From positions 1 through 64,000 of the forward strand of contig CAIKLP010000037.1 in NCBI GenBank assembly GCA_903828245.1: a stretch of DNA of 64,000 nucleotides. Direction: 5' to 3'. The position numbers were made by a program, and so were the translations under genes. Below the pieces are notes generated by a model. It did not search any database. It worked only from the letters and a program-made list of their open reading frames with translations, and was not told where the DNA came from. Shown here in pieces: positions 1-64,000 of this stretch. Positions within the stretch are counted from its first letter, which is position 1. Every line of letters starts with the position of its first letter. This DNA is from an uncultured bacterium (lineage in GTDB: Bacteria; Bacteroidota; Bacteroidia; Sphingobacteriales; Sphingobacteriaceae).

Positions 1-779
1 AATAGTCCGCGTTCGCCCACTTTAGACATTACGATTAAACCCTCGGAATTAAAGGGGTTGCGGGTTTGCATGCTAATCACTCCATTAAATGCATTTGGAC
101 CAAAAAAGGCCGAACTTGCGCCTACAATGAGGTCTACTTTTTGTACATCAATTTCGGATGAACCCAAAAAATTTCCTAAAGAAAAATTGAGCCCTGGCGC
201 TTGGTTATCTACCCCGTCTATTAATTGTAAAGACCTTACAGGCGATGTACTATTAAAACCCCTGGTGTTGATGACTTTAAAACCTATACTTGCTGCGGTT
301 AAATCCACCCCTTTTAATTGGCCTAAGCCTTCGTAAAAATTTGCAGCCGAGGTTTGTTTAATCGAAATTAAATCCATCGACTCTACGGTAAGCGGTGCTT
401 CTTTTTGTTTTTCGGTTAGCCTAGAAGACTGCACCAGCGCGGCTTTGCTGGTTACTACATTTTCTTCTAATAAAACATCAAAGTTGTTTTTGTTTTTGGA
501 AACCTGCAGCTCCATGGGTTTATAACCCAAATAGGTAATCAATAAAGTTTTATTACTGCTCAGGTCTAAGTTTAACACAAATCGACCATTAAGATCGGTA
601 TTGGTTCCTTGTGCGGTTCCTTTTACAGATACCGTAGCCGAATAAATGCCTTGTCTGGTAATTTTATCTTTTACCGTGCCAGAAACTTTTTGCGTTTGTG
701 CTTTTGCAGCATTCAAACCAAAAAACAATAAAAACACAAGGCTTGTTTTTTTTGCTTGATTAAGTACCGTTTTAACCAT
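1..779 (-). CDS. TonB-dependent outer-membrane receptor, N-terminal part
   Basis: This reading frame starts at the ATG at 777-779 and runs off the left edge, giving about 259 residues. It opens with a signal peptide of about 28 residues ending AKAQ. A carboxypeptidase-regulatory-like beta-sandwich follows at roughly residues 30-110 (SGTVKD, then NGRFVLN and YLGYKPMEL). A TonB plug domain follows, with motifs INTRGFN, DGVDNQAPG and GASSAFFGPNAFNGVI. This order is typical of Bacteroidota TonB-dependent receptors, which import siderophores, cobalamin, glycans or peptides across the outer membrane. The substrate cannot be told because the barrel lies outside the window. No SusD partner is visible. 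The family call is firm and the substrate is unknown. Confidence 0.88.
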   Translation of the reverse strand, partial: MVKTVLNQAKKTSLVFLLFFGLNAAKAQTQKVSGTVKDKITRQGIYSATVSVKGTAQGTNTDLNGRFVLNLDLSSNKTLLITYLGYKPMELQVSKNKNNFDVLLEENVVTSKAALVQSSRLTEKQKEAPLTVESMDLISIKQTSAANFYEGLGQLKGVDLTAASIGFKVINTRGFNSTSPVRSLQLIDGVDNQAPGLNFSLGNFLGSSEIDVQKVDLIVGASSAFFGPNAFNGVISMQTRNPFNSEGLIVMSKVGERGL

Positions 780-849
780 CGATTTTTTTTATAAAATTCA
801 ATTTACTAAAAAATTATAATAGGTGTTAAAATTGTGGCAAATGGGGGGT

Positions 850-1896
850 TTAATTACCCGCAAAAGCATTCCAGCCTTGCGCCTGAAGTGGATATACTTT
901 TTCGTTTTTACTTACCATAATAGTTCCCGATGCCTCATCGGTCATGTGGCCAATGATGGAAAAGGAGATTTGTCCTTTTATTTTTTCGAAATCCGTTTGG
1001 CTTACTGTAAAAAGTAATTCATAGTCTTCGCCGCCATTGAGCGCGCACATGCTTGGGTCTAAATTAAAATCACGCGCTGCATTAATGGTAACCGGATCAA
1101 TCGGAATTTTTTCTTCGTAAATAGTACAGCCCAGTTTTGATGATTTGCTTAAATGAATTAATTCAGATGCCAAGCCATCCGACACATCTATCATTGCGGT
1201 TGGAAGCACTTCGATTTCTGCTAGTAAATCTATCAGATCTTTTCTGGCTTCTGGCTTTAATTGTCTTTCTATAATATAATCGAAACCGGTTAGCTCTGGC
1301 TGCATTTGTGGGTTTGCCAAAAACACCTGTTTTTCTCTTTCTAAAATTTGTAAGCCCATATACGCTGCGCCCAAATCTCCCGACACACAAATTAAATCAT
1401 TTATTTTAGCGGTATCTCTTTGAACAGCACTTGCACCCAGCGGTAAAATTCCAACAGCAGTAACGCTGATTACCAAGCCCTGCTTAGAGGAGGAGGTGTC
1501 GCCACCCACCAAATCAACACCATATTTATTGCAAGCCAACAACATACCCGCATATAATTCTTCTGCTGCTTCTAAAGAAAATCTGCTGGAAAAACCCATC
1601 GAAACCAACACTTGTGTTGGCTTTGCATTCATGGCATAAATATCGCTTAGGTTTACCATAATTGATTTATATCCCAAATGTTTGAGTGGTACATAAGCCA
1701 AATCAAAATGAACACCTTCTAATAATAAATCGGTACTCAATACGGTTTGTTGAGCTGCATGGTTTATAATGGCAGCATCGTCGCCCACCCCCTTTATAGT
1801 GCTGCTGTTGTGGAGCGTAATGTTTTTACAAAGGTGTTCGATTAATCCGAATTCACCCAATGAAGCAATTTCTGTACGGCCTGTATTTTCAAACAT
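850..1896 (-). CDS. thiL: Thiamine-monophosphate kinase
   Basis: ThiL phosphorylates thiamine monophosphate to thiamine diphosphate in the cytoplasm, the last step of cofactor synthesis. The 348-residue product has the AIR-synthase/ThiL fold. Visible motifs are GDDAA at residues 38-42, STDLLLEGVHFD, GGDTSSS, MIDVSDGLASEL and NGGEDYELLF, which carry the metal- and ATP-binding acidic residues. Length is normal (about 320-350). The ATG at 1894-1896 lies nine bases downstream of the nadB stop, so the two are probably co-transcribed. No other thiamine genes are in the window. Confidence is high. Confidence 0.95.
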   Translation of the reverse strand: MFENTGRTEIASLGEFGLIEHLCKNITLHNSSTIKGVGDDAAIINHAAQQTVLSTDLLLEGVHFDLAYVPLKHLGYKSIMVNLSDIYAMNAKPTQVLVSMGFSSRFSLEAAEELYAGMLLACNKYGVDLVGGDTSSSKQGLVISVTAVGILPLGASAVQRDTAKINDLICVSGDLGAAYMGLQILEREKQVFLANPQMQPELTGFDYIIERQLKPEARKDLIDLLAEIEVLPTAMIDVSDGLASELIHLSKSSKLGCTIYEEKIPIDPVTINAARDFNLDPSMCALNGGEDYELLFTVSQTDFEKIKGQISFSIIGHMTDEASGTIMVSKNEKVYPLQAQGWNAFAGN

Positions 1897-1905
1897 AATA
1901 AGGTA

Positions 1906-3492
1906 TTAAAATATAGTGTCTTTTAGTTCTTGATTGTTTTTATGTGGATAGTCTGTGGTATAATGTAAGCCTCTGCTTTCCTTTCGCAAAGTAGCTGATT
2001 TTATGATAATATAGGCTACTTGTATTAAGTTTCTTAGTTCACACAAGGGCACAGATACCTTCGTTTGTTTGTAAAAACTTTCGGTTTCCTCGTAAATTAA
2101 TTTCAATCGGCGCATCGCTCTTGCTAATCTAAAATCGGATCGAACGATGCCCACATAATCACTCATAATTCTTTGTACTTCTCTTAAATTATGTGTCACT
2201 AAAATATCTTCGTTTGATTGGGAGGTGCCCAAATCGTTCCAAACTGGAATATTTGTGCAATTTTCTATGGTATCAATTTCTTTTTTGGCAGATTCGATGG
2301 CTCGGTGTGCAAAAACCAAAGCTTCTAATAAAGAATTTGATGCTAAGCGATTGGCGCCGTGTAATCCAGTGGCTGCGCACTCTCCACAAGCATATAAATT
2401 TTGAATACTTGATTTACTGTTTTCGTCGACTAAAATTCCGCCACACATATAATGCGCTGCGGGCACTACGGGTATTAGGTCTGTGCTTATGTCTATGCCG
2501 ATGCTTAAACACTTGGCGTAGATATTTGGAAACTCGTTTAATAGCGCCGATTTTTCTATATGACGCATATCTAAATACACGCAGTCGGCGCCAGATTTTT
2601 TCATTTCTGCATCAATCGCTCTTGCCACAATATCTCTTGGAGCCAACGAACCCCTTACATCTACTGCGCTTACAAAAGCTTCGCCCATTTTATTTTTTAA
2701 AATTCCACCATGCCCCCTTAGGGCTTCCGATATTAAAAAACTTGGGTATACGCCCGGTTCATAAAGCGCGGTTGGGTGAAATTGTATAAACTCCATGTTT
2801 CGCACTTTTCCTTTGGCGCGATAAACCATACTCAAACCGTCGCCGGTAGCAATAGTTGGGTTGGTAGTGGTACTATAGGCGTGTCCCGCACCCCCGCTGG
2901 CCATCAGTGTAATTTTAGCACTAATGGTTTCGATCTGATTGTTAATGGTATTTAGTACATATACACCAAAACAGGTTTTATCCGCATTTTTATCAACGGT
3001 TTTTCCAAGGTGATGTTCGGTGATTAATTCTAATGCAAAGTAGTGGCTATAAATCTCGATGTTCGGGTTTTGGTGTACCTTATCTAGTAATACTTGTTCT
3101 ATTTCTAATCCGGTAATGTCTTTAAAGTGTAATACCCGGTGCGCAGAATGCCCGCCTTCTTTTGCTAAATGATAATCGCCAATGGCGTTCTTATCAAAAT
3201 TAATTCCGTAATCTATTATTTCTTGAATACGCTCTGGTCCTTGTTTCACCACCATTTCAACAATTGATGTATCGCACAACCCATCGCCGGCAACCAGTGT
3301 ATCGTTGATGTGGTTGGCATAACTATCTGCTTTATCAATTACAACAGCCACTCCGCCTTGTGCATATTTAGTATTCGATTCTTCTTCGTTCGCCTTGGTT
3401 ATTATACAGACTTTTCCGTGTGCTGCTGCCTTTAATGCAAAGCTTAAACCAGCAATACCCGAACCGATGATCAAAAAATCTGTTTTCTTCAT
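1906..3492 (-). CDS. nadB: L-aspartate oxidase
   Basis: NadB oxidises L-aspartate to iminoaspartate with FAD, the first step of de novo NAD synthesis; NadA uses the product. The 528-residue protein starts with a dinucleotide-binding motif GSGIAG at residues 10-15. It shows the flavoprotein signatures KYAQGG, EGGHSAHRV, FIQFHPTALY, APRDIVARAID and CGECAATGLHGANRLASNS, and a C-terminal helical domain. Length matches the family (about 520-540). It faces nadA across a 395-base divergent region instead of forming the common nadB-nadA-nadC string; no nadC is in the window. Succinate dehydrogenase flavoproteins are related, but length and pairing with nadA favour NadB. Confidence 0.95.
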   Translation of the reverse strand: MKKTDFLIIGSGIAGLSFALKAAAHGKVCIITKANEEESNTKYAQGGVAVVIDKADSYANHINDTLVAGDGLCDTSIVEMVVKQGPERIQEIIDYGINFDKNAIGDYHLAKEGGHSAHRVLHFKDITGLEIEQVLLDKVHQNPNIEIYSHYFALELITEHHLGKTVDKNADKTCFGVYVLNTINNQIETISAKITLMASGGAGHAYSTTTNPTIATGDGLSMVYRAKGKVRNMEFIQFHPTALYEPGVYPSFLISEALRGHGGILKNKMGEAFVSAVDVRGSLAPRDIVARAIDAEMKKSGADCVYLDMRHIEKSALLNEFPNIYAKCLSIGIDISTDLIPVVPAAHYMCGGILVDENSKSSIQNLYACGECAATGLHGANRLASNSLLEALVFAHRAIESAKKEIDTIENCTNIPVWNDLGTSQSNEDILVTHNLREVQRIMSDYVGIVRSDFRLARAMRRLKLIYEETESFYKQTKVSVPLCELRNLIQVAYIIIKSATLRKESRGLHYTTDYPHKNNQELKDTIF

Positions 3493-3887
3493 TTAACACG
3501 CTTTATTGTTTGTGCATAAGCCGCTTTTTACTGTTGATAAAATGCGTAGAACTATAGGATAAGTTTTTTATTTGGTTAAGCACTTAAAGTTATCCTCCGT
3601 TTCTCCGCAAAATAGAGCTGCTTATACACAAATTGTTCACAAATTTAACAAATGTCTTATCAACTGAATAACATTTCACAAGTATCTAACATATGTTATT
3701 TGATTGATTATTAGACTTATAACAGGGATCTCTTGTTTATAAGATGTGAACAACGCGTATAAAACTTACTATTTTTAAAAAAGAACAAAGTTATTAAGCT
3801 TATCAACGCCTTCATCATCACCATTAATTTCTTTTTAAAAAGAAAAATGATATTTTATTATACCGTTAATAATTTACAATTTTGAAT
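3493..3887. other. AT-rich divergent intergenic region with DnaA-box-like 9-mers
   Basis: This 395-base gap separates the divergent nadB and nadA starts and holds no open reading frame. It contains two matches to the relaxed DnaA box TTATnCACA: TTATGCACA on the minus strand at 3511-3519 and TTATACACA on the plus strand at 3622-3630. Near matches are TTATCAACA (minus, 3532-3540), TTGTTCACA (plus, 3633-3641), TTATCAACT (plus, 3657-3665), TTGTTCACA (minus, 3745-3753) and TTATCAACG (plus, 3800-3808). Such a cluster could be an origin element or a DnaA-responsive promoter. It could also be chance in AT-rich DNA, since exact matches also occur at 30548 and 63137. No clear nad repressor operator was recognised. 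Confidence 0.3.
3828..3845. repeat. 18-base perfect palindrome upstream of nadA
   Basis: The sequence TTTCTTTTTAAAAAGAAA is a perfect palindrome ending about 42 bases before the nadA ATG. It could be an operator, or part of an AT-rich easily melted segment. AT-only palindromes arise readily by chance, so its function is uncertain. Confidence 0.3.
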
Positions 3888-4892
3888 ATGCTTTCTGAAA
3901 ATAAAATAATTAATGAATTAATTGAAAAAGGTTTTTTGGATTTTCCAATTGATCCTACATTAGATTTAATTGCGGAAATAAATAAATTAAAGAAAGAAAA
4001 GAACGCGGTTATTTTAGCTCATTATTATCAAGATGCCGACATTCAAGACATCGCAGATTATATTGGTGATAGTTTAGGTTTGTCTCAACAAGCAGAAAAA
4101 ACTAAAGCGGATATAATTGTTTTTGCAGGTGTTTATTTTATGGCAGAAACAGTAAAAATTTTATCACCCAATAAAAAAGTTATTTTACCAGATTTAAAAG
4201 CAGGTTGTTCTTTAGCAGATTCTTGTAAATCCTCTGATTTTAAGTTATTTAAGGTAAAATATCCAGATCATTTAGTGATTTCTTATGTTAATTGTTCGGC
4301 AGAAATTAAAGCATTAACAGATATAGTTTGTACATCTGCTAATGCTGTTCAAATTATTAATTCTTTACCAATAGCACAGCAAATTATTTTTGCACCAGAT
4401 AAAAATTTAGGCGCTTATGTAAATAAAGTAACTGGTCGTAATATGTTATTATGGAATGGTGCTTGTATGGTTCATGAAGTTTTTTCTTTAGAAAAAATTA
4501 ATAAATTAAAATTAAGAAATCCTTATGCGCTATTATTAGCACATCCAGAATGCGAAGAAGTTATTTTAAATTTAGCAGATTTTATTGGCTCTACTACCGC
4601 ATTATTAAATTTTACCAAAAGTTCCGAATGTACCGAATTTATTGTAGCTACAGAGTCTGGTATTCTTCATCAAATGATATTGGCTAATCCAACAAAAACT
4701 TTTATACCCGCACCACCTATTGCTAATTGTGCTTGTAATGATTGTCCGCACATGAAATTAAACACATTAGAAAAAATTTATAATTGTTTAAAATACGAAT
4801 TACCAGAAATTAATTTGGCGGACGATTTAATAGCAAACGCTAAAAAACCAATCGTTGAAATGTTACGTTTATCTAAAGATTTAGGTTTATAA
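3888..4892 (+). CDS. nadA: Quinolinate synthase
   Basis: NadA condenses iminoaspartate (from NadB) with dihydroxyacetone phosphate to quinolinate, using a [4Fe-4S] cluster with three cysteine ligands. The product has the expected motifs: HYYQ at residues 45-48, GVYFMAET at 81-88, [13 protein letters not shown] with Cys107, NGACMVHE with Cys193, and a C-terminal Cys281/Cys283/Cys286 group followed by PHM. Length (334) is normal. The ATG at 3888 is preferred; an in-frame TTG at 3882 would add only two residues. The gamma-carbonic-anhydrase-like gene follows three bases after the stop, so they probably share a transcript. Codons here are strikingly A/T-ending. Confidence 0.95.
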
Positions 4893-4895
4893 ATT

Positions 4896-5402
4896 ATGCC
4901 AATTATTAAATCAGTTAAAGGAATTAGCCCAATTATTGATGCATCTGTTTTTATTGCAGATAACGCCACCATTGTTGGCCAGGTTAGTATTGGGGCCGGA
5001 AGTAGTGTGTGGTTTAATGCCATTATTAGGGGCGACGTAAACACCATTTCTATTGGAGAAAGAACCAATATACAAGATGCAGCTATGATACATTGTACTT
5101 ATCAAAAAGCATGTACAATTATTGGCAATGATGTGTCTATTGGTCATTTAGCGATTGTTCACGGTTGTACCATAAAAGACCACGTATTAATTGGTATGCG
5201 CGCTTTAGTGATGGATGGCGCAGTAGTAGAACCTTATTGTATTATTGCAGCAGGCGCTTTGGTATTAGAAAATACGATTTGCGAAAGTGGATATATTTAT
5301 GCGGGTTCTCCGGCTAAAAAGATTAAAGAAATTTCGGAAGAACAAAGAAATTTATTAGACAAACTTCCTCAGAATTACCAATTATACACTACTTGGTTTT
5401 AA
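4896..5402 (+). CDS. Gamma-carbonic-anhydrase-family hexapeptide-repeat protein
   Basis: This 168-residue protein is a left-handed beta-helix of the gamma-carbonic anhydrase family. It has successive hexapeptide turns (for example TIVGQVSIGAGSSVW), the RGDVN motif near residue 45, and putative zinc-ligand histidines in MIHCTY and in GHLAIVHGC. Family members include Cam carbonic anhydrase and the YrdA and PaaY proteins, many without proven enzyme activity. The gene lies three bases downstream of nadA. Its 3' end overlaps the convergent lipoprotein gene by 14 bases. The fold is clear, but the substrate is not. Confidence 0.88.
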   Translation: MPIIKSVKGISPIIDASVFIADNATIVGQVSIGAGSSVWFNAIIRGDVNTISIGERTNIQDAAMIHCTYQKACTIIGNDVSIGHLAIVHGCTIKDHVLIGMRALVMDGAVVEPYCIIAAGALVLENTICESGYIYAGSPAKKIKEISEEQRNLLDKLPQNYQLYTTWF

Positions 5403-6942
5403 GGTTAATTTCTAAATCCCAATTTGCCCTAACCTTAATGCCTGCAGGATAATAGCTTACTTTTTCTGCTTGCCTTTTCAATAGGTAACTTCCTGTATCC
5501 CAAGCATTATTGTTGTTTTCATCGCTGATCATACGCAGTCTATATTCAGCTGGATTTAACAATTTGATATTTATTTTTTCTGCTTTACTAATCAGCCTAT
5601 ATACCACCCTCTCTCCAATCAAAAGTTCATATATAACATGATTTGTACTAGCATTCGTATTAATTATTAGGTTTCCAAAGTTTTCTTCGTTGTAAGATTT
5701 TACTTGGTATTTTAAAGCGCGGTTATGTTCTAGGTTGCTATTTTGTAATACACTATCTGCAATAATCAATTCGTATTTTTTATTAATTTCCAATGGATAC
5801 TGAATAATTATTTCTTTGCTATTATCACTCAGTTTTGTGTTCAATTTAATATACTTTAAGCTATCCGTTTTTAAATAAATAGAATCTTTGTTTATAATAG
5901 TTAAAGGCGTTAAACTATTAATATATATGGTGTTTGAGGGGTTTTGATAATTGTTTATATCAAGGTTTAATATACTTTTCTTTTTTTCTTTTTCCGATTT
6001 TAATAGGATCGTATCTCGGTATCCTTCGGCTGTTAAAATAATACTAAGGCTGTCTTTTTTATCTTTTAAATAAATTTCTAAACTATCCGTATTCATTTTA
6101 TCGACCAATAAGATGTTGGTTTTGGGCGTTAATTGATACTGAATATTTTTTACCCTTTGGTTAAACAACAAACTAATTTTATTTCCTTTTAAGGTGTTTT
6201 CTTTTAATTTTATTTTACTAGGCAATGCCCTGAAAGCATTTATAACGCTCAGTCCGGTGTCTTTTTTTAAATCTAAATCTGTATCGATAAAACCAACGAT
6301 CTCATCGTCGTTATCATAAATTTTATTGTTGTTGCTTTCTGCTAATGCGAATAATTTATATTTTCCCTCTTTGATGTTTTTGATTTGATAATAACCCTGG
6401 GCATTGGTTCTTGCATAATAATCGGGCTTGTTTAGGTACACACTACTATCACTAACGGGTAGCGCATATAAACCCACCGTTGCATCTTTTAAAAAATCAC
6501 CTTTAAAAGCATCTTTAACTTGTCCCCTAATGCTGATAGAGTCTAGGTTTGCGCCTGTTGAAAATACATATTGAAAATCTCTTAATGCGTTGGATTCGGT
6601 ATAATCACTCAGCGCTTCTCCAAAATTAATGTTATAGGTAGTATTGGTTTTTAAATTGCCACTCAAAGAAAGATTGATTTTTTTCCCTTTGATTTTTGCT
6701 TTGATTTTAAGTCCATTATTAGGACTAATGATCAATTGCTCTTCTGCATTTTTCAATTGCAAATATTCATCAAAGACCAATTCGATATTATTGCTATTAA
6801 AATTGGTTTGAAGGTTGTTTGGTTTTGCTTTAAGTAATTGGGGTGCTTTGGTGTCTTTTTCACCACCGGTTAAGGCCACCATATTTGCACAGGATGCATG
6901 GATGAATACGACTAGAATAAGGATAAACCTAAGCTTTTTCAA
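5389..6942 (-). CDS. Ig-like (SbsA/Big_5 type) domain lipoprotein
   Basis: The product begins with a lipoprotein-type signal (MKKLRFILILVVFIHASC, lipid cysteine at residue 18). A bacterial Ig-like domain of the SbsA/Big_5 kind follows (GGEKDTKAPQLLKAKPNN, then LVFDEYLQLKN). A carboxypeptidase-regulatory-like segment follows (GQVKDAFKGDFLKDATVGLY, YYQIKNIKEGKYKLFALAE). The rest is beta-rich without known motifs. The internal TTG at 6942 is chosen because it gives a compact signal peptide; the frame also allows TTG at 6963, which adds seven residues. About 517 residues. It follows mnmG by about 25 bases, so they may be co-transcribed. Probably anchored in the outer membrane or periplasm. The function is unknown. 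Confidence 0.75.
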   Translation of the reverse strand: MKKLRFILILVVFIHASCANMVALTGGEKDTKAPQLLKAKPNNLQTNFNSNNIELVFDEYLQLKNAEEQLIISPNNGLKIKAKIKGKKINLSLSGNLKTNTTYNINFGEALSDYTESNALRDFQYVFSTGANLDSISIRGQVKDAFKGDFLKDATVGLYALPVSDSSVYLNKPDYYARTNAQGYYQIKNIKEGKYKLFALAESNNNKIYDNDDEIVGFIDTDLDLKKDTGLSVINAFRALPSKIKLKENTLKGNKISLLFNQRVKNIQYQLTPKTNILLVDKMNTDSLEIYLKDKKDSLSIILTAEGYRDTILLKSEKEKKKSILNLDINNYQNPSNTIYINSLTPLTIINKDSIYLKTDSLKYIKLNTKLSDNSKEIIIQYPLEINKKYELIIADSVLQNSNLEHNRALKYQVKSYNEENFGNLIINTNASTNHVIYELLIGERVVYRLISKAEKINIKLLNPAEYRLRMISDENNNNAWDTGSYLLKRQAEKVSYYPAGIKVRANWDLEINLKTK

Positions 6943-6967
6943 TTGTATATAATTGATTATCAATTTA

Positions 6968-8830
6968 TTAGTTGTTCATGTGTATCATTAATACACTAAT
7001 ATCTGCTGGAGATACTCCAGATATGCGAGATGCCTGTCCAAGTGTTCTTGGTTTTATTTTTAATAGTTTTTCTGTTGCTTCTTTAGATAAGGATACAATG
7101 CTTTGGTAATTGAAATCTGGATTAATTACTTTTTCTTCCAGGTTTTTTATTTTACCCACCATTTCCATTTCTTTCTCTAAATAGCTTTCGTACTTCACCA
7201 TTATTTCTGCTTGCTCTATAAATTCGGAAGGAATATTATTTAGCATTTCTTGTAAATACACATCTCCCCTAGCTAAATCTAGCAGTTCAATTTGTGGTCT
7301 TAATAATAAGTTGATGAGTTTAACGCTATGGGGTATTTCGTTTGTTTCTTTTTCAATTAATATTTGATTAATTGCCGCCGGATCTACACTTTTTTCTTTT
7401 AGGTATTTAATAATATTGGCGGTTTGGGTAAGTTTTTCGTTTACCCCATCCAATCTTGATTGGTCTGCCAAACCCATATCAAATGCCATTTGTGTTAATC
7501 GTATGTCTGCATTATCTTGTCTTAATAATAATCGGTGTTCTGCTCTAGAGGTAAACATTCGGTAAGGTTCTTCTGTACCTTTAGTTACCAAGTCGTCTAC
7601 TAGTACACCCATATAAGATTCCGACCTTTTTAAAATGAATGCATCTTCGTTTGCACAATTTCTGTGTGCGTTTATTCCTGCTAAAAATCCTTGGCAGGCC
7701 GCTTCTTCGTATCCCGTTGTTCCGTTTATTTGACCCGCAAAGAATAAGTTCTTTACCAATTTGGTTTCTAAGTTTAAACTCAATTGGGTGGGTGGAAAAT
7801 AATCATACTCTATGGCATATCCCGGTCTAAACATTTTTGCTTTTTCGAATCCGGGTATTTTATGCAATGCTTTTAATTGAATATCTTCTGGTAAAGAAGT
7901 AGAGAATCCGTTTACATAAATCTCTATGGTATGTATCCCTTCGGGTTCTACAAATATCTGGTGTCTGTTTCTATCTGCAAATCGCTTAATTTTATCTTCT
8001 ATAGAGGGGCAGTATCTTGGTCCCAAACCTTGTATTCTTCCTGCAAACATCGGCGAGCGATCAAATCCCTCTTTTAAAATTTCATGAACATCTTCATTGG
8101 TATAAGTAATATAACAACTTCTTTGCTCTTTAGGTATTTCAATGTCTTTATAAGAAAAGTGTCCAGGGTTTTCATCTCCCTTTTGTTCTTCCATTAAAGT
8201 ATAATTTAAACTTCTGCCATCTACCCTTGGTGGTGTTCCGGTTTTCATTCTGCCCGATTCAAAACCGATAGACTGTAATTGTTCTGTTAAACCGGTTGCT
8301 GCTTTTTCTGCTGTTCTACCGCCACCAAATCTTTTCTCTCCAATATGAATGACTCCATTTAAAAAAGTGCCATTGGTTAGGACGACCGCTTTGGCATGAA
8401 AGCTAATTCCCATTCCTGTTTTTACCCCTACTGCTTTTCCTTTTTCCACCAACACCTTCGTTACCATGTCCTGCCAGAAATCTACATTGGGTGTTTGTTC
8501 TAATGCTAAGCGCCACTCTTCTGCAAAACGCATTCTGTCGTTTTGTGCTCTTGGACTCCACATAGCGGGTCCCTTGGAACGATTCAACATTCTAAATTGT
8601 ATGGTGGTTTTATCGGTGATTATTCCCGAATAACCACCCATAGCATCTATCTCACGCACAATTTGCCCCTTAGCTACGCCGCCCATAGCCGGGTTGCACG
8701 ACATTTGTGCAATCACACCCATGTTCATGGTGATCAATAATACTTTCGAGCCAAGGTTGGCTGCAGCCGCTGCAGCTTCACATCCAGCATGACCGGCACC
8801 CACTACTATTACATCGTATGATGAATTCAT
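6968..8830 (-). CDS. mnmG: tRNA uridine-5-carboxymethylaminomethyl modification enzyme MnmG (GidA)
   Basis: MnmG works with the GTPase MnmE to place the (carboxymethyl)aminomethyl group on the wobble uridine of several tRNAs, using FAD and methylenetetrahydrofolate. The 620-residue length is standard. Motifs include the FAD-binding [10 protein letters not shown] at about residues 11-20, [54 protein letters not shown] and the C-terminal [21 protein letters not shown] at 8828-8830. In many bacteria this gene lies close to the replication origin and par genes, which matters here because parS-like sites sit just upstream. mnmE is not in the window. Confidence 0.97.
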
Positions 8831-8838
8831 TGATATTT

Positions 8839-8854
8839 TGTTTCCCGTGGAACA
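8839..8854 (+). other. parS-like site 1
   Basis: The 16-mer TGTTTCCCGTGGAACA differs at two positions from the parS form TGTTTCACGTGAAACA, which ParB/Spo0J binds near chromosome origins. The outer half-sites TGTTtC and GgAACA are conserved. It lies nine bases upstream of the mnmG start codon. The call is based on the motif and on two sister copies nearby; no parA or parB is in the window. Confidence 0.5.
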
Positions 8855-8871
8855 TTCCTAATTCGGTAATG

Positions 8872-8879
8872 CAAAGATA
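8872..8879 (-). promoter_or_regulatory. Bacteroidota -7 element upstream of mnmG
   Basis: On the minus strand this reads TATCTTTG, an exact match to the Bacteroidota -7 consensus TAnnTTTG, about 42 bases before the mnmG ATG. No good TTTG -33 element is present at the usual spacing. If used, the transcript leader would contain the parS-like site at 8839-8854. Confidence 0.4.
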
Positions 8880-8939
8880 GAAATTATTGCCATTTAGCCC
8901 CATGATTGATTTCAGATCTTTTTGGGTCTATTTATTTTA

Positions 8940-8955
8940 TGTTTCATGTGGAACT
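8940..8955 (+). other. parS-like site 2
   Basis: The 16-mer TGTTTCATGTGGAACT is the second copy. It shares TGTTTC and GTGGAAC with site 1 and matches the reverse complement of site 3 at 15 of 16 bases. It differs from TGTTTCACGTGAAACA at three positions, including the last base. It has no coding context. Confidence 0.5.
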
Positions 8956-9120
8956 ATAATATTGATAAGCTTTGCAGGTATTCCCAATTAAGCACATATC
9001 GGTATAATGGGATGTGGTAGGGGCTGTTTAATAATTTGACAAGATTAGACATTTATAGACGCCAAACCGTTTTTCTATTAGTAATACTGCTTTATATTTT
9101 TTTGGGACCAAGAACCAAAA

Positions 9121-9136
9121 TGTTCCACATGAAACA
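9121..9136 (-). other. parS-like site 3
   Basis: On the plus strand this reads TGTTCCACATGAAACA; on the minus strand TGTTTCATGTGGAACA. It differs from TGTTTCACGTGAAACA at two positions and forms a widely spaced inverted pair with site 2. Three such 16-mers within 300 bases are unlikely to be coincidental. Confidence 0.55.
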
Positions 9137-9270
9137 TTTTGAACATCGCCCCCCAAAAACAGACAAACCACAAGAGGAAACAACCTAAGATTCACATACA
9201 AAATTCGCTATAAACCTTCAAGCAAACAGCCCCCAAAATCACCCAAAAAACACCATTTTTTCTCTCTTGA

Positions 9271-9290
9271 TAAGCATCAATAAGCATCAA
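9271..9290. repeat. Tandem 10-base repeat (two copies)
   Basis: The unit taagcatcaa occurs twice head-to-tail, with a partial third echo just before it. It lies in the non-coding region between mnmG and the giant gene. It could be an iteron-like or regulator site, or simple slippage. Confidence 0.4.
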
Positions 9291-9632
9291 AAATTACCCC
9301 AACAAAACAAGCACTTACACCCTTTCATAGCACAAAAATTTTTCAGATAAAACACCTTGATTATTCAATTCCAATTTTGCTCAAAGCCAGCGTAAATAAT
9401 ACTTTAAATGCGCAAAAAACTATTTATAATGATTCTAAATAACAAAAAAACAAAATATTTCTACATTTCTTTTTCTTCTAAAATTAAGGGAGGGTTAAGT
9501 GAAGATTAAATAAATAAAAAAAAAATTTTGCTTTAAGTATTTTTTTTAATAGATTGCATTTCCTATTGTCCCTAAAAGGCTCCAGGAAAAACCGAAATAA
9601 CCAAAAAAAACAACATATTAAAACTAACGTTT

Positions 9633-12600
9633 ATGAATTTAATTTCTACTAATGTAAGCCGTGTTAATGAACACAAATCAAACATTTCACAAGCCCTCAA
9701 AAGCTTTGTTTATAATTGGTTGCTAGTATTAACATTTCTTTTTGTTGGAGTGTCTAACATCCAAGCGCAAACATCTATTCTCATCAATCCAACAACAGAT
9801 GGTGGGTTCAATTCAGGAACCACCTTTGCGGATAATGGTTGGACGGTATCCAACTCAGCAAACAACCCTTGGGTTGTTGGTACAGGAATTGGCGCTTCAC
9901 CCGGAACAATATCTGGAACAGCAGCATACATTTCAAACAACAACGGTGTTTCGGCTAGTTATACACCGGATAACAATGCTACAAATTATTTTTATAGAGA
10001 TATAACGGTTCCTTCGGGAAAAACAAACATTCAACTAAAATTTGATTGGATTTCTAATGGTGAAAGCTCTTATGATATGTGGCAAGTCTTTATTGCCCCA
10101 ACAAGCATAACCCCGGTCGGTGTTGCTGCTCATCCCGGTTCTGGAACAACTAATGTACCAGCGGGAATTGCTGGCGCCACATTTCTTGCATTCGGACAAA
10201 CACAAACTACAGTCCAAAACGCTTTTATTCAAATTCCCACAACTTATGCCGGAACAACATTTAGGTTAATTTTTTCTTGGAAGAACGAAACTTTCGGTTC
10301 CGATCCCCCAGCAATAATAGATAATATTTCCTTAACTGCTACGCCACCTCAAATGTTTACTGCTATCTCTAGTGGCCCCTTTACAACAGCTTCTACATGG
10401 GATAAAAATGCAGTACCGGGCCAATTAGATAGTATCAAAATTGAATCAGGCATAACAGTTACTGCAAATGCTTCTGCTTCTACAGTTGCTTATGCTGAAA
10501 TTGGAGGTACATTAACTTATGCTACTACCGCAACCTCTTTTAGCACCACAGGTGGTTTTACGGTTAATGCTACCGGTGTGGTAAATGCATTTAATTTAAC
10601 CACCGGTAAAACATTAAACGTGGGTGGTAATTTAATTAATAATGGATCAATTGATCTTTCAAAAACAGGAGCAACCTTAGTTTTAAATAGCGTTGCTACA
10701 ACAACATCCATCACCAATGCAAATGCGATTACAAATGGTAGTACCAGCGTAACCTTGGCTGTAGCCAACCCACTAATAGTTGTTGGGCAATATATTTCCG
10801 GTAATGGTATTGCGCCATTAACCACCGTTTCAGCAATAAGTGGAACAACTTTAACCTTGTCTCAAGCAGCCAACCAAACACAAGTATCCGCTACTACATT
10901 ATCATTTGGTGGTGTTCAAGAAGCGAATGGTACGGGTTCGTTTGTGACTGGTGTAATTCAAAACTTAACATTTAATAATACAGCGCCCTATAATCTTATT
11001 AATTGGAATCTTTCCAATTCTGTTATTGGTACAACACTCACTTTTACAAAGGGTAGGGTTGCCTTGGGATCTAGCAATAGCATGACTGTAGGTACAACAA
11101 CAACATCAACCGGAACACTAACAATTAGTTCCTTAACAGAAGGCTTTACTTCGGGTAAATTTATAAAATGGTATGCCGCAACCGTTACAGGTACAGCATT
11201 TACAGCCGCTACATTACCATCGGTTATTGGCGATACACGAATGCCATTTGTAACATTAACAGGAGATTCTCGTCATGCATATTGGACTAGAGCTTCTTCG
11301 CCTACACCTACAACCGGTAAGCTCTCTTGTGTTTATTCTGCCGCAACAACATTAAGTAACACTTCTGTTGCAGACGCCACTATTATTACAACACAAGCAA
11401 CACCATCAATTGCTAATGCTATTACTTCTGGTAGTACAACAGTTACATTGGGTGCTCCAAATGGTTTAATTGTTGTTGGTCAAACAGTTACAGGAACGGG
11501 TATTGCTTCTGGAACTACGGTATCTGCTATCAGTGGTACAACATTAACCTTATCACAAGCGGCAACAACTTCTAGTACATCAACCGCGGTTACCCTAACA
11601 TTTACTTCTCCATATTCTGTAGGTAAGAAATACGATGGCAACTGGACTTTTTCTACAGAAAGTTCGAATATGACCGCAACGGGCATGAACTTGTTGTTGT
11701 ATGGATACAATGCATTTAATATTATTAATGGAAATACACGTATTATTAATGGTTCGGGTATTATTGGTACAACTTCAACACATCAAGCGGGAACAGCATC
11801 ACCTTTGTTAACAGCAAGAAGATTAAATATTCCTTTAATCACAGATTTAACAGCCTCTCCGGTAACATTAGCGTTAGCATCTGCAGACGTACCGGTAACT
11901 TCTGTATCTTCTGGAGATTGGAATACAGCTGCTACTTGGAGTAATAACGCAGTTCCAACTTGTACCGATGCGGTTATTATTAATCCATTGCACAACATTA
12001 CATCAACCTCTTCAGGAAACTTAGCTGCTAATATTACTATTAGTGCCTTAGCCTCGTTAGAATTAAGCTCGGGTAGTTTAACTGTTGGCTGTGGAACAAA
12101 TAATATGTTTGTAAATAACGCAGGTAAACTAACGGTTTCTGCGGGTACGCTTACAATTAATGGTAACTTAAATAATATAGCAGGTTCTACCATTAACCAA
12201 TCGGGTGGTAATATCATCGTTGATGGTAATGGAGGAAATGTATTAAACTCAGTTGCTACTGGAACTCCTTTAGTATGGTTCCAAGCGGGTGGTGGTACGT
12301 TTTCTCAAATCACCAACACTTCTGGTACGGTAGCTGGTAGTCCAAATGTCACATTGGCAGCAGCAAATGCAAATATTCAGGTTGGTCAAACCGTAAATGC
12401 TACAAGTTATTTCCCAGCAGGAACAACTGTTGTTTCTGTAAATGGTACAGCATTAACGCTGTCTCAAGGTGCATTAGGAACTAATGCATTTGGATGTACT
12501 TTAAACTTCTGGCCTACCAACCTTATTAACTTAACGGGTGGTAACTTAACAGTTGTGGATGGACACATTGGAACAGCAACTGCCGATAGAGCATTAACAT

Positions 12601-15600
12601 ATTCTGGTTCTGGATTACCAAACCCAAATGTTACCACAAACCATACAATTCAATTTGGTAATGGTACCTCAACAGATTTAGCAAGCACAAACGGGTTTGC
12701 AATTTCACTAGGATCACGCTTCGCCTTTGGAAATATGATTGTGAATACCACTTCAATGTATCCATATGCTACTCAAGCAACTTCATCTGCAGGAGTAACT
12801 TCTGGGTCTACAGCAATTACATTATCTGCAACCAATACAAGTATATTAGTTGGTCAGGGTGTTTCGGGTCTAGGTATAGCACCAGGAACAACGGTTTCTG
12901 CTATTTCAACAACAGCGTTAACCTTGTCACAAGCAGCTACCGCAACGGTGGCAGGCGCTCAAACATTATTATTCTTAACCCCAGCAATGGTTACTTCGGG
13001 CACAAATGCTGGTCCTGTAATCAGGGGTGACTTAACCATTACAAGTGGTGAATATAGAATCGCTTCGGGTACTACTTGGGTTGGTGGTAATATTGTAAAC
13101 AATGGCATATTAACAACGATTGGAGTCTTAAACATGGGTGAGGTTACTTACCTTAACCTAGCAACACCAACCGTTACTCGAAATACAGCAAGCATATCAA
13201 TTGGTGGTTCTGGTTTGTTTAGAAACTTATTACCATTAACAACGGCATTGCCTACTGCAAACTTTGCAAGCTTAACCATAAATAATTCAAATGATAATGG
13301 AGTAAGCTTAGCTTCTGCAGCATCATTATTATCCGGATCAAATACAGGTACAGTATCTGGTACCTTAGTGCTTAATGGTAACATCAATACAAATGGTGGA
13401 ACATTAGCATTGGGAACGGCAGGGCCAAGCACTATAGCATTGCCAACTCCAACCGTACCAACCGCAGGTACTTTAACAATTACCTCTGGTGGTATTACAC
13501 CAGGAGGTAAAATGAGAAGATATTTAACCCCTACCACACTTACTACAACCAGCACAAATATGTTTGCGTTGGTATCAGGTACAAACGTAAGAAATGTGGC
13601 TATGTCGGTAAGTGGTACTGGTACACAAGTTGCGGGATGGTTGGAAGCGGGACATGCCGATACAGCAGGTTTGGTTGCTACTAATAACATTGAGCTTGGT
13701 TTTACAGATTCAGCCGCAGTTACTACTGCGGGTTCTGCATCTGTTGTTTTATATGTTGCAGATTCAAGAATTTTAGTTGGACAAACAATTTCTGGCCCAG
13801 GTATCGCAACAGGTACATTAGTATCTGCTATTTCAGGTACAAACCTAACATTATCTCAAGCAGCCACAGCTACAACAGCGGTTAACGTTCCTTTAACTTT
13901 TGCAGGATTTACGAATGATGCAATATCTAGATCGAACTGGACTTTCGCTACAGGTGGTGGTTACAGTGCAGGTACACTTAAATTAAATGTTGGGTTAAAC
14001 GCTACAGGTTTATTCCAATCAACAGCTTTATCAAAAACATCTCCTCGTGCTATTCAATTAATTGGTGCGGTAGGAGTACATGCAATTGCTACGGGTTCTG
14101 GAGCTAATCCTGTTGCTAATAGAGCAAACTTAACTTTAGCAAACTTAACAGCGGCACCGTTCTATGTGGGTGGTGGAACTGCAGATATTCCTTGGATTTC
14201 AGTTGCTTCTGGTGATTGGAACAACGCAGCTACCTGGAATAAAAATTCGGTTCCTGCATGTACAAACTCAGTAATTATTAATCAGGGGCACACCGTTACT
14301 GTAAATAGTGCTGGTAATTTTGCAAAAGAAATCGTAGTTAATCCTACGGGCACATTAGTTAATGCATCTGGTTCATTACAAATAGGTTGTACCTATAATA
14401 ACAACTTCATGATTAACAATGGTACTTATACCATGAATGGTGGTACCCTGAAGATTAATGGAAGTATGTTACATAATGCAAACTCAATATTTAATCAAAC
14501 AGCGGGTGATATCATCATTGATGGTAACGATAGTGGTTTTGTTGCTCGAAGCGTACCTACGGCTGTTAACATTTTACAATTAAATTCTGAATTAGTTTAT
14601 TTAACAGGAGGAAAAATTACCATTACAGATCCACACGCAGCTAATGGTTCAACAGATTTTGCATTTATTTATAATAATGCAACGAGTGGAAGCACAAATC
14701 TAAATAACATACGCTTTGGTTTAAATCACACAATTCAATTTGGAGACAGTTTATCGACAAACCCGGGTGGTAATATTAGAGGTTTCTACATTGCAACTAA
14801 CTATTCTTCAAGAAACGTTGCCTTTGGTAAAGTAATTTTAAATACAGCTCCAGGATTAAATAGAAATGGGGTTTCATTTTATAACTCTACATCAGCAGTA
14901 TTATCAGATTTAGTAGTTAAAAAAGGAAACCTAAAATTATCTGGTACGCTTCGAGTAGCAGGTAATATCATTAATAATGATACTATTTCTACATCGGGTA
15001 CTCTTGCATTAAGTAGATATATAAATGCTGGAGATTCTGTGGTTACCACACCTCAAACAATTAGCGGAACAGGAATATTTAGAAACCTAGATAATCCAAC
15101 AACTTTCACGGCTGGTTTAACAAACCTTACAATCAAGAATAATAATGCAACTGGTGTAACATTAAATGTACCTATTTCTGTAAGTGGTACATTAACATTA
15201 ACATCGGGTATTGTAAACACAAGCAATACAAACCTATTAAGATTAGGAACTGCAACTCTTGCGGGAACATTAAGCTTCCCTACAACATTAACTGCTTTGA
15301 CATATGTTAATGGTCCATTTGCAAGAACTTTTGCGGCAAGTAGAACTGCTGCGGGTAATTCTTCAGCTACATTGTTCCCTGTAGGTAAAGGCGGATCTTA
15401 TATTCCTATGTATTTAGATCCTACCACCGCATCAACAGGAGCGGTAATTATGCAATCGGAAGCATTTAATACTAATGCGGGTACACCAGGACCTGGAGTT
15501 ATAGCGAGCACCTTGTCAACTACACATTGGGAAACTTCTGTGTTAGACGGACTTACAAACTTTACAAGTTCACATGTTGGATTAACGGGTTTAACATCGA

Positions 15601-18600
15601 TGCTATTATCGAATAAAATCTTACAATCTGCAACAGGTGCAGGTGCTTATGGTGCAATTATACCATCAACTACATTTACTGCGGGTGTTGCTCCAGAATT
15701 TAATATATTAACAACAAGTGGATCACAAATTTTAGCAGCAGATTATTTAGGTAATTTTGCATATGCTGATTTAACGGTATGTACAACCCCAACCACGCAA
15801 CCGTCAACCTTGACATTCAGTCAGAAAGGCGCTAACTCAGTTAGGGGGACATTTACAGCATCAACAGGTGCTTCTAACTATTTAGTAGTTGCGTATCCAA
15901 AAGACTCTTCAATAACCCAACCGGTAGACTATAAAACCTATTCGGCAAATGCTATATTGGGCAAGGGTAAAGTCGTTGCGGCATTAACACATCCTGTTAA
16001 TACATTTTATATGTCTAATTTAACGGCTGCAACTACTTATAAACTTTATGTTTATACTTATAATAATACCGCATGTTATGGTCCAGCTTATAATATTACT
16101 AACCCATTATATGATACGGTTAGAACAGCTACCACTCCAACAACTGCCCCTAATACATTAGCAGCAACAGCTATAACCAATACAGGTTATACCATAACTT
16201 GGGACGCGGATTCTATATCAACTTTTGAATTAGATTTATCTACAACTAGTGATTTCTCAACCTATGTAACTGGATACAATGCAAAAGCATTGCCTATAAG
16301 CACAAGATCAGAAACCTTTACAGGTTTAAATGGAAGTACAATTTACTATGCACGTATCAGGGCAATAAATGCGGGTGTGTATAGTAACCAATCTGCTTCA
16401 TTATTAACAACTACAGATTGTAATGCATTACCTGCTTCTGTATTACCATGGACTGAAGGTTTTGAAAACCAGACTTTGTACACCTATAACACGTTCCCTT
16501 CTTGTTGGAAAAGCACTGCATCTGGAACATATGCAACTTCTGCTTGGTATTTAACTACTACAAATCCTAATTCGGGCACCAAGGCAATAAGGTCAGTTTA
16601 TAATACAAATTCATGGGCATTTACCCCACGATTTGCATTAACAGCTGGTGTTGCTTATGACTTTAGTTTCTTCGTTAGGGCTTATTATGGTTATATGAAT
16701 TTGCCATTGGGCGTATATGTTGGAAAACAAGCAAATGCTGCATCAATGACTGATACCCTAGCCACAATTAGCAGTGTGAACAATTTAGTGATGGAGCAGA
16801 AAAAATACATATTTGTACCTGATACAACAGGAGAATACAGTTTTGGTATTAATACAGCTAATCAAACAGCGGGCACAAGTACATTTGACTATTATTCATT
16901 TGATGATTTTAAAGTAAATGTTACGCCATTACTAACTTATGATTCGGCAAAAGTAGTTGCAGCGCCTATTACATCTGTAACGCCAAGCACAACCAATGCA
17001 GTTGTTGCTAAATTACGTGTCTATGTTTCTGGTAATGCTCCTACACAACCTTTAAACGCAACTTCAATTACTGTAGGTACAACTGGAACTACCAATAGAA
17101 ATGATATAAGCAACCTTAAGGTTTATTATTCTGGTAATTCAAGTAACTTTAATAATTCTGCAACTCAATTTGGTTCAACTATAGCTGTTCCAACTGCAAA
17201 CAATATTGTTACGGGTACAACTAGCTTAAGTAATGGCGATAATTATTTCTGGGTTACTTATGATGTGAAATCTACCGCAACAGTAAATAATTATATTGAT
17301 GCAACCATTAGATCAATTACTACAAACGCAGTAGCAAGAACACCTATAGATACGGCAGCGGTTGGTAATCGTTTAATTGAGGCTCCAATGACCTTTATTA
17401 GTTCTACAGTAACACAAGTAAATACTTCTTCTGTTGAACAAAATGCTAAGAAAGAAGAAATATTAGGAGTGAAAGTGGTAACATCAGCAACTGGTGGTGC
17501 TATTAAATTTAACGGTTTAGATATTGGTACAACAGGAACAACATCGTTAACAGATATCAAAAATATTAAATTATACTATACAGGAAATAGTGCAACATTT
17601 GCGACCACCACACAAGTTGGTTCAACAGTAAGTACTGTGGGTTCAACAAACACGATTACAGATGATGTATTTTTAACAAATAACACCAACTATTTCTGGT
17701 TAACGTATGATATCGATTCGTTAGCTACATTAGGTAACGTAGTAGATGCGGAAGTGCCAAACATTTCAATTGACGGAATCGTTAGAACACCTTCAACTAC
17801 TGCACCAAATGGAGCAAGAACAATTCGTGCAGCATATTGTAAATCTAATGCAACCAGCACCGCAGATGATGATATTGGAAATGTGACCATTTCTAGAAAT
17901 GGAGTTGATGTGTTGAATAATGGTGTTGCTACACCATTGTTAAATAATTCGACTTCAATCAAAACATATTCTGATTTTACTAAAACTGTGGCTCCGGTTC
18001 AATTATTAAAATCTGGTGTTTATAATTTCTCTGTTAGTCAAATTAACTCCGGATCTTATTATTCAACAGGAAGAGCAATATATATTGACTACAATGATGA
18101 TGGGGATTTCTTAGATGCAAATGAAAAGGTGTTTCAAACAACCGCAACAATATCGCCTGCTGGAACACCTTCTACAGGACAGTTTACGGTACCTTGTGAT
18201 GCGGTTAGCGGTTTTGCAAGAATGAGGGTGGTTTTGATAGAATCAACTGCAGCTCCAGCTTCATGTGGTACATATACTTGGGGTGAAACAGAAGATTATA
18301 CCGTTCAATTAATTCCATCAAAAAGAGCTTTTGTAAGTAGTAACACTTCACAAGACACCACATTAATTTCTGCTGGTAGTGTGGATGAAAAAATCGTCGG
18401 CATACCAGTTGTTACTTCGGGTTGTGGCGATAGTTTAATTGTTTCAAGCTTTAGCTTTGGAATTGGACAAACTACTGCAGCGAGTGATATCTTAACAGCA
18501 AAATTATATTATACCAATTCAATCAATAGATTCTCGACCGACTCATTGTTTGGTTCAACATCGGTAACTGGTAATACCTTTACTATTACAGGTTTGAAGA

Positions 18601-21600
18601 GAATGGCAACTGATACAAGTTGGTTCTGGTTAGCATATGATGTCAAACCAACCGCAGCGGTGAACAATCAAATTGACGCATCTGTTACAAACCATACAAT
18701 TAATGGTGTTGTAAGTAGTCCATCAGTTCAAAGTCCAGCAGGTTTTAGGGTTATTGCACCACCTGCAACTTATATATCTTCTACTGCTTATTCACAAATG
18801 ACATCTGATGTATATCAGGGTACGAAAAGAAATGTGATGTTGAGGGGTGTAATTAGAATGAGTGGTGGTTCTCCGGTAGCATTAAATTCTATGGATTTCA
18901 ACACAACAGGTAGCACATCGGCGAATGTTGATGTTGACTCAGCAGAAGTTTGGTTCTCTTCAGATTCAACAACATTCTCTCAAACACTTACTAACAGATA
19001 TGGCTCTGCATATTTAAATCCTAATGGTAGCTTTACAGTATCAGGGTCTAAATTATTAAAATCTGGCGCCAATTATTTCTGGTTAACTTACAGTATACCA
19101 ACAACAGCAACAATAAATAATTTATTAGATGCTGAATTCACATCATCTAATATTGCAAACAGTGTAAAAACCCCTACTTTATCGGCACCTGCAGGTTCTA
19201 GAACCATTAAAGCGCCATATTGTGACTCATATGCTTTAGATGTTGATGATGAGGATATCGGTGGGGTGGTATTTAGCACAATTGCTACTGGTACTGATTT
19301 TACACCATTATCTAATATATTATCGGTAAATACCTATACTAACTTTACATCATTGCCAGCTGCTCCTGTTCAAAAAAGGGTGCCTACGCCAATAACAGTA
19401 TATATTATTAATTCATCAGCATTCTCTTATACAACATCGGTTAATGTGTTTATAGATTACAACCACAATTCGGTATTTGATTTACCTGGTGAGAGAGTTG
19501 CGCAAAACGTGCTGGCATCAGTTGCATCGGGTGGTTCTAGAAACTTTACCGCAAACATTAACATTCCAATTACTGCAATGTTAGGTGAAACCAGAATGAG
19601 GGTTGTTGCTGTTGAAACTTCAACTGCATTATTGGCTCCTTGTGGAACATATACTTGGGGTGAAACAGAAGATTATGTTGTAAATATTTTACCTCCTCCA
19701 CCAGGCGATTGGTATAACCCAGTATTTACTTCTGTAACATCAACTCCAAATGGAAATGCATGTTTAGCAGTACCACATCTAATTACCGCAGATATTACAG
19801 ATTCATCTGGAATATATCCTCCAACAATTAGATATGCAGTTAATGGTGTTAAACAAGCTCCAATAGGCATGTCAAGAACAGGTGCGACAACATTTGTTGG
19901 AACAATTCCTACTTACGTAAATCAATCAATTGCATACGATATTTATGCAACGGATAGTAGTGCTAATCAAAACTTTGATAGTTCTGCAGTATTTACTTAT
20001 ATCGATCAATACTTAAGTGTTTATGCAGGTGAAGATGAAATAGGAACTATAGGTTCGGGTACAAAACTTACAGCATACTCAAACTTATTAAATAGTATGA
20101 GAATCACAGAAGTTAACCTTTATGGTTATTATGGAACAGGTACACAAACGGTTTATCCTCCATATTTGAATACTACGACATTAAAAGATGATAACGTAGA
20201 GATAACCAATATGGGTTCTGTACCAATGAACTTATCAGGCTTTACATTCCAAACTGTGGGGGCAAATGTGAATACATTAGTATTCCCTGCAGGAACGATT
20301 GTTATGCCAGACTCGGTAGCAGTTATTAGAATGGCATCTGGAACACCAAATCCACTTTATAATTACTTTACAACTGCTGGTTTTGGTCCTAGTTCGGGTT
20401 CTGCAATGGGCGTGATTTTAAAAGATCCTAGTGGTGTAATTATTGATGCAATTGCATTGAACACCTATACATTCCCAAGTTCAACAGGTGTAACTTCTGC
20501 AGATTGGAGTGGAGCAGGTATTAGCAGTCCATCAGGTCAAGCCGGACCATCATTATCAGGTTCAGATAATAATACAGCAACCAATTGGCTACCTTCTGCA
20601 ACACTTACAACATCAATGGGTTACAAAAACACAGGATTGGTTTCAGTAGCTACTCCTACAGTTACTTGGACAGGTTCGCAATTAGGCGCACCAATGACAG
20701 GGGCCCAAATTATGACACCAAACTATACAAGTTTTGGAACCTATACATATGTAGCAAGTTTATCTGATGGAACTTGTACAGCTACAGATACTGTTAAAGT
20801 AACCGCTATTACACCATATGTAATTAATTTAGGTGCAAACACAGCAATTTGTCCTGGTTCAGCAATAACATTAGATGCTGGAGTGCTTACAGATGCAACC
20901 TATTTATGGAGTACTGGTGCAACAACGCAAACAATAAATGTATCAACAGCGGGCACTTATTCTGTAACTGCAACTTCTGCTCTTTATGGAAAAACTGCAA
21001 CAGATACAATTGAGGTAACAATGGGATCGTTCCCAATCAAACCATTCGGAGCCGATACAACATTCTGTAGAAATGGTTTATTTGTATGTGATGCATTAAA
21101 TCCGGGTTCAACATACCTATGGAGTAATGGAGCTACAACGCAAACAATAAACGCAACATTAGCAGGAACATATTCTGTAAGAATTTCAAGTGCAGCAGGT
21201 TGTGTAACGATGGACACAATGACCTTGAGTTACAAAACAGCACCAGTGGTTAATTTAGGTGCAGATGTTTCAATTTGCCCAGGTTCAAGTGCAACTTTAG
21301 ATGCGGGAAATCCTGGATTAACCTATCTATGGAGCACTGGAGCAACTACGCAAACAATTGTAGCTACAACAGCCGGACAATATATAGTTACCGTATTTGG
21401 AACAAACGGATGTTCTAGTAATGACACCTTAACTTTATCGTTAAAAGCTGTTCCAGTAGTTAATTTAGGAGTAGATCAAAACATTTGTACAAGTGATACC
21501 ATTACATTAAATGCTGCTAACCCTGGTGCTACCTATTTGTGGAGTACAGGTGAAACTACTCAAACAATTAGTGTAAACTTAGCAAACACTTATTCGGTGG

Positions 21601-22208
21601 CAGTTACCAATGCAGGTGGTTGTTCTGCGAACGATGCGGTTGTGATCACAAACAAAGCAGTTCCGAACTCTACATTTACTACTCAAGTAGTTGATACTGC
21701 AAAAGGACAACAAGTTAAATTTACAGCGGTTGCAGCAGCTGGTACAAGTTATGCTTGGAACTTCGGCGACCCAACCAGTCCTGCAAACACTTCAAGTTTA
21801 GCTAGTCCAACACATTTATTCTCTGCTCAAGGTACTTATACTGTAACCTTAACAGTAACAAATGTGGCAACGGGATGTAAATCAATAACACAAACGGTAG
21901 TGTCCGTAACAGGATTTGCTAATGACTTCGCGAAAGTATTTAACTTAGTTGCAGCACCGAATCCATTCGCTGGAAACACTAAGATTAACTACGAATTGCC
22001 AAGCAATGCAAATGTTACCTTAGAAGTATACGACATGATTGGTAGAAAAGTTAGCACCATTGCTAGCGCTACTTACCAAGAATCAGGTGTACATACTTAT
22101 GATTTCTCTGCAGGTGATAATCAAAATGCAAGTGGAGTTTACATGGTTCGTTTAATTGTAGACGGTCAAGTAGCGATCTTGAGAGTGATTGATATCGCAA
22201 ACAGATAA
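9633..22208 (+). CDS. Giant (4191-residue) multidomain T9SS-secreted surface protein
   Basis: This protein has a signal peptide ending about residue 46 (LLVLTFLFVGVSNIQAQ) and a T9SS type A sorting domain at about 4101-4191 (AAPNPFAGNTKINYELP, MIGRKVS, GVYMVRLIVDG). Between them is a mosaic of beta modules. Three 'SGDW..AATW...VP' units start near residues 246, 759 and 1525, followed by beta-helix-like text. Five copies of a ~60-residue 'VGQ..SG.GI..GT.VSAISGT.LTLSQAA' module lie near 366, 595, 895, 1051 and 1364. An FN3-like domain is near 2168, a MAM-like region at 2271-2430, and four BNR-neuraminidase N-terminal-like domains near 2439, 2586, 2899 and 3045. Two GEVED domains ('CGTYTWGETEDY') lie at 2735-2895 and 3196-3353, a lamin-tail-like domain near 3488-3640, four 'LG.. 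.ICPG..TLDAG' units at 3729-4010 and a PKD domain at 4010-4095. No catalytic residues were recognised; an adhesin or matrix role is inferred. Confidence 0.9.
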   Translation: MNLISTNVSRVNEHKSNISQALKSFVYNWLLVLTFLFVGVSNIQAQTSILINPTTDGGFNSGTTFADNGWTVSNSANNPWVVGTGIGASPGTISGTAAYISNNNGVSASYTPDNNATNYFYRDITVPSGKTNIQLKFDWISNGESSYDMWQVFIAPTSITPVGVAAHPGSGTTNVPAGIAGATFLAFGQTQTTVQNAFIQIPTTYAGTTFRLIFSWKNETFGSDPPAIIDNISLTATPPQMFTAISSGPFTTASTWDKNAVPGQLDSIKIESGITVTANASASTVAYAEIGGTLTYATTATSFSTTGGFTVNATGVVNAFNLTTGKTLNVGGNLINNGSIDLSKTGATLVLNSVATTTSITNANAITNGSTSVTLAVANPLIVVGQYISGNGIAPLTTVSAISGTTLTLSQAANQTQVSATTLSFGGVQEANGTGSFVTGVIQNLTFNNTAPYNLINWNLSNSVIGTTLTFTKGRVALGSSNSMTVGTTTTSTGTLTISSLTEGFTSGKFIKWYAATVTGTAFTAATLPSVIGDTRMPFVTLTGDSRHAYWTRASSPTPTTGKLSCVYSAATTLSNTSVADATIITTQATPSIANAITSGSTTVTLGAPNGLIVVGQTVTGTGIASGTTVSAISGTTLTLSQAATTSSTSTAVTLTFTSPYSVGKKYDGNWTFSTESSNMTATGMNLLLYGYNAFNIINGNTRIINGSGIIGTTSTHQAGTASPLLTARRLNIPLITDLTASPVTLALASADVPVTSVSSGDWNTAATWSNNAVPTCTDAVIINPLHNITSTSSGNLAANITISALASLELSSGSLTVGCGTNNMFVNNAGKLTVSAGTLTINGNLNNIAGSTINQSGGNIIVDGNGGNVLNSVATGTPLVWFQAGGGTFSQITNTSGTVAGSPNVTLAAANANIQVGQTVNATSYFPAGTTVVSVNGTALTLSQGALGTNAFGCTLNFWPTNLINLTGGNLTVVDGHIGTATADRALTYSGSGLPNPNVTTNHTIQFGNGTSTDLASTNGFAISLGSRFAFGNMIVNTTSMYPYATQATSSAGVTSGSTAITLSATNTSILVGQGVSGLGIAPGTTVSAISTTALTLSQAATATVAGAQTLLFLTPAMVTSGTNAGPVIRGDLTITSGEYRIASGTTWVGGNIVNNGILTTIGVLNMGEVTYLNLATPTVTRNTASISIGGSGLFRNLLPLTTALPTANFASLTINNSNDNGVSLASAASLLSGSNTGTVSGTLVLNGNINTNGGTLALGTAGPSTIALPTPTVPTAGTLTITSGGITPGGKMRRYLTPTTLTTTSTNMFALVSGTNVRNVAMSVSGTGTQVAGWLEAGHADTAGLVATNNIELGFTDSAAVTTAGSASVVLYVADSRILVGQTISGPGIATGTLVSAISGTNLTLSQAATATTAVNVPLTFAGFTNDAISRSNWTFATGGGYSAGTLKLNVGLNATGLFQSTALSKTSPRAIQLIGAVGVHAIATGSGANPVANRANLTLANLTAAPFYVGGGTADIPWISVASGDWNNAATWNKNSVPACTNSVIINQGHTVTVNSAGNFAKEIVVNPTGTLVNASGSLQIGCTYNNNFMINNGTYTMNGGTLKINGSMLHNANSIFNQTAGDIIIDGNDSGFVARSVPTAVNILQLNSELVYLTGGKITITDPHAANGSTDFAFIYNNATSGSTNLNNIRFGLNHTIQFGDSLSTNPGGNIRGFYIATNYSSRNVAFGKVILNTAPGLNRNGVSFYNSTSAVLSDLVVKKGNLKLSGTLRVAGNIINNDTISTSGTLALSRYINAGDSVVTTPQTISGTGIFRNLDNPTTFTAGLTNLTIKNNNATGVTLNVPISVSGTLTLTSGIVNTSNTNLLRLGTATLAGTLSFPTTLTALTYVNGPFARTFAASRTAAGNSSATLFPVGKGGSYIPMYLDPTTASTGAVIMQSEAFNTNAGTPGPGVIASTLSTTHWETSVLDGLTNFTSSHVGLTGLTSMLLSNKILQSATGAGAYGAIIPSTTFTAGVAPEFNILTTSGSQILAADYLGNFAYADLTVCTTPTTQPSTLTFSQKGANSVRGTFTASTGASNYLVVAYPKDSSITQPVDYKTYSANAILGKGKVVAALTHPVNTFYMSNLTAATTYKLYVYTYNNTACYGPAYNITNPLYDTVRTATTPTTAPNTLAATAITNTGYTITWDADSISTFELDLSTTSDFSTYVTGYNAKALPISTRSETFTGLNGSTIYYARIRAINAGVYSNQSASLLTTTDCNALPASVLPWTEGFENQTLYTYNTFPSCWKSTASGTYATSAWYLTTTNPNSGTKAIRSVYNTNSWAFTPRFALTAGVAYDFSFFVRAYYGYMNLPLGVYVGKQANAASMTDTLATISSVNNLVMEQKKYIFVPDTTGEYSFGINTANQTAGTSTFDYYSFDDFKVNVTPLLTYDSAKVVAAPITSVTPSTTNAVVAKLRVYVSGNAPTQPLNATSITVGTTGTTNRNDISNLKVYYSGNSSNFNNSATQFGSTIAVPTANNIVTGTTSLSNGDNYFWVTYDVKSTATVNNYIDATIRSITTNAVARTPIDTAAVGNRLIEAPMTFISSTVTQVNTSSVEQNAKKEEILGVKVVTSATGGAIKFNGLDIGTTGTTSLTDIKNIKLYYTGNSATFATTTQVGSTVSTVGSTNTITDDVFLTNNTNYFWLTYDIDSLATLGNVVDAEVPNISIDGIVRTPSTTAPNGARTIRAAYCKSNATSTADDDIGNVTISRNGVDVLNNGVATPLLNNSTSIKTYSDFTKTVAPVQLLKSGVYNFSVSQINSGSYYSTGRAIYIDYNDDGDFLDANEKVFQTTATISPAGTPSTGQFTVPCDAVSGFARMRVVLIESTAAPASCGTYTWGETEDYTVQLIPSKRAFVSSNTSQDTTLISAGSVDEKIVGIPVVTSGCGDSLIVSSFSFGIGQTTAASDILTAKLYYTNSINRFSTDSLFGSTSVTGNTFTITGLKRMATDTSWFWLAYDVKPTAAVNNQIDASVTNHTINGVVSSPSVQSPAGFRVIAPPATYISSTAYSQMTSDVYQGTKRNVMLRGVIRMSGGSPVALNSMDFNTTGSTSANVDVDSAEVWFSSDSTTFSQTLTNRYGSAYLNPNGSFTVSGSKLLKSGANYFWLTYSIPTTATINNLLDAEFTSSNIANSVKTPTLSAPAGSRTIKAPYCDSYALDVDDEDIGGVVFSTIATGTDFTPLSNILSVNTYTNFTSLPAAPVQKRVPTPITVYIINSSAFSYTTSVNVFIDYNHNSVFDLPGERVAQNVLASVASGGSRNFTANINIPITAMLGETRMRVVAVETSTALLAPCGTYTWGETEDYVVNILPPPPGDWYNPVFTSVTSTPNGNACLAVPHLITADITDSSGIYPPTIRYAVNGVKQAPIGMSRTGATTFVGTIPTYVNQSIAYDIYATDSSANQNFDSSAVFTYIDQYLSVYAGEDEIGTIGSGTKLTAYSNLLNSMRITEVNLYGYYGTGTQTVYPPYLNTTTLKDDNVEITNMGSVPMNLSGFTFQTVGANVNTLVFPAGTIVMPDSVAVIRMASGTPNPLYNYFTTAGFGPSSGSAMGVILKDPSGVIIDAIALNTYTFPSSTGVTSADWSGAGISSPSGQAGPSLSGSDNNTATNWLPSATLTTSMGYKNTGLVSVATPTVTWTGSQLGAPMTGAQIMTPNYTSFGTYTYVASLSDGTCTATDTVKVTAITPYVINLGANTAICPGSAITLDAGVLTDATYLWSTGATTQTINVSTAGTYSVTATSALYGKTATDTIEVTMGSFPIKPFGADTTFCRNGLFVCDALNPGSTYLWSNGATTQTINATLAGTYSVRISSAAGCVTMDTMTLSYKTAPVVNLGADVSICPGSSATLDAGNPGLTYLWSTGATTQTIVATTAGQYIVTVFGTNGCSSNDTLTLSLKAVPVVNLGVDQNICTSDTITLNAANPGATYLWSTGETTQTISVNLANTYSVAVTNAGGCSANDAVVITNKAVPNSTFTTQVVDTAKGQQVKFTAVAAAGTSYAWNFGDPTSPANTSSLASPTHLFSAQGTYTVTLTVTNVATGCKSITQTVVSVTGFANDFAKVFNLVAAPNPFAGNTKINYELPSNANVTLEVYDMIGRKVSTIASATYQESGVHTYDFSAGDNQNASGVYMVRLIVDGQVAILRVIDIANR

Positions 22209-22226
22209 TCAATAATTAATAAATGG

Positions 22227-22258
22227 AAAAGGCGACCTAGCAATAGGTCGCCTTTTTT
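22227..22258 (+). terminator. Rho-independent terminator of the giant T9SS gene
   Basis: A perfect stem (AAAAGGCGACCTA pairing with TAGGTCGCCTTTT) with a GCAA tetraloop is followed by a T run. It starts about 20 bases after the stop codon. The GC-rich core in an AT-rich background makes this a strong intrinsic terminator. Confidence 0.93.
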
Positions 22259-22283
22259 GTTTATATAAGATAGATAAATTGAT

Positions 22284-22291
22284 TATTTTTG
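22284..22291 (+). promoter_or_regulatory. -7 element of the Lrp-type regulator gene
   Basis: TATTTTTG matches TAnnTTTG exactly and lies 18 bases before the ATG. A TTG 24 bases upstream (22257-22259) is slightly too far for an ideal -33 element and overlaps the preceding terminator. Confidence 0.4.
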
Positions 22292-22309
22292 AGTTTAGTT
22301 TGATAAATC

Positions 22310-22786
22310 ATGAGCCACAACATAGATAAAATTGATGTTTCTATTATGCAATTATTGCAACAAGATTCTACCAGTGCCATCAAAGATATTGCCAAAGAAG
22401 TAGGCTTAAGTGCTACGCCAACCTACGAAAGAATCAAGCGTTTAGAGGCCGATGGTTATATTAAAAAGTATGTGGCCGTATTAGATGGTCAGAAGCTAGG
22501 CTTAGACATTGTAGTGTATTGTAATGTTACTTTAAAAGAACAAAACAAAGAAGCCTTATTGGGTTTCGAAAATGCTATTTCTGCATTACCAGAAGTATTG
22601 GATGTAATTGGTTTATCGGGTCAATACGATTATTTAATCAAAATTGTATCGCCCAATATTCAAGCGTACAACGATTTTTTATTGAATAAACTCAGTGGCA
22701 TTCCAAACATTGCACAGTTTCATAGCAATATTGTATTGGGTAAAATTAAACACAATACACCCATGCCACTCACGCATTTAAAATAA
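22310..22786 (+). CDS. Lrp/AsnC-family transcriptional regulator
   Basis: The 158-residue protein has an N-terminal winged helix-turn-helix at about residues 5-60 (KIDVSIMQLLQQDS, IKDIAKEVGLSATPTYERIKRLE). A C-terminal RAM ligand-binding and oligomerisation domain follows (LPEVLDVIGLSGQYDYLIKI). Lrp/AsnC regulators sense amino acids and control amino-acid metabolism or transport. The ligand is not predictable here. The gene stands alone between a terminator and a convergent gene that begins two bases after its stop, so it may regulate distant genes or itself. The family call is firm. Confidence 0.93.
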   Translation: MSHNIDKIDVSIMQLLQQDSTSAIKDIAKEVGLSATPTYERIKRLEADGYIKKYVAVLDGQKLGLDIVVYCNVTLKEQNKEALLGFENAISALPEVLDVIGLSGQYDYLIKIVSPNIQAYNDFLLNKLSGIPNIAQFHSNIVLGKIKHNTPMPLTHLK

Positions 22787-22787
22787 T

Positions 22788-23456
22788 TTATTTCTTTTTC
22801 CAGATTTGTTGGATTTGATCGGAGCTTAATACCTCTAGACCAGCATTTCCGCTCTGTGCCTTTAAATACATAGCATTGGCTACCACCATGGCATCTATCG
22901 ATTTATATTTTTTTAATGGTCCGAGCATCATTATTTCAAAAAATGGCAGCAATATTAATGCGATTTTTTCGCCTAACCTAAACTCTTTGCGAAAGCCCTT
23001 TAAAAATGAAGGTTGAAAAATATAGGTACTGTTAAAATTTAATTTTTGAATAGCTTCTTCTAATTCGCCTTTTATTTTACTGTAAAATATTTTTGAATTT
23101 TTATCGGCGCCAAGTGCACTGACTAATAAAAATTGGGTAGCACCATTTTGTTTTGCCATTTGGGCAACTTGTAATGGATAGGTATAATCTACTTTGGTAA
23201 ATGCTTCGCGCGAACCCGCTACTGCAATGGTAGTGCCTAAACAACAATAAATATCGTCTGCTTTTATTTCGGCTTGGTGCTTGGCTAAATGGTCAAAATC
23301 GCAAACAATATTGTTTAGTTTAGGGTGCGTAAAGCCAATAGGCTTGCGGCTGATAGCGATTACTCGCTCGTAAGCATTTTCGTTTAATAAATAGCTTAAA
23401 CAAAACTTTCCAACCAAACCAGTTGCACCAATAATTAAAGCTGTTTTATTTTCCAT
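22788..23456 (-). CDS. NAD(P)-binding Rossmann protein, HTATIP2/TIP30-like
   Basis: This 222-residue protein has a nucleotide-binding loop GATGLVG at residues 11-17. It is an atypical short-chain dehydrogenase of the NAD(P)H-binding/HTATIP2 group, with further motifs CCLGTT, VSALGAD and YSKIKGELE. The last holds the Tyr-x-x-x-Lys pair. The substrate is unknown; relatives are annotated as nucleoside-diphosphate-sugar epimerase-like oxidoreductases. Its start overlaps the end of ybeY by 11 bases, so it is probably the last gene of the minus-strand run from the aminotransferase. Confidence 0.8.
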   Translation of the reverse strand: MENKTALIIGATGLVGKFCLSYLLNENAYERVIAISRKPIGFTHPKLNNIVCDFDHLAKHQAEIKADDIYCCLGTTIAVAGSREAFTKVDYTYPLQVAQMAKQNGATQFLLVSALGADKNSKIFYSKIKGELEEAIQKLNFNSTYIFQPSFLKGFRKEFRLGEKIALILLPFFEIMMLGPLKKYKSIDAMVVANAMYLKAQSGNAGLEVLSSDQIQQIWKKK

Positions 23457-23877
23457 CGAATGTTCTTTTGGCTAAGTAATAATTTTCTTTTGTAGTCATG
23501 GTTAATTTGCTTGCTTTACTTTTATCGGTATAGCCCATTAAATGTAAAGCGCCATGTACTAACACGCGACACATTTCTTCCGATTCACTGACCTTAAAAG
23601 ATTCGGCATTTTCTAATACCCGATCGGTACTCAAAAAAATATCGCCCGCAATACTGCCTTTTTTTTCTGAATGGTCAAAGGTAATAATATCGGTGAAAGT
23701 ATCGTGTTGTAAATAAGTTACATTAATCTGATGCAAATACTCATCGGAACATAAAATATAATTGAGTGCCGAAATTTTAAATCCTTCTTCGGCTGCAACA
23801 GCCTTAATCCATTGCTTTAGCTCGTTTTTTTGCTTTAATTTATAATTACTTTCTTCGTTAAAAAAATGAATGGCCAT
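23446..23877 (-). CDS. ybeY: Endoribonuclease YbeY (rRNA maturation)
   Basis: YbeY is a metal-dependent endoribonuclease involved in 16S rRNA 3'-end maturation and ribosome quality control. The 143-residue product has YLQHDTFTDIITFDHS, GDIFLS and the metal-site segment HGALHLMGYTDKSK. In the classic motif HGxLHLxGYDH the third zinc ligand is His; here an Asp stands at that position. I recall Bacteroidota family members sharing this, so it is probably not a loss of function. It sits between the DUF4175 gene (six bases away) and the Rossmann gene that overlaps it. Confidence 0.9.
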   Translation of the reverse strand: MAIHFFNEESNYKLKQKNELKQWIKAVAAEEGFKISALNYILCSDEYLHQINVTYLQHDTFTDIITFDHSEKKGSIAGDIFLSTDRVLENAESFKVSESEEMCRVLVHGALHLMGYTDKSKASKLTMTTKENYYLAKRTFDGK

Positions 23878-23882
23878 GGTGT

Positions 23883-26800
23883 TTATTTTGGTTGAATAAT
23901 CATTAATTGATCGAAATAGGCATTGGTTTTTTCTTTGTAATAAGGTTTAAAATTTGGCGGAACCGTTCTCATTAAATCTATTTCGGCGGTTTTTAATTTT
24001 TTGTATTGTTCAAATTTAATATTTGCTGGAGATAATGGTGTTTTTGCCTGTGCGGCTTCTCTTGCTTGATCTTGCTCTCTTTCTTTTATTGCTTTTTCTG
24101 TTGCCAGTAATCTAGACATAATTTCTTGTTGTCTATTAATGGTTTGTTGATTGATATTCTTGTTATACAAATCGCTTTCGGTTTTTTCCATTTCCTTTTT
24201 TAATTGAGAAATTTCTTTTCCATTTCCACCTTGTCCGTTTTTATCCATTTGCTGCGATAATTGATCCATGGCATTTCGAATGGCTTGTTGTTGGGCAGCC
24301 ATTTGAGCCATTTGTTGCGACATTTGCCCCTTTCCGGGCTTTTGGCCTGGTTTCATCCCATTTTTGAGTTGTTCTATTTGCTTATTTAATTCGCTTTGCA
24401 TTTTAGACAATCCTTCACCTTTGCCTTTTCCTCCCGGTTTTTTGCTTGGTTTGGCACCAGGTTTTCCTCCTTGTTTTTTGCTTTGACTCTCTTTTTGCAT
24501 TTGATCTAAAATTTCGGAAAGCAGTACCGCTAAATTATTAATCGATGTCATGGCATATTGTTGACGCATGCTTGCTAGGCCTGTATTTCTCGCTTCTAAT
24601 GCGGCAATACTTTGTAACATGTTTAAACTGGCTTTACCCGTTTCTTTATTCACGATAGATTTTATCTGCAAGACTTTTTTGCTTAAGGCAAATAAACTGT
24701 CTTCGATCATTTTCATATCCTCATTTAAGTTACGCTGTGTTTTAGCCAGGGCAGTGTATTGAGGGTCGTTGATGTTTGTTTTCTTTGTATCGTTGAGTGT
24801 TTTTTCTTGAGCAAAAGAAAGTTGAACAAGGTTGTCTAATATTTGTCTTAGTGCGCGCATGTTAATATCAAGCTCTTCTGCTTCTCCCGCTTCTTGTTGT
24901 TTTTTCATTTTATCGGCAAGCTTTTTCATTTTGTCAGCCGCACTTTTTTGTGATTCGCTTGCTTTATTTGTTTTATTATTTTCTAATTCCTCATTGGTTT
25001 TATTCAAATCATTTTCGATGTCTTTTAAATCGGCAGCTGGATTTTCCATTTCCATTTTATCTGCTAAAGCTTCATTTTTTTGCTGTAAATCCTTAAAGTC
25101 GTTCTGCAAATCTTTGAAATCTTTGTTGAGCTTTTGTTGCGCATCTTTGAGCTCAGAAACAGGTGTTTTTTTGTCCTTTAGTTGCTCATTTATAGCCTTT
25201 TGTTCTTCAGAAAGAGTGTTTAATCTTTCGATGTTTTCTTTCGTTTTTTGCTCCACTTCTAGCTTTTTAAATAACTCCAACATGCGATCCATTTCTTTTG
25301 CAATTTCTTTATTGTCTAATTGCATTTTTTGAATAGACTCTTGTGTTTTTTCTTTATTATTTTCGGCAAGCAGCTTTTCTAATTCTTTAATTAATTCTTT
25401 TGTTTTATTATCTAATAAATTTTCAAATAATTCATTGATTTGTTTTTTCTTATCAATTAATTCTTGATCAAACTTTTTATAGTCTTTATTAATTTCGTTA
25501 TTTGTTATATTTTGATTTTGTATTTCTTTTACTTCTTCGGCTAATTTTTTTTGATTGGCAATTAATTCGGCAACTTCTTTTTTCTCTTCAAAATTAAGTT
25601 CTTTTTTCTCGCGTAATTTCTCGTTAATTTTTTTAGCCTCTTTCTGAATTTTTTCTGCTTGTTTAATAGCCGAAGCAATTTTTTCTTTGAGTGCTTTATT
25701 GGCCTCATTTTCTTCTTTACTGATGCTGGCCACACTAGGCGCTTGGTATACAAATAACTCAGATTTGCTCGATTTAGGCCCATTTAAACCATCATTATCC
25801 CATACTTCGAAATAATATTGTAATTCGTCTTCGAGGGCTAATCCCAATTCGCTGGTATTGATATGATAAAAAATTTGTTCGTTAGTTGTGCCTACTCGTA
25901 TAGGAATCGTCACCGTTTTAGTAAGCTTTTCTTTATTAATTTTAGTAATGCTATAATGAAATTCGAGTTTTGTTAAACCATAATCATCTTTTATTGCACC
26001 ACTAAAAAATAAATTGGCACGGTTACTAGAATCCCTTGCCTGATTTACACGAATGCTTGGATATAAATCGGGAATTACCTCTATGACATAATTAATGGGC
26101 TCTGTTATAAAGCTATTTTTGTTTTTTGCTTGAATACTATAGTTTAAATTTCTAATTATTTGTTTTCGATAATTAGCTTGATTATTTGTTATCCTTATTT
26201 TTTCTGTTTGTTGATTGCTAATAAAAAGGATATCATCTGCAGCTGTAGTTTGAAAAATCCATTGGAGTTTGCTACCTGCGGGTATGGTTAAATTGCCAGT
26301 ATTTTTAACTGTTTCGGCCGCTTTATGTAAATAATTAGGATAGTTTACTTGTATTTCAAACTTGACTATGGCAGGATTAGGCAAAACCGTTATTTCATAT
26401 GTTTCCGAATCGTATCCGAGTGCTTGAAAATAAAAGCGGCTGCTTTGTCTTAAGTTGAGTAAGGTGTATTCGAAGGTACTATTTGTTTTTTTCTCTAGTT
26501 TAAAACTATTGTTATTGATCAGCACTTGAATATCTTGTGGAATTGGATCGCCGCTTAATGCTAATTCGAGTTTGAGTGCATCGCCTTGTTTAACCACAAG
26601 CGATTTATTTTTTAAATGAAATTGAAAACTCGCTGGCTTTGCATAACTTTTATTGAAATGAATTAATCGTGCGCCTCCTTGTTTAATAAAATTAGGATTG
26701 ATAATGGCTGTAAGCAACAATATGCAAAAGGGAATTAAAGCATATTGTAATCGTTTTTTATTTTGTTTAAGATCTATTGCTTTAACAAACGGAATGGGCT

Positions 26801-27239
26801 GTAAGCGTTCCGTTTTTTGTTGGATACTGGCTAAAATTAATTCGGTATTTTGACCAGCATGAGCGGCTTGTTCGTTAAGTTGTAAAACATTGATTAATTG
26901 ATCTTTAACTTCTGAAAAATGGGCCGATAGTATGTTAGCCGCCGCTGCATAATCTAGTGTTTTCCGTAGTCTTAGTAAATTTAATGCCGGTTGCATTAAC
27001 CATTTCATAATTAAATAGAGCACCGCAAGTAGATACACTAGCCACAGCATTTTTTTAATAACTGGCGATAAGAATAAATAAAACTCTAAACTATTAATGA
27101 GTAAAAAAGAAATGAGCGTAAAACTGGCAAAATAAATACAGCCTCGTATCAGTTTTTGTTGATGATACTTTTTAATAAACTCGTCGAGTTTTTCTATGAG
27201 TAGTGTATAATTATTTTTCGGCTCCATTTTAATAGCCAT
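23883..27239 (-). CDS. Large DUF4175-family membrane protein with long coiled coil
   Basis: This 1118-residue protein resembles the DUF4175 family of Bacteroidota and Alphaproteobacteria. Hydrophobic segments lie near residues 34-55, 62-80 and 165-182. A beta-rich middle follows (about 190-480, with LTIPAGSKLQWIF and DDYGLTKLEF). A very long Lys/Glu/Gln-rich coiled coil spans about 495-760. A Gln/Gly/Lys-rich stretch lies near 895-1000 and a final helical segment ends the protein. It probably sits in the inner membrane with the bulk in the periplasm, as the middle resembles extracellular Ig-like domains. The start overlaps rarA by 11 bases; a second ATG at 27227 lies just after the rarA stop. 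The function is unknown. Confidence 0.75.
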   Translation of the reverse strand: MAIKMEPKNNYTLLIEKLDEFIKKYHQQKLIRGCIYFASFTLISFLLINSLEFYLFLSPVIKKMLWLVYLLAVLYLIMKWLMQPALNLLRLRKTLDYAAAANILSAHFSEVKDQLINVLQLNEQAAHAGQNTELILASIQQKTERLQPIPFVKAIDLKQNKKRLQYALIPFCILLLTAIINPNFIKQGGARLIHFNKSYAKPASFQFHLKNKSLVVKQGDALKLELALSGDPIPQDIQVLINNNSFKLEKKTNSTFEYTLLNLRQSSRFYFQALGYDSETYEITVLPNPAIVKFEIQVNYPNYLHKAAETVKNTGNLTIPAGSKLQWIFQTTAADDILFISNQQTEKIRITNNQANYRKQIIRNLNYSIQAKNKNSFITEPINYVIEVIPDLYPSIRVNQARDSSNRANLFFSGAIKDDYGLTKLEFHYSITKINKEKLTKTVTIPIRVGTTNEQIFYHINTSELGLALEDELQYYFEVWDNDGLNGPKSSKSELFVYQAPSVASISKEENEANKALKEKIASAIKQAEKIQKEAKKINEKLREKKELNFEEKKEVAELIANQKKLAEEVKEIQNQNITNNEINKDYKKFDQELIDKKKQINELFENLLDNKTKELIKELEKLLAENNKEKTQESIQKMQLDNKEIAKEMDRMLELFKKLEVEQKTKENIERLNTLSEEQKAINEQLKDKKTPVSELKDAQQKLNKDFKDLQNDFKDLQQKNEALADKMEMENPAADLKDIENDLNKTNEELENNKTNKASESQKSAADKMKKLADKMKKQQEAGEAEELDINMRALRQILDNLVQLSFAQEKTLNDTKKTNINDPQYTALAKTQRNLNEDMKMIEDSLFALSKKVLQIKSIVNKETGKASLNMLQSIAALEARNTGLASMRQQYAMTSINNLAVLLSEILDQMQKESQSKKQGGKPGAKPSKKPGGKGKGEGLSKMQSELNKQIEQLKNGMKPGQKPGKGQMSQQMAQMAAQQQAIRNAMDQLSQQMDKNGQGGNGKEISQLKKEMEKTESDLYNKNINQQTINRQQEIMSRLLATEKAIKEREQDQAREAAQAKTPLSPANIKFEQYKKLKTAEIDLMRTVPPNFKPYYKEKTNAYFDQLMIIQPK

Positions 27240-28503
27240 ATTTAGCTTTCCAAAGTTGCGCTAGATTTTTTCTAATCTCGTTTTCTTTTGGGTTGTTTCC
27301 TGGTTGGTAAAAAACATGGGAGGCAAGTTCTGTTGGCAAATATTCTTGCGCAACAAAATTTCCTTCGTATGCATGGGCATATTGATAGGATTTACCGTAT
27401 CCAATATCTTTCATTAGCTTGGTGGGTGCATTTCTCAAATCCAATGGTACCGATAGGTTACCGGTTTCTCTAACATTAGCTAAAGCCTGGTCGATGGCTA
27501 AGATGGCACTGTTACTTTTTATACTGGTAGCTAAATAAATAACGGTTTGTGAAAGTATAATTCTGGCTTCGGGCATGCCAATGGTATTGACCGCTTGAAA
27601 ACAATTATTGGCTAAGAGTAAAGCATTTGGATTGGCATTACCAATATCTTCTGATGCTAAAATAATTAAACGCCTGGCAATAAATAATGGATCTTCTCCA
27701 CCTTCAATCATGCGAGCCAACCAATACACGCTTGCATTAGGATCGCTGCCGCGAATAGATTTGATCAGTGCAGAAACAATATCGTAATGTTGTTCACCTG
27801 CTTTGTCATATAGTGCAATATTTTGCTGCACAATGGCCATTACTTTTTCGTTGGTAATGACGATATCTCTGGTTGGAATTGATTGTACAACTAATTCAAA
27901 AATATTTAATAATTTTCTGCCATCACCGCCCGAAAGTCTTAATAATGCTTCGTATTCGGTTATTTCAATATTTTTTGTTCGCAGTGTTTCGTCTTCTTTA
28001 ATAGCAATGCCGAGCAATGCTATTAATTCTTCTTCGGAAAGATTTTTTAAAATATAAACTTGACATCTTGATAAGAGCGCAGAGATGACTTCGAACGAAG
28101 GGTTTTCGGTTGTGGCGCCCACAAGGGTAACAACTCCTTTTTCTACTGCGCCCAATAAAGAGTCTTGTTGTGATTTACTAAATCGATGAATTTCGTCGAT
28201 AAATAAAATAGGATTTGCCGCGCCAAAAAAAGATTGACTTTTCGCCTTTTCAATTACTTCTCTAATATCTTTTACGCCAGAATTAATGGCACTCAATGCA
28301 TAAAATGGACGCTTGAGTTGTTGCGAAATAATATGCGCTAAAGTTGTTTTGCCTACACCGGGTGGCCCCCAAAATATCATAGATGGAATTGTGCCAGATT
28401 CAATAGCATTGCGCAATACAGCCCCCTTTCCAACCAAATGGGATTGGCCAATATAGTGGTCTAAATTACTAGGCCTTAATCGTTCTGCTAAAGGTATCGA
28501 CAT
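27229..28503 (-). CDS. rarA: Replication-associated recombination protein A (RarA/MgsA ATPase)
   Basis: RarA is a AAA+ ATPase related to clamp loaders that acts at stalled replication forks and interacts with SSB in model bacteria. The 424-residue protein has PLAERLRP at the start, Walker A GPPGVGKT at residues 46-53, Walker B LFIDEIHRF followed by SKSQQDSLL, and sensor 1 VGATTENPSF. A C-terminal tetramerisation domain follows (GMPEARIILSQ, VPLDLRNAPTKLMK). The length is typical. The ATG shares bases with the stop of the upstream methyltransferase gene (TAATG), which indicates translational coupling. Confidence 0.95.
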   Translation of the reverse strand: MSIPLAERLRPSNLDHYIGQSHLVGKGAVLRNAIESGTIPSMIFWGPPGVGKTTLAHIISQQLKRPFYALSAINSGVKDIREVIEKAKSQSFFGAANPILFIDEIHRFSKSQQDSLLGAVEKGVVTLVGATTENPSFEVISALLSRCQVYILKNLSEEELIALLGIAIKEDETLRTKNIEITEYEALLRLSGGDGRKLLNIFELVVQSIPTRDIVITNEKVMAIVQQNIALYDKAGEQHYDIVSALIKSIRGSDPNASVYWLARMIEGGEDPLFIARRLIILASEDIGNANPNALLLANNCFQAVNTIGMPEARIILSQTVIYLATSIKSNSAILAIDQALANVRETGNLSVPLDLRNAPTKLMKDIGYGKSYQYAHAYEGNFVAQEYLPTELASHVFYQPGNNPKENEIRKNLAQLWKAKYGY

Positions 28504-29213
28504 TATTGTTTTCTATAGATAGAAAATATGGTTGGTCTTTTATGTAATTCTGGTTTATTTTTTTTCCAGTATTCTACTTTCGCCGTTTTAATCATTTCAT
28601 TGGCATCGGTAATATCGGTTGCAATCGATAAGTAAGTATCGGGCTTACAACTTTTTAAAACTTCTTCTAACAATTGATTATTTCGAAAGGGCGTTTCCAT
28701 AAACAATTGTGTGTGATTGTTTCGTTCTGCTAAGCGCTCTAAGTCTTGAATTTTTTTACTGCGCGCCATTTTATCAATGGGCAAATAACCATTGAATGTA
28801 AATTGTTGCCCATTAAAACCCGAAGCCATCATGGCTAATAAAATAGAAGACGGACCAACTAGTGGCACCACTTTAATTCCTTTACGATGCGCCTCTGCAA
28901 TCAGCTCTGCGCCTGGATCTGCTATACCTGGACAACCGGCTTCTGTTAATATACCTACCGATATGCCGGCACTTAAATCTTTAAAATAATCGGCTAATGG
29001 TTCTTGTTCTTTTTTATTGTAAACCAAAATACTTAATTGGTTTTGTGGCATGCTAATTTTAGCAGCTTTTAAAAATGCCCTTGCCGATTTTTCGTTCTCT
29101 ACAATAAAATGTTGTAGCGAATGTATGATCGAAATAGTATGCGGTGCTAAAATAGCAATAGGATCTGTTTCTTCCGAAAGGTAAACAGGGATAAGGTAAA
29201 GCGTTCCATTCAT
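28503..29213 (-). CDS. SAM-dependent methyltransferase, RsmI-like (tetrapyrrole-methylase fold)
   Basis: This 236-residue protein begins GTLYLIPVYLSEE and has EAGCPGIADPGAELI plus VPLVGPSSILLAMMASGFNGQQFTFNGYLP. These match the RsmI/tetrapyrrole-methylase fold, with the variant EAGCPGIADPG in place of the usual DAGTPxxSDPG. RsmI 2'-O-methylates C1402 of 16S rRNA. This protein belongs to a shorter Bacteroidota relative of RsmI (about 235 versus 280 residues), so I give no symbol. It starts 11 bases after the aminotransferase gene stop and overlaps rarA by one base. Confidence 0.8.
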   Translation of the reverse strand: MNGTLYLIPVYLSEETDPIAILAPHTISIIHSLQHFIVENEKSARAFLKAAKISMPQNQLSILVYNKKEQEPLADYFKDLSAGISVGILTEAGCPGIADPGAELIAEAHRKGIKVVPLVGPSSILLAMMASGFNGQQFTFNGYLPIDKMARSKKIQDLERLAERNNHTQLFMETPFRNNQLLEEVLKSCKPDTYLSIATDITDANEMIKTAKVEYWKKNKPELHKRPTIFSIYRKQ

Positions 29214-29224
29214 ATTGTATTTAA

Positions 29225-30517
29225 TTAACTTAGTTCGGCAATCGCCTTTTTCAATCTTTCAAAAGAAGCTAAAATAGTTGCTTCGTTTGCCGCGCCAACC
29301 GATAACCTAAACCATGCAGAATGTTTAGTTAAACCAAATGCAGAAAAAGGCACCATGGCCAATTGCGCATGACTTAATATATAAGAAGTAATATCCATGC
29401 TATTTTCCAAAATCTTACCGTCAGCGGTTTTCATGCCTTGTATAGCCACTTTTACTGTTAAATAAATAGCGCCCATTGGTTCGATTGAATCTACTGGAAT
29501 GCCTTCGTTTTTTAAAGTTTGAAAACCAGTATGCAAAGCATCTAAACTACTTTTAATTTGAGATTTAAAAGGAGTCATAAAATTTTCAATGGCTTGGTCA
29601 TTTTTTAAAAATACAGCTGTTGCAATTTGTTCTGCTTTAGGTGCCCAAGCACCCACATGACCAAGTATTGCTTTCATTTTATCTATTACCGCTTGTGGTC
29701 CGAAAGCCCAGCCTACTCTCACGCCTGTGGCTGCAAAAGATTTCGAAATACCATCAATATAAATGGTATAATTTCTTAATGCGGGTCTTAAATGTATTGG
29801 ATCGTAGTGTTTATGGTCGCCAAATGTTAAGGTCCAATATACTTGGTCGTACATTAAGTACAATGGTTTTTCGTCGGCAGTTCTGCTGGCATTTTCTGCG
29901 AGTACTAAATCACATATTTCTGCCAAATCTTTTTGAGTAAACATAGTACCTGTTGGATTGAGCGGACTACATAAAGCCAGTAGCGTTGCTCCCTTTAGGT
30001 GTGGGGCAATATCTGAGGCAGTCGGCATAAAATTATTTTCGGCCGATGTTTCTACCATTACCGGAACAGCTCCTGTTAAATGACAATAATGATTGTTGTT
30101 CCAAGAAGGAATTGGAAATACAACTTTGTCTCCTGGATCTAATAAAGCTAAATAAGTAGCATAAATTAAAGGCCTAGAACCGCCGGCAACTAAAATTTCG
30201 TCTGTCGAATAAGTTAAATTTCCTTTGCTTAATAAAAAATCAGCAATAGATTTTCGCAAAGACATTTCGCCATTTGCAGGAGGATAATTGGTGTTGTTTT
30301 TTAGATAAGCTTCTGTTATACCTTCTTGTAATTCTTTTGGAATAGGATAATGGTTGGGATCAAAATCGCCAATGGTGAGGTTACAAATTTGTGCACCATT
30401 TCTGATCAGTTCACTTACTTCATTCCCAATTTTGATAATTTCAGAGCCAATTAAATTGGCAGCCATATTTGATACTTTCATCCCCTTAAAATTTGCCTTA
30501 AAGATAGGAAATTCCAT
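29225..30517 (-). CDS. Class I/II PLP-dependent aminotransferase
   Basis: This is a fold-type I aminotransferase of about 430 residues. PLP-lysine motif GISKSFAATGVRVGW has the Schiff-base lysine at residue 259. Other features are GDFDPNHYPIP, NYPPANGEMSLRKSIADFL, the SPLNPTGTMF substrate/cofactor motif and a C-terminal arginine in WFRLSVGAANE. The family includes aspartate, aromatic and alanine aminotransferases; the substrate cannot be fixed. I choose the ATG at 30517; the frame also allows a TTG at 30532, which adds five residues. It is probably the first gene of the minus-strand operon running to 22788. The promoter region is shared with rplM. Confidence 0.88.
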   Translation of the reverse strand: MEFPIFKANFKGMKVSNMAANLIGSEIIKIGNEVSELIRNGAQICNLTIGDFDPNHYPIPKELQEGITEAYLKNNTNYPPANGEMSLRKSIADFLLSKGNLTYSTDEILVAGGSRPLIYATYLALLDPGDKVVFPIPSWNNNHYCHLTGAVPVMVETSAENNFMPTASDIAPHLKGATLLALCSPLNPTGTMFTQKDLAEICDLVLAENASRTADEKPLYLMYDQVYWTLTFGDHKHYDPIHLRPALRNYTIYIDGISKSFAATGVRVGWAFGPQAVIDKMKAILGHVGAWAPKAEQIATAVFLKNDQAIENFMTPFKSQIKSSLDALHTGFQTLKNEGIPVDSIEPMGAIYLTVKVAIQGMKTADGKILENSMDITSYILSHAQLAMVPFSAFGLTKHSAWFRLSVGAANEATILASFERLKKAIAELS

Positions 30518-30622
30518 CGTTTTAGGTTTCAAGATTTCTCCACGCGATTATGCACAAAATGGCGTGGCAATAAAGAAATTAACATATCCACATTTTTTTA
30601 TGGAAATATCTGTGCTAAAGCA

Positions 30623-30652
30623 TTGTAGTTTAGAAATTTTAGGCTATCTTTG
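30623..30652 (+). promoter_or_regulatory. Promoter of the rplM operon (TTG-N19-TAnnTTTG)
   Basis: TTG at 30623-30625 and TATCTTTG at 30645-30652 match the Bacteroidota -33 and -7 elements with a 19-base spacer. The -7 match is exact. It lies about 60 bases before the rplM ATG, as expected for a highly expressed ribosomal protein operon with a short leader. Confidence 0.7.
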
Positions 30653-30655
30653 CCC

Positions 30656-30674
30656 TCCCTCAACTAATGAGGGA
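30656..30674 (+). promoter_or_regulatory. Stem-loop in the rplM leader
   Basis: TCCCTC pairs with GAGGGA around a seven-base loop just after the predicted promoter, at or near the very 5' end of the mRNA. It is followed by an A-rich stretch up to the ATG. Ribosomal protein leaders often hold autoregulatory hairpins, and L13 leader candidates have been proposed in Bacteroidia. Whether this is one is an inference. Confidence 0.45.
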
Positions 30675-30711
30675 AAGTTAAAACAATATAAATCAATTAG
30701 TTAAAGACAAA

Positions 30712-31155
30712 ATGAATACGTTAAGTTACAAAACTGTCTCTGCTAACAGCAAAACTGTTACGAAAGAATGGGTCGTAATCGACGCCAATGCAGAGATTTT
30801 GGGGCGCCTAAGCTCTAGGATAGCTTTTATCTTAAGAGGCAAACACAAGGCTAATTTTACCCCACACGTAGACTGCGGTGACAATGTGATTGTTATCAAT
30901 GCAGACAAAGTAAGGTTTACGGGCAACAAATTCGAAGAGAAAGAGTATGTTTCGTATACAGGCTATCCAGGTGGACAGAAATTCATCTCTCCTAAGGATT
31001 TAATGGCAAAACACCCTACTCGTGTGGTTGAAAAAGCAATACGCGGTATGCTTCCTAAAAATAAATTAGGAAACAAAGTGTTTAAAAATTTACATGTGTA
31101 CGCGGGTGCTGAGCATCCTCATGCTGCACAAACACCTAAAACCATTAAATTTTAA
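30712..31155 (+). CDS. rplM: 50S ribosomal protein L13 (uL13)
   Basis: The 147-residue product has the L13 signatures WVVIDANAEILGRLSS, LRGKHKANFTPHVDCGD, NADKVRFTGNK and the C-terminal HVYAGAEHPHAAQTPK. It is an early assembly protein of the large subunit. It is followed five bases later by rpsI, the conserved bacterial L13-S9 pair, and then by rpsB. The start ATG is supported by conservation. No Shine-Dalgarno sequence precedes it, only an A-rich leader, as usual in this phylum. Confidence 0.98.
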   Translation: MNTLSYKTVSANSKTVTKEWVVIDANAEILGRLSSRIAFILRGKHKANFTPHVDCGDNVIVINADKVRFTGNKFEEKEYVSYTGYPGGQKFISPKDLMAKHPTRVVEKAIRGMLPKNKLGNKVFKNLHVYAGAEHPHAAQTPKTIKF

Positions 31156-31160
31156 AAGAG

Positions 31161-31547
31161 ATGACGACCACTAACACTTCGGGTAGAAGAAAAACAGCCG
31201 TAGCCCGCATCTATTTAGTAGAAGGAAACGGTGCCATTATCGTAAATGGTAAAGATTACAAAGCTTATTTTCCAACACTTCCGCTTCAATTCATTGTAAA
31301 CCAATCATTACAAGTTACAGATTTACTAGGTAAATTTGATATCAGTGTAAACGTAATGGGTGGTGGTATTACAGGACAAGCAGAAGCAGTGCGTTTAGCA
31401 ATCGCTAAAGCAATTGTAGAAAGAGATCCAGAAAAGAAACCTGCATTAAAAGCGAAAAGTTTAATGACACGTGATAGCCGTATGGTGGAGCGTAAGAAAC
31501 CAGGTCGCAAGAAAGCAAGAAAAAGATTTCAATTTAGTAAACGTTAA
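31161..31547 (+). CDS. rpsI: 30S ribosomal protein S9 (uS9)
   Basis: The 128-residue protein has the S9 features SGRRKTAVARIYLVEGNG, FDISVNVMGGGITGQAEAVRLAIAKAI and the strongly basic C-terminal tail KKPGRKKARKRFQFSKR. The tail ends in Arg and reaches the P-site tRNA in known ribosomes. It is the second gene of the rplM operon, with rpsB 20 bases downstream. Length is standard. Confidence 0.98.
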   Translation: MTTTNTSGRRKTAVARIYLVEGNGAIIVNGKDYKAYFPTLPLQFIVNQSLQVTDLLGKFDISVNVMGGGITGQAEAVRLAIAKAIVERDPEKKPALKAKSLMTRDSRMVERKKPGRKKARKRFQFSKR

Positions 31548-31552
31548 TTTTT

Positions 31553-31557
31553 GGAGG
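31553..31557 (+). promoter_or_regulatory. Shine-Dalgarno-like GGAGG before rpsB
   Basis: GGAGG (in TTGGAGGACA) ends ten bases before the rpsB ATG. Bacteroidota genes rarely carry such a site because their ribosomes mask the 16S 3' end, and the neighbouring starts here lack one. It may have a regulatory use, or be a remnant. Confidence 0.5.
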
Positions 31558-31567
31558 ACACTATATA

Positions 31568-32398
31568 ATGGCACGCACTACATATCAAGACTTATTAGAC
31601 GCGGGTGTTCATTTTGGACACTTAACGCGCAAATGGAATCCAAAAATGTCTCCATATATTTTCATGGAGAAAAATGGCATTCATATTATCGATTTGAACA
31701 AAACTTTAGTTAAAGTAGAAGAAGCTGCTTCAGCTATTAAACAAATCGTAAAATCAGGAAGAAAAGTTTTATTCGTTGCGACGAAAAAACAAGCTAAGGA
31801 CATCGTTGCTGAACATGCAAAATCAGTAAATATGCCATTCGTAACCGAGCGTTGGTTAGGTGGTATGTTAACCAACTTTGCAACGGTTCGTAAATCTATT
31901 AAAAAGATGACGAACATCGACAAGTTCACTAAAGACGGTACTTACGACATTCTTTCTAAGAAAGAAAAATTAATGATCTCTCGTGATCGTATCAAATTAG
32001 AAAGAGTATTGGGTGGTATTTCTGATTTAAATCGTTTACCTGCTGCGTTATTCTTAATTGATGTTAAGAAAGAACACATTGCAGTAAGCGAGGCAATCAA
32101 ATTAAACATTCCAACTTTTGCGATGGTAGATACCAACTCAGATCCGGGAAATATTGATTTCGTTATTCCAGCAAACGATGACGCAACTAAATCTATCTCT
32201 TTAATTACAGGTATTATTACCAAAGCAATTGAAGAAGGTTTAGAAGAGCGTAAGCGTGAGCGTGATGAAGATGCTGAAAAAGAAGGTGCAGCAGCAAAAG
32301 CAGCAGCAGAAAAAGAAACAGCAGAGAAACCAGTAAGAAAAAGAAAAACAGAATCAGCCGTTACGACTGAAACTGCTACTGAGCAATCAGCAGAATAA
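31568..32398 (+). CDS. rpsB: 30S ribosomal protein S2 (uS2)
   Basis: The core matches S2: DLLDAGVHFGHLTRKWNPKM, FVATKKQAKDIV, RWLGGMLTNFATVRKSI, and PTFAMVDTNSDPGNIDFVIPANDDATKSI. S2 binds the 30S subunit late and needs S1. At 276 residues it is about 35-50 longer than common S2 proteins. The extra part is a charged tail after about residue 225, rich in Glu/Lys/Ala (ERKRERDEDAEKEG). It is third in the rplM-rpsI-rpsB string. A hairpin with a T run separates it from tsf. Confidence 0.97.
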   Translation: MARTTYQDLLDAGVHFGHLTRKWNPKMSPYIFMEKNGIHIIDLNKTLVKVEEAASAIKQIVKSGRKVLFVATKKQAKDIVAEHAKSVNMPFVTERWLGGMLTNFATVRKSIKKMTNIDKFTKDGTYDILSKKEKLMISRDRIKLERVLGGISDLNRLPAALFLIDVKKEHIAVSEAIKLNIPTFAMVDTNSDPGNIDFVIPANDDATKSISLITGIITKAIEEGLEERKRERDEDAEKEGAAAKAAAEKETAEKPVRKRKTESAVTTETATEQSAE

Positions 32399-32404
32399 TT
32401 AAAT

Positions 32405-32468
32405 AGGTTAAAAGGGGAATTGTTTAAGGGAATAACGCCTTTGTACACTCAACTTTTAACCTTTTTTT
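32405..32468 (+). terminator. Terminator or attenuator between rpsB and tsf
   Basis: AGGTTAAAAG (32405-32414) pairs perfectly with CTTTTAACCT (32453-32462) around a 38-base loop, followed by a run of seven T. The stem is AT-rich and the loop long, so full termination is doubtful. A partial terminator or attenuator tuning tsf relative to rpsB is the better reading. The tsf ATG is 26 bases beyond the T run. Confidence 0.6.
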
Positions 32469-32493
32469 ATGAATTAAATAAAATTAAAAAGAT

Positions 32494-33333
32494 ATGTCTA
32501 TAACAATTAGCGCAGCTGATGTAAACAAATTAAGATTACAAACAGGTGCAGGAATGATGGATTGCAAAAAAGCTTTAACAGAATCTAATGGTGATTTTGA
32601 AGCAGCAGTCGATTACTTAAGAAAAAAAGGTGCTAAAGTTGCCGCAAGTCGTCAAGACCGCGATGCTGCTGAAGGTGCTGTAATTGCAAAAACAACTGCA
32701 GATGGTAAAAGAGGAATAGTTATTGAATTAAATTGCGAAACAGATTTCGTGGCTAAAAATTCAAACTTCGTTGATTTTGCAAATGCGATTGCTGACTTAG
32801 CAATTACAAACAATCCAGCTACTTTAGCAGATTTGTTGGCTTTATCATTAAACGGTGTTGTTTTAGCAGATGCCATTATTGATCAAACAGGAAAAATCGG
32901 TGAAAAAATCGGCGTATCTAAATATGAAGTAATGACTGCAGAAAAAGTAGTTGCTTATATTCACGCTGGAAATAAATTAGGGGTATTGGTTTCTATGAAT
33001 TCTGATGCAGCTGGTAAAGCAGATGCAGCTGGTAAAGATGTTGCGATGCAAATTGCAGCAATGAATCCAGTAGCGGTTGATAAAGACGGGGTAGACGCTG
33101 CAACAATCGAAAGAGAAATTGAAATTGCAAAAGAGCAAATTCGTGCAGAAGGTAAACCAGAAGAAATGGTAGAAAAAATCGCCATGGGTAAACTGAATAA
33201 ATTCTATAAGGATTCGACTTTGTTAAACCAAGAATTTGTAAAAGACAGTTCTAAATCGGTTGCACAAATGTTAAACGATATCGAAAAAGGCCTCACCGTT
33301 AGCGCATTTAAGCGTGTGGTGCTAGGAGCCTAA
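32494..33333 (+). CDS. tsf: Translation elongation factor Ts
   Basis: EF-Ts recycles EF-Tu by exchanging GDP for GTP. The 279-residue product has the N-terminal UBA-like domain with LRLQTGAGMMDCKKALTE, the core motif NCETDFVAKN, and two EF-Ts dimerisation-type domains (GNKLGVLVSMNSDAAGK, DVAMQIAAMNP). Length is typical. A strong terminator follows directly. rpsB-tsf adjacency is conserved across bacteria. Confidence 0.97.
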   Translation: MSITISAADVNKLRLQTGAGMMDCKKALTESNGDFEAAVDYLRKKGAKVAASRQDRDAAEGAVIAKTTADGKRGIVIELNCETDFVAKNSNFVDFANAIADLAITNNPATLADLLALSLNGVVLADAIIDQTGKIGEKIGVSKYEVMTAEKVVAYIHAGNKLGVLVSMNSDAAGKADAAGKDVAMQIAAMNPVAVDKDGVDAATIEREIEIAKEQIRAEGKPEEMVEKIAMGKLNKFYKDSTLLNQEFVKDSSKSVAQMLNDIEKGLTVSAFKRVVLGA

Positions 33334-33339
33334 ATTATT

Positions 33340-33372
33340 ATCCCCCCGTTATTCAACGGGGGGATTTTTTTT
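33340..33372 (+). terminator. Rho-independent terminator after tsf
   Basis: ATCCCCCCGTT pairs with AACGGGGGGAT around an ATTC loop and is followed by a long T run. It begins seven bases after the tsf stop and closes the ribosomal-protein unit before pyrH. Confidence 0.94.
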
Positions 33373-33405
33373 GCGCTTTTTTTAACATTCTATTCAATTC
33401 AGTCT

Positions 33406-33413
33406 TATCTTTG
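33406..33413 (+). promoter_or_regulatory. -7 element of the pyrH operon
   Basis: TATCTTTG is an exact TAnnTTTG match 25 bases before the pyrH ATG and downstream of the tsf terminator. The -33 region has only TTTA, so the upstream element is weak. Confidence 0.5.
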
Positions 33414-33438
33414 GTAAACCTAAACACCTAGCCCTAAC

Positions 33439-34146
33439 ATGAAATACAACAGAATTCTTTTAAAACTAAGTGGTGAATCTTTAATGGGTTCGAAACAATA
33501 TGGTATTGATACCGCAATGGTTCATCAATATGCAGTTGATATTAAAGAAGTAGTAGAAAGTGGTATTGAAGTGGCAATTGTCATTGGTGGTGGAAATATT
33601 CACAGAGGATTAGATGCCGAAAAAGGTGGAATGGATCGCGTGCAAGCCGACTACATGGGAATGCTGGCAACGGTAATTAATAGCATGGCTTTGCAAGATG
33701 CTTTAGAAAAAGTGGGCGTAAAAACCAGGTTATTGTCTGCCATTAAAATGGAACAAATTTGCGAACCATTTATTCGCAGAAGAGCCATCAGACATTTAGA
33801 AAAAGGCAGGGTAGTGATTTTTGGTGCGGGCACCGGAAACCCTTATTTTACAACAGATACAGCGGCTTCTTTAAGAGCAATTGAAATCGAAGCAGATGTA
33901 GTTTTAAAAGGAACGCGTGTAGATGGAATTTATACAGCCGATCCAGAAAAAGATGCCAATGCGGTTAAATTTGAAAAAATAACTTTCACAGAAGTTTACG
34001 ATAAAGGATTAAACGTAATGGACATGACGGCCTTTACTTTATGTCAAGAAAATAATTTACCCATTATTGTATTTGATATGAATACCCGAGGCAACTTTAA
34101 AAAGTTAATGGAAGGTGAAGTAATTGGAACTTTAGTACATGCATAA
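33439..34146 (+). CDS. pyrH: UMP kinase
   Basis: PyrH phosphorylates UMP to UDP, the committed entry to UTP and CTP, and is a hexameric amino-acid-kinase-fold enzyme regulated by GTP and UTP. The 235-residue product shows [11 protein letters not shown] at the start, [47 protein letters not shown] and [16 protein letters not shown]. pyrH-frr adjacency after tsf is conserved in bacteria. frr begins 11 bases after its stop. Confidence 0.97.
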
Positions 34147-34157
34147 AAAATAGTATT

Positions 34158-34721
34158 ATGGACGATAGATTAAAAATATTAATTGAAGAAGCGAAAGACA
34201 CCATGTCTAAAGCGGTTGATCATGTGGAATCAGAATTAACAAAAATTAGAGCAGGAAAAGCAAACCCTCAAATGCTAGACAGTGTTCATGTAGACTATTA
34301 CGGAACACCTACGCCAATTGCTCAGGTAGCCAATGTAAACACCCCAGACGCCAGAACCATTGTGGTACAGCCATGGGAGAAAAATTTAATTGCTGCTATA
34401 GAAAAAGCAATTACCGATGCCAATTTAGGATTGAATCCACAAAACGACGGAATCGTTATCAGGTTAAGCATTCCGCCATTAACCGAAGAAAGAAGAAAAG
34501 ATTTAGTAAAGCGTGTAAAAGCAGAAGGCGAAGCCGGAAAAGTAGCGATCAGAAATATTCGTAAGGATGTGAATGAGAAAATTAAAAAGCAACAAAAAGA
34601 AGGTGTAGCAGAAGACGACGCAAAAACAGCCGAAGCAGAAGTACAAAAAGTAACCGATTCTTATATTGTCAAAGTGGATAAACACATTGAAGTAAAAGAA
34701 AAGGATATCATGACTGTTTAA
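34158..34721 (+). CDS. frr: Ribosome recycling factor
   Basis: RRF, with EF-G, splits the post-termination ribosome. The 187-residue protein has the expected motifs TKIRAGKANPQMLDSVHVDYYGTPTP (residues about 28-53), QPWEKNLIAAIEKAI, NDGIVIRLSIPPLTEERRKDLVK and a helical C-terminus. Length is normal. Its TAA overlaps the ATG of mqnD (TAATG), implying coupled translation. Confidence 0.97.
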   Translation: MDDRLKILIEEAKDTMSKAVDHVESELTKIRAGKANPQMLDSVHVDYYGTPTPIAQVANVNTPDARTIVVQPWEKNLIAAIEKAITDANLGLNPQNDGIVIRLSIPPLTEERRKDLVKRVKAEGEAGKVAIRNIRKDVNEKIKKQQKEGVAEDDAKTAEAEVQKVTDSYIVKVDKHIEVKEKDIMTV

Positions 34722-35557
34722 TGGAACTCCAATTAGGTTTTTCCCCATGCCCTAATGATACTTTTATTTTCGATGCCATGTTGCATAGAAAAATAGACAC
34801 AGAAGGCATCACTTTTATTCCTGTAATAGAAGACGTGGAAAGCCTTAACCAGAAAGCCTTACAGCAAACATTAGCCATTACAAAATTAAGTTACCATGCA
34901 TTTGCACACCTAGTAGATAAATATATTTTACTAGATGCGGGAAGTGCTTTGGGCTTTGGTGTTGGTCCGCTTTTAATTTCTAAAAATAAAATCGAAAATA
35001 TCGAAAATAAGATTGCTAATCTAAAAATTGGTATACCTGGTAAATTAACAACAGCTAATTTTTTATTGAACATTGCATTTCCTCAAGCACAACAAAAAGT
35101 GGAAATGGTTTTTTCTGAAATAGAAAATGCCTTGATCAATGAGGAAATAGATTTGGCTTTAATTATTCACGAAAATAGATTTACTTACGCAGCAAAAGGT
35201 TTGCATAAAGTAATTGATTTAGGCAGTTTTTGGGAACAAAAAACGGGTAGTGCCATTCCATTGGGCGGTATCGTTATGTCCAGAAAATACGACAAAGAGA
35301 CCCTCAATAAAGTGAACCGAATTATGGCTAGAAGTGTTGAATTTGCTATGAAAAACCCATTATCTTCTGCCAAATTTGTGAAACAACATGCCCAAGAAAT
35401 GGAAGAATCGGTGATGGTACAACATATACAACTTTATGTCAATAAATATTCCTTAAATTTGGGAGTAGAAGGAAGAAAAGCAGTGAGTACATTGCTAGAT
35501 AGCGCAGTTGCGCAAGGGCTAATTCTTCCATTAACACATCCTATATTTATAGACTAA
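34721..35557 (+). CDS. mqnD: 1,4-dihydroxy-6-naphthoate synthase (futalosine pathway)
   Basis: MqnD converts cyclic dehypoxanthinyl futalosine to 1,4-dihydroxy-6-naphthoate, a step in the futalosine route to menaquinone. The 278-residue protein has the family start LGFSPCPNDTFIFDAML, with ITKLSYHAFAH, GSALGFGVGPLL and GIPGKLTTANFLL, in a periplasmic-binding-protein-like fold that is cytoplasmic here. MqnA is the nearest relative; the SPCPNDTF motif favours MqnD. The gene overlaps frr and hldD by one base each. The other futalosine gene in the window is mqnB at 53 kb. Confidence 0.92.
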   Translation: MELQLGFSPCPNDTFIFDAMLHRKIDTEGITFIPVIEDVESLNQKALQQTLAITKLSYHAFAHLVDKYILLDAGSALGFGVGPLLISKNKIENIENKIANLKIGIPGKLTTANFLLNIAFPQAQQKVEMVFSEIENALINEEIDLALIIHENRFTYAAKGLHKVIDLGSFWEQKTGSAIPLGGIVMSRKYDKETLNKVNRIMARSVEFAMKNPLSSAKFVKQHAQEMEESVMVQHIQLYVNKYSLNLGVEGRKAVSTLLDSAVAQGLILPLTHPIFID

Positions 35558-36525
35558 TGATCATCGTAACAGGTGCTGCAGGTTTTATCGGAAGTTGTTT
35601 AGTTCAAAAACTAAACGAAGAAGGCTATACCGATCTAATTTTAGTAGATGATTTTACAAAAGTTGAAAAGGAACCAAACTTAGTAAACAAAAAATATACA
35701 CAAAAAATTGATCGGGCTATTTTCTCTCATTGGCTCGACGAAAATCATCGATTAGTACAATTTATTTTTCATATTGGCGCAAGAACAGATACCACCGAAT
35801 TTGATAAAACCATTTTGTGGCAACTCAATACGGATTATACCAAAATGCTCTGGAACGCTTGTGTAAACTATGGCTTAGCCTTTGTGTATGCTTCTTCTGC
35901 GGCAACCTATGGCTTAGGTGAATTTGGTTATGACGATAACGAATCAACTATTCATCAATTAGTGCCGCTTAATCCTTATGGCGAATCAAAAAACGAATTT
36001 GATAAATGGGCATTAGCGCAAAATCAACAACCTTATTTTTGGGTAGGCCTTAAATTTTTTAATGTTTACGGACCAAACGAATACCATAAAGCAAGAATGG
36101 CTTCAGTCGTTTTTCATGCTTACCAACAAATAAAAAACACAGGCAGTTTAAACTTATTTAAATCTCATCATCCAGATTTTAAAGATGGTGAACAAATGAG
36201 AGATTTTGTATATGTGAAAGATGTGGTAAATGTGCTATATTTCTTTTTACATCACCGCAAAGATGCAGGTATTTATAATTTAGGATCTGGCAAAGCCAGA
36301 ACCTTTAAAGACCTTGCCGCTGCTACCTTTCAAGCCATGGATATAGCGCCACAAATTAATTTTATAGATACACCTGCAGATATTAGAGATAAATACCAAT
36401 ACTTTACAGAAGCAAAAATGCAGAAATTACAAGCGATTGGTTACGACATTCCCTTTCATAGTATAGAAGATGGCGTTCAAGATTATGTGAGTATTTATTT
36501 AAAATACGGCATTAAGGCCATTTAA
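35557..36525 (+). CDS. hldD: ADP-L-glycero-D-manno-heptose 6-epimerase
   Basis: HldD makes ADP-L-glycero-beta-D-manno-heptose for the lipopolysaccharide inner core. The 322-residue short-chain dehydrogenase has the NAD(P) loop GAAGFIGS at residues 6-13, the HIGARTDTTE motif, catalytic Tyr141-x-x-x-Lys145 in NPYGESKNEF, and FNVYGPNEYHK, which distinguishes HldD from other epimerases. The start overlaps the mqnD stop. It implies a heptose-containing LPS. No other hld genes are in the window. Confidence 0.92.
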   Translation: MIIVTGAAGFIGSCLVQKLNEEGYTDLILVDDFTKVEKEPNLVNKKYTQKIDRAIFSHWLDENHRLVQFIFHIGARTDTTEFDKTILWQLNTDYTKMLWNACVNYGLAFVYASSAATYGLGEFGYDDNESTIHQLVPLNPYGESKNEFDKWALAQNQQPYFWVGLKFFNVYGPNEYHKARMASVVFHAYQQIKNTGSLNLFKSHHPDFKDGEQMRDFVYVKDVVNVLYFFLHHRKDAGIYNLGSGKARTFKDLAAATFQAMDIAPQINFIDTPADIRDKYQYFTEAKMQKLQAIGYDIPFHSIEDGVQDYVSIYLKYGIKAI

Positions 36526-36650
36526 ACACTTTTTATTAAAAAAAAGTAATTAAATATTGATTTTTTAACAAAAATTTTATCGATATTGAATATTAATATA
36601 AATGAAGGATTATCATTTATACCAAATTTTAACAATTTATAAACGACACT

Positions 36651-39600
36651 ATGAACCAAAACTTAAAAACAAATAAATCAAGGCTCTTGCCAATGATTTT
36701 TATGGGTATATTTTTTATACTCTCTTCGCTACAAACAAGAGCACAAATTGCGATCGATTTTAATGGAGCATTTCCGCCTCCAGGCCCACCTTTAATTAGT
36801 AATCCAATTGGAACGGGTACATCTGATGCGCCAGGCTTAGTAAAATGGTATAGAGGCGATACCGTGGTCGTAACCGACTTCGGTAATACTGGTATTAACC
36901 CAGGTCGAGGTGGAACTGGATTTGCAGCATGTTTTAACACTTACGATATATTAAGTGGTGGTAAAGCTGATTTAATTATCAATGATGTAAACTTATCAAC
37001 AGGATATTCACCAGCTGCGGTTTTAAAATTTTGGATGATTAATGCTAGTGGTACTGACGTTATAAAAGTATACGCAAGAAACGGAACAGACCCTTGGGTA
37101 CAAATAGGTGCGGCATCATATGGTGTTTACACAGCATTTACAGAAGTAAGCATCAGTTTAAGTGCATTTACTGGTGGTGCTAATACAGCTGTAGATATTA
37201 GATTAGAAGGTACATCTGACTATGGTGCAGATAATATTGGTATTGATGATATCTCGATTGATCCACCTTCACCAATGACTTATGTTTCTTCAACAACCAC
37301 ACAAAAATTAAACGACAGAGAAATATTTAAACCGCTACCGAATCAAGAAATTATTCGAATGCAAATTAATACATCGGGTACTTTAAGTCCTGTTGTGCCA
37401 AATACCTTTCATTTAAGTACAAGTGGCACTAATGTTCTTGCAAATATTTCGAATGCAAAATTATGGTACACGGGTACAGTAAACACATTCAATTTTAAAA
37501 CAGCTACACCTGTTGGTAATGTGGTAGCTACACCGACTGCAAATTTCAACATCACAGGTATAACACAAGCATTAGCAGAGGGACAAAACTATTTCTTCTT
37601 AACGTATGATGTTGCTGCAAGTGCAACATTAAACGATACGGCAGATGCTAAATTTGATTCATTAAAAATAGGTACTACCAATTATGTGCCTACAGTAACT
37701 AACCCAGCAGGTAGAAGAATTATTAGAGCTGCAACAGCTTTTTATAAAAACGCTGGCCTAGGCACATCGGCAAATGGTAGAGCTCCATCTACAGGTATAA
37801 AATACAATAGATCTATAGCTATTTACCCTGCATCTGAATATCCAGATTTAAAAGCAGGTACCTCGATTAGTACTGCAGGATTTGAAATTGCAGCTTTAGG
37901 CGCGAGTCAAGCTGCAGTAACTGGTACTTTGAAAATGTACATGGTAAATACAACAGATGTGTCTTACTTAAAATCTGCTGTGTTTGGAACAGCAATTGTA
38001 GGCATGAAAAAAGTGTACGATGGCCCTGTAACTATAAACCCAGAAACAGGTTCGTTTGATATTCGTTTTGATTCAACTTTATTATATACTGGAGGAAATA
38101 TCTATTTCGCTTATGATTGGGAAATTACCAGTGCTATCAGTACTTCTGCAGTATACTACTGTAACAGTGCTACAGTAGGTGGTACAAGTGGTAATAGATC
38201 TGGTACTTCTGCTATTGCTGCACCTACAACTGCATTAGCTGCATCAGCATTTAGACCATCTGTAAAATTCGGTTCTACAGCTATAGCAAATGATGCTGCA
38301 GTCACTTCATTATTTACTTATACAGAAATGGCTAACCCAGCAGCAAACCAACATCAAGTAAGAGCGATAGTAAAAAATAATGGTTTCAATCCATTGACTA
38401 GTTACAATGTTAACTTAACAGTAGCGGGTGCCAATACTTATTCAAATACGAAACAAGTTACCTTATTATTTGGTGAATCGGCAACTGTTACATTTGATGC
38501 ATATAGCAATATCGCAAATGGTGTTAATACAGTAAAAGTAAAAGTAGCTGCAGATGGTAATACATCGAACGACTCTCTTCAAGCTTCACAAAATGTTACA
38601 GCAAAAAGATTTAGTTATGCAACAAATACTGCACCAACCGGAACATTAGGTTACAATACGGGTGCCGGTTTATTTTTAACTAAATACAAAGCAGTAGGTG
38701 CTTGGTTAGTGGATAGTGTGCGCATTTCAATTGCAAACAATGCGGCATCTGCTACTAAGAAAGTATTTGCAGTGGTTTTAAATTCTGAAGGTACTATTAT
38801 TGCAAAATCAGATACGGTAACTTTAGTTATAGGTGATTTAAATACTTTTAAAACTTTTGCAATTACAGCTCCTAGAACTGTTTCAAACGAAGACTTCTAT
38901 GTAGGATTATCTCAAGTTGCAAATGCAGTTGGCTATTTCCCATTAGGTACTCAAACAGAATCACCAGGCAGACCAGGTGCATATTATACCGCATCATCAA
39001 CAGGTGCAGGTATCGGCGAAGCAAGTATATATGGAAGATTCCCTATTGATGCATATGTAAGTGCAGCAGGTCCGGCGCCAACGGTAAGCTTAGGTGCTGA
39101 TAGAACAATTTGCGCTGGAGACTCTGTAACACTAGATGCAGGTAACCCAGGTATGACTTATTTGTGGAGTACGGGTGCAACTACTAAAACTATTGTAGCA
39201 AAAACTGCAGGTGATTATTCAGTTACTGTTCGTAACGCACAAGGCAACCCAACAAGAGATACAGTAAATGTTGCGGTAAACGCATTCGTTGCTGCAAGCG
39301 TTAATATTTCGCAATCACCATCAGGTATTGTTTGTGCAGGTTTACCAGTAACTTTCACTGCAACTCCAACGAATGGCGGTACTACTCCAACTTATGCATG
39401 GTTTAAAAACGGTACTGTTGTAGCTAATGCAACAGCTGCAACTTATACTTCATCATCATTAGCAAATAATGATGTTGTTTCAGCTATTATGACTTCTAGC
39501 TTATTATGTAAGACAGGAAGTCCGGATACTTCTAACTCCATTACTATGCAAGTATCTGCAGGTGCTGCAGCTGTTACTGTAACGGCGGCTCCTACTACAG

Positions 39601-41165
39601 CAGCTCCATATTGTGCTGGTTCATCAGTATCATTTACTGCTACAGCAAGTAATGGTGGTGCTGTTCCCAAATACAAGTGGTATGTAAATAATGTATTATC
39701 AGCAAATGATTCTACCGCTAATTTTACAGCATTAAATTTAAATAATAATGATACGGTGAAAGTTCAATTAACTTCTAACTCATTATGTATTTTAGGTAGC
39801 AATACTGCAACATTTAAATATGGTGTAACAATTTCACCAAACTTACCAGTGAGTGTAATTGTGACTGCAGATAAAGATTCTATTTGCGGTGGACAAACAA
39901 TCACATTTACGGCTACACCTACAAACGGTGGTGGAAGTCCAGCTTACAAATGGTACAGAAATGGTATATTATTATCGGGTCAAACAAATGCTACATTAGC
40001 AACATCGTTAATCGAAAATAAGGATACAATTACCTGTATGTTAACTTCGAGTCAAATTTGCCAATCAGGCGGACCAGCAATTTCGAATAGCTTTATCACT
40101 AAAGTAAAACCATTACCTAATTCAAACTTTACGAGTTTAAATAGTAATCGCACAGTGAGTTTCACAAGCACTTCTACTAATGCATTGTCATATGCTTGGT
40201 CATTTGGTGATGGTGGAACATCAACCTCTCCAAATCCATCACATACATATACTGCAGATGGTAACTTTATTGTTAGTTTAATCACAAATAATATTTGTGG
40301 TAGCGATACAATTAACAAAAACGTTTTAGTAAGTTCATTAGACATAACAGTTTCGGGTGTAACTGCACCTGTAAGTGCTTGTAATTTAACTGCTACAACA
40401 GTTGTTAGAATTCGTATAAGAAATAATAGAGCAGTAGAATTAACTAATGTGCCGGTTTCTTATCAAATTAATGGGGGTGCTATCGTTAACGAAATCGTTC
40501 CTTTAATTGCTGCCAATGGCTTAAAAATCCATTCTTTTACAACCACTGCAGACTTATCGACAGATGGTACATATAACATAAAAGGATGGGCTTCATTGCC
40601 AAATGATATAGATAATTCTAATGATACTTTTAAGGTAATCATATTCAATCAATCGGCACCAAATGCAATGTTTACTTCAAGTGTTACAGGAGGCGATTTA
40701 ACACTCACGAATACTTCGGGTGAAGGATTATCCGCAACTACTTATTCTTGGAGTTTTGGAGACGGGATTATTTCGAATGATAAAAATCCATCCCATACCT
40801 ACGCTGCAGCCGGATCTTATGTTGTTTCGTTAATTGCAACAAATACATGTGGATCAGATACTTTGAATCAAACTATTAATGTTACAGCAGTAGGTCTTAA
40901 TAACACCATAAATGCTAAAAACGTAATGGTTTATCCTAACCCTAATAATGGTCAATTCAAAATTGATTTCAAATTAAATTTAAAGGATAATGTAACCTTA
41001 AAAATAGTTAATCTAAGTGGCCAAATAGTATATCAAAACAATTTGGGTAGCACACTATCAGAAAACCTAAGCATTGACTTGAGCGAATTAGCTTCTGGAG
41101 TTTATACTTTAAGGGTAGAAGGTGTGAATACACAAATCACGAAGAAAATAAGTGTCATTAAGTAA
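36651..41165 (+). CDS. T9SS-secreted multidomain protein with PKD and Ig-like repeats (1504 residues)
   Basis: A signal peptide (LLPMIFMGIFFILSSLQTRAQ) ends near residue 32, and a T9SS type A sorting domain occupies about 1423-1504 (VYPNPNNGQFKIDF, GVYTLRVEGV). Between them are a MAM-like region (about 33-205) and a BNR-neuraminidase N-terminal-like domain (207-365). A CARDB-like stretch covers about 540-650 and an 'LGADRTICAGD..TLDAG' unit lies near 812. Three Ig-like repeats with Cys pairs span 884-1153. PKD domains lie at about 1157-1230 and 1338-1415 (SFGDG) with a CARDB-like segment between them. No catalytic site was recognised. It shares two domain types with the 4191-residue protein, so both are probably outer-surface proteins of related origin. 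A strong terminator follows. Confidence 0.88.
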   Translation: MNQNLKTNKSRLLPMIFMGIFFILSSLQTRAQIAIDFNGAFPPPGPPLISNPIGTGTSDAPGLVKWYRGDTVVVTDFGNTGINPGRGGTGFAACFNTYDILSGGKADLIINDVNLSTGYSPAAVLKFWMINASGTDVIKVYARNGTDPWVQIGAASYGVYTAFTEVSISLSAFTGGANTAVDIRLEGTSDYGADNIGIDDISIDPPSPMTYVSSTTTQKLNDREIFKPLPNQEIIRMQINTSGTLSPVVPNTFHLSTSGTNVLANISNAKLWYTGTVNTFNFKTATPVGNVVATPTANFNITGITQALAEGQNYFFLTYDVAASATLNDTADAKFDSLKIGTTNYVPTVTNPAGRRIIRAATAFYKNAGLGTSANGRAPSTGIKYNRSIAIYPASEYPDLKAGTSISTAGFEIAALGASQAAVTGTLKMYMVNTTDVSYLKSAVFGTAIVGMKKVYDGPVTINPETGSFDIRFDSTLLYTGGNIYFAYDWEITSAISTSAVYYCNSATVGGTSGNRSGTSAIAAPTTALAASAFRPSVKFGSTAIANDAAVTSLFTYTEMANPAANQHQVRAIVKNNGFNPLTSYNVNLTVAGANTYSNTKQVTLLFGESATVTFDAYSNIANGVNTVKVKVAADGNTSNDSLQASQNVTAKRFSYATNTAPTGTLGYNTGAGLFLTKYKAVGAWLVDSVRISIANNAASATKKVFAVVLNSEGTIIAKSDTVTLVIGDLNTFKTFAITAPRTVSNEDFYVGLSQVANAVGYFPLGTQTESPGRPGAYYTASSTGAGIGEASIYGRFPIDAYVSAAGPAPTVSLGADRTICAGDSVTLDAGNPGMTYLWSTGATTKTIVAKTAGDYSVTVRNAQGNPTRDTVNVAVNAFVAASVNISQSPSGIVCAGLPVTFTATPTNGGTTPTYAWFKNGTVVANATAATYTSSSLANNDVVSAIMTSSLLCKTGSPDTSNSITMQVSAGAAAVTVTAAPTTAAPYCAGSSVSFTATASNGGAVPKYKWYVNNVLSANDSTANFTALNLNNNDTVKVQLTSNSLCILGSNTATFKYGVTISPNLPVSVIVTADKDSICGGQTITFTATPTNGGGSPAYKWYRNGILLSGQTNATLATSLIENKDTITCMLTSSQICQSGGPAISNSFITKVKPLPNSNFTSLNSNRTVSFTSTSTNALSYAWSFGDGGTSTSPNPSHTYTADGNFIVSLITNNICGSDTINKNVLVSSLDITVSGVTAPVSACNLTATTVVRIRIRNNRAVELTNVPVSYQINGGAIVNEIVPLIAANGLKIHSFTTTADLSTDGTYNIKGWASLPNDIDNSNDTFKVIIFNQSAPNAMFTSSVTGGDLTLTNTSGEGLSATTYSWSFGDGIISNDKNPSHTYAAAGSYVVSLIATNTCGSDTLNQTINVTAVGLNNTINAKNVMVYPNPNNGQFKIDFKLNLKDNVTLKIVNLSGQIVYQNNLGSTLSENLSIDLSELASGVYTLRVEGVNTQITKKISVIK

Positions 41166-41180
41166 TTATTAAAGTAAAAT

Positions 41181-41216
41181 AAAAAAGCCCCTGAGATTTT
41201 TCTCAGGGGCTTTTTT
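41181..41216 (+). terminator. Terminator after the 1504-residue T9SS gene
   Basis: GCCCCTGAGA pairs with TCTCAGGGGC around a TTTT loop, extended by six A-T pairs and a T run. It begins 16 bases after the stop. Because it is flanked by A and T runs it could also end the convergent rng transcript (bidirectional terminator). Confidence 0.93.
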
Positions 41217-41228
41217 ATTTAATATTAT

Positions 41229-42782
41229 TTATAAGACAATCTCTTCTTCTTTACTATTATAAAAATGAAATTCTAAATAATGATGGCCGCTGAGGCCTTT
41301 TATTTTTATCCATTTTTTATATTTCATGAACCATTTAAATCGTTGAGAAATCAATCCCTTTTTTAAATAGGCTTCTATAAATGGATGAACTGTTAAAGAG
41401 ATTCCTCTTTCGTTCTGTTCGTTTAAAATAAAATTAAGATTACTTTCGATTTCGTCTAGTAAAACAATGCTTGCCCTAATTTCGCCACTACCATCACAAC
41501 TTGGGCACTTTTCTACCGTAACAATATTCATCTCTGGACGAACACGCTGACGCGTAACTTGTACTAAACCAAATTTGCTTGGAGGTAAAATAGTATGCTT
41601 GGCACGATCTTCATTCATCAAATCTTTTAAATGATCGAACAAGACTTTTTTATTGCTGGCTTTATGCATGTCGATAAAGTCAATCACAATAATGCCGCCC
41701 ATATCGCGCAGGCGTAATTGGCGAGCAATTTCTTTAGCCGCTTCCATATTTACTTGCAAAGCATTTTCTTCTTGATTCACTTCGGCCGTATTTCTATTGC
41801 CACTGTTAACATCAATTACATGCAATGCCTCGGTATGTTCAATAATTAAATAAGCGCCACCCGGAAGGTTGACGGTTTTACCAAATAAATTTTTTATTTG
41901 TCTATCGATTCCAAAATGATCAAACATAGGCTCTTTGCCACGGTAATGTTTGACGATTTTATCTTGTTCGGGTGCTATTTGATGGATATAGGTTTTTACT
42001 TCTTCAAAAATAGTGGCATCGTTGATGTGCACATTATTGAAAGAGGCATTGAGCATATCTCTTAAAACGGTCGAGGTTTTATCAATTTCTCCTAACATTC
42101 TTTTAGCAGGTTCTGTCGAAACAATTTTACTGCTAACTGTATTCCATCTTTCTACTAATTCTTTAAGGTCGTTGTGAAGTTCTGCTACCCCTTTATTCTC
42201 CGAAACGGTTCTGATAATTACGCCAAAGTTTTTAGGCTTCACGCTTTCGATGATTTTTTTCAATCGATTTCTTTCGCCTGCACTTTTGATTTTTTTAGAA
42301 ACAGAAATGACATCGCTAAAGGGTACTAAAACCACATAACGGCCAGCAAGCGAAATTTCCGCACTGAGTCTAGGACCCTTAGATGATATGGGTTCTTTGG
42401 CAATTTGAACAGGAATAAGCAGATTCTTACCTAGTATTTCGGTAATTTTTCCACTTTTATTAATATCAACTTCTAATGGAAAGTCGGAGATACTAATTTT
42501 TTCGTTTTTAGGAGCCGTTCGAACGCGTTTGGTATATTTTAATAACGTTTGTACTTGAGATCCTAAATCGAGGTAATGTAAGAACGCATCTTTTTCGTAT
42601 CCTACATCTACAAATGCAGCATTCAAACCTGGCATAATCTTTTTGATTCGCCCTAAATAAATATCACCAACAGAGAAACTGTTATTTGTTTTTTCTTGAT
42701 GAAGTTCAATTAGTTGTTTGTCCTGCAACAATGCCAATACTACTCCTTCGGGTGTAGCATTAATTACTAATTCTTTATTCAA
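41229..42782 (-). CDS. rng: Ribonuclease G (RNase E/G family)
   Basis: RNase G is a single-strand endoribonuclease that matures 16S rRNA 5' ends and decays some mRNAs. The 517-residue protein has an N-terminal S1-like region (FSVGDIYLGRIKKIMPGLNAAFVDVGYEKDAFLH, residues about 37-70). The catalytic region has IDVNSGNRN and GGIIVIDFIDM, with metal-binding aspartates, and a zinc-link motif CPSCDGSGE comes later. It lacks the RNase E scaffold tail, fitting RNase G. The start is TTG at 42780-42782: homologues begin MxKELxI as here and no ATG is nearby. Confidence 0.94.
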   Translation of the reverse strand: MNKELVINATPEGVVLALLQDKQLIELHQEKTNNSFSVGDIYLGRIKKIMPGLNAAFVDVGYEKDAFLHYLDLGSQVQTLLKYTKRVRTAPKNEKISISDFPLEVDINKSGKITEILGKNLLIPVQIAKEPISSKGPRLSAEISLAGRYVVLVPFSDVISVSKKIKSAGERNRLKKIIESVKPKNFGVIIRTVSENKGVAELHNDLKELVERWNTVSSKIVSTEPAKRMLGEIDKTSTVLRDMLNASFNNVHINDATIFEEVKTYIHQIAPEQDKIVKHYRGKEPMFDHFGIDRQIKNLFGKTVNLPGGAYLIIEHTEALHVIDVNSGNRNTAEVNQEENALQVNMEAAKEIARQLRLRDMGGIIVIDFIDMHKASNKKVLFDHLKDLMNEDRAKHTILPPSKFGLVQVTRQRVRPEMNIVTVEKCPSCDGSGEIRASIVLLDEIESNLNFILNEQNERGISLTVHPFIEAYLKKGLISQRFKWFMKYKKWIKIKGLSGHHYLEFHFYNSKEEEIVL

Positions 42783-42846
42783 TGTAAATTTCTTTAATCA
42801 CACACTGGTGTATTGAAATCAGCAAATAAAAAAATGGAGAAAACCT

Positions 42847-42890
42847 ATAAAAACAAGTCTTGCACGATAGCTATACGCATATCGTGCAAG
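42847..42890 (-). terminator. Probable terminator of the HU/TPR/basic-protein transcript
   Basis: CTTGCACGATA and TATCGTGCAAG form a perfect 11-base-pair stem with a ten-base loop at 42859-42890. Read on the minus strand it is followed by ACTTGTTTTTATAGG. It lies 35 bases after the stop of the 29-residue gene and before rng. The T run is interrupted, so strength is uncertain. Confidence 0.6.
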
Positions 42891-42925
42891 AAATTTTATA
42901 AGGTTAAGCTGTGCAGATTAGAAGA

Positions 42926-43015
42926 TTACTTCTTCTTATGTCTGTTTTTTCTTAAACGCTTTTTGCGTTTATGAGTAGCCATCTTATGTCTTTTTCTTTT
43001 CTTACCGCTTGGCAT
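42926..43015 (-). CDS. 29-residue very basic protein, AURKAIP1/COX24 (mS38-like) ribosomal family
   Basis: A short frame begins ATG at 43013-43015: MPSGKKRKRHK, then MATHKRKKRLRKNRHKKK to the stop. About two thirds of its 29 residues are Lys, Arg or His. Bacteroidota genomes carry this almost invariant tiny protein, annotated in databases as an AURKAIP1/COX24-domain protein (the mitochondrial mS38 family); the conserved KRRxRKxRHK-type core is visible. It most likely binds ribosomal RNA. It follows the TPR gene by about 25 bases and is followed by a hairpin terminator. It is easily missed by gene finders because of its size. Confidence 0.8.
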   Translation of the reverse strand: MPSGKKRKRHKMATHKRKKRLRKNRHKKK

Positions 43016-43040
43016 AATTCCCAGTGTTAAAGTGAAACAA

Positions 43041-43883
43041 TTATTTTTTTAAATTCTTTATATAATTATCAATGTTGACTAATATGTCTTTATCGATAAT
43101 GTAAGCTTTTGCTTTTTTCAAAGCAGCAATGGCTGCTTCATTATTTCCAGTTTGTTCGTATGCATCGGCCAGCATGCCATATATTTCTGCATTAGGTTTC
43201 AGTTTTGCAACTGTTTCGAAACGCTTAATTGCCTTGTCAAATTGACCCGACTTCATGGAGAACAAACCTAAGTTTAAATTCGCATTTAAATTCAAAGAAT
43301 CTACTTTTACTACCGCGAGTAATAATTGAATTCCTTGCATTGGATTTTGGCCTGCATCTACGATACAACTGCCTAAACCCGATTTAGCATCTAAATTACT
43401 CGGCTCTTTTTCTAGCGCAGATTGAAAGCAAGTGGTTGCTTTTTCAATCAATACCGGAATTTTACTAGAGTCCGAATTGTTTTTATATGCTTTTCGAAAT
43501 GCTTCTGCTGCTAAAATATATTCTTTAGCATCGTCTGCAGATCCGCTTAAGTAGTAAAATGCAGCAACCGTAAATTGGTTGTTATTTGCATATGCTTCTG
43601 CAAGCTCTTTTATTTTTAATTCTTTTTCGTTTCCAGATAAATCGCCAAGCTCATTTTCTAGTTGAAGAATCATTTTGTTTGTGTTGTCTGCTAAACTCTT
43701 TTTAGCAGCGGCTATTTCTGTATCCATGCTAATGCTAGCACTTTCGGTGCTTTTATTAGCGGCAGCACCTGCTCTCATTCCATTACCAGTACCTGGCGGT
43801 TTTAAATCAAGTGTTAATAAGACAGTCATAATAATAATGATTGCCAGTAGAATTAACCATTGCGTTTTTTTAATGGATTGCAT
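43041..43883 (-). CDS. Membrane-anchored TPR-repeat protein
   Basis: The 280-residue protein has one N-terminal transmembrane segment (about residues 9-27, WLILLAIIIIMTVLLTL) and then a soluble part. Tetratricopeptide repeats occur at about 100-280 (for example LGSCIVDAGQNPMQGIQLL, LGLFSMKSGQFDKAIKRFETVAKLKPNAE and LADAYEQTGNNEAAIAALKKA). TPRs mediate protein-protein contacts. The location is probably periplasmic by topology. It sits six bases downstream of an HU-type gene. The partner and role are unknown. Confidence 0.82.
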   Translation of the reverse strand: MQSIKKTQWLILLAIIIIMTVLLTLDLKPPGTGNGMRAGAAANKSTESASISMDTEIAAAKKSLADNTNKMILQLENELGDLSGNEKELKIKELAEAYANNNQFTVAAFYYLSGSADDAKEYILAAEAFRKAYKNNSDSSKIPVLIEKATTCFQSALEKEPSNLDAKSGLGSCIVDAGQNPMQGIQLLLAVVKVDSLNLNANLNLGLFSMKSGQFDKAIKRFETVAKLKPNAEIYGMLADAYEQTGNNEAAIAALKKAKAYIIDKDILVNIDNYIKNLKK

Positions 43884-43889
43884 GAAAAA

Positions 43890-44195
43890 TTATTTCGCTA
43901 ATGATGCTTTGCTTTTGGTAGAATTTTTTACTTTTTCTACGAAAGTTTTTGCTGGTTTAAAACTTGGCACATAGTGCTCAGGAATTATAATTGCGGTGTT
44001 TTTTGAAATGTTACGAGCCGTTTTCTTAGCTCTTTTTTTAACAATAAATGAACCAAAACCTCTTACATAAACATTCTCGCCTTCTTGTAAAGAGCCTTTG
44101 ATTACTTTGAAAAATGATTCTACCGTTTCTTGTACATCAACTTTTTCAATACCTGTTTTCGCTGCAATTTCAGCAATAATTTCAGCTTTTGTCAT
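43890..44195 (-). CDS. HU-family DNA-binding protein
   Basis: This 101-residue member of the HU/IHF family has the N-terminal helices TKAEIIAEIAAKTGIEKVDVQETVESFF, the core VRGFGSF and the DNA-binding arm KKRAKKTARNISKNTAIIIPEHYVPSFKPAKTF. HU bends and compacts DNA. The arm carries IPE in place of the common IPA. It is the first gene of a minus-strand run with the TPR and 29-residue genes, divergent from mutY. This HU-mutY arrangement recurs in Bacteroidota. Confidence 0.94.
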   Translation of the reverse strand: MTKAEIIAEIAAKTGIEKVDVQETVESFFKVIKGSLQEGENVYVRGFGSFIVKKRAKKTARNISKNTAIIIPEHYVPSFKPAKTFVEKVKNSTKSKASLAK

Positions 44196-44396
44196 CTTTT
44201 ATAATTTTTTAATGAATTTAACTTACGTTTTTTAAAGGGATGCAATTATAGCGCTTTTCATTGATATTCAGAAATAAAAAACAGAAAAAACCGCTTTTAT
44301 TTGTGAATTCTTTAAAATTAAATGATTGATACTGTTTTAGTTAAAAAAAGAACCGAATTCTTCGCTATTAAATTAGTCAAATGCTTGTCGAGATTG

Positions 44397-44404
44397 TATT
44401 TTTG
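44397..44404 (+). promoter_or_regulatory. -7 element just before mutY
   Basis: TATTTTTG matches TAnnTTTG exactly but ends only seven bases before the mutY ATG. If used, the transcript would start at or very near the AUG and be nearly leaderless. No convincing -33 element was seen. Confidence 0.35.
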
Positions 44405-44411
44405 AGCAATA

Positions 44412-45461
44412 ATGAAGGAAATAGCCCAACAACTCATTGCCTGGTATCATCAAAACAAGCGTGACTTGCCTTGGAGAAACACGCAAGACCCTTATAAAAT
44501 ATGGCTTTCGGAGATAATTCTCCAACAAACCAGGGTAGAACAGGGTACACCTTATTACCTGCATTTTATAGAAACCTATCCTACTGTTTTTGATTTAGCC
44601 AATGCACCAGAAGCACAAGTATTGCGATCTTGGCAAGGTTTAGGCTATTATTCTAGGGCCAGAAACCTTCATTTTGCCGCAAAAGAAGTGCTTGCTAAGT
44701 ATAATGGCGAATTTCCAAACAATTATGAAACCTTGATGCAATTAAAAGGCGTTGGCGAATATACTGCTGCAGCTATTGCTTCATTTGCCTTTGGGGAGGC
44801 CAAAGCGGTTGTGGACGGCAATGTTTTTAGGCTGCTTGCTAGATTGTTTAATATTGCTACGCCCATCAATACAGGGGCTGGCAAGAAAGAATTTACTGTT
44901 TTGGCTAATCAATTAATAGACCAAGAAAATCCAGCCTTGTTTAATCAGGCCATTATGGAATTTGGTGCCATGCAATGTAAACCAAAGCCCATTTGCGAAA
45001 CATGTCCTTTTCAACAATATTGTTCGGCATATGAACAGCAAAACATCGATCAATTACCCGTTAAAAACAATAAATTAAAAATCAGAGCACGCTATTTTCA
45101 TTATTTGCATATCGAACACGAAGGCGGATTGTATATTAATCGTAGAATAGGAAAAGATATTTGGCAACATTTATATGAAATGCCCTTAATAGAAACAGTA
45201 TCGGAATTACCCGAAAATGAAATGATGCAAAACGCAGAATGGCAAAATATTTTTGCTGATGCCACCATTACGATTCAACATATTTCCACAACATTTAAAC
45301 ATGTTTTAACACATCAGCACATTTATGCCAAATTTTGGAAAATCAACGTTAGCCCCGAATGGCATAAAAATCAAGCATTCTATCAATATATAAAGGATGA
45401 CGAATTAAAGATTTATCCAATCCCAAGATTAATTGAACAGTACTTTCAAAAAAATACTTAA
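44412..45461 (+). CDS. mutY: A/G-specific adenine glycosylase
   Basis: MutY removes adenine mispaired with 8-oxoguanine. The 349-residue protein has the HhH-GPD core: Glu34 in WLSEIILQQTR, the hairpin LKGVGEYTAAAIASF and catalytic Asp135 in VVDGNVFRLL. An iron-sulfur cluster motif follows with Cys189, Cys195, Cys198 and Cys204. A NUDIX-like 8-oxoG-recognition domain occupies the C-terminus. The first cysteine spacing is C-x5-C instead of the usual C-x6-C. ssb follows after 27 bases, then gldE and gldD, a conserved Bacteroidota order. Confidence 0.94.
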   Translation: MKEIAQQLIAWYHQNKRDLPWRNTQDPYKIWLSEIILQQTRVEQGTPYYLHFIETYPTVFDLANAPEAQVLRSWQGLGYYSRARNLHFAAKEVLAKYNGEFPNNYETLMQLKGVGEYTAAAIASFAFGEAKAVVDGNVFRLLARLFNIATPINTGAGKKEFTVLANQLIDQENPALFNQAIMEFGAMQCKPKPICETCPFQQYCSAYEQQNIDQLPVKNNKLKIRARYFHYLHIEHEGGLYINRRIGKDIWQHLYEMPLIETVSELPENEMMQNAEWQNIFADATITIQHISTTFKHVLTHQHIYAKFWKINVSPEWHKNQAFYQYIKDDELKIYPIPRLIEQYFQKNT

Positions 45462-45488
45462 CTTTATTTTGTATTTAAATTATATAAT

Positions 45489-45905
45489 ATGTCAGGAGTA
45501 AACAAAGTAATTTTAGTTGGACATTTGGGCAAGGACCCAGAAGTTAGACATTTAGAAAATGGGGTAGCTGTAGCTTCGTTTTCTCTGGCAACAACCGAAA
45601 CGTACACGAATAAAGCCGGAGAAAAATCCGAGCAGACCGAGTGGCACAACATTGTATTGTGGAGGGGATTGGCAGAGGTAGCGGAAAAGTACTTGAAAAA
45701 AGGAAAACAGATTTATGTGGAGGGGAAAATAAGAACCCGTTCTTGGGATGACAAAGAAGGTATCAAGCGTTATACAACAGAGATTGTTGGCGACAGCTTT
45801 ACCATGCTTGGCAAGAAAGAGGACGGAGCTAATTCAAATCCTATCAATCAAGCTGTTAGCGCACCCGCTACTACAGATGAAATAGGTGATGGTTTGCCAT
45901 TTTAA
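45489..45905 (+). CDS. ssb: Single-stranded DNA-binding protein
   Basis: SSB coats single-stranded DNA in replication and repair. The 138-residue protein begins [19 protein letters not shown] and has the OB-fold motifs [36 protein letters not shown] short linker and the C-terminal partner-binding tip DGLPF (usual form DDIPF) follow. Length is short for SSB (typical 150-180), reflecting a brief linker. Its stop overlaps the gldE start by one base. Confidence 0.96.
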
Positions 45906-47260
45906 TGTTCACAAATCAATCAATTTTGGAAACAAACGCAGATCCTTATCCTAGTCTAGTCAGTGTAATTGGTCAGGTTCCATATTTGGAACCCGGCCAA
46001 TTATTTTTTTACCTATTTGCTATTTTAATCTTTACTTTTTTATTAGGATTAATGAATGCAGCAAATATCGCATTTAATAATATCAGCGAGAGCCATATTT
46101 TTCTATTAAAAAAATCGGAAGAATCAGATGACACAAAAATACTCGCACTACTAGACAAACCGGCTACTTTAAAAGCAGCAATTGTTATTGCACAAACAAT
46201 TTTATTGGTTGCTATTGTTGCCATTGCAGTTACGCTGCTCGATCGTATCGTATTTTTCCCACAATACCTATTTTTAGGCATTTTACTTAAATTAATTTTC
46301 ATTGCTATTTATTTATTATTAACAGCAATGTATGTGCCCATTGTTTATGCGCAAAAACATCATCTATTATTTGTAAGAAAAATAACGGGTTTAATTCGAT
46401 TTATTCAATGGTTACTTAAACCGCTCATTCTATTGATGCTATTGCTAACTAGGGCTATTAATAAAGTGGTAAAACCGCCCTTTCAATTTTCAGAAAAAGA
46501 ATTCGATCAATTATTAGATTCTGATTTAATTAACGAAGAGAATGAAGACGAACAAGTTATTTTAAAAGGTATTGCAAATTTTGGAAATATTTCTGTGAAA
46601 CAAATTATGCGAAACAGAATGGATATGGTTGCCTTATCTATTGATTTGAATTTTGAAGAAGTTTTTCAAACAATAAAAGACACCCGATATTCTAGGATTC
46701 CAATTTTTGAAAAAAACTTAGACACTATTAAAGGCATTATTTTTATAAAAGATATTTTAATTTACAGAGAACAAACTAATTTTGATTGGAGAAAATTAAT
46801 CAGACCGGGTTTCTTTGTACCAGAGAATAAAAAAATTGACGACCTCTTAAAAGAATTCAGAGCAAAACATACGCATATAGCCATTGTGGTAGACGAATAC
46901 GGTGGAACGGCTGGATTGGTTACTTTAGAAGACATTTTAGAAGAAATTGTAGGCGACATATCTGATGAGTATGATGAAGCCGATGATGAATTAAGGTATT
47001 CTAAATTAGATGAATTTAATTATGTGTTTGATGGTAAAACACCCATCAACGATTTGTGTAAAGTATTAGCCATTGCAGATGACATATTCGATGAAGTAAG
47101 AGTGGAGGCAGATACTATTGGTGGTTTAGTCTTAGCTATTGCGGGCCGCTTTTTATTTATCAATGAAAAAGTGGTTTTTGATAATTTTACTTTTACTATA
47201 GAATCTGCAGATAGACGAAGGATAAAAAGAGTTAAGCTGACTATTAATAAATCATTGTAA
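45905..47260 (+). CDS. gldE: Gliding motility-associated membrane protein GldE (CNNM/CBS type)
   Basis: The 451-residue protein has about four hydrophobic segments in the first 185 residues (CNNM domain), a CBS pair at about 230-345 (IMRNRMDMVALSIDLNFEEVF, HTHIAIVVDEYGGTAGLVTLEDILEEIVGDI) and a C-terminal CorC/HlyC domain. This is the hemolysin/CorC layout. Its position between ssb and gldD identifies it as GldE, which in Flavobacterium can compensate for some gldD defects. The start overlaps the ssb stop and its end overlaps gldD, so translation is coupled. Confidence 0.92.
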   Translation: MFTNQSILETNADPYPSLVSVIGQVPYLEPGQLFFYLFAILIFTFLLGLMNAANIAFNNISESHIFLLKKSEESDDTKILALLDKPATLKAAIVIAQTILLVAIVAIAVTLLDRIVFFPQYLFLGILLKLIFIAIYLLLTAMYVPIVYAQKHHLLFVRKITGLIRFIQWLLKPLILLMLLLTRAINKVVKPPFQFSEKEFDQLLDSDLINEENEDEQVILKGIANFGNISVKQIMRNRMDMVALSIDLNFEEVFQTIKDTRYSRIPIFEKNLDTIKGIIFIKDILIYREQTNFDWRKLIRPGFFVPENKKIDDLLKEFRAKHTHIAIVVDEYGGTAGLVTLEDILEEIVGDISDEYDEADDELRYSKLDEFNYVFDGKTPINDLCKVLAIADDIFDEVRVEADTIGGLVLAIAGRFLFINEKVVFDNFTFTIESADRRRIKRVKLTINKSL

Positions 47261-47838
47261 TGTCTAGATATTTTATTTTTTATTTTTTATTTTTCATTTT
47301 TGCTGCTACGGCTTGCCAAAACGATTATGCACCCAAACCGAGGGGTTATTATCGCATCAATTTACCCGAAAAAAAATATCAAGAGTACCAGTCAGGATGC
47401 AACTATAGCTTTAAAATTCCTACTTATGCTGCTGTTTGGAACGATAGCTCCGAACACACCAATGCTTGTTGGAAAAATGTGGTCTTTCCGAGTTTAAATG
47501 GTAGAATTCATTTAAGTTATTATGCAATAAATTCTCCAAAAGAATTAATTGCATTAATGGAAAATGCGAGAAAGCTTGCCTTTAAACATACCATAAAAGC
47601 GGAAGGTATTGATGAGAGTAGAATTAATAATCCAAAGCATCATGTATATGGTTTGTATTACGAGATAGCAGGCAATACAGCTTCTTCGGTTCAATTTTTT
47701 GTAACTGATAGCACTAAACATTTTTTAAGAGGCGCATTATATTTTTATGCAGAACCTCAGGCAGATTCTTTGGCTCCACTTATTAAGTTTGTGAAAAAAG
47801 ACATCAATGTACTATTAGCAAGTTTGGAGTGGAAGTAA
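47260..47838 (+). CDS. gldD: Gliding motility lipoprotein GldD
   Basis: The 192-residue protein has a lipoprotein signal (FLFFIFAATACQND, lipid cysteine at residue 19). It carries the GldD hallmark PKPRGYYRINLPEKKYQEY, then a globular domain with SFKIPTYAAVW and FVTDSTKHFLRGALYFY. GldD is needed for gliding and T9SS function in Flavobacterium, though its exact role is not settled. It overlaps gldE by one base and converges on the next gene with a one-base gap. Confidence 0.92.
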   Translation: MSRYFIFYFLFFIFAATACQNDYAPKPRGYYRINLPEKKYQEYQSGCNYSFKIPTYAAVWNDSSEHTNACWKNVVFPSLNGRIHLSYYAINSPKELIALMENARKLAFKHTIKAEGIDESRINNPKHHVYGLYYEIAGNTASSVQFFVTDSTKHFLRGALYFYAEPQADSLAPLIKFVKKDINVLLASLEWK

Positions 47839-47839
47839 A

Positions 47840-50800
47840 TTAAAAATCTAAACTCAAAGAGACATAATAAACAGGAATTTTATTAACCACATTATTTTGC
47901 ACTCCCCAAGCCATATCAAATCTTACAAAATAACCTAATAGCCTAGATCTTGCACCCCATCCATAGCCACCTACAATTGGGTATTTGGGTTCTATAATGG
48001 TTACTTTAACGGGTGATCCTTGCACCTCTATCTTGTTGAACCTATTTTCTATACTAAAAGGATCGGAGCCCAACCAAGCTGCACCAACATCTGCAAATGG
48101 CATTATCTGAAAATTCTTAATAAAGTCCGACTTGATGGGTCTATTTAATAGGTAAGCAAAAACTGGAATTCTAAGTTCGGCATTTGCCACTAAAAAATTA
48201 TTTCCATTTCTAATGTTCTGGTTAAAGCCTCTTAAGTTTGTGGCCAAGGCTTGGTATTTATAATCTCTCGTTTTATCAATTTGAATACCATTGTTAAACT
48301 TAGGTATAAACCAACTATCTACGCCGCCTAAATAGTACATTACCTTTTGTGATGCAATAGAACTAGAACCTGCTAGTCTACCTGCAAAAATTATTTGGCG
48401 AGTTAGTTTTTGATAATGTCTAAAATCAAAACCAATGTTGACCATTTTATTTTTCGTATCATCTATGTCTAAAAATTCTTCGATGTAAAGCTTATATCTA
48501 CTGCCATTGTAGAGGTTCAAGCCTTTGTTAATCGTATTATCATAAACATATTCTACTCTAAAACCAATATTGTTGCTATTGAAATTAGGCAGGTTTAAAC
48601 TAAAACTATCTGTCGCTAAAGTAATTCTTTCGTCTCTTCTATAAAAGATAGCAGTTTTAATAGCACTTTGTTCGTTGAAAGGATATTTTAAAATACTTTT
48701 AAATTCATAGCTATTGGTTCTATTCGCACCAACACCTTGGTAATCGTCTCCACCTTGTTTGTAAAAAATAAATTGTTTATCAATTCTTTTTTTCAAATTT
48801 TCATAACTCAAAAAATATTCTGGAATGGTTAAGTTACCAGATAACCTAAAGCCGCCAATAAAACGATAATCTTCTAATAAATCAGCAGCGCCCACTTTTA
48901 TCAATGCATTGATGGCAGCGTTTATGTAAATAGGTCCAACACCTGTAAATTGTTGGTAGCTATTGGTGATTAAGCTATTATCAACTTGACTCACAATATA
49001 ACTGGTCGAAAAACTTGGCAAATATGGAATGGGTGCAGATTTTGAAAAGTAATCGTCGAGGCTTTTTTCTTTATTTGTTTTCTTTTTTTTCTTTTCTGAT
49101 AAATAAATAATTTGATTCCCACTTGCCGTTTGAATATTTATCGGAATTGTTTTTTCACTTTTTATTCTTGGAAAGGTTGTTTGAAAAAAGTAATCGTTAG
49201 AGATTGGAATATTAACTTGCCCTGTATCTTTTATAGCCGCTAAAGAATCTTCTATTCTGCTGTTTTGAATAGAATCCAATAATGCAATTGCCGCTAATTT
49301 TTTTTGATTGTTAAATTTGAGCAGCATTTTTTCCAATTGCGTTTTTTTCTTCATCGAAAAATTGGTCCAAAGGCTAGTGTCGGTATTTCCTTCTGGAGCA
49401 ATCAATCCAAATTTTAAATTATTATTCGACAACATGTCGGTGATGATTCTACTTTTTTTACTGATATCGTGTTTGTCAATATTTCTATCATAATTACTAT
49501 GCTGTATTGTACTAAAGGAGTCTTTGTACACTACTATAGTGGTATCGTAATAAAATATGGTGGTATCGTATTGATAAGCAATAGCCGAGTCGAGCGAGAG
49601 AATTTTTCTATTGACAACACCACTTTGATCTGTTAAATAAGCAATTTTATCTTTAGCATATTCAATCGGCTTCGTTTCATTATCAAAAGGGGTATTGATT
49701 ATTCTTTTACATTCATTCGATGTTTTGGTTAAATCAAAAAGAAATAAATCATAATTATTAATCATTGGAAAGTTTTTAAAAACTTCTTTCGCTAATGTAT
49801 CCGCAATTCTATTAGAACTAAAAACAATTTTATTAGCACGGTCATAAAATCTCGGATTTAAATCGTCGAACCAGTCGTCGGTAATTTGTTCATCTCTTCT
49901 CGAAATAATGTCAAATAAGTAAAGATCGGATTGACCATTTTTTACTGCAGACAAAACCCATTTTCTACCATCTGCCGAATAATCTAAATCAAGTATTTTT
50001 TCATACTTGTACATTTTAATTAAATAATCATCTTTTTTGTTTGCCAGGTTGAGCACTTTAATTTGTGGCATACTTTTTTGTTCGTGGCTAATGGCTAGCA
50101 ACAAACTACTGGGGTGCCAGGTAATGGTAACATCTTCATTATCAGAAACAAATGAGCTGCTTTTAACCCCTGATTTGTAAACCTTTTTGGTTTTTTGGGT
50201 ATTTAAATCCAGCACATAAACTTTTATTTTACCTCTTTTATTAATGACGTAAGCCAGTTTCTTCCCATCTGGGCTGTATTTAAATGTTTTATAGTCTAGT
50301 GTAGCATTTCTTTTTTTACCTAAATGCACAAACTGTTTTAGCTTTGTCTCTTCCGATATTGCATTACTGGAATTCAGATATTGTTTCTTATAAAAGTTGA
50401 GCCATGCTTCGCCAAGCTCTTTAAAATCTAAACCCACAATATAAATAAAACCGTTTTCGGCATTTCTATTTACACGGGTCATGTATATAATGTTGGATAT
50501 AGAAGAAGAACCAAAATTATCTACAATATATTTCCAAATAGAATGTCCAGCAGTTTTTGCATCTGTACTGGCCATTCGATTAAACTTTTTATATCGCCCA
50601 TTTAAAATACCATCTTTTAGCGAATTGTCTAAATCTACATTCCAAGGTTCTGCTATATACGATTTTAAACCAGGCACAAACCAGTCTGGGAGTGTTAATA
50701 GAGTTGAGTTTGAAAGCTTTTCTTGTAAATTACCGCCGTATAATAATTCATTAATTAACACTTCGGCAATACCAGCTCTAATCTGATTATATAAGTGTTC

Positions 50801-51208
50801 GGTATTGCCGTCAAAATAAATAAATAATTTATTGCCAACAATTGGCGTAATGCCTCCAATGTTTTGTTGTTGATCGGTAATTAATCCTAAATTAGTTTGT
50901 ACTAGATCGCTTAATTTATTATAAGCTAAAATTTCTATTCGACCGGCTAATTTATAATCTAAGGTATTTTCAATCTCTTTTAAATTTTGTTCGGCTATTC
51001 TACCAACCATAGCGCCTAATTCTTTTCCTTCTTTATAATAATAAGTATCGAAATGTGGAGAATGATAATAGAACCATTGAAACTCTTTGAATTGAACCCT
51101 GTTTTTTCCAAATTCGGTTTGCGAGCCCTGAGCCTGACCATAGCAAAGCCCTATTAGGTTAAAGCCTAATACCATTAAGGTTAATATACAACGAACAATA
51201 GGGTTCAT
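47840..51208 (-). CDS. Outer-membrane protein: PD40 (TolB-like) repeats fused to a BamA-like barrel
   Basis: The 1122-residue protein has a signal peptide ending near residue 26. An N-terminal region has a protease-like look (TLLTLPDWFVPGLKSYIAEPWN) without a clear catalytic motif. TolB/PD40 WD-like repeats lie at about 300-520 (FKYSPDGKKLAYVINKRGKIKVYVLDL, LDYSADGRKWVLSAVKNGQSDLYLFD). A Lys-rich linker is near 735-745. A C-terminal BamA/surface-antigen type barrel (about 770-1122) ends in a phenylalanine (YYVSLSLDF), as expected of outer-membrane barrels. The role is unknown. Convergent with gldD, with one base between them. Confidence 0.82.
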   Translation of the reverse strand: MNPIVRCILTLMVLGFNLIGLCYGQAQGSQTEFGKNRVQFKEFQWFYYHSPHFDTYYYKEGKELGAMVGRIAEQNLKEIENTLDYKLAGRIEILAYNKLSDLVQTNLGLITDQQQNIGGITPIVGNKLFIYFDGNTEHLYNQIRAGIAEVLINELLYGGNLQEKLSNSTLLTLPDWFVPGLKSYIAEPWNVDLDNSLKDGILNGRYKKFNRMASTDAKTAGHSIWKYIVDNFGSSSISNIIYMTRVNRNAENGFIYIVGLDFKELGEAWLNFYKKQYLNSSNAISEETKLKQFVHLGKKRNATLDYKTFKYSPDGKKLAYVINKRGKIKVYVLDLNTQKTKKVYKSGVKSSSFVSDNEDVTITWHPSSLLLAISHEQKSMPQIKVLNLANKKDDYLIKMYKYEKILDLDYSADGRKWVLSAVKNGQSDLYLFDIISRRDEQITDDWFDDLNPRFYDRANKIVFSSNRIADTLAKEVFKNFPMINNYDLFLFDLTKTSNECKRIINTPFDNETKPIEYAKDKIAYLTDQSGVVNRKILSLDSAIAYQYDTTIFYYDTTIVVYKDSFSTIQHSNYDRNIDKHDISKKSRIITDMLSNNNLKFGLIAPEGNTDTSLWTNFSMKKKTQLEKMLLKFNNQKKLAAIALLDSIQNSRIEDSLAAIKDTGQVNIPISNDYFFQTTFPRIKSEKTIPINIQTASGNQIIYLSEKKKKKTNKEKSLDDYFSKSAPIPYLPSFSTSYIVSQVDNSLITNSYQQFTGVGPIYINAAINALIKVGAADLLEDYRFIGGFRLSGNLTIPEYFLSYENLKKRIDKQFIFYKQGGDDYQGVGANRTNSYEFKSILKYPFNEQSAIKTAIFYRRDERITLATDSFSLNLPNFNSNNIGFRVEYVYDNTINKGLNLYNGSRYKLYIEEFLDIDDTKNKMVNIGFDFRHYQKLTRQIIFAGRLAGSSSIASQKVMYYLGGVDSWFIPKFNNGIQIDKTRDYKYQALATNLRGFNQNIRNGNNFLVANAELRIPVFAYLLNRPIKSDFIKNFQIMPFADVGAAWLGSDPFSIENRFNKIEVQGSPVKVTIIEPKYPIVGGYGWGARSRLLGYFVRFDMAWGVQNNVVNKIPVYYVSLSLDF

Positions 51209-51293
51209 GGCTTAAATGCAGGATATTCGAATTTAGTTATTTATTTACAGCTATCGAATAAAATATCTTATTTTTAACCTATAAATTCGGATT

Positions 51294-51932
51294 ATGTTAA
51301 CCATTAAAGCTTTTACTTTTAATGCATTTCAAGAAAACACTTATGTGATTTATAATGAGCATGCAACAGCAATTATTATTGACCCAGGCTGTTATGAAGT
51401 GTCGGAGCAACAAGTGCTACTCGATTTTATTGAAACAAATAAGTTAGAAGTTAAACGAATGCTGTTTACACATGCACACATAGATCATGTATTGGGTGCA
51501 GCATTCATAGAAAAAAAATTTGGTTTAAAAATGGAAATGCACGAGTTGGAATTGAGCGTATGGCGCGCAATTCCTAGTTATGCAAGCAATTACGGATTTG
51601 TTTATCAAGCAGCAGAGGAACCGGATTCTTTTTTATCAATACAAGATACCATTCAATTAGGAACAGATATTTTAACAATTATTTTTACACCAGGACATTC
51701 ACCTGGCAGTATTTCCTTTTATTGTGAAGCGCAACAATTCATTATTGCTGGCGATGTATTATTTTTTAAAAGTATTGGCAGAACAGATTTAGCAGGTGGA
51801 AATTACGACACCTTAATTCAATCTATAAAAACAAATTTATTTACGTTGCCGGCAGATACAAAAGTTTATGCAGGGCATGGAATTACCACTAGCATAGGAC
51901 AAGAGCGCACACATAATCCATTTTTACAATAA
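51294..51932 (+). CDS. MBL-fold metallohydrolase, glyoxalase II-like
   Basis: The 212-residue protein has the metallo-beta-lactamase metal motif FTHAHIDHVLGA (THxHxDH), plus IIFTPGHSPGSISFY, GDVLFFKSIGRTDLAGG and a late VYAGHG histidine. This is the set seen in hydroxyacylglutathione hydrolase-like proteins. It lacks the long C-terminal domain of classic glyoxalase II, so the substrate may differ. The permease gene follows after one base, probably co-transcribed. Confidence 0.9.
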   Translation: MLTIKAFTFNAFQENTYVIYNEHATAIIIDPGCYEVSEQQVLLDFIETNKLEVKRMLFTHAHIDHVLGAAFIEKKFGLKMEMHELELSVWRAIPSYASNYGFVYQAAEEPDSFLSIQDTIQLGTDILTIIFTPGHSPGSISFYCEAQQFIIAGDVLFFKSIGRTDLAGGNYDTLIQSIKTNLFTLPADTKVYAGHGITTSIGQERTHNPFLQ

Positions 51933-51933
51933 A

Positions 51934-53175
51934 ATGCGAACCGAATTTTTCATCGCTAAGCGATATTTATTTGCAAAAAAATCGACCAATGCCATTACCT
52001 GGATATCTTGGATCTCTGTAATAGGCGTAACCATTGGTACTGCCGCTTTATTTCTTATTCTTAGTGTATTTAACGGTTTTGAAGAACTGAATTTAATTTA
52101 TGCTAAAAAGTTAAGTCCAGATTTGAAAATTATTCCGAGCCTTGGCACAAAATTTAATAAGAGCAGTATAGATACCAATTTATTTATATCTCCTTCCATC
52201 AATTATTATGTAAATGTGTTGGAAGATAATGTTTTATTGAAATATAATAATTCACAATATTTTGCAACGCTCCGAGGGGTTAGCGAGCAATATTTACAGT
52301 CTAAAGAAATTGATTCTGTTTTAAGAGCAGGTACTTTTACTTTACATGAAAACGGACAAGCCTATGCCGTTATAGGTAAAGGAATAGAAAATGCATTGGG
52401 TATAGATATTACACAACCTATTGAACAAATTGTAGTACTAGCGCCAAAGCAAAATTCTCGTTTAAATACGCTAGATCCAGCTAGTTCTTTGAATTCTGCG
52501 GATATATATGCAAGTGGCATTTTTGCTGTTCAACAAGAAATGGATGAGCGTGTAATGTTTGTCCCTATTGATTTCGCGGAGAATTTATTTGCACAACAAA
52601 ACAAATTAAGCAGTGTCGACATCTATTTAAATGATGGGGAAGATATGTTAGCCTATCAAAAAATAATAGCCGCAAAGTTGCCTGCAAAATTTATGGTGAA
52701 AAACAGATTTCAATTAAACGAATCGCTCTATAAAGTTTTGAATACAGAAAGATGGGCAGTTTATTTAGTCTTAACTTTTATTTTAATTATTGCTATTTGT
52801 AATATTATAGGTTCGGTGACCATGTTAATTATTGATAAGAAAAAAGACATTGCAGTTTTAAGAACCTTAGGGGCAACTAAAAATCAGATTCAAAAAATCT
52901 ATTTTTATGAAGGCATGATGATTTCATTATTAGGTACTTTCATCGGATTATTTATTGGTGCTAGTTTTGCTATTTTACAAGCTAAATTTAAATTAATAAG
53001 TATTTATTCTTCTACTGGGGAGTATTTACAGGCTTATCCTGTTAAGTTGATATACACCGACTTTTTATTGGTTTTTGCTACGGTATTTATCATTGCATTT
53101 ATTGCTAATTGGTTCAGTGCGAAACAAAGCAGTAATGCAAGTCATCACATTAGGTGGGCAATTGCAGCTAATTAA
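51934..53175 (+). CDS. ABC transporter permease, LolC/LolE-like (FtsX family)
   Basis: The 413-residue protein has one N-terminal membrane segment (about 23-46, ISWISVIGVTIGTAALFLILSVF), a large periplasmic domain, then three C-terminal segments near 275-300, 322-348 and 372-395. DKKKDIAVLRTLGATKNQIQKIY is the FtsX-family coupling motif. LolC/LolE extract lipoproteins from the inner membrane for transfer to the outer membrane. No LolD ATPase is adjacent, as is common in Bacteroidota. Its last four bases overlap the convergent mqnB end. Confidence 0.88.
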   Translation: MRTEFFIAKRYLFAKKSTNAITWISWISVIGVTIGTAALFLILSVFNGFEELNLIYAKKLSPDLKIIPSLGTKFNKSSIDTNLFISPSINYYVNVLEDNVLLKYNNSQYFATLRGVSEQYLQSKEIDSVLRAGTFTLHENGQAYAVIGKGIENALGIDITQPIEQIVVLAPKQNSRLNTLDPASSLNSADIYASGIFAVQQEMDERVMFVPIDFAENLFAQQNKLSSVDIYLNDGEDMLAYQKIIAAKLPAKFMVKNRFQLNESLYKVLNTERWAVYLVLTFILIIAICNIIGSVTMLIIDKKKDIAVLRTLGATKNQIQKIYFYEGMMISLLGTFIGLFIGASFAILQAKFKLISIYSSTGEYLQAYPVKLIYTDFLLVFATVFIIAFIANWFSAKQSSNASHHIRWAIAAN

Positions 53176-53822
53176 ATACGGCTAAGTAATTCAATAAGGC
53201 TGCTATGTAAATTTTTTAGTGCCAAAGGAATATCCCAATTTTCTTTATTTCTTTTTTCTACATAATTAGAGATACTTCTAATTTGCAGGCATGGAATTTT
53301 TTCGTTCATACAACAAAAGAAAAAAGCAGCGCCTTCCATACTTTCTATTTGTGGATTATATAGATTTTGTGTTTGTAAAATACTACTTAATTTTCCATGT
53401 GTTTTATTTACAGTAATTGCCCTAACCTTTTGCATATGGGCTATTTGCACGCTGATGATATTTTGCTCTGGCACTAATTCTCCCCAAAGAAATGGAAATT
53501 CTTTAGGTGTTTGCAAACCTAGTTGTATCAATGATAAAAAAGAGTTGTCGTCTTCTGCGCCCATTTCGGCGAATAAATCTGATGTAATATGCAATACCTC
53601 ACCAATAGTTAATTTTCTATCGAATGCCCCAGCAATTCCAATATTTATGGCTAAATCAAAAGTGCTTTTATTGAGCATTTTGGTTATATGATAGGTGGTA
53701 TTAACCATACCCACGCCAGCAATTAAAAAGGTAATTTCATGTAATTTGTTTAAATCAACCGAAACCAAATTTTTAATTGGCTCAATCTCCATTTCGGTAG
53801 CCGCAACAATTAATATTTTCAT
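53172..53822 (-). CDS. mqnB: Futalosine hydrolase
   Basis: MqnB cleaves hypoxanthine from futalosine in the menaquinone futalosine pathway. The 216-residue product begins MKILIVAATEMEIEPI. Further nucleoside-phosphorylase-fold motifs are AGVGMVNTTYHI, NIGIAGAFD, GEVLHI and ESMEGAAFFFCC (with catalytic Glu/Asp positions), followed by LQIRSISNYVEKRNKENWD. MTA/SAH nucleosidase is the closest alternative; GAFD and NKENWDI favour MqnB. The ATG at 53822 is preferred over an upstream TTG at 53837. It pairs functionally with mqnD at 34.7 kb. Confidence 0.9.
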   Translation of the reverse strand: MKILIVAATEMEIEPIKNLVSVDLNKLHEITFLIAGVGMVNTTYHITKMLNKSTFDLAINIGIAGAFDRKLTIGEVLHITSDLFAEMGAEDDNSFLSLIQLGLQTPKEFPFLWGELVPEQNIISVQIAHMQKVRAITVNKTHGKLSSILQTQNLYNPQIESMEGAAFFFCCMNEKIPCLQIRSISNYVEKRNKENWDIPLALKNLHSSLIELLSRI

Positions 53823-53885
53823 ACACGAAATTAGCAAATAGCAGGAAATTTATTCAACAATTAGCAGATAAGCTCCTGCTTTATT

Positions 53886-53893
53886 TATATTTG
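53886..53893 (+). promoter_or_regulatory. -7 element of the PTPS/QueD-folE pair
   Basis: TATATTTG matches TAnnTTTG exactly, 19 bases before the ATG of the pterin gene. The -33 region is weak (TTA, no TTTG). Confidence 0.45.
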
Positions 53894-53912
53894 TAATTCA
53901 TATAGCTAAAAC

Positions 53913-54323
53913 ATGGTTTTTATTACAAGAAGAGAGCGTTTTAACGCGGCACATAAGTTATTTAGAGAAGATTGGACACAAGAACAAAACACCGCAATTT
54001 TTGGTAAATGTGCTAATCCAAACTGGCATGGACATAATTATGAATTATTTGTTACTGTAAAAGGGGAAATTAATCCTGCTACTGGTTTTGTGGTTGATTT
54101 AAAAGACCTACGTGACATTATAAATAAAGAAGTAATTGATAAAATCGATCATAGCAATATTAATTTAGATGTTGATTTTATGAAAGGTAAATTGGCTTCT
54201 ACAGAAGTATTAGCAGTCGAAATTTGGAATCAACTTTTGCCACATATAGAAAAAGATGGTGTGAAATTACACGGCATTAAATTATATGAAACCGAAAATA
54301 ATTTTGTAGAATATTTTGGATAA
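53913..54323 (+). CDS. queD: 6-pyruvoyl/6-carboxy-tetrahydropterin synthase family protein
   Basis: The 136-residue enzyme of the PTPS/QueD family acts on 7,8-dihydroneopterin triphosphate, the product of FolE encoded next door. Zinc ligands are His14 (FNAAHKL), His39 and His41. The catalytic cysteine motif is Cys33 in [11 protein letters not shown], close to the animal PTPS form C-x-NPNGHGHNY. The C-terminal [10 protein letters not shown] carries the conserved Glu. Most bacterial members serve queuosine synthesis (QueD), but the PTPS-like motif leaves a tetrahydropterin role open. The downstream folE starts eight bases after the stop. Confidence 0.85.
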
Positions 54324-54330
54324 TTTTAGG

Positions 54331-54948
54331 ATGGAAGAATCAAAAAATAAAAAAGGTTACCAAAAAATTGACCAATACAATCAAGAAAGTATAGATCAAT
54401 TAGCCAAAAGTTATACTTCGCTGCTTAGTACAATTGGAGAAGATATTTCGAGAGAAGGAATCCTTAAAACACCTACTCGTGCTGCAAAAGCAATGCAATT
54501 TTTAACCCATGGCTATGATTTAAATCCAGCAGAAATTTTAAAGTCTGCCATGTTTAAAGATGATTATTCTCAAATGGTCATTGTAAAAGACATCGAAATT
54601 TATTCTTTGTGCGAACATCATTTATTACCATTTTTTGGCAAGGCGCACATTGCCTATATACCCAACGGACATATTGTAGGATTAAGTAAAATTCCTAGAG
54701 TGGCCGATGCCTTTGCCAGAAGATTACAAGTACAAGAAAGATTAACAACAGAAATTCTGAATTGCATTCAAGAAACCTTAAACCCATTAGGAGTTGCGGT
54801 AGTGATAGAATGTAAACACTTATGCATGAGTATGCGTGGTATACAAAAACAAAATTCGGTAACCACTACATCTGCATTTACAGGTGCTTTCGAAAACGAA
54901 AAAACCCGAGCAGAATTTATTCACTTAATAGGAATAAGCTTAGTTTAA
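54331..54948 (+). CDS. folE: GTP cyclohydrolase I
   Basis: FolE converts GTP to 7,8-dihydroneopterin triphosphate for folate, and for queuosine or biopterin through the neighbouring enzyme. The ~205-residue protein has the zinc and active-site motifs [20 protein letters not shown] and [17 protein letters not shown], and TKTPTRAA-type text ([12 protein letters not shown]). The ATG at 54331 is chosen; an in-frame TTG at 54316 would overlap the upstream gene and adds five residues without family support. Its last four bases overlap convergent rbfA. Confidence 0.95.
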
Positions 54949-55337
54949 TTGTCTTTTTCGGCGCTTTCAGCGGGGTTTTCTCCCTCTTTGGGTTTATTAA
55001 TGGCATCAAATAGTTTCTCCATTTTTGAAACATATTCCATAGAATCGTCGATAAAAAAATCGATGTTTGGAATGACGCGAACTTGATTGCGAATTTTTTC
55101 TCCTAATTTATATCGAATCTCACGGGCTTTAGCGCGTAATTCATTTAATAATAGTTCGTTGTTTTCGGCATTAAAAATACTGAGGTAAACTTTAGCAATA
55201 GAAAGATCGGGACTCATTCTTACCATGGTAATCGTAACGATACTACTGCCATGAAAAGACCAACCTTCTTTTTGTAAGATTTCACTTAATTCTTTTTGTA
55301 TAACTCTTGCAAATTTTTGCTGACGTTTTGTTTCCAT
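54945..55337 (-). CDS. rbfA: Ribosome-binding factor A
   Basis: RbfA is a KH-type protein that helps mature the 16S 5' end and is needed in the cold. The 130-residue product has the features [38 protein letters not shown], and [30 protein letters not shown] short charged tail ends the protein. It lies ten bases after the glycosyltransferase gene on the same strand. Length is standard. Confidence 0.94.
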
Positions 55338-55347
55338 TTTTAATTTA

Positions 55348-56169
55348 TTAAGTGCTCAAATTATCTTTTAAATAAAGTGCAAGTTCTTCTTTGGTCCATT
55401 TTTCTTCTAATTTGATGATGCTTGCTGCATCAGCAAATACAGGTGGTTTAGCTTTTTGCGTTAATCTAATATAATGATGATTGAATACATCTAATGCAAT
55501 ATGACAAGGTTTAATATCTGCAAATTCGAGCGCTCTCTTTTTGCTTCTAATATATAAATCCCAATCAGCACCTTGAATTCTCTCGTCCCATAAGCCCAAT
55601 AAATCTAATGCTTTTCTATTAAATATTACGCTATTTCCTACAAAACCTTCTACGACTTTATTTTTGAATTGCTTATATCTTTTTGCAGAAAAAGATTCCC
55701 AATTACCATACATTAAATAATGCATAGCAGTTAAGAGTTTTTTTGTTTTTGGAATAAAGCCGGTTAAGTTTTTTATTAATTTCCATCGCCTACCTAAGCT
55801 TAAGGTTTTGCCTAAGCTTTCTACTCTTTCAATGCCACAAACAGTAATAACATCTAATTGATTTTTTTCCATGCTGTCTAAAATTTTTTGATCCCAGTTT
55901 GGAGAAACAATGATTTCATTATTTAAAAATGCGAAAATATCGTTTGAGGCAATTTTAATTCCTTGATTTTGGGTATATGGATAAGAATAATTAGTCTGGT
56001 TTGCAATTACGGTAGCCCCTTTTTCGATGAAAAATTCTTTGCTACCATCGCTGGAGTGATTGTCAATAATTATTAATTCAAATGGGTAATGCGTGTACTT
56101 TTTAAGGTTTTCCCAAAAAATTTCATTCATCTCCAATTGATTATGTATGGCAGTAATGATGCTAATCAT
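55348..56169 (-). CDS. Family 2 glycosyltransferase
   Basis: The 273-residue GT-A fold protein has ISIITAIHNQLEMNEIFWENL at the start, IIIDNHSSDGSKEF, and FAFLNNEIIVSPNWD, where the DxD-like position reads NNE. It also has LLGLWDERIQGADWDLYIRSKKR, a conserved acceptor-site region. GT2 enzymes add sugars to surface polysaccharides, lipids or proteins. Donor and acceptor are unknown. The first metal-site aspartates of the DxD are replaced, as in some GT2 members. It is probably first in a unit with rbfA. Confidence 0.85.
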   Translation of the reverse strand: MISIITAIHNQLEMNEIFWENLKKYTHYPFELIIIDNHSSDGSKEFFIEKGATVIANQTNYSYPYTQNQGIKIASNDIFAFLNNEIIVSPNWDQKILDSMEKNQLDVITVCGIERVESLGKTLSLGRRWKLIKNLTGFIPKTKKLLTAMHYLMYGNWESFSAKRYKQFKNKVVEGFVGNSVIFNRKALDLLGLWDERIQGADWDLYIRSKKRALEFADIKPCHIALDVFNHHYIRLTQKAKPPVFADAASIIKLEEKWTKEELALYLKDNLST

Positions 56170-56185
56170 AAATTTTTATAATATA

Positions 56186-56193
56186 CAAAGATA
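56186..56193 (-). promoter_or_regulatory. -7 element of the glycosyltransferase-rbfA unit
   Basis: On the minus strand this is TATCTTTG, an exact TAnnTTTG match, 16 bases before the ATG at 56169. No TTTG at -33 spacing was seen. Confidence 0.45.
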
Positions 56194-56278
56194 GTATTAT
56201 TCTGATTAGTGGATTTATACTAAATTGCATTGTTTTTCGGAAGGCTTGTAAGGCCTCCATTAATCTAAACTTTTTTAA

Positions 56279-58105
56279 ATGAAGATTTATTTCAAGCTAC
56301 TTTCTTTTGCAAAGCCGTTTAATCGATTTGTACCAAAGTATTTTATACTTGCGGTATTGGCCGTGATTTTTGGTTTGGCAAATTTTACGCTCATGATCCC
56401 TTTATTAAATGTGATTTTTGAAAAAGTGGAGGTTGTTACCATTATTGCCAAACCCCAATTTGCTTTAAATCTGGAGTATTTTAAAGGCATATTTAATTTT
56501 TACTTTGCAAGTATTTTTAAGACCTATGGTCAAGTAGGTGCTTTGCAATTTGTTTGTGTTGTTATAGTAGTTTCGGTTTTCTTAGCCAATCTATTTAAAT
56601 ACTGGTCGCAAAGGGTGCTTACTTCAATGCGCACGTATGTTGTTCAAAATATTAGAGCCGCTTTATTTTTAAAAATTACTTCTTTACAGGTTGGTTATTT
56701 TCATAGTCAGCGAAAAGGCGATTTAATGTCGAGCTTATCGAATGATGTCAACGAGGTAGAAAATTCTGTAGTCAGTTCGGTGCAAGTGATCTTTAGAGAA
56801 CCGCTCATGATCATTGGCTACGTGGTGCTGCTTTTTAGTATGTCTGTTAAACTTACCTTTTTTACGCTATTAGTATTGCCTATATCTGGAGGTGTAATTG
56901 CTTGGATTTCTAGAAAATTAAGAAAAGAAGCTGAAGTTGGGCAAGGATTATTAGGCGAGATGTTAAGCATTATTGAAGAAACAATTTCTGGCATTAAAAT
57001 TATCAAAGCATTTAATGCGCAACAATATGTAAGAGAAAAATTTGATCAACAAAATAATAAATACCGTAGTGTTTTAAAATTAATGTGGAATAAAAGAGAA
57101 TTAGCCTCTCCAATTTCTGAATTTTTAGGCATCAGTATTGTTGTATTGGTTATTCTATATGGTGGTCGTTTGGTATTAGAAAACCAATCAGAATTAAATG
57201 CGAGCGAATTCATCACTTATATTATTTTATATTCTCAGATATTAATTCCTGCTAAAAATATTTCGAATGCGATCACGAATATTCAAAGAGGCATTGCCTC
57301 CGGAGCCCGCATTTTTAGTGTATTAGAAACAGATATAAATATTGTAGAAGACAAAGATGCTATTGCTAAAACGGATTTAAAAGATCAAATTGTTTTCAAA
57401 GATGTGAGTTTCCAATATGCCGATTCCAAAGTTTTAGAACAAATCAATTTGACAGTGGAGTCTGGAAAGATGATTGCATTGGTGGGTCAATCGGGTGCTG
57501 GAAAATCTACCATGGCCGATTTATTACCGAGGTTTTATGATGTAACAGATGGTCAGATTTTAATTGATGGCATCGACATTAGAAAAATAAAATTACACGA
57601 TTTAAATCAGTTAATGGGCATTGTAACGCAAGAGTCTATTTTATTTAATGATACCATTTTCAATAATATTGCTTTTGGAAATAAATCTGCAAGTAGAGAA
57701 GCAGTGATAGCTGCAGCTAAAATTGCTAATGCTGATGAATTTATTGTAAAATTAGCTGATGGTTACGATACTAATATTGGCGACAGAGGCGACAAACTCT
57801 CTGGTGGACAGCGTCAGCGCTTATCTATTGCTAGGGCAGTATTAAAAAACCCTCCCATATTAATTTTAGACGAAGCCACTTCTGCATTAGATACCGAATC
57901 CGAAAAATTGGTTCAAGATGCCATTCATAAATTAATGCAAAATAGAACCTCTATTGTAATTGCTCATCGATTATCTACTATACAACATGCAGACACAATT
58001 GTTGTCATGCAAGATGGTAAGATTATTGAACAAGGAAAACATGCAGAATTGATTAGCCTAAATGGCACTTATAAAAAGTTAACAGACATGCAAAGCTTTC
58101 AATAA
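56279..58105 (+). CDS. MsbA-like ABC exporter (fused membrane and ATPase domains)
   Basis: The 608-residue protein has six transmembrane helices in the first ~330 residues and a nucleotide-binding domain after about 360. Motifs are Walker A GQSGAGKST near 403, Q-loop VTQESILFND, signature LSGGQRQRLSIARA near 507, Walker B ILILDEATSALD and the H-loop IVIAHRLST. This is the MsbA/lipid-exporter class, which flips lipid A-core or other lipids in the inner membrane. Substrate assignment to lipid A is inference from family and presence of hldD. It converges on hflX. Confidence 0.88.
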   Translation: MKIYFKLLSFAKPFNRFVPKYFILAVLAVIFGLANFTLMIPLLNVIFEKVEVVTIIAKPQFALNLEYFKGIFNFYFASIFKTYGQVGALQFVCVVIVVSVFLANLFKYWSQRVLTSMRTYVVQNIRAALFLKITSLQVGYFHSQRKGDLMSSLSNDVNEVENSVVSSVQVIFREPLMIIGYVVLLFSMSVKLTFFTLLVLPISGGVIAWISRKLRKEAEVGQGLLGEMLSIIEETISGIKIIKAFNAQQYVREKFDQQNNKYRSVLKLMWNKRELASPISEFLGISIVVLVILYGGRLVLENQSELNASEFITYIILYSQILIPAKNISNAITNIQRGIASGARIFSVLETDINIVEDKDAIAKTDLKDQIVFKDVSFQYADSKVLEQINLTVESGKMIALVGQSGAGKSTMADLLPRFYDVTDGQILIDGIDIRKIKLHDLNQLMGIVTQESILFNDTIFNNIAFGNKSASREAVIAAAKIANADEFIVKLADGYDTNIGDRGDKLSGGQRQRLSIARAVLKNPPILILDEATSALDTESEKLVQDAIHKLMQNRTSIVIAHRLSTIQHADTIVVMQDGKIIEQGKHAELISLNGTYKKLTDMQSFQ

Positions 58106-59269
58106 TTAATATAAAAATTGTTGATTAGGATACCTGGTTTCGTGTAAGGCTTTTACTTTATCATAAATCAAATTTCTAAAACTTTCTAAGTTTGATTTAT
58201 TTAAAGCAGAAATAAATATGGCAGGCGTATTGGTTTTACCGATCCAGCTTTTTTCAAAATCGGCTATACTCATTTCTCCATCTTCCGAATAAAATGCATC
58301 CACTTTATTGAATACCATAATCATCGGTTTATCGAGTACCTTAAGCTCTTTCAGCGTTTCGTTGACCACACTAATTTGTTCTTCAAAACTAGGGTGCGAA
58401 ATATCTACTACTTGCATTAATATATCTGCTTCTTGTACTTCTGATAAAGTTGACTTAAAGCATTCTACTAAATGATGGGGTAATTTTCGAATAAAACCAA
58501 CAGTATCGGAAAGTAAAAAAGGAAGATTAGCAATGACTACTTTACGAACGGTTGTGTCGAGCGTAGCAAATAATTTATTTTCAGCAAACACTTCAGATTT
58601 ACTCAGCATGTTCATGATGGTAGATTTACCAACATTGGTATAACCAACTAAAGCAACTCGAATTAATTCGTTTCTGTTTTTTCTTTGTGTTTCGTTTTGC
58701 TTATCAATTATTTCTAATTTTTCTTTAAGCAATGTTATTTTTTGTAAAATAATTCTTTTGTCGGTTTCTATTTGAGATTCTCCTGGTCCGCGCATACCAA
58801 TACCCCCTTTTTGTCTTTCTAAGTGGGTCCAAAGTCTTTTTAAACGAGGCAACATATATTGGCATTGTGCAAGCTCTACTTGCGTTTTAGCCTGAGCAGA
58901 TTGCGCTCTTTTGGCAAAAATATCGAGAATTAAACTGCTGCGATCCATCACTCGACATTTTAATTCATACTCTATATTTCTTAATTGCGATGGACTTAAT
59001 TCGTCATCAAAAACAACAATGTCTGCTTCTTCTGCTTTAACATATTCGCAAATTTCTTCGAGTTTTCCTTTACCTACATAGGTACGAATATCTGGGCGTT
59101 GTACTTTTTGTGTAAACTGATGTATACAAGTTCCTCCTGCTGTTTCAACAAGAAAGGCAAGCTCGGCTAAATATTCTTTTTCTTGTGCTTCTGTTTCGTC
59201 TGGCGTAATAATTCCTACAAGCACAATTCGTTCTTGTGCGGCACTTGTATTATAAAGTTGTTTTGCCAT
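58106..59269 (-). CDS. hflX: GTPase HflX
   Basis: HflX is a ribosome-associated GTPase that splits stalled or stressed ribosomes. The 387-residue protein has the N-terminal HflX domain (ELAFLVETAGG, TYVGKGKLEEI, VFDDELSPSQLRNIE, RSSLILDIFAKRAQSAQAKTQVELAQ). The glycine-rich linker GIGMRGPGESQIETDKR and GTPase motifs G1 GYTNVGKS, G3 DTVGFI and G4 NKVD follow. Length is typical. It starts directly against the cytochrome gene stop (no gap), so they are likely co-transcribed. Confidence 0.96.
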   Translation of the reverse strand: MAKQLYNTSAAQERIVLVGIITPDETEAQEKEYLAELAFLVETAGGTCIHQFTQKVQRPDIRTYVGKGKLEEICEYVKAEEADIVVFDDELSPSQLRNIEYELKCRVMDRSSLILDIFAKRAQSAQAKTQVELAQCQYMLPRLKRLWTHLERQKGGIGMRGPGESQIETDKRIILQKITLLKEKLEIIDKQNETQRKNRNELIRVALVGYTNVGKSTIMNMLSKSEVFAENKLFATLDTTVRKVVIANLPFLLSDTVGFIRKLPHHLVECFKSTLSEVQEADILMQVVDISHPSFEEQISVVNETLKELKVLDKPMIMVFNKVDAFYSEDGEMSIADFEKSWIGKTNTPAIFISALNKSNLESFRNLIYDKVKALHETRYPNQQFLY

Positions 59270-59917
59270 TTATTCTGCTGAACGCAGCGATTTAACATAG
59301 CTTGCTACTGCATTGATTTCTGTTTCAGAAAGTAGATCTTTATAAGCAGGCATTAAATTTCTACCATGTTTGATAATTCCGATAAGTCCTTTGTTTTCGC
59401 ACATAGAAGCGGTTAAGTTAGATGCGCCATTTATACCCGCTTTACCATCTTCGCCATGACATTTTAAACAGTTATTGATATAAATAGCTTTTCCATGTGC
59501 AAGGGCATCATAGTTTGTAGCCGCTGTATCTATTACTACACCATTCATGTTTGCTTTTTTAAGCATGACATTTTTTGTGGTAGATAAAAAATAAATGTAA
59601 ATAAATAAGAAGGTTGAAATCAACACCATTGCTTTATTCTTTTTCTTAAATCCAATTATTCCTAATACCAAACCAATAATGGTAAGTGTTAATTTTAAAT
59701 GAAACCAGCCGCCAATATTTTTCATACCAATTTGAGTTATTAAATAAATACCAGTAACTAAGAAAATAGTACTGATAATCATACTGATTACTTTGGTATA
59801 AGATTTGTATTTATCAAGCGCTGTAGTTTTGTCAAAAACCAATAGCATTGATTTTACCACATAATCAATAATAAATAGGACTGCACTGGCAATGTGTAAG
59901 GTTTCAATTAGTTTCAT
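59270..59917 (-). CDS. Membrane-anchored c-type cytochrome (SirB-like membrane domain + cytochrome c)
   Basis: From the ATG at 59917 the protein has 215 residues. Four hydrophobic segments (about 8-28, 42-62, 72-90, 95-112) resemble a SirB-type membrane domain (LIETLHIASAVLFIIDYVVKS). A single cytochrome c domain follows with a CLKCH haem site (Cys150, Cys153, His154). Met189 in NLMPAY is the likely axial ligand. It would be an inner-membrane electron carrier facing the periplasm. The long frame extends to a TTG at 59968, but a good promoter at 59938-59969 overlaps that part, so a start at 59917 (or the ATG at 59926) is preferred. Confidence 0.82.
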   Translation of the reverse strand: MKLIETLHIASAVLFIIDYVVKSMLLVFDKTTALDKYKSYTKVISMIISTIFLVTGIYLITQIGMKNIGGWFHLKLTLTIIGLVLGIIGFKKKNKAMVLISTFLFIYIYFLSTTKNVMLKKANMNGVVIDTAATNYDALAHGKAIYINNCLKCHGEDGKAGINGASNLTASMCENKGLIGIIKHGRNLMPAYKDLLSETEINAVASYVKSLRSAE

Positions 59918-59937
59918 TTTTATCATTTTTATTTCAA

Positions 59938-59969
59938 CAAATATAATCATAGAAAGCATAAGGCTCAAA
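59938..59969 (-). promoter_or_regulatory. Promoter of the cytochrome-hflX unit
   Basis: On the minus strand TTTG (59966-59969) and TATATTTG (59938-59945) are separated by 20 bases, matching both Bacteroidota elements. It places the transcript start about 15 bases before the preferred ATG. Confidence 0.65.
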
Positions 59970-59982
59970 TTATTACCATAAA

Positions 59983-60013
59983 TTGTTTAATCCTAAAGAA
60001 ATTAGTAGCTTTA
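59983..60013 (+). promoter_or_regulatory. Possible promoter of the amidohydrolase pair
   Basis: TTG (59983-59985) and TAGCTTTA (60006-60013; one mismatch to TAnnTTTG) are 20 bases apart. They lie 40 bases upstream of the ATG and divergent from the cytochrome promoter. Confidence 0.4.
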
Positions 60014-60052
60014 ATATTGATCCATTAAATCGTATTCGTAAAATTACTTTAT

Positions 60053-63000
60053 ATGAAAAAAACATTATTATACTGCTTGTTTATATTGTTAAGCTTGCGT
60101 GTTACAGCCCAACAAACTTTTCCAATAAATGGCGTGGCAGAGGTAGTGCCAAATAAATTTGCATTGATTGATGCTAGCATTTATGTTGATGCACATACCC
60201 GTTTAGCCAAAGCGAGCCTTTTGATTGACGGTGGTAAAATTGTAAGTATTTCAGAAAAAGTAAATATTCCGGCAGGGTATGTGGTTATCAATTGTATCAA
60301 TAAAATTATTTATCCTGGATTTATTGATGCCTATACGAGTTATGGATTGTCGGAAACAAAAAATGAGGGTAATTCCGAAGACCCTATTTTTATTAGTACT
60401 AAAGAGGGTGCATATCATTGGAATGAAGCGGTAAGAAGTGAATATAATGCAATTACTAATTTTAGTGTAAAGCATTCGGATCCTACTATATTTCGTTCGC
60501 AAGGTTTTACGGTGGTAAATACCTTAAAAAAAGATGGCATTTTTAGAGGCACGAGCGCGTTGGTTTCTTTAGGCTCAGAAAGAGATAATTTATTAATTAT
60601 ATCTCCAAATGCCGCATCTGCATTGTCTTTCAGAAAAGGAAGTTCAAAACAAGATTACCCATCTTCTTTAATGGGCAGCATTGCATTAATTAGACAAAGT
60701 TATTATGATGCAAAATGGTTAAAAGATAATAAAGGGAAAGTCGAATTTAATCAATCACTGCAAGCAATTAATGACCAACAATCGAAAATTAAAATTTTTG
60801 AAGTAACAGATGTGCATGATATTTTTAGGGCACAAAAAATAGCAGATGAATTTAATATCAATTATATTTTTAAAGGCGCAGGAAACGAATACCAACGCAT
60901 AGCGGAACTAAAAAAAATAAATCCAATCATTATTATTGGTTTAAATTTTCCTAAAATATACGACGTAGAAGATTATTTTGATGCGGGTAATATTTCCTTA
61001 ACAGAATTAAAAAACTGGGAACTAGCCCCAAGCAACCCAGCAGCATTAGCCCATGCGAATATTAAATTTTTACTCAGTACTAGTGATTTAAAGAAACCAA
61101 GCGAATTTTTAAACAACCTTAGAAAGGCTGTAAAATATGGTCTTTCGGAGGAAAGTGCGCTTAGCGCATTGACCGAAACACCAGCAGCTGTATTTGGAAT
61201 TAACGATCAAGTGGGTAGTTTAAAAAAGGGTATGCGTGCTAATTTTATTATTTGTTCTGGAAATATTTTCAAAGAAGAAAGCGCTACTATTTTATCAACT
61301 TGGATTGATGGTAAGTCTTATGCTATTAATCCAGCAAACGAAAATGACATTAGAGGAACTTATCAAGTAACAAATGGTAATATTGGAACAAAAGAAATTA
61401 TCATCAAAGGAACACTAATTGATTTAGTAGCTACTGGAATAAAATCAGACAGTACAGACTTGGCTATCAAACTTAATTATTTTGAAAATCAAATCTCTAT
61501 GATTTATGATCCAAGTATTGATTCGACAAGCATTGGGAAGTTTAGATTGAATGCCAGCTTTGTAGGAAATCAAATGATGGGAAGCGGAACAGGCAGCGAT
61601 GGAAAACCATTTAACTGGACTGCGAATAAGATAAAAGCATTTCAAGAACCTATAGTGGCAAATGAGGCTATTCAAAAAGAAAAAGAATTAAAATTAGGGC
61701 CTGTATATTATCCATTTACAGCTTATGGAACTACAAGCACCTTGCAGGCCGAAAAAATGCTTATTAAAAATGCGACTATTTGGACAAACGAATCTCCAGC
61801 TGTTTTAACCGAAACAGATGTATTAATTAATAAAGGAAAAATTGTTCAAATAGGAAAAAACATCCAAGCGCTCGATGCAAAAGTAATTGACGCTTCTGGA
61901 AAGTATTTAACCAGTGGTATTATTGATGAACATTCGCACATTGCTATAACAAGAGGCGTTAACGAAGGCACACAAAGTAATACTGCAGAAGTACGAATAG
62001 GAGATGCATTAGATCCAGACGACATTAATATTTACAGACAATTAGCTGGTGGCGTAACTACTGCGCAACTTTTACATGGTTCTGCCAATCCTATTGGCGG
62101 ACAAAGTGCGGTTATTAAATTGAGATGGGGGAAAATGGCGGAAGAATTAAAATTTGAAGGTGCGAGTCCATTTATCAAATTTGCTTTGGGAGAAAATGTG
62201 AAGCAAAGTAATTGGGGTGATAGGCAACAAACGCGCTTCCCTCAAACCCGCATGGGAGTTGAACAAGTGTATATCGATGCATTTACAAGAGCTAAAGAAT
62301 ATGAATCCGAAAAATTAAATTACTCGAGACTCAGTGCAGCAGCAAAATCAAAAACCATCAGCCCTCGTTTTGATTTAGAATTAGAAACCATGCTTGAAAT
62401 TTTATATAAGAAAAGATTCATTAGCTGTCACTCTTATGTTCAATCAGAAATAAATATGTTGATGCATGTAGCCGATTCATTTCAATTTACAGTAAATACC
62501 TTTACGCATATTTTAGAAGGCTATAAAGTAGCGGATAAAATGAAAGCACATGGCGCAAATGCTTCCACATTTTCTGATTGGTGGGCTTATAAATTCGAAG
62601 TAATGGATGCGATTCCATACAATGCAGCTATTTTAACAAAAGTTGGTGTGAATACTGCAATTAATTCGGACGACGCGGAAATGGCTAGAAGACTTAACCA
62701 AGAAGCCGCCAAAGCCATTAAATACGGTGCTTTAACAGAAACAGAAGCCTGGAAATTAGTTACTTTAAATCCTGCTAAAATGCTCCATATCGATCATCGT
62801 GTGGGCAGTATTAAAGTAGGAAAAGATGCAGACGTAGTATTATGGAATACCAATCCATTAACTATAGATGCTAAACCAGAAAAAACAATTATTGATGGGG
62901 TCATTTATTTTGATGCAGCAAGAGATTTGGAATTAAGAACTCAAGTGGCAAAAGAAAAGGAACGCCTCATTCAAAAAATGTTAGACCTAAAAAAATTAGG

Positions 63001-63079
63001 TATGCCAAGTCAAAAGGCAGCTATTAAAGAAAAAAAATTATATCACTGTGATGACATGGAACAAGAAATGTCTAACTAA
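60053..63079 (+). CDS. Secreted tandem amidohydrolase (degenerate N-terminal + intact C-terminal domain)
   Basis: The 1008-residue protein has a signal peptide (YCLFILLSLRVTAQ). The first amidohydrolase-like domain (about 30-430) has IYPGFIDAYTSYG, where the metal-binding His-x-His is replaced by Tyr94-Thr-Ser96. It keeps GSLKKGMRANFIIC. The second domain (about 565-980) has SGIIDEHSHIA with intact His627-x-His629, SCHSYVQSE, TFTHILEGYK, NSDDAEMAR (metal Asp) and GSIKVGKDADVVLWN. Amidohydrolase-superfamily enzymes cleave amide or similar bonds; the substrate is unknown. The location is probably periplasmic. The second gene starts ten bases later. Confidence 0.88.
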   Translation: MKKTLLYCLFILLSLRVTAQQTFPINGVAEVVPNKFALIDASIYVDAHTRLAKASLLIDGGKIVSISEKVNIPAGYVVINCINKIIYPGFIDAYTSYGLSETKNEGNSEDPIFISTKEGAYHWNEAVRSEYNAITNFSVKHSDPTIFRSQGFTVVNTLKKDGIFRGTSALVSLGSERDNLLIISPNAASALSFRKGSSKQDYPSSLMGSIALIRQSYYDAKWLKDNKGKVEFNQSLQAINDQQSKIKIFEVTDVHDIFRAQKIADEFNINYIFKGAGNEYQRIAELKKINPIIIIGLNFPKIYDVEDYFDAGNISLTELKNWELAPSNPAALAHANIKFLLSTSDLKKPSEFLNNLRKAVKYGLSEESALSALTETPAAVFGINDQVGSLKKGMRANFIICSGNIFKEESATILSTWIDGKSYAINPANENDIRGTYQVTNGNIGTKEIIIKGTLIDLVATGIKSDSTDLAIKLNYFENQISMIYDPSIDSTSIGKFRLNASFVGNQMMGSGTGSDGKPFNWTANKIKAFQEPIVANEAIQKEKELKLGPVYYPFTAYGTTSTLQAEKMLIKNATIWTNESPAVLTETDVLINKGKIVQIGKNIQALDAKVIDASGKYLTSGIIDEHSHIAITRGVNEGTQSNTAEVRIGDALDPDDINIYRQLAGGVTTAQLLHGSANPIGGQSAVIKLRWGKMAEELKFEGASPFIKFALGENVKQSNWGDRQQTRFPQTRMGVEQVYIDAFTRAKEYESEKLNYSRLSAAAKSKTISPRFDLELETMLEILYKKRFISCHSYVQSEINMLMHVADSFQFTVNTFTHILEGYKVADKMKAHGANASTFSDWWAYKFEVMDAIPYNAAILTKVGVNTAINSDDAEMARRLNQEAAKAIKYGALTETEAWKLVTLNPAKMLHIDHRVGSIKVGKDADVVLWNTNPLTIDAKPEKTIIDGVIYFDAARDLELRTQVAKEKERLIQKMLDLKKLGMPSQKAAIKEKKLYHCDDMEQEMSN

Positions 63080-63089
63080 GCTAAATAGG

Positions 63090-64000
63090 ATGAAAAAAAG
63101 TTTATTAATTTTTGCATTAAGTATGGTCAACTATGCTTATGCACAACAAAAAGAAAATATCATATTCGCTGGAGCTACTATTCATATTGGGAATGGCGAG
63201 CTTATAGAAAATGGAACAATCCATATTAAAAATGGAATTATTGTTGCAATAGATAATGAGCCATCTGCCAATGCTACGATTGACCCAACCGCAATCGTAG
63301 TTAACGCGAAGGGTAAACATATTTATCCTGGTTTAATTGCGCCCTATAGTAGATTAGGTTTAGAAGAAGTAGAAGCCGTGCGGGCCACCTTAGATTATCG
63401 CGAAGTGGGAGAATTAAATCCAAATGTGCGCGCCCTGATTTCTTATAATACAGATTCGAAATTAATTCCAACGGTGCGGAGTAATGGCGTGCTAACAGCA
63501 ATGACGGTGCCCGAAGGCGGAATTGTTACGGGCAGTAGTTCTTTAATGAAATTAGCGGGTTGGAATTGGGAAGATGCCGTATATAAAGCCGATGTAGGAA
63601 TTCATTTAAATTGGCCGACTATGCGTATTTACAGTGCTTCCTGGGCACCATCTGCCGAAGACCAAAAATCCAATACCGAAAAAAGATTTATAGAATTAAG
63701 AAAATTTTTTAATCAAGCAAAAGCATACAATGAAATAAGTCGCCCTTTAGTTAAAAACTTAAAGTTTGCTGCCATGCAGGATTTATTTTCTGGCAAGAAA
63801 AAATTATTTATTGCAGCAGATTATTCAAAAGATATTATTGCTGCTGTAAACTTTTCAAAAGAATTTGGTATTACGCCAATTATAGTAGGTGCTCGAGACG
63901 CGCATTTAGTGTTGAATTTTTTAAAAGAAAATAATATTGCCATTATTTTAGAAAACGCCCATTCACTTCCGAGTAGAGAAGACGATGACATAGATTTACC
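63090..64000 (+). CDS. Secreted amidohydrolase-like protein, N-terminal part
   Basis: The frame starts at ATG 63090 after a ten-base gap and runs off the right edge (303 codons seen). A signal peptide is visible (MKKSLLIFALSMVNYAYAQ). The amidohydrolase N-terminal motif reads IYPGLIAPYSRLGLEE, in which the His-x-His is replaced by Tyr86-Ser-Arg88, much like the first domain of the upstream protein. The following GWNWEDAVYKADVGIHLNWP and later Rossmann-like text keep the overall fold. It probably lacks metal at that site. It may form a complex with the upstream enzyme. The C-terminal half is outside the window. Confidence 0.85.
   Translation, partial: MKKSLLIFALSMVNYAYAQQKENIIFAGATIHIGNGELIENGTIHIKNGIIVAIDNEPSANATIDPTAIVVNAKGKHIYPGLIAPYSRLGLEEVEAVRATLDYREVGELNPNVRALISYNTDSKLIPTVRSNGVLTAMTVPEGGIVTGSSSLMKLAGWNWEDAVYKADVGIHLNWPTMRIYSASWAPSAEDQKSNTEKRFIELRKFFNQAKAYNEISRPLVKNLKFAAMQDLFSGKKKLFIAADYSKDIIAAVNFSKEFGITPIIVGARDAHLVLNFLKENNIAIILENAHSLPSREDDDIDL

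Follow-up and report, generated by a model that had tools for sequence, protein, structure and literature searches.

A cluster of parS-type sites upstream of mnmG in an uncultured member of the Bacteroidota

The mnmG upstream region

The 64 kb of DNA analysed here (the window) form the start of contig C37, which is 100,210 bases long and belongs to a 1.95 Mb genome that is assembled in 99 contigs and 99.45% complete. Since the nearest named homologues of its MnmG protein, from Mucilaginibacter, Pedobacter and Sphingobacterium, are at most 73-75% identical to it, the source genome appears to be that of a small-genome relative of the Sphingobacteriaceae. The gene mnmG (gidA) starts at 8830 on the minus strand and the next gene at 9633 on the plus strand, and the 802-base non-coding gap between them (8831-9632) holds three 16-mers that resemble the ParB-binding site parS, TGTTTCACGTGAAACA. 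The features of the region are the following:

3493-3881: gap between the divergent genes nadA and nadB with a cluster of DnaA-box-like 9-mers, candidate oriC, ~5 kb from the parS cluster
6968-8830, minus strand: mnmG (gidA), conserved neighbour of parS (Pfam GIDA, E = 2.9e-164)
8839-8854, plus strand in the scan: parS1, TGTTTCCCGTGGAACA, two mismatches to TGTTTCACGTGAAACA, 8 bases upstream of the mnmG start codon
8872-8879, minus strand: putative -7 box TATCTTTG of the mnmG promoter, Bacteroidota type, between parS1 and parS2
8940-8955, plus strand in the scan: parS2, TGTTTCATGTGGAACT, three mismatches to TGTTTCACGTGAAACA, the weakest of the three
9121-9136, read on the minus strand: parS3, TGTTTCATGTGGAACA, two mismatches to TGTTTCACGTGAAACA

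Against the family form TGTTTCACGTGGAACA, also written TGTTYCACGTGRAACA, parS1 and parS3 have one mismatch each and parS2 has two, so that the three stand one to three mismatches from one or other form. A first-pass annotation of this DNA had described three parS-like 16-mers, and its coordinates and mismatch counts are reproduced exactly. The “inverted pair” that it saw in the second and third copies adds no meaning, because each parS is itself a palindrome.

The putative -7 box begins 49 bases before the ATG and is kept in a second species of the genus, G003; given its place between parS2 and parS1, parS1 would fall in the 5' untranslated region of mnmG. Among the mnmG loci of relatives, a -7 box upstream of parS is not consistently present. 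A search of window positions 1-10000 for structured RNA near the sites gave no Rfam match. Across the gap from mnmG, a gene of 4191 codons (9633-22208, plus strand) starts 497 bases from parS3; it is rich in repeats, resembles a surface-protein gene and has a sorting-like region at its C-terminal end. G003 has a different secreted-protein gene in its place.

Conservation of the sites and their linkage to mnmG

Comparison within the genus was made with G003, the MnmG of which is 95% identical; the remaining four congeners gave either no mnmG or a match starting at residue 133, 162 or 398. At the same locus, G003 also has three sites upstream of mnmG. parS1 is base-for-base identical in the two species and equally distant from mnmG, and parS3 has an identical 16-mer at the aligned position, in reversed orientation, whereas the rest of the gap differs by many changes and indels. 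parS2 has no aligned counterpart in G003, whose second site is its own.

The same arrangement is found far beyond the genus. In 70 of 80 mnmG loci from named genomes, a site with at most one mismatch lies within 500 bases upstream of the gene; the 40 kb upstream of mnmG in these 80 loci contain 127 sites versus 13 in the remaining 1.5 Mb, and twenty permuted palindromes gave 0 sites each. Of 99 evenly sampled Bacteroidota genomes, 75 contain the exact sequence TGTTYCAYGTGRAACA. Among the 44 genomes of the phylum with matches listed, 41 have a site within 1 kb of mnmG; 16 of the 44 have sites at both ends of the gene and six only past its 3' end. A position of parS beside mnmG is thus common to most sampled Bacteroidota with a recognisable site. 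Among the papers accessible to a literature search, none was found to state this linkage or the candidate oriC, although the survey by Livny et al. (2007) may already note the linkage; the kind of element, ParABS, is known, and the new details are the fixed mnmG address of parS and the candidate oriC. In family f15 and several others, mnmG is bracketed by two parS sites, one immediately ahead of the start of the gene and one immediately past its end.

The partition proteins

The first-pass annotation had singled out the presence of a ParB homologue for checking; one is encoded in a ParA-ParB operon of the chromosomal type on contig C87, with parB running off the end of that contig and continuing at an end of contig C33. 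Its partner gene is located as follows:

L006, 581-1384: ParA ATPase, next to parB (AAA_31, E = 2.7e-69)

ParB combines the CTP-binding motifs GERR and ENIQR with an HTH_ParB region and a C-terminal dimerisation domain. In Caulobacter numbering it carries K171, R173, N178 and G201, the residues of ParBs that read parS (PMC7383237), and none of the four varies in an alignment of 30 ParBs; R173 and G201 are the parS-determining ones. Where the Noc type has Q173, K179, K184 and R201, this ParB has R173, Y179, K184 and G201. Genes for Smc (a 1197-aa frame) and ScpA were also found in the genome. The parAB genes are not beside parS or mnmG and lie on other contigs in this genome; in two single-contig relatives, parB and parS are ~1 Mb apart (962 kb and 4168 kb, respectively, of 4.3 Mb in G012; 311 kb and 3692 kb of 4.4 Mb in G030). 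A second ParB_N domain occurs in a 743-aa open frame (L008, G000:C9:48957-49139), which is not in a parAB operon as far as examined.

The short distance of 8 bases between parS1 and the mnmG start codon, and the conservation of a site near the start, could also mean that the sites are operators with no part in partition, at which a transcription factor would control mnmG or the giant surface-protein gene. This function is very unlikely: the 16-base palindrome is the full ParB motif, the residues that read parS are retained in ParB, and 22 of the 44 phylum genomes with matches listed have a site past the 3' end of mnmG, where an operator makes little sense. With sites also at both ends of the gene or only past its 3' end, the linkage to mnmG does not resemble that of an operator.

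An asymmetric core

The CACGTG core is nearly invariant elsewhere, but each of the three sites deviates from it, and in one half only: one half is consensus or near-consensus GTGGAACA, the other is changed to T at position 8 or to C at position 7. These altered positions are 98-99% conserved in other genera; a weight matrix was built from 124 sites upstream of mnmG in other genera, chosen for closeness to the consensus and with this genus excluded. G003 shares the half-site deviation, which thus occurs in each of the two species of the genus whose locus can be read. Because all three sites leave the core at such conserved positions, their affinity for ParB may be lower. At the DNA-contact positions of ParB, no change matching the altered core was found; one residue in the helix-turn-helix region, I/V to L, is specific to the genus.

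The asymmetric loss of the core in every site would also be expected of degenerating parS remnants that are no longer bound, the real parS being located elsewhere or in an unassembled gap. Such decay is most improbable, since a search for a better site elsewhere in this 99.45% complete genome found none, ParB is intact, and parS1 and the (reversed) 16-mer of parS3 have been kept in G003 despite diverged flanks.

Rarity of the sites

Within the 64-kb window, no match with up to three mismatches to TGTTTCACGTGAAACA exists besides the three sites. Shuffled sequence is expected to give 0.42 matches, and one of 100 shuffles reached three, with clustering not required. Across the genome, five sites have at most two mismatches to TGTTTCACGTGGAACA, of which three fall within 298 bases here and the other two both lie on other contigs; a reversed control pattern gave zero genome sites at this threshold. 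The genome-wide scan proposed in the first-pass annotation thus found that the sites are not scattered round the genome. With the weight matrix, the three sites score 22.1, 21.1 and 18.4 bits and the next highest score in the 100 kb contig is 4.0; simulated sequence (ten contigs, ~1 Mb) peaks at 10.9 bits, with no 16-mer reaching 18.4. Although ~0.4 matches at up to three mismatches are expected per 64 kb, the probability of a chance resemblance in an AT-rich gap is negligible: it is refuted by the conservation at the 80 mnmG loci and by matrix scores far above background, and it does not account for three conserved sites within 298 bases.

The rarity of the sites, the ParA-ParB operon and the conservation in the congener and at mnmG throughout the phylum all support the parS reading of the first-pass annotation: the three sites are almost certainly a chromosomal parS cluster (bacterial centromere) of an ordinary ParABS system.

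Proximity to the origin and a candidate oriC

Because the genome is a 99-contig assembly, the origin-proximal position of the cluster is inferred by comparison with relatives; along contig C37 itself, noise in the skew prevents an origin from being located. Skew profiles were sampled along parts of the circular, single-contig genomes of four relatives. The distance between the skew-fitted origin and the cluster is 0.2% of the genome in G117, 2.4% in G154 (a loose fit) and 2.6% in G066; G056 is ambiguous, with a local change of skew sign at the cluster and the best global fit 9% of the genome away. Skew in three of the four relatives, together with a DnaA-box-rich gap 5 kb away, argues for the earlier suggestion that this DNA lies near oriC.

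The DnaA-box-like 9-mers of the nadA/nadB gap are at 3511, 3532 and 3622, with weaker ones in addition. In 39 relatives, this gap has 4.3 such 9-mers per kb versus 0.46 in the flanks (~nine-fold), and its 76 DnaA-box matches exceed those of all 300 permuted 9-mers (maximum 34). The gap is also enriched in other AT-rich 9-mers like TTATTAACA, and the box is absent from the gap in some Mucilaginibacter and Pedobacter loci; for these two reasons, a location of oriC in the nadA/nadB gap is likely rather than certain. The gap aligns with that of G003 at 91% identity. The parS gap (8831-9632) was rejected as oriC, as it has no DnaA box within one mismatch.

The gene order mnmG, Ig-like protein gene, carbonic-anhydrase-like gene, nadA/nadB and thiL is largely conserved in relatives. 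In this genus nadB and nadA (1906-4892) have exchanged places compared with other Sphingobacteriaceae-like genomes, a pattern that a small inversion with the candidate oriC at its centre would produce.

Proposed mechanism and meaning

The cluster could act in partition in the following manner: a single ParB of the ParABS type presumably binds each 16-mer via its helix-turn-helix, closes into a CTP-dependent clamp and slides into neighbouring DNA (spreading). The ParB partition complex would then be moved by ParA and would probably recruit Smc-ScpAB; SMC loading at the cluster is possible, because the genes for Smc and ScpA exist. As the cluster lies ~5 kb from the probable oriC, the origin region would be segregated first.

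A more far-reaching combination of these observations is tentative and, as a whole, rather unlikely: the centromere of Bacteroidota may have stayed at mnmG, in the 5' untranslated region or at both ends of the gene, because ParB loading and mnmG transcription are functionally coupled, even as parAB came to lie as much as ~1 Mb away; the parS sites of this genus would have become asymmetric, with one half consensus, and would load ParB by a modified route.

Chromosome segregation has received little study in this phylum, and the results now supply a sequence address for its centromere, along with a candidate address for its origin: the places to look are beside mnmG and, for the origin in Sphingobacteriaceae-like genomes, in the nadA/nadB gap. 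dnaA is an unreliable origin marker (PMC10197239), and the mnmG and nadA/nadB addresses help to orient fragmented assemblies and metagenome replication-rate estimates. They also raise a testable question, namely why parS stays with mnmG while parAB does not.

Comparison with known systems

Chromosomal parS clusters of ParABS are known from Bacillus subtilis and Caulobacter crescentus (reviewed in PMC7333895). The present cluster is like these in its clustered 16-base palindromes, in a probably origin-proximal position, in one canonical ParB with ParA, and in the presence of Smc and ScpA genes; it is unlike them in that parAB lies away from parS and mnmG and that the core is asymmetric in this genus. 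The gut Bacteroidota Bacteroides caecimuris and Muribaculum intestinale (PMC10197239) are comparable in having clustered parS at the skew-defined origin, a ParABS system and an oriC that is not always at dnaA. In these two species no known condensin was found, whereas the present genome has Smc and ScpA; the main text of that study is without mention of gidA/mnmG. The Noc binding site (NBS) of Firmicutes (PMC7383237) offers a third comparison: one half of parS1 matches NBS in its C at position 6 (numbered as in NBS), whereas its other half and position 1 are of the parS type, and ParB carries the pair R173/G201 rather than Q173/R201.

Follow-up and report, generated by a model that had tools for sequence, protein, structure and literature searches.

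A giant gene in the window (the whole 64,000-nucleotide stretch of DNA analyzed here) probably encodes a T9SS-exported adhesin with a tailspike-like stalk and rapidly exchanged parts, a reading to which we assign a probability of about 0.6. The beta-helix-like repeats in the N-terminal part of its product carry five copies of a nearly uncharged module of about 66 residues, related in sequence to modules encoded by phages. The T9SS type A mosaic belongs to what is known; the inserted phage-type module, for which no covering Pfam or NCBIfam model was found, is new.

The gene is an intact open reading frame of 4191 residues on the forward strand, with an ATG start and no internal stop, contained in a single open frame of 4210 codons in the search of the whole assembly (1.95 Mb in 99 contigs). 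Its product, of about 430 kDa as predicted, is 26% serine and threonine and low in charge. The reading frame, the mosaic of a T9SS cargo protein and the sorting tail were all recognized in a preliminary description of this DNA, and are borne out here; that description had overlooked the phage-type module, as well as the turnover at this locus. The predicted parts of the protein are as follows.

9633..22208, + strand: giant T9SS type A mosaic protein, 4191 aa (ORF, Pfam, NCBIfam)
9633..9770, + strand: putative N-terminal hydrophobic, signal-peptide-like segment, aa 1-46 (judged from sequence)
9771..10349, + strand: N-terminal domain, aa 47-239 (match to L014)
10353..11807, + strand: beta-helix-like super-repeat A, aa ~241-725 (internal repeats, weak match to module-free profile)
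11832..14132, + strand: beta-helix-like super-repeat B, aa ~734-1500 (internal repeats, module-free profile)
14166..15503, + strand: beta-helix-like super-repeat C, aa ~1512-1957, module-free, contains a G8 match (Pfam, module-free profile)
16146..16397, + strand: FN3-like domain, aa 2172-2255, below Pfam cut-off (Pfam)
16869..19703, + strand: BNR_assoc_N and GEVED units, aa ~2413-3357 (Pfam, repeats)
20175..20456, + strand: lamin-tail-like domain, aa 3515-3608, below Pfam cut-off (Pfam)
20823..21662, + strand: four 'ICPG' repeats of ~70 residues each, aa ~3731-4010 (internal repeats)
21684..21899, + strand: PKD domain, aa 4018-4089 (Pfam)
21954..22190, + strand: T9SS type A sorting tail, aa 4108-4186 (NCBIfam)

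Matches above the curated Pfam cut-offs were obtained for BNR_assoc_N (4 stretches), GEVED (2), PKD_4 and G8, and matches below them for LTD, fn3 and Por_Secre_tail; thus the BNR, GEVED and PKD units of the earlier domain list are confirmed, whereas its FN3 and lamin-tail units score below cut-off. The tail itself scores 37.5 bits against a cut-off of 23 with the NCBIfam type A model (TIGR04183), and 22.2 against a cut-off of 27 with the Pfam tail model. The N-terminal domain is common to L014 (51% identity over aa 20-239). Self-comparison of the protein by tiles recovered its internal repeats, including the 'ICPG' units and the segment earlier called beta-helix-like, which is real as super-repeats A, B and C (together aa ~241-1957) and whose fold is putative.

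No catalytic family was found by Pfam and NCBIfam searches of the whole protein, consistent with the earlier statement that it has no visible enzyme domain, and a search against PDB sequences returned weak matches only, the top one a PKD-like chain. The genome encodes SprA, the protein of the export channel (2547.5 bits); its match, at G000:C24:25710-32636, contains one in-frame stop, a TAA. The type A tail, the presence of SprA and the lack of a catalytic family make a surface adhesin the best reading, so the proposal of a cell-surface adhesin or matrix protein holds as the leading interpretation, with a small share left to an enzyme. Surface location and adhesion, the latter from architecture, are what we infer, as are module function and the direction of transfer discussed below.

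The five modules were located as follows, two in super-repeat A, three in B and none in C.

10710..10910, + strand: phage-type module 1, aa ~355-428 (profile match)
11409..11606, + strand: phage-type module 2, aa ~590-660 (profile match, AF2)
12309..12512, + strand: phage-type module 3, aa ~892-960 (profile match, module-free repeat comparison)
12777..12977, + strand: phage-type module 4, aa ~1048-1117 (profile match, module-free repeat comparison)
13704..13904, + strand: phage-type module 5, aa ~1357-1425 (profile match)

All five score 48-65 bits with a profile built without the window copies, from 27 rows of which 23 are viral and 4 bacterial, and these scores support the sequence relation of the modules to phage copies. 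In the control with the same profile, none of 200 block-shuffled versions of the giant protein gave a reported match. Modules 2-5 are 45-64% identical to the first copy at the protein level, and matches within the gene are 66-81% at the nucleotide level; these values lend no support to the idea that the module moved recently as an element of DNA. The composition is rich in serine and threonine and low in charge: the five copies contain 0, 0, 0, 0 and 3 Asp, Glu, Lys and Arg residues, and the median over 41 viral rows is 1.

An AF2 model of the module, computed from 46 rows (pLDDT 87.3, pTM 0.72), has six strands in a small all-beta arrangement; the module is predicted to be a small beta-barrel. 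In the VIA comparison the best fit was 8eci (Z 9.3, rmsd 2.3 over 71 residues, 38% identity), which also appears as a weak match (E 0.055) in the PDB sequence search of the giant protein. It was followed by residues 283-371 of LKA1 gp49 (4ru4, Z 9.2), the phage tail tube 9n71 (Z 9.0) and residues 136-232 of the K1 capsule lyase 7w1c (Z 8.3). Ubiquitin E1 enzymes fit at Z of 7.5 or less and an ATPase also fits at lower Z, a range (Z under 8) in which VIA warns that a match may reflect merely a common arrangement. Foldseek against the PDB gave nothing at E<=0.001, nor did the module profile match any PDB sequence, and Foldseek found 12 viral predicted structures at E<=0.001, with query TM of 0.75-0.85. 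Given the fits to ubiquitin E1 enzymes and the ATPase, and the lack of a significant Foldseek match in the PDB, the fold alone is no proof of descent.

The relation of the modules to the repeats was examined with a module-free profile built from repeat C and the sequence of a homologue of 1712 residues from a genome of another family of the same class (G057; 38% identity over 855 columns, module-free); the profile has three rows, one of which contains more than one unsplit repeat of that homologue. Repeat B matches profile positions 5-139 and then 232-434, and the intervening aa 884-1121 comprise 238 residues against 92 expected, an excess of 146 that corresponds to about two modules. Judged by this alignment, modules 3 and 4 interrupt repeat B. 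As repeat A matches the profile weakly (7.8 bits), the sequence argument for insertion is clearest for modules 3 and 4, and less clear for modules 1, 2 and 5. In an AF2 model of repeat B with two modules (mean pLDDT 62.8, pTM 0.35) the modules are good and the remainder poor, so the beta-helix and a side-on placement of the modules lack structural confirmation.

The surroundings of the gene contain three further features.

8839..9136, no strand assigned: three parS-like sites between mnmG and the giant gene (pattern search)
22227..22256, scored on the - strand: terminator-like inverted repeat directly 3' of the stop codon
22310..22786, + strand: Lrp/AsnC-type regulator gene (Pfam)

The preliminary description had noted the parS-like sites and proposed that an origin-proximal position could raise the dosage of the gene. 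The cluster is real: three sites were observed against 0.42 expected, three occurred in 1 of 100 shuffles, and two of the three are kept in the same-genus genome G003. When up to 2 mismatches are allowed, the parS pattern occurs at 14 places across the assembly versus 8 for a reversed control, so it is the cluster that is notable and not single sites. The dosage idea did not gain support, since dnaA lies on another contig (C20) of a fragmented assembly and the distance to the origin is unreadable.

The Lrp/AsnC gene follows giant T9SS-type genes in relatives also. It matches in 3 of 6 genus genomes, including this one, which makes the neighborhood visible in three. In G002 it comes after a tandem pair of giant genes, called a (at least 2451 aa) and b (2789 aa), and in G003 after a giant-gene fragment of at least 1559 aa; in two more genomes (G027 and G028) giant genes precede an ORF that by eye looks Lrp/AsnC-like. 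The G003 fragment is 85% identical to gene b of G002 over all 1559 residues, so gene b is stable in these two; nothing that corresponds to it lies next to the window gene. The window gene resembles gene a in its final 490 residues (69% identity), and 823 bp across the gene end and beyond are 86% identical in DNA to G002, compared with 79% for neighboring genes. Upstream of the tail, similarity to gene a is of the BNR/GEVED type alone (32%); contig ends cut gene a of G002 and the G003 genes, so that these are comparisons of partial genes. None of the 5 genus relatives yielded a match to residues 1-1989, in contrast to the C-terminal half, for which generic matches exist in 57 of 60 genomes. The sister genome G003 is 92% identical in DNA over 22250-26528 and 86% over 3357-8923 on the mnmG side, where it leads into a protein whose N-terminus is of an unrelated beta-helix type and shares 33% identity with the one in G027. 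Turnover is rapid in the body of the gene, and the part upstream of the tail is exchanged quickly between related species.

Turnover of this kind looks general for T9SS genes here. A second T9SS-type protein, of 1504 aa with PKD, BNR_assoc_N and a sorting tail, is encoded at 36651-41165, and its gene is missing in all 5 other genus genomes; the notion of the giant gene as a special hypervariable island is weakened by this. The window also encodes, at 47840-51208, a 1122-aa protein with no Pfam match at E<=0.001.

These data bear on the view that the protein is a T9SS mosaic of the usual sort, its modules being neutral spacers with no role of their own. Such spacers could well have an S/T-rich, low-charge composition, the entire N-terminal half is missing in related species, and genes of this type turn over generally. 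We nevertheless regard this as rather unlikely, as the five copies have diverged and yet all keep the reading frame and invariant core residues.

The distribution of the module was examined in three overlapping draws of genomes, each including this one. With a narrow profile (E<=0.001), it was found in 3 of 120 relatives, namely this genome with 5 copies, G044 and G055. IMG/VR yielded 59 module loci on viral contigs among 189 pattern matches. Scanning of 37 host proteins of the module (33 viral and 4 bacterial, near-duplicates omitted) gave PHROGs for virion structural, head closure, tail sheath, baseplate wedge and tail fibre proteins, with matches to PHROGs 5838 and 10467 covering the module itself; one viral host (L095) has a PF12195 match below cut-off. 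The viral evidence comes from IMG/VR contigs, PHROGs and BFVD, and a tblastn search of isolated phage genomes with module 2 found none at 1e-3 and one weak match (E 0.3). The nearest phage relative, L076, adjoins genes for a major head protein, an endolysin and a tail protein.

The bacterial hosts show the module set into different proteins. A SusD protein of G260 (L115 943-2691, G260:C5; Pfam SusD_RagB and SusD-like_3) contains one in-frame copy. Its alignment with the solved SusD structure 9sje breaks off at query residue 335 and continues from 409, an interval of 73 residues in the query versus 27 in the 9sje chain. Three tandem modules occur in one surface-type protein in each of G055 (L112 5205-7889) and G643 (L121), which belong to the same genus, and further bacterial modules sit in large surface-type proteins.

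These observations raise the question of which side the module came from, and here one must weigh the proposal that it is an old bacterial surface domain borrowed by phages, with no phage part captured in this gene. A wider profile (E<=1e-4) finds copies in 21 of 395 genomes of the class, spread over several families, some of them conserved at one site within a genus, and a tree of 69 columns neither roots nor orders the phage and bacterial groups, all of which would suit an old bacterial domain. Set against this, the module is rare in bacteria, being detected with the narrow profile in 3 of 395 genomes of the phylum as compared with the 59 viral-contig loci. It was likewise found in none of 5 same-genus genomes, two of which are just 83-84% complete so that absence may equal missing sequence there, and a phage protein (L076) is the best match of copies 2, 4 and 5 (72, 63 and 62%). 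On balance we consider a bacterial origin unlikely. The best match of copy 1 is copy 2, and copy 3 is closest to viral copies. The window label has to change four times on the tree, for the most part at weakly supported forks; the tree neither groups the five copies nor rejects a single origin (AU p of 0.099 for one clade), and 69 columns are too few for the tree to settle one versus several origins or the direction of transfer.

Taken together, the module could be an uncatalogued, transferable insertion domain that moves between the virion proteins of phages and the surface proteins of Bacteroidota, five copies of which have been built into one giant adhesin of tailspike architecture that may bind to the surfaces bound by phage tails. 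We hold this interpretation tentatively, at somewhat less than even odds. It includes the possibility that loops of unrelated folds (beta-helix-like repeats, SusD and others) accept the module, a tolerance that perhaps stems from its end strands lying together. The modules of the giant gene would probably have come from a phage-associated gene pool, either once, with subsequent spread inside the gene, or several times.

How the parts might work together can be outlined. The tail would act as the export signal, and the type IX system would export the protein as type A cargo, to be displayed on, or shed from, the cell surface. The beta-helix-like repeats would form the N-terminal stalk of a modular adhesin or matrix protein, and beta-sandwich-type domains (FN3, BNR_assoc_N, GEVED, LTD, Ig-like and PKD) the remainder. 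The stalk would bear five small beta-barrels of a type that is otherwise found in the virion proteins of phages, where it interrupts the beta-helices of tailspikes.

Work on phage proteins offers two functional readings for such a module, binding or help in catalysis. According to the LKA1 gp49 paper, the beta-helix of that protein is interrupted at residues 284-370 by a beta-barrel insertion domain (PMC5701251). In the K1F endosialidase, a beta-barrel is one of three polysialic acid binding sites (PMC12632334), and promiscuous Ig-like domains are small beta domains found across phage head, tail and decoration proteins (PMC7602432). The main functional rival of the adhesin reading is a hidden polysaccharide depolymerase in which repeats and inserted barrels form an intra-chain cleft as in KP34gp57 and LKA1 gp49, and we consider it unlikely: the module fold matches exactly the LKA1 insertion domain, the barrel of which helps to build the active site (PMC5701251), and the KP34gp57 paper takes a barrel insertion as a depolymerase fingerprint and names bacterial examples (PMC10653864), but neither Pfam nor NCBIfam returned a lyase or hydrolase family, the repeats minus the modules are low in acidic residues (3.2%), and the near-chargeless modules speak against a share in catalysis when LKA1 and KP34 use Arg and Asp residues of the barrel (PMC5701251 and PMC10653864). 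In the adhesin, the most likely role of the modules would be to make the stalk wider or stiffer, or to present surfaces that bind glycans or other cells.

One small, recognizable module connects a rapidly changing surface gene of a bacterium with the pool of phage structural genes. If the module is what binds, adhesive parts are common to bacteria and phages; if it serves as scaffold only, it represents a natural near-chargeless insertion domain tolerated by several unrelated proteins. The combination of a beta-helix with an inserted barrel, read in phages as a mark of depolymerases, may occur in proteins that lack an evident active site.

Among known systems, we know of no described adhesin with phage-type barrel modules inside beta-helix-like repeats. 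Literature searches found no paper on a giant T9SS beta-helix adhesin and none containing the motif letters TLTLSQ, and among papers on nested or shuffled insertion domains none was recognized, by title or start of abstract, as this case, which is no proof of novelty. SprB-type gliding adhesins have a type B sorting tail, in contrast to the giant protein, whose tail is type A only by NCBIfam. The best structural fit of the module, the decoration protein of Arthrobacter phage Bridgette (8eci chain 1), is a separate capsid protein, whereas the module here is an insert. The endosialidase beta-barrel (PF12195; 4hiz, 3ju4) gave Foldseek matches to the module at 16-28% identity, none at E<=0.001, and PF12195 had no match to window module 2 at E<=0.1. 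Promiscuous phage Ig-like domains are likewise small beta domains in virion proteins; the module differs from them in fitting a barrel and not an Ig sandwich, and in also occurring inside bacterial surface proteins. LKA1 gp49 (4ru4) and KP34gp57 (8bke) share with the giant protein a small beta-barrel that interrupts a beta-helix, but they are polysaccharide-cleaving phage proteins, whereas here there is no catalytic family and the modules are nearly uncharged. Closest in overall plan are the large T9SS type A cargo proteins of Bacteroidota, with the same signal-like N-terminus, beta-rich mosaic and type A tail, from which the giant protein is set apart by its five phage-type barrel modules inside beta-helix-like repeats.
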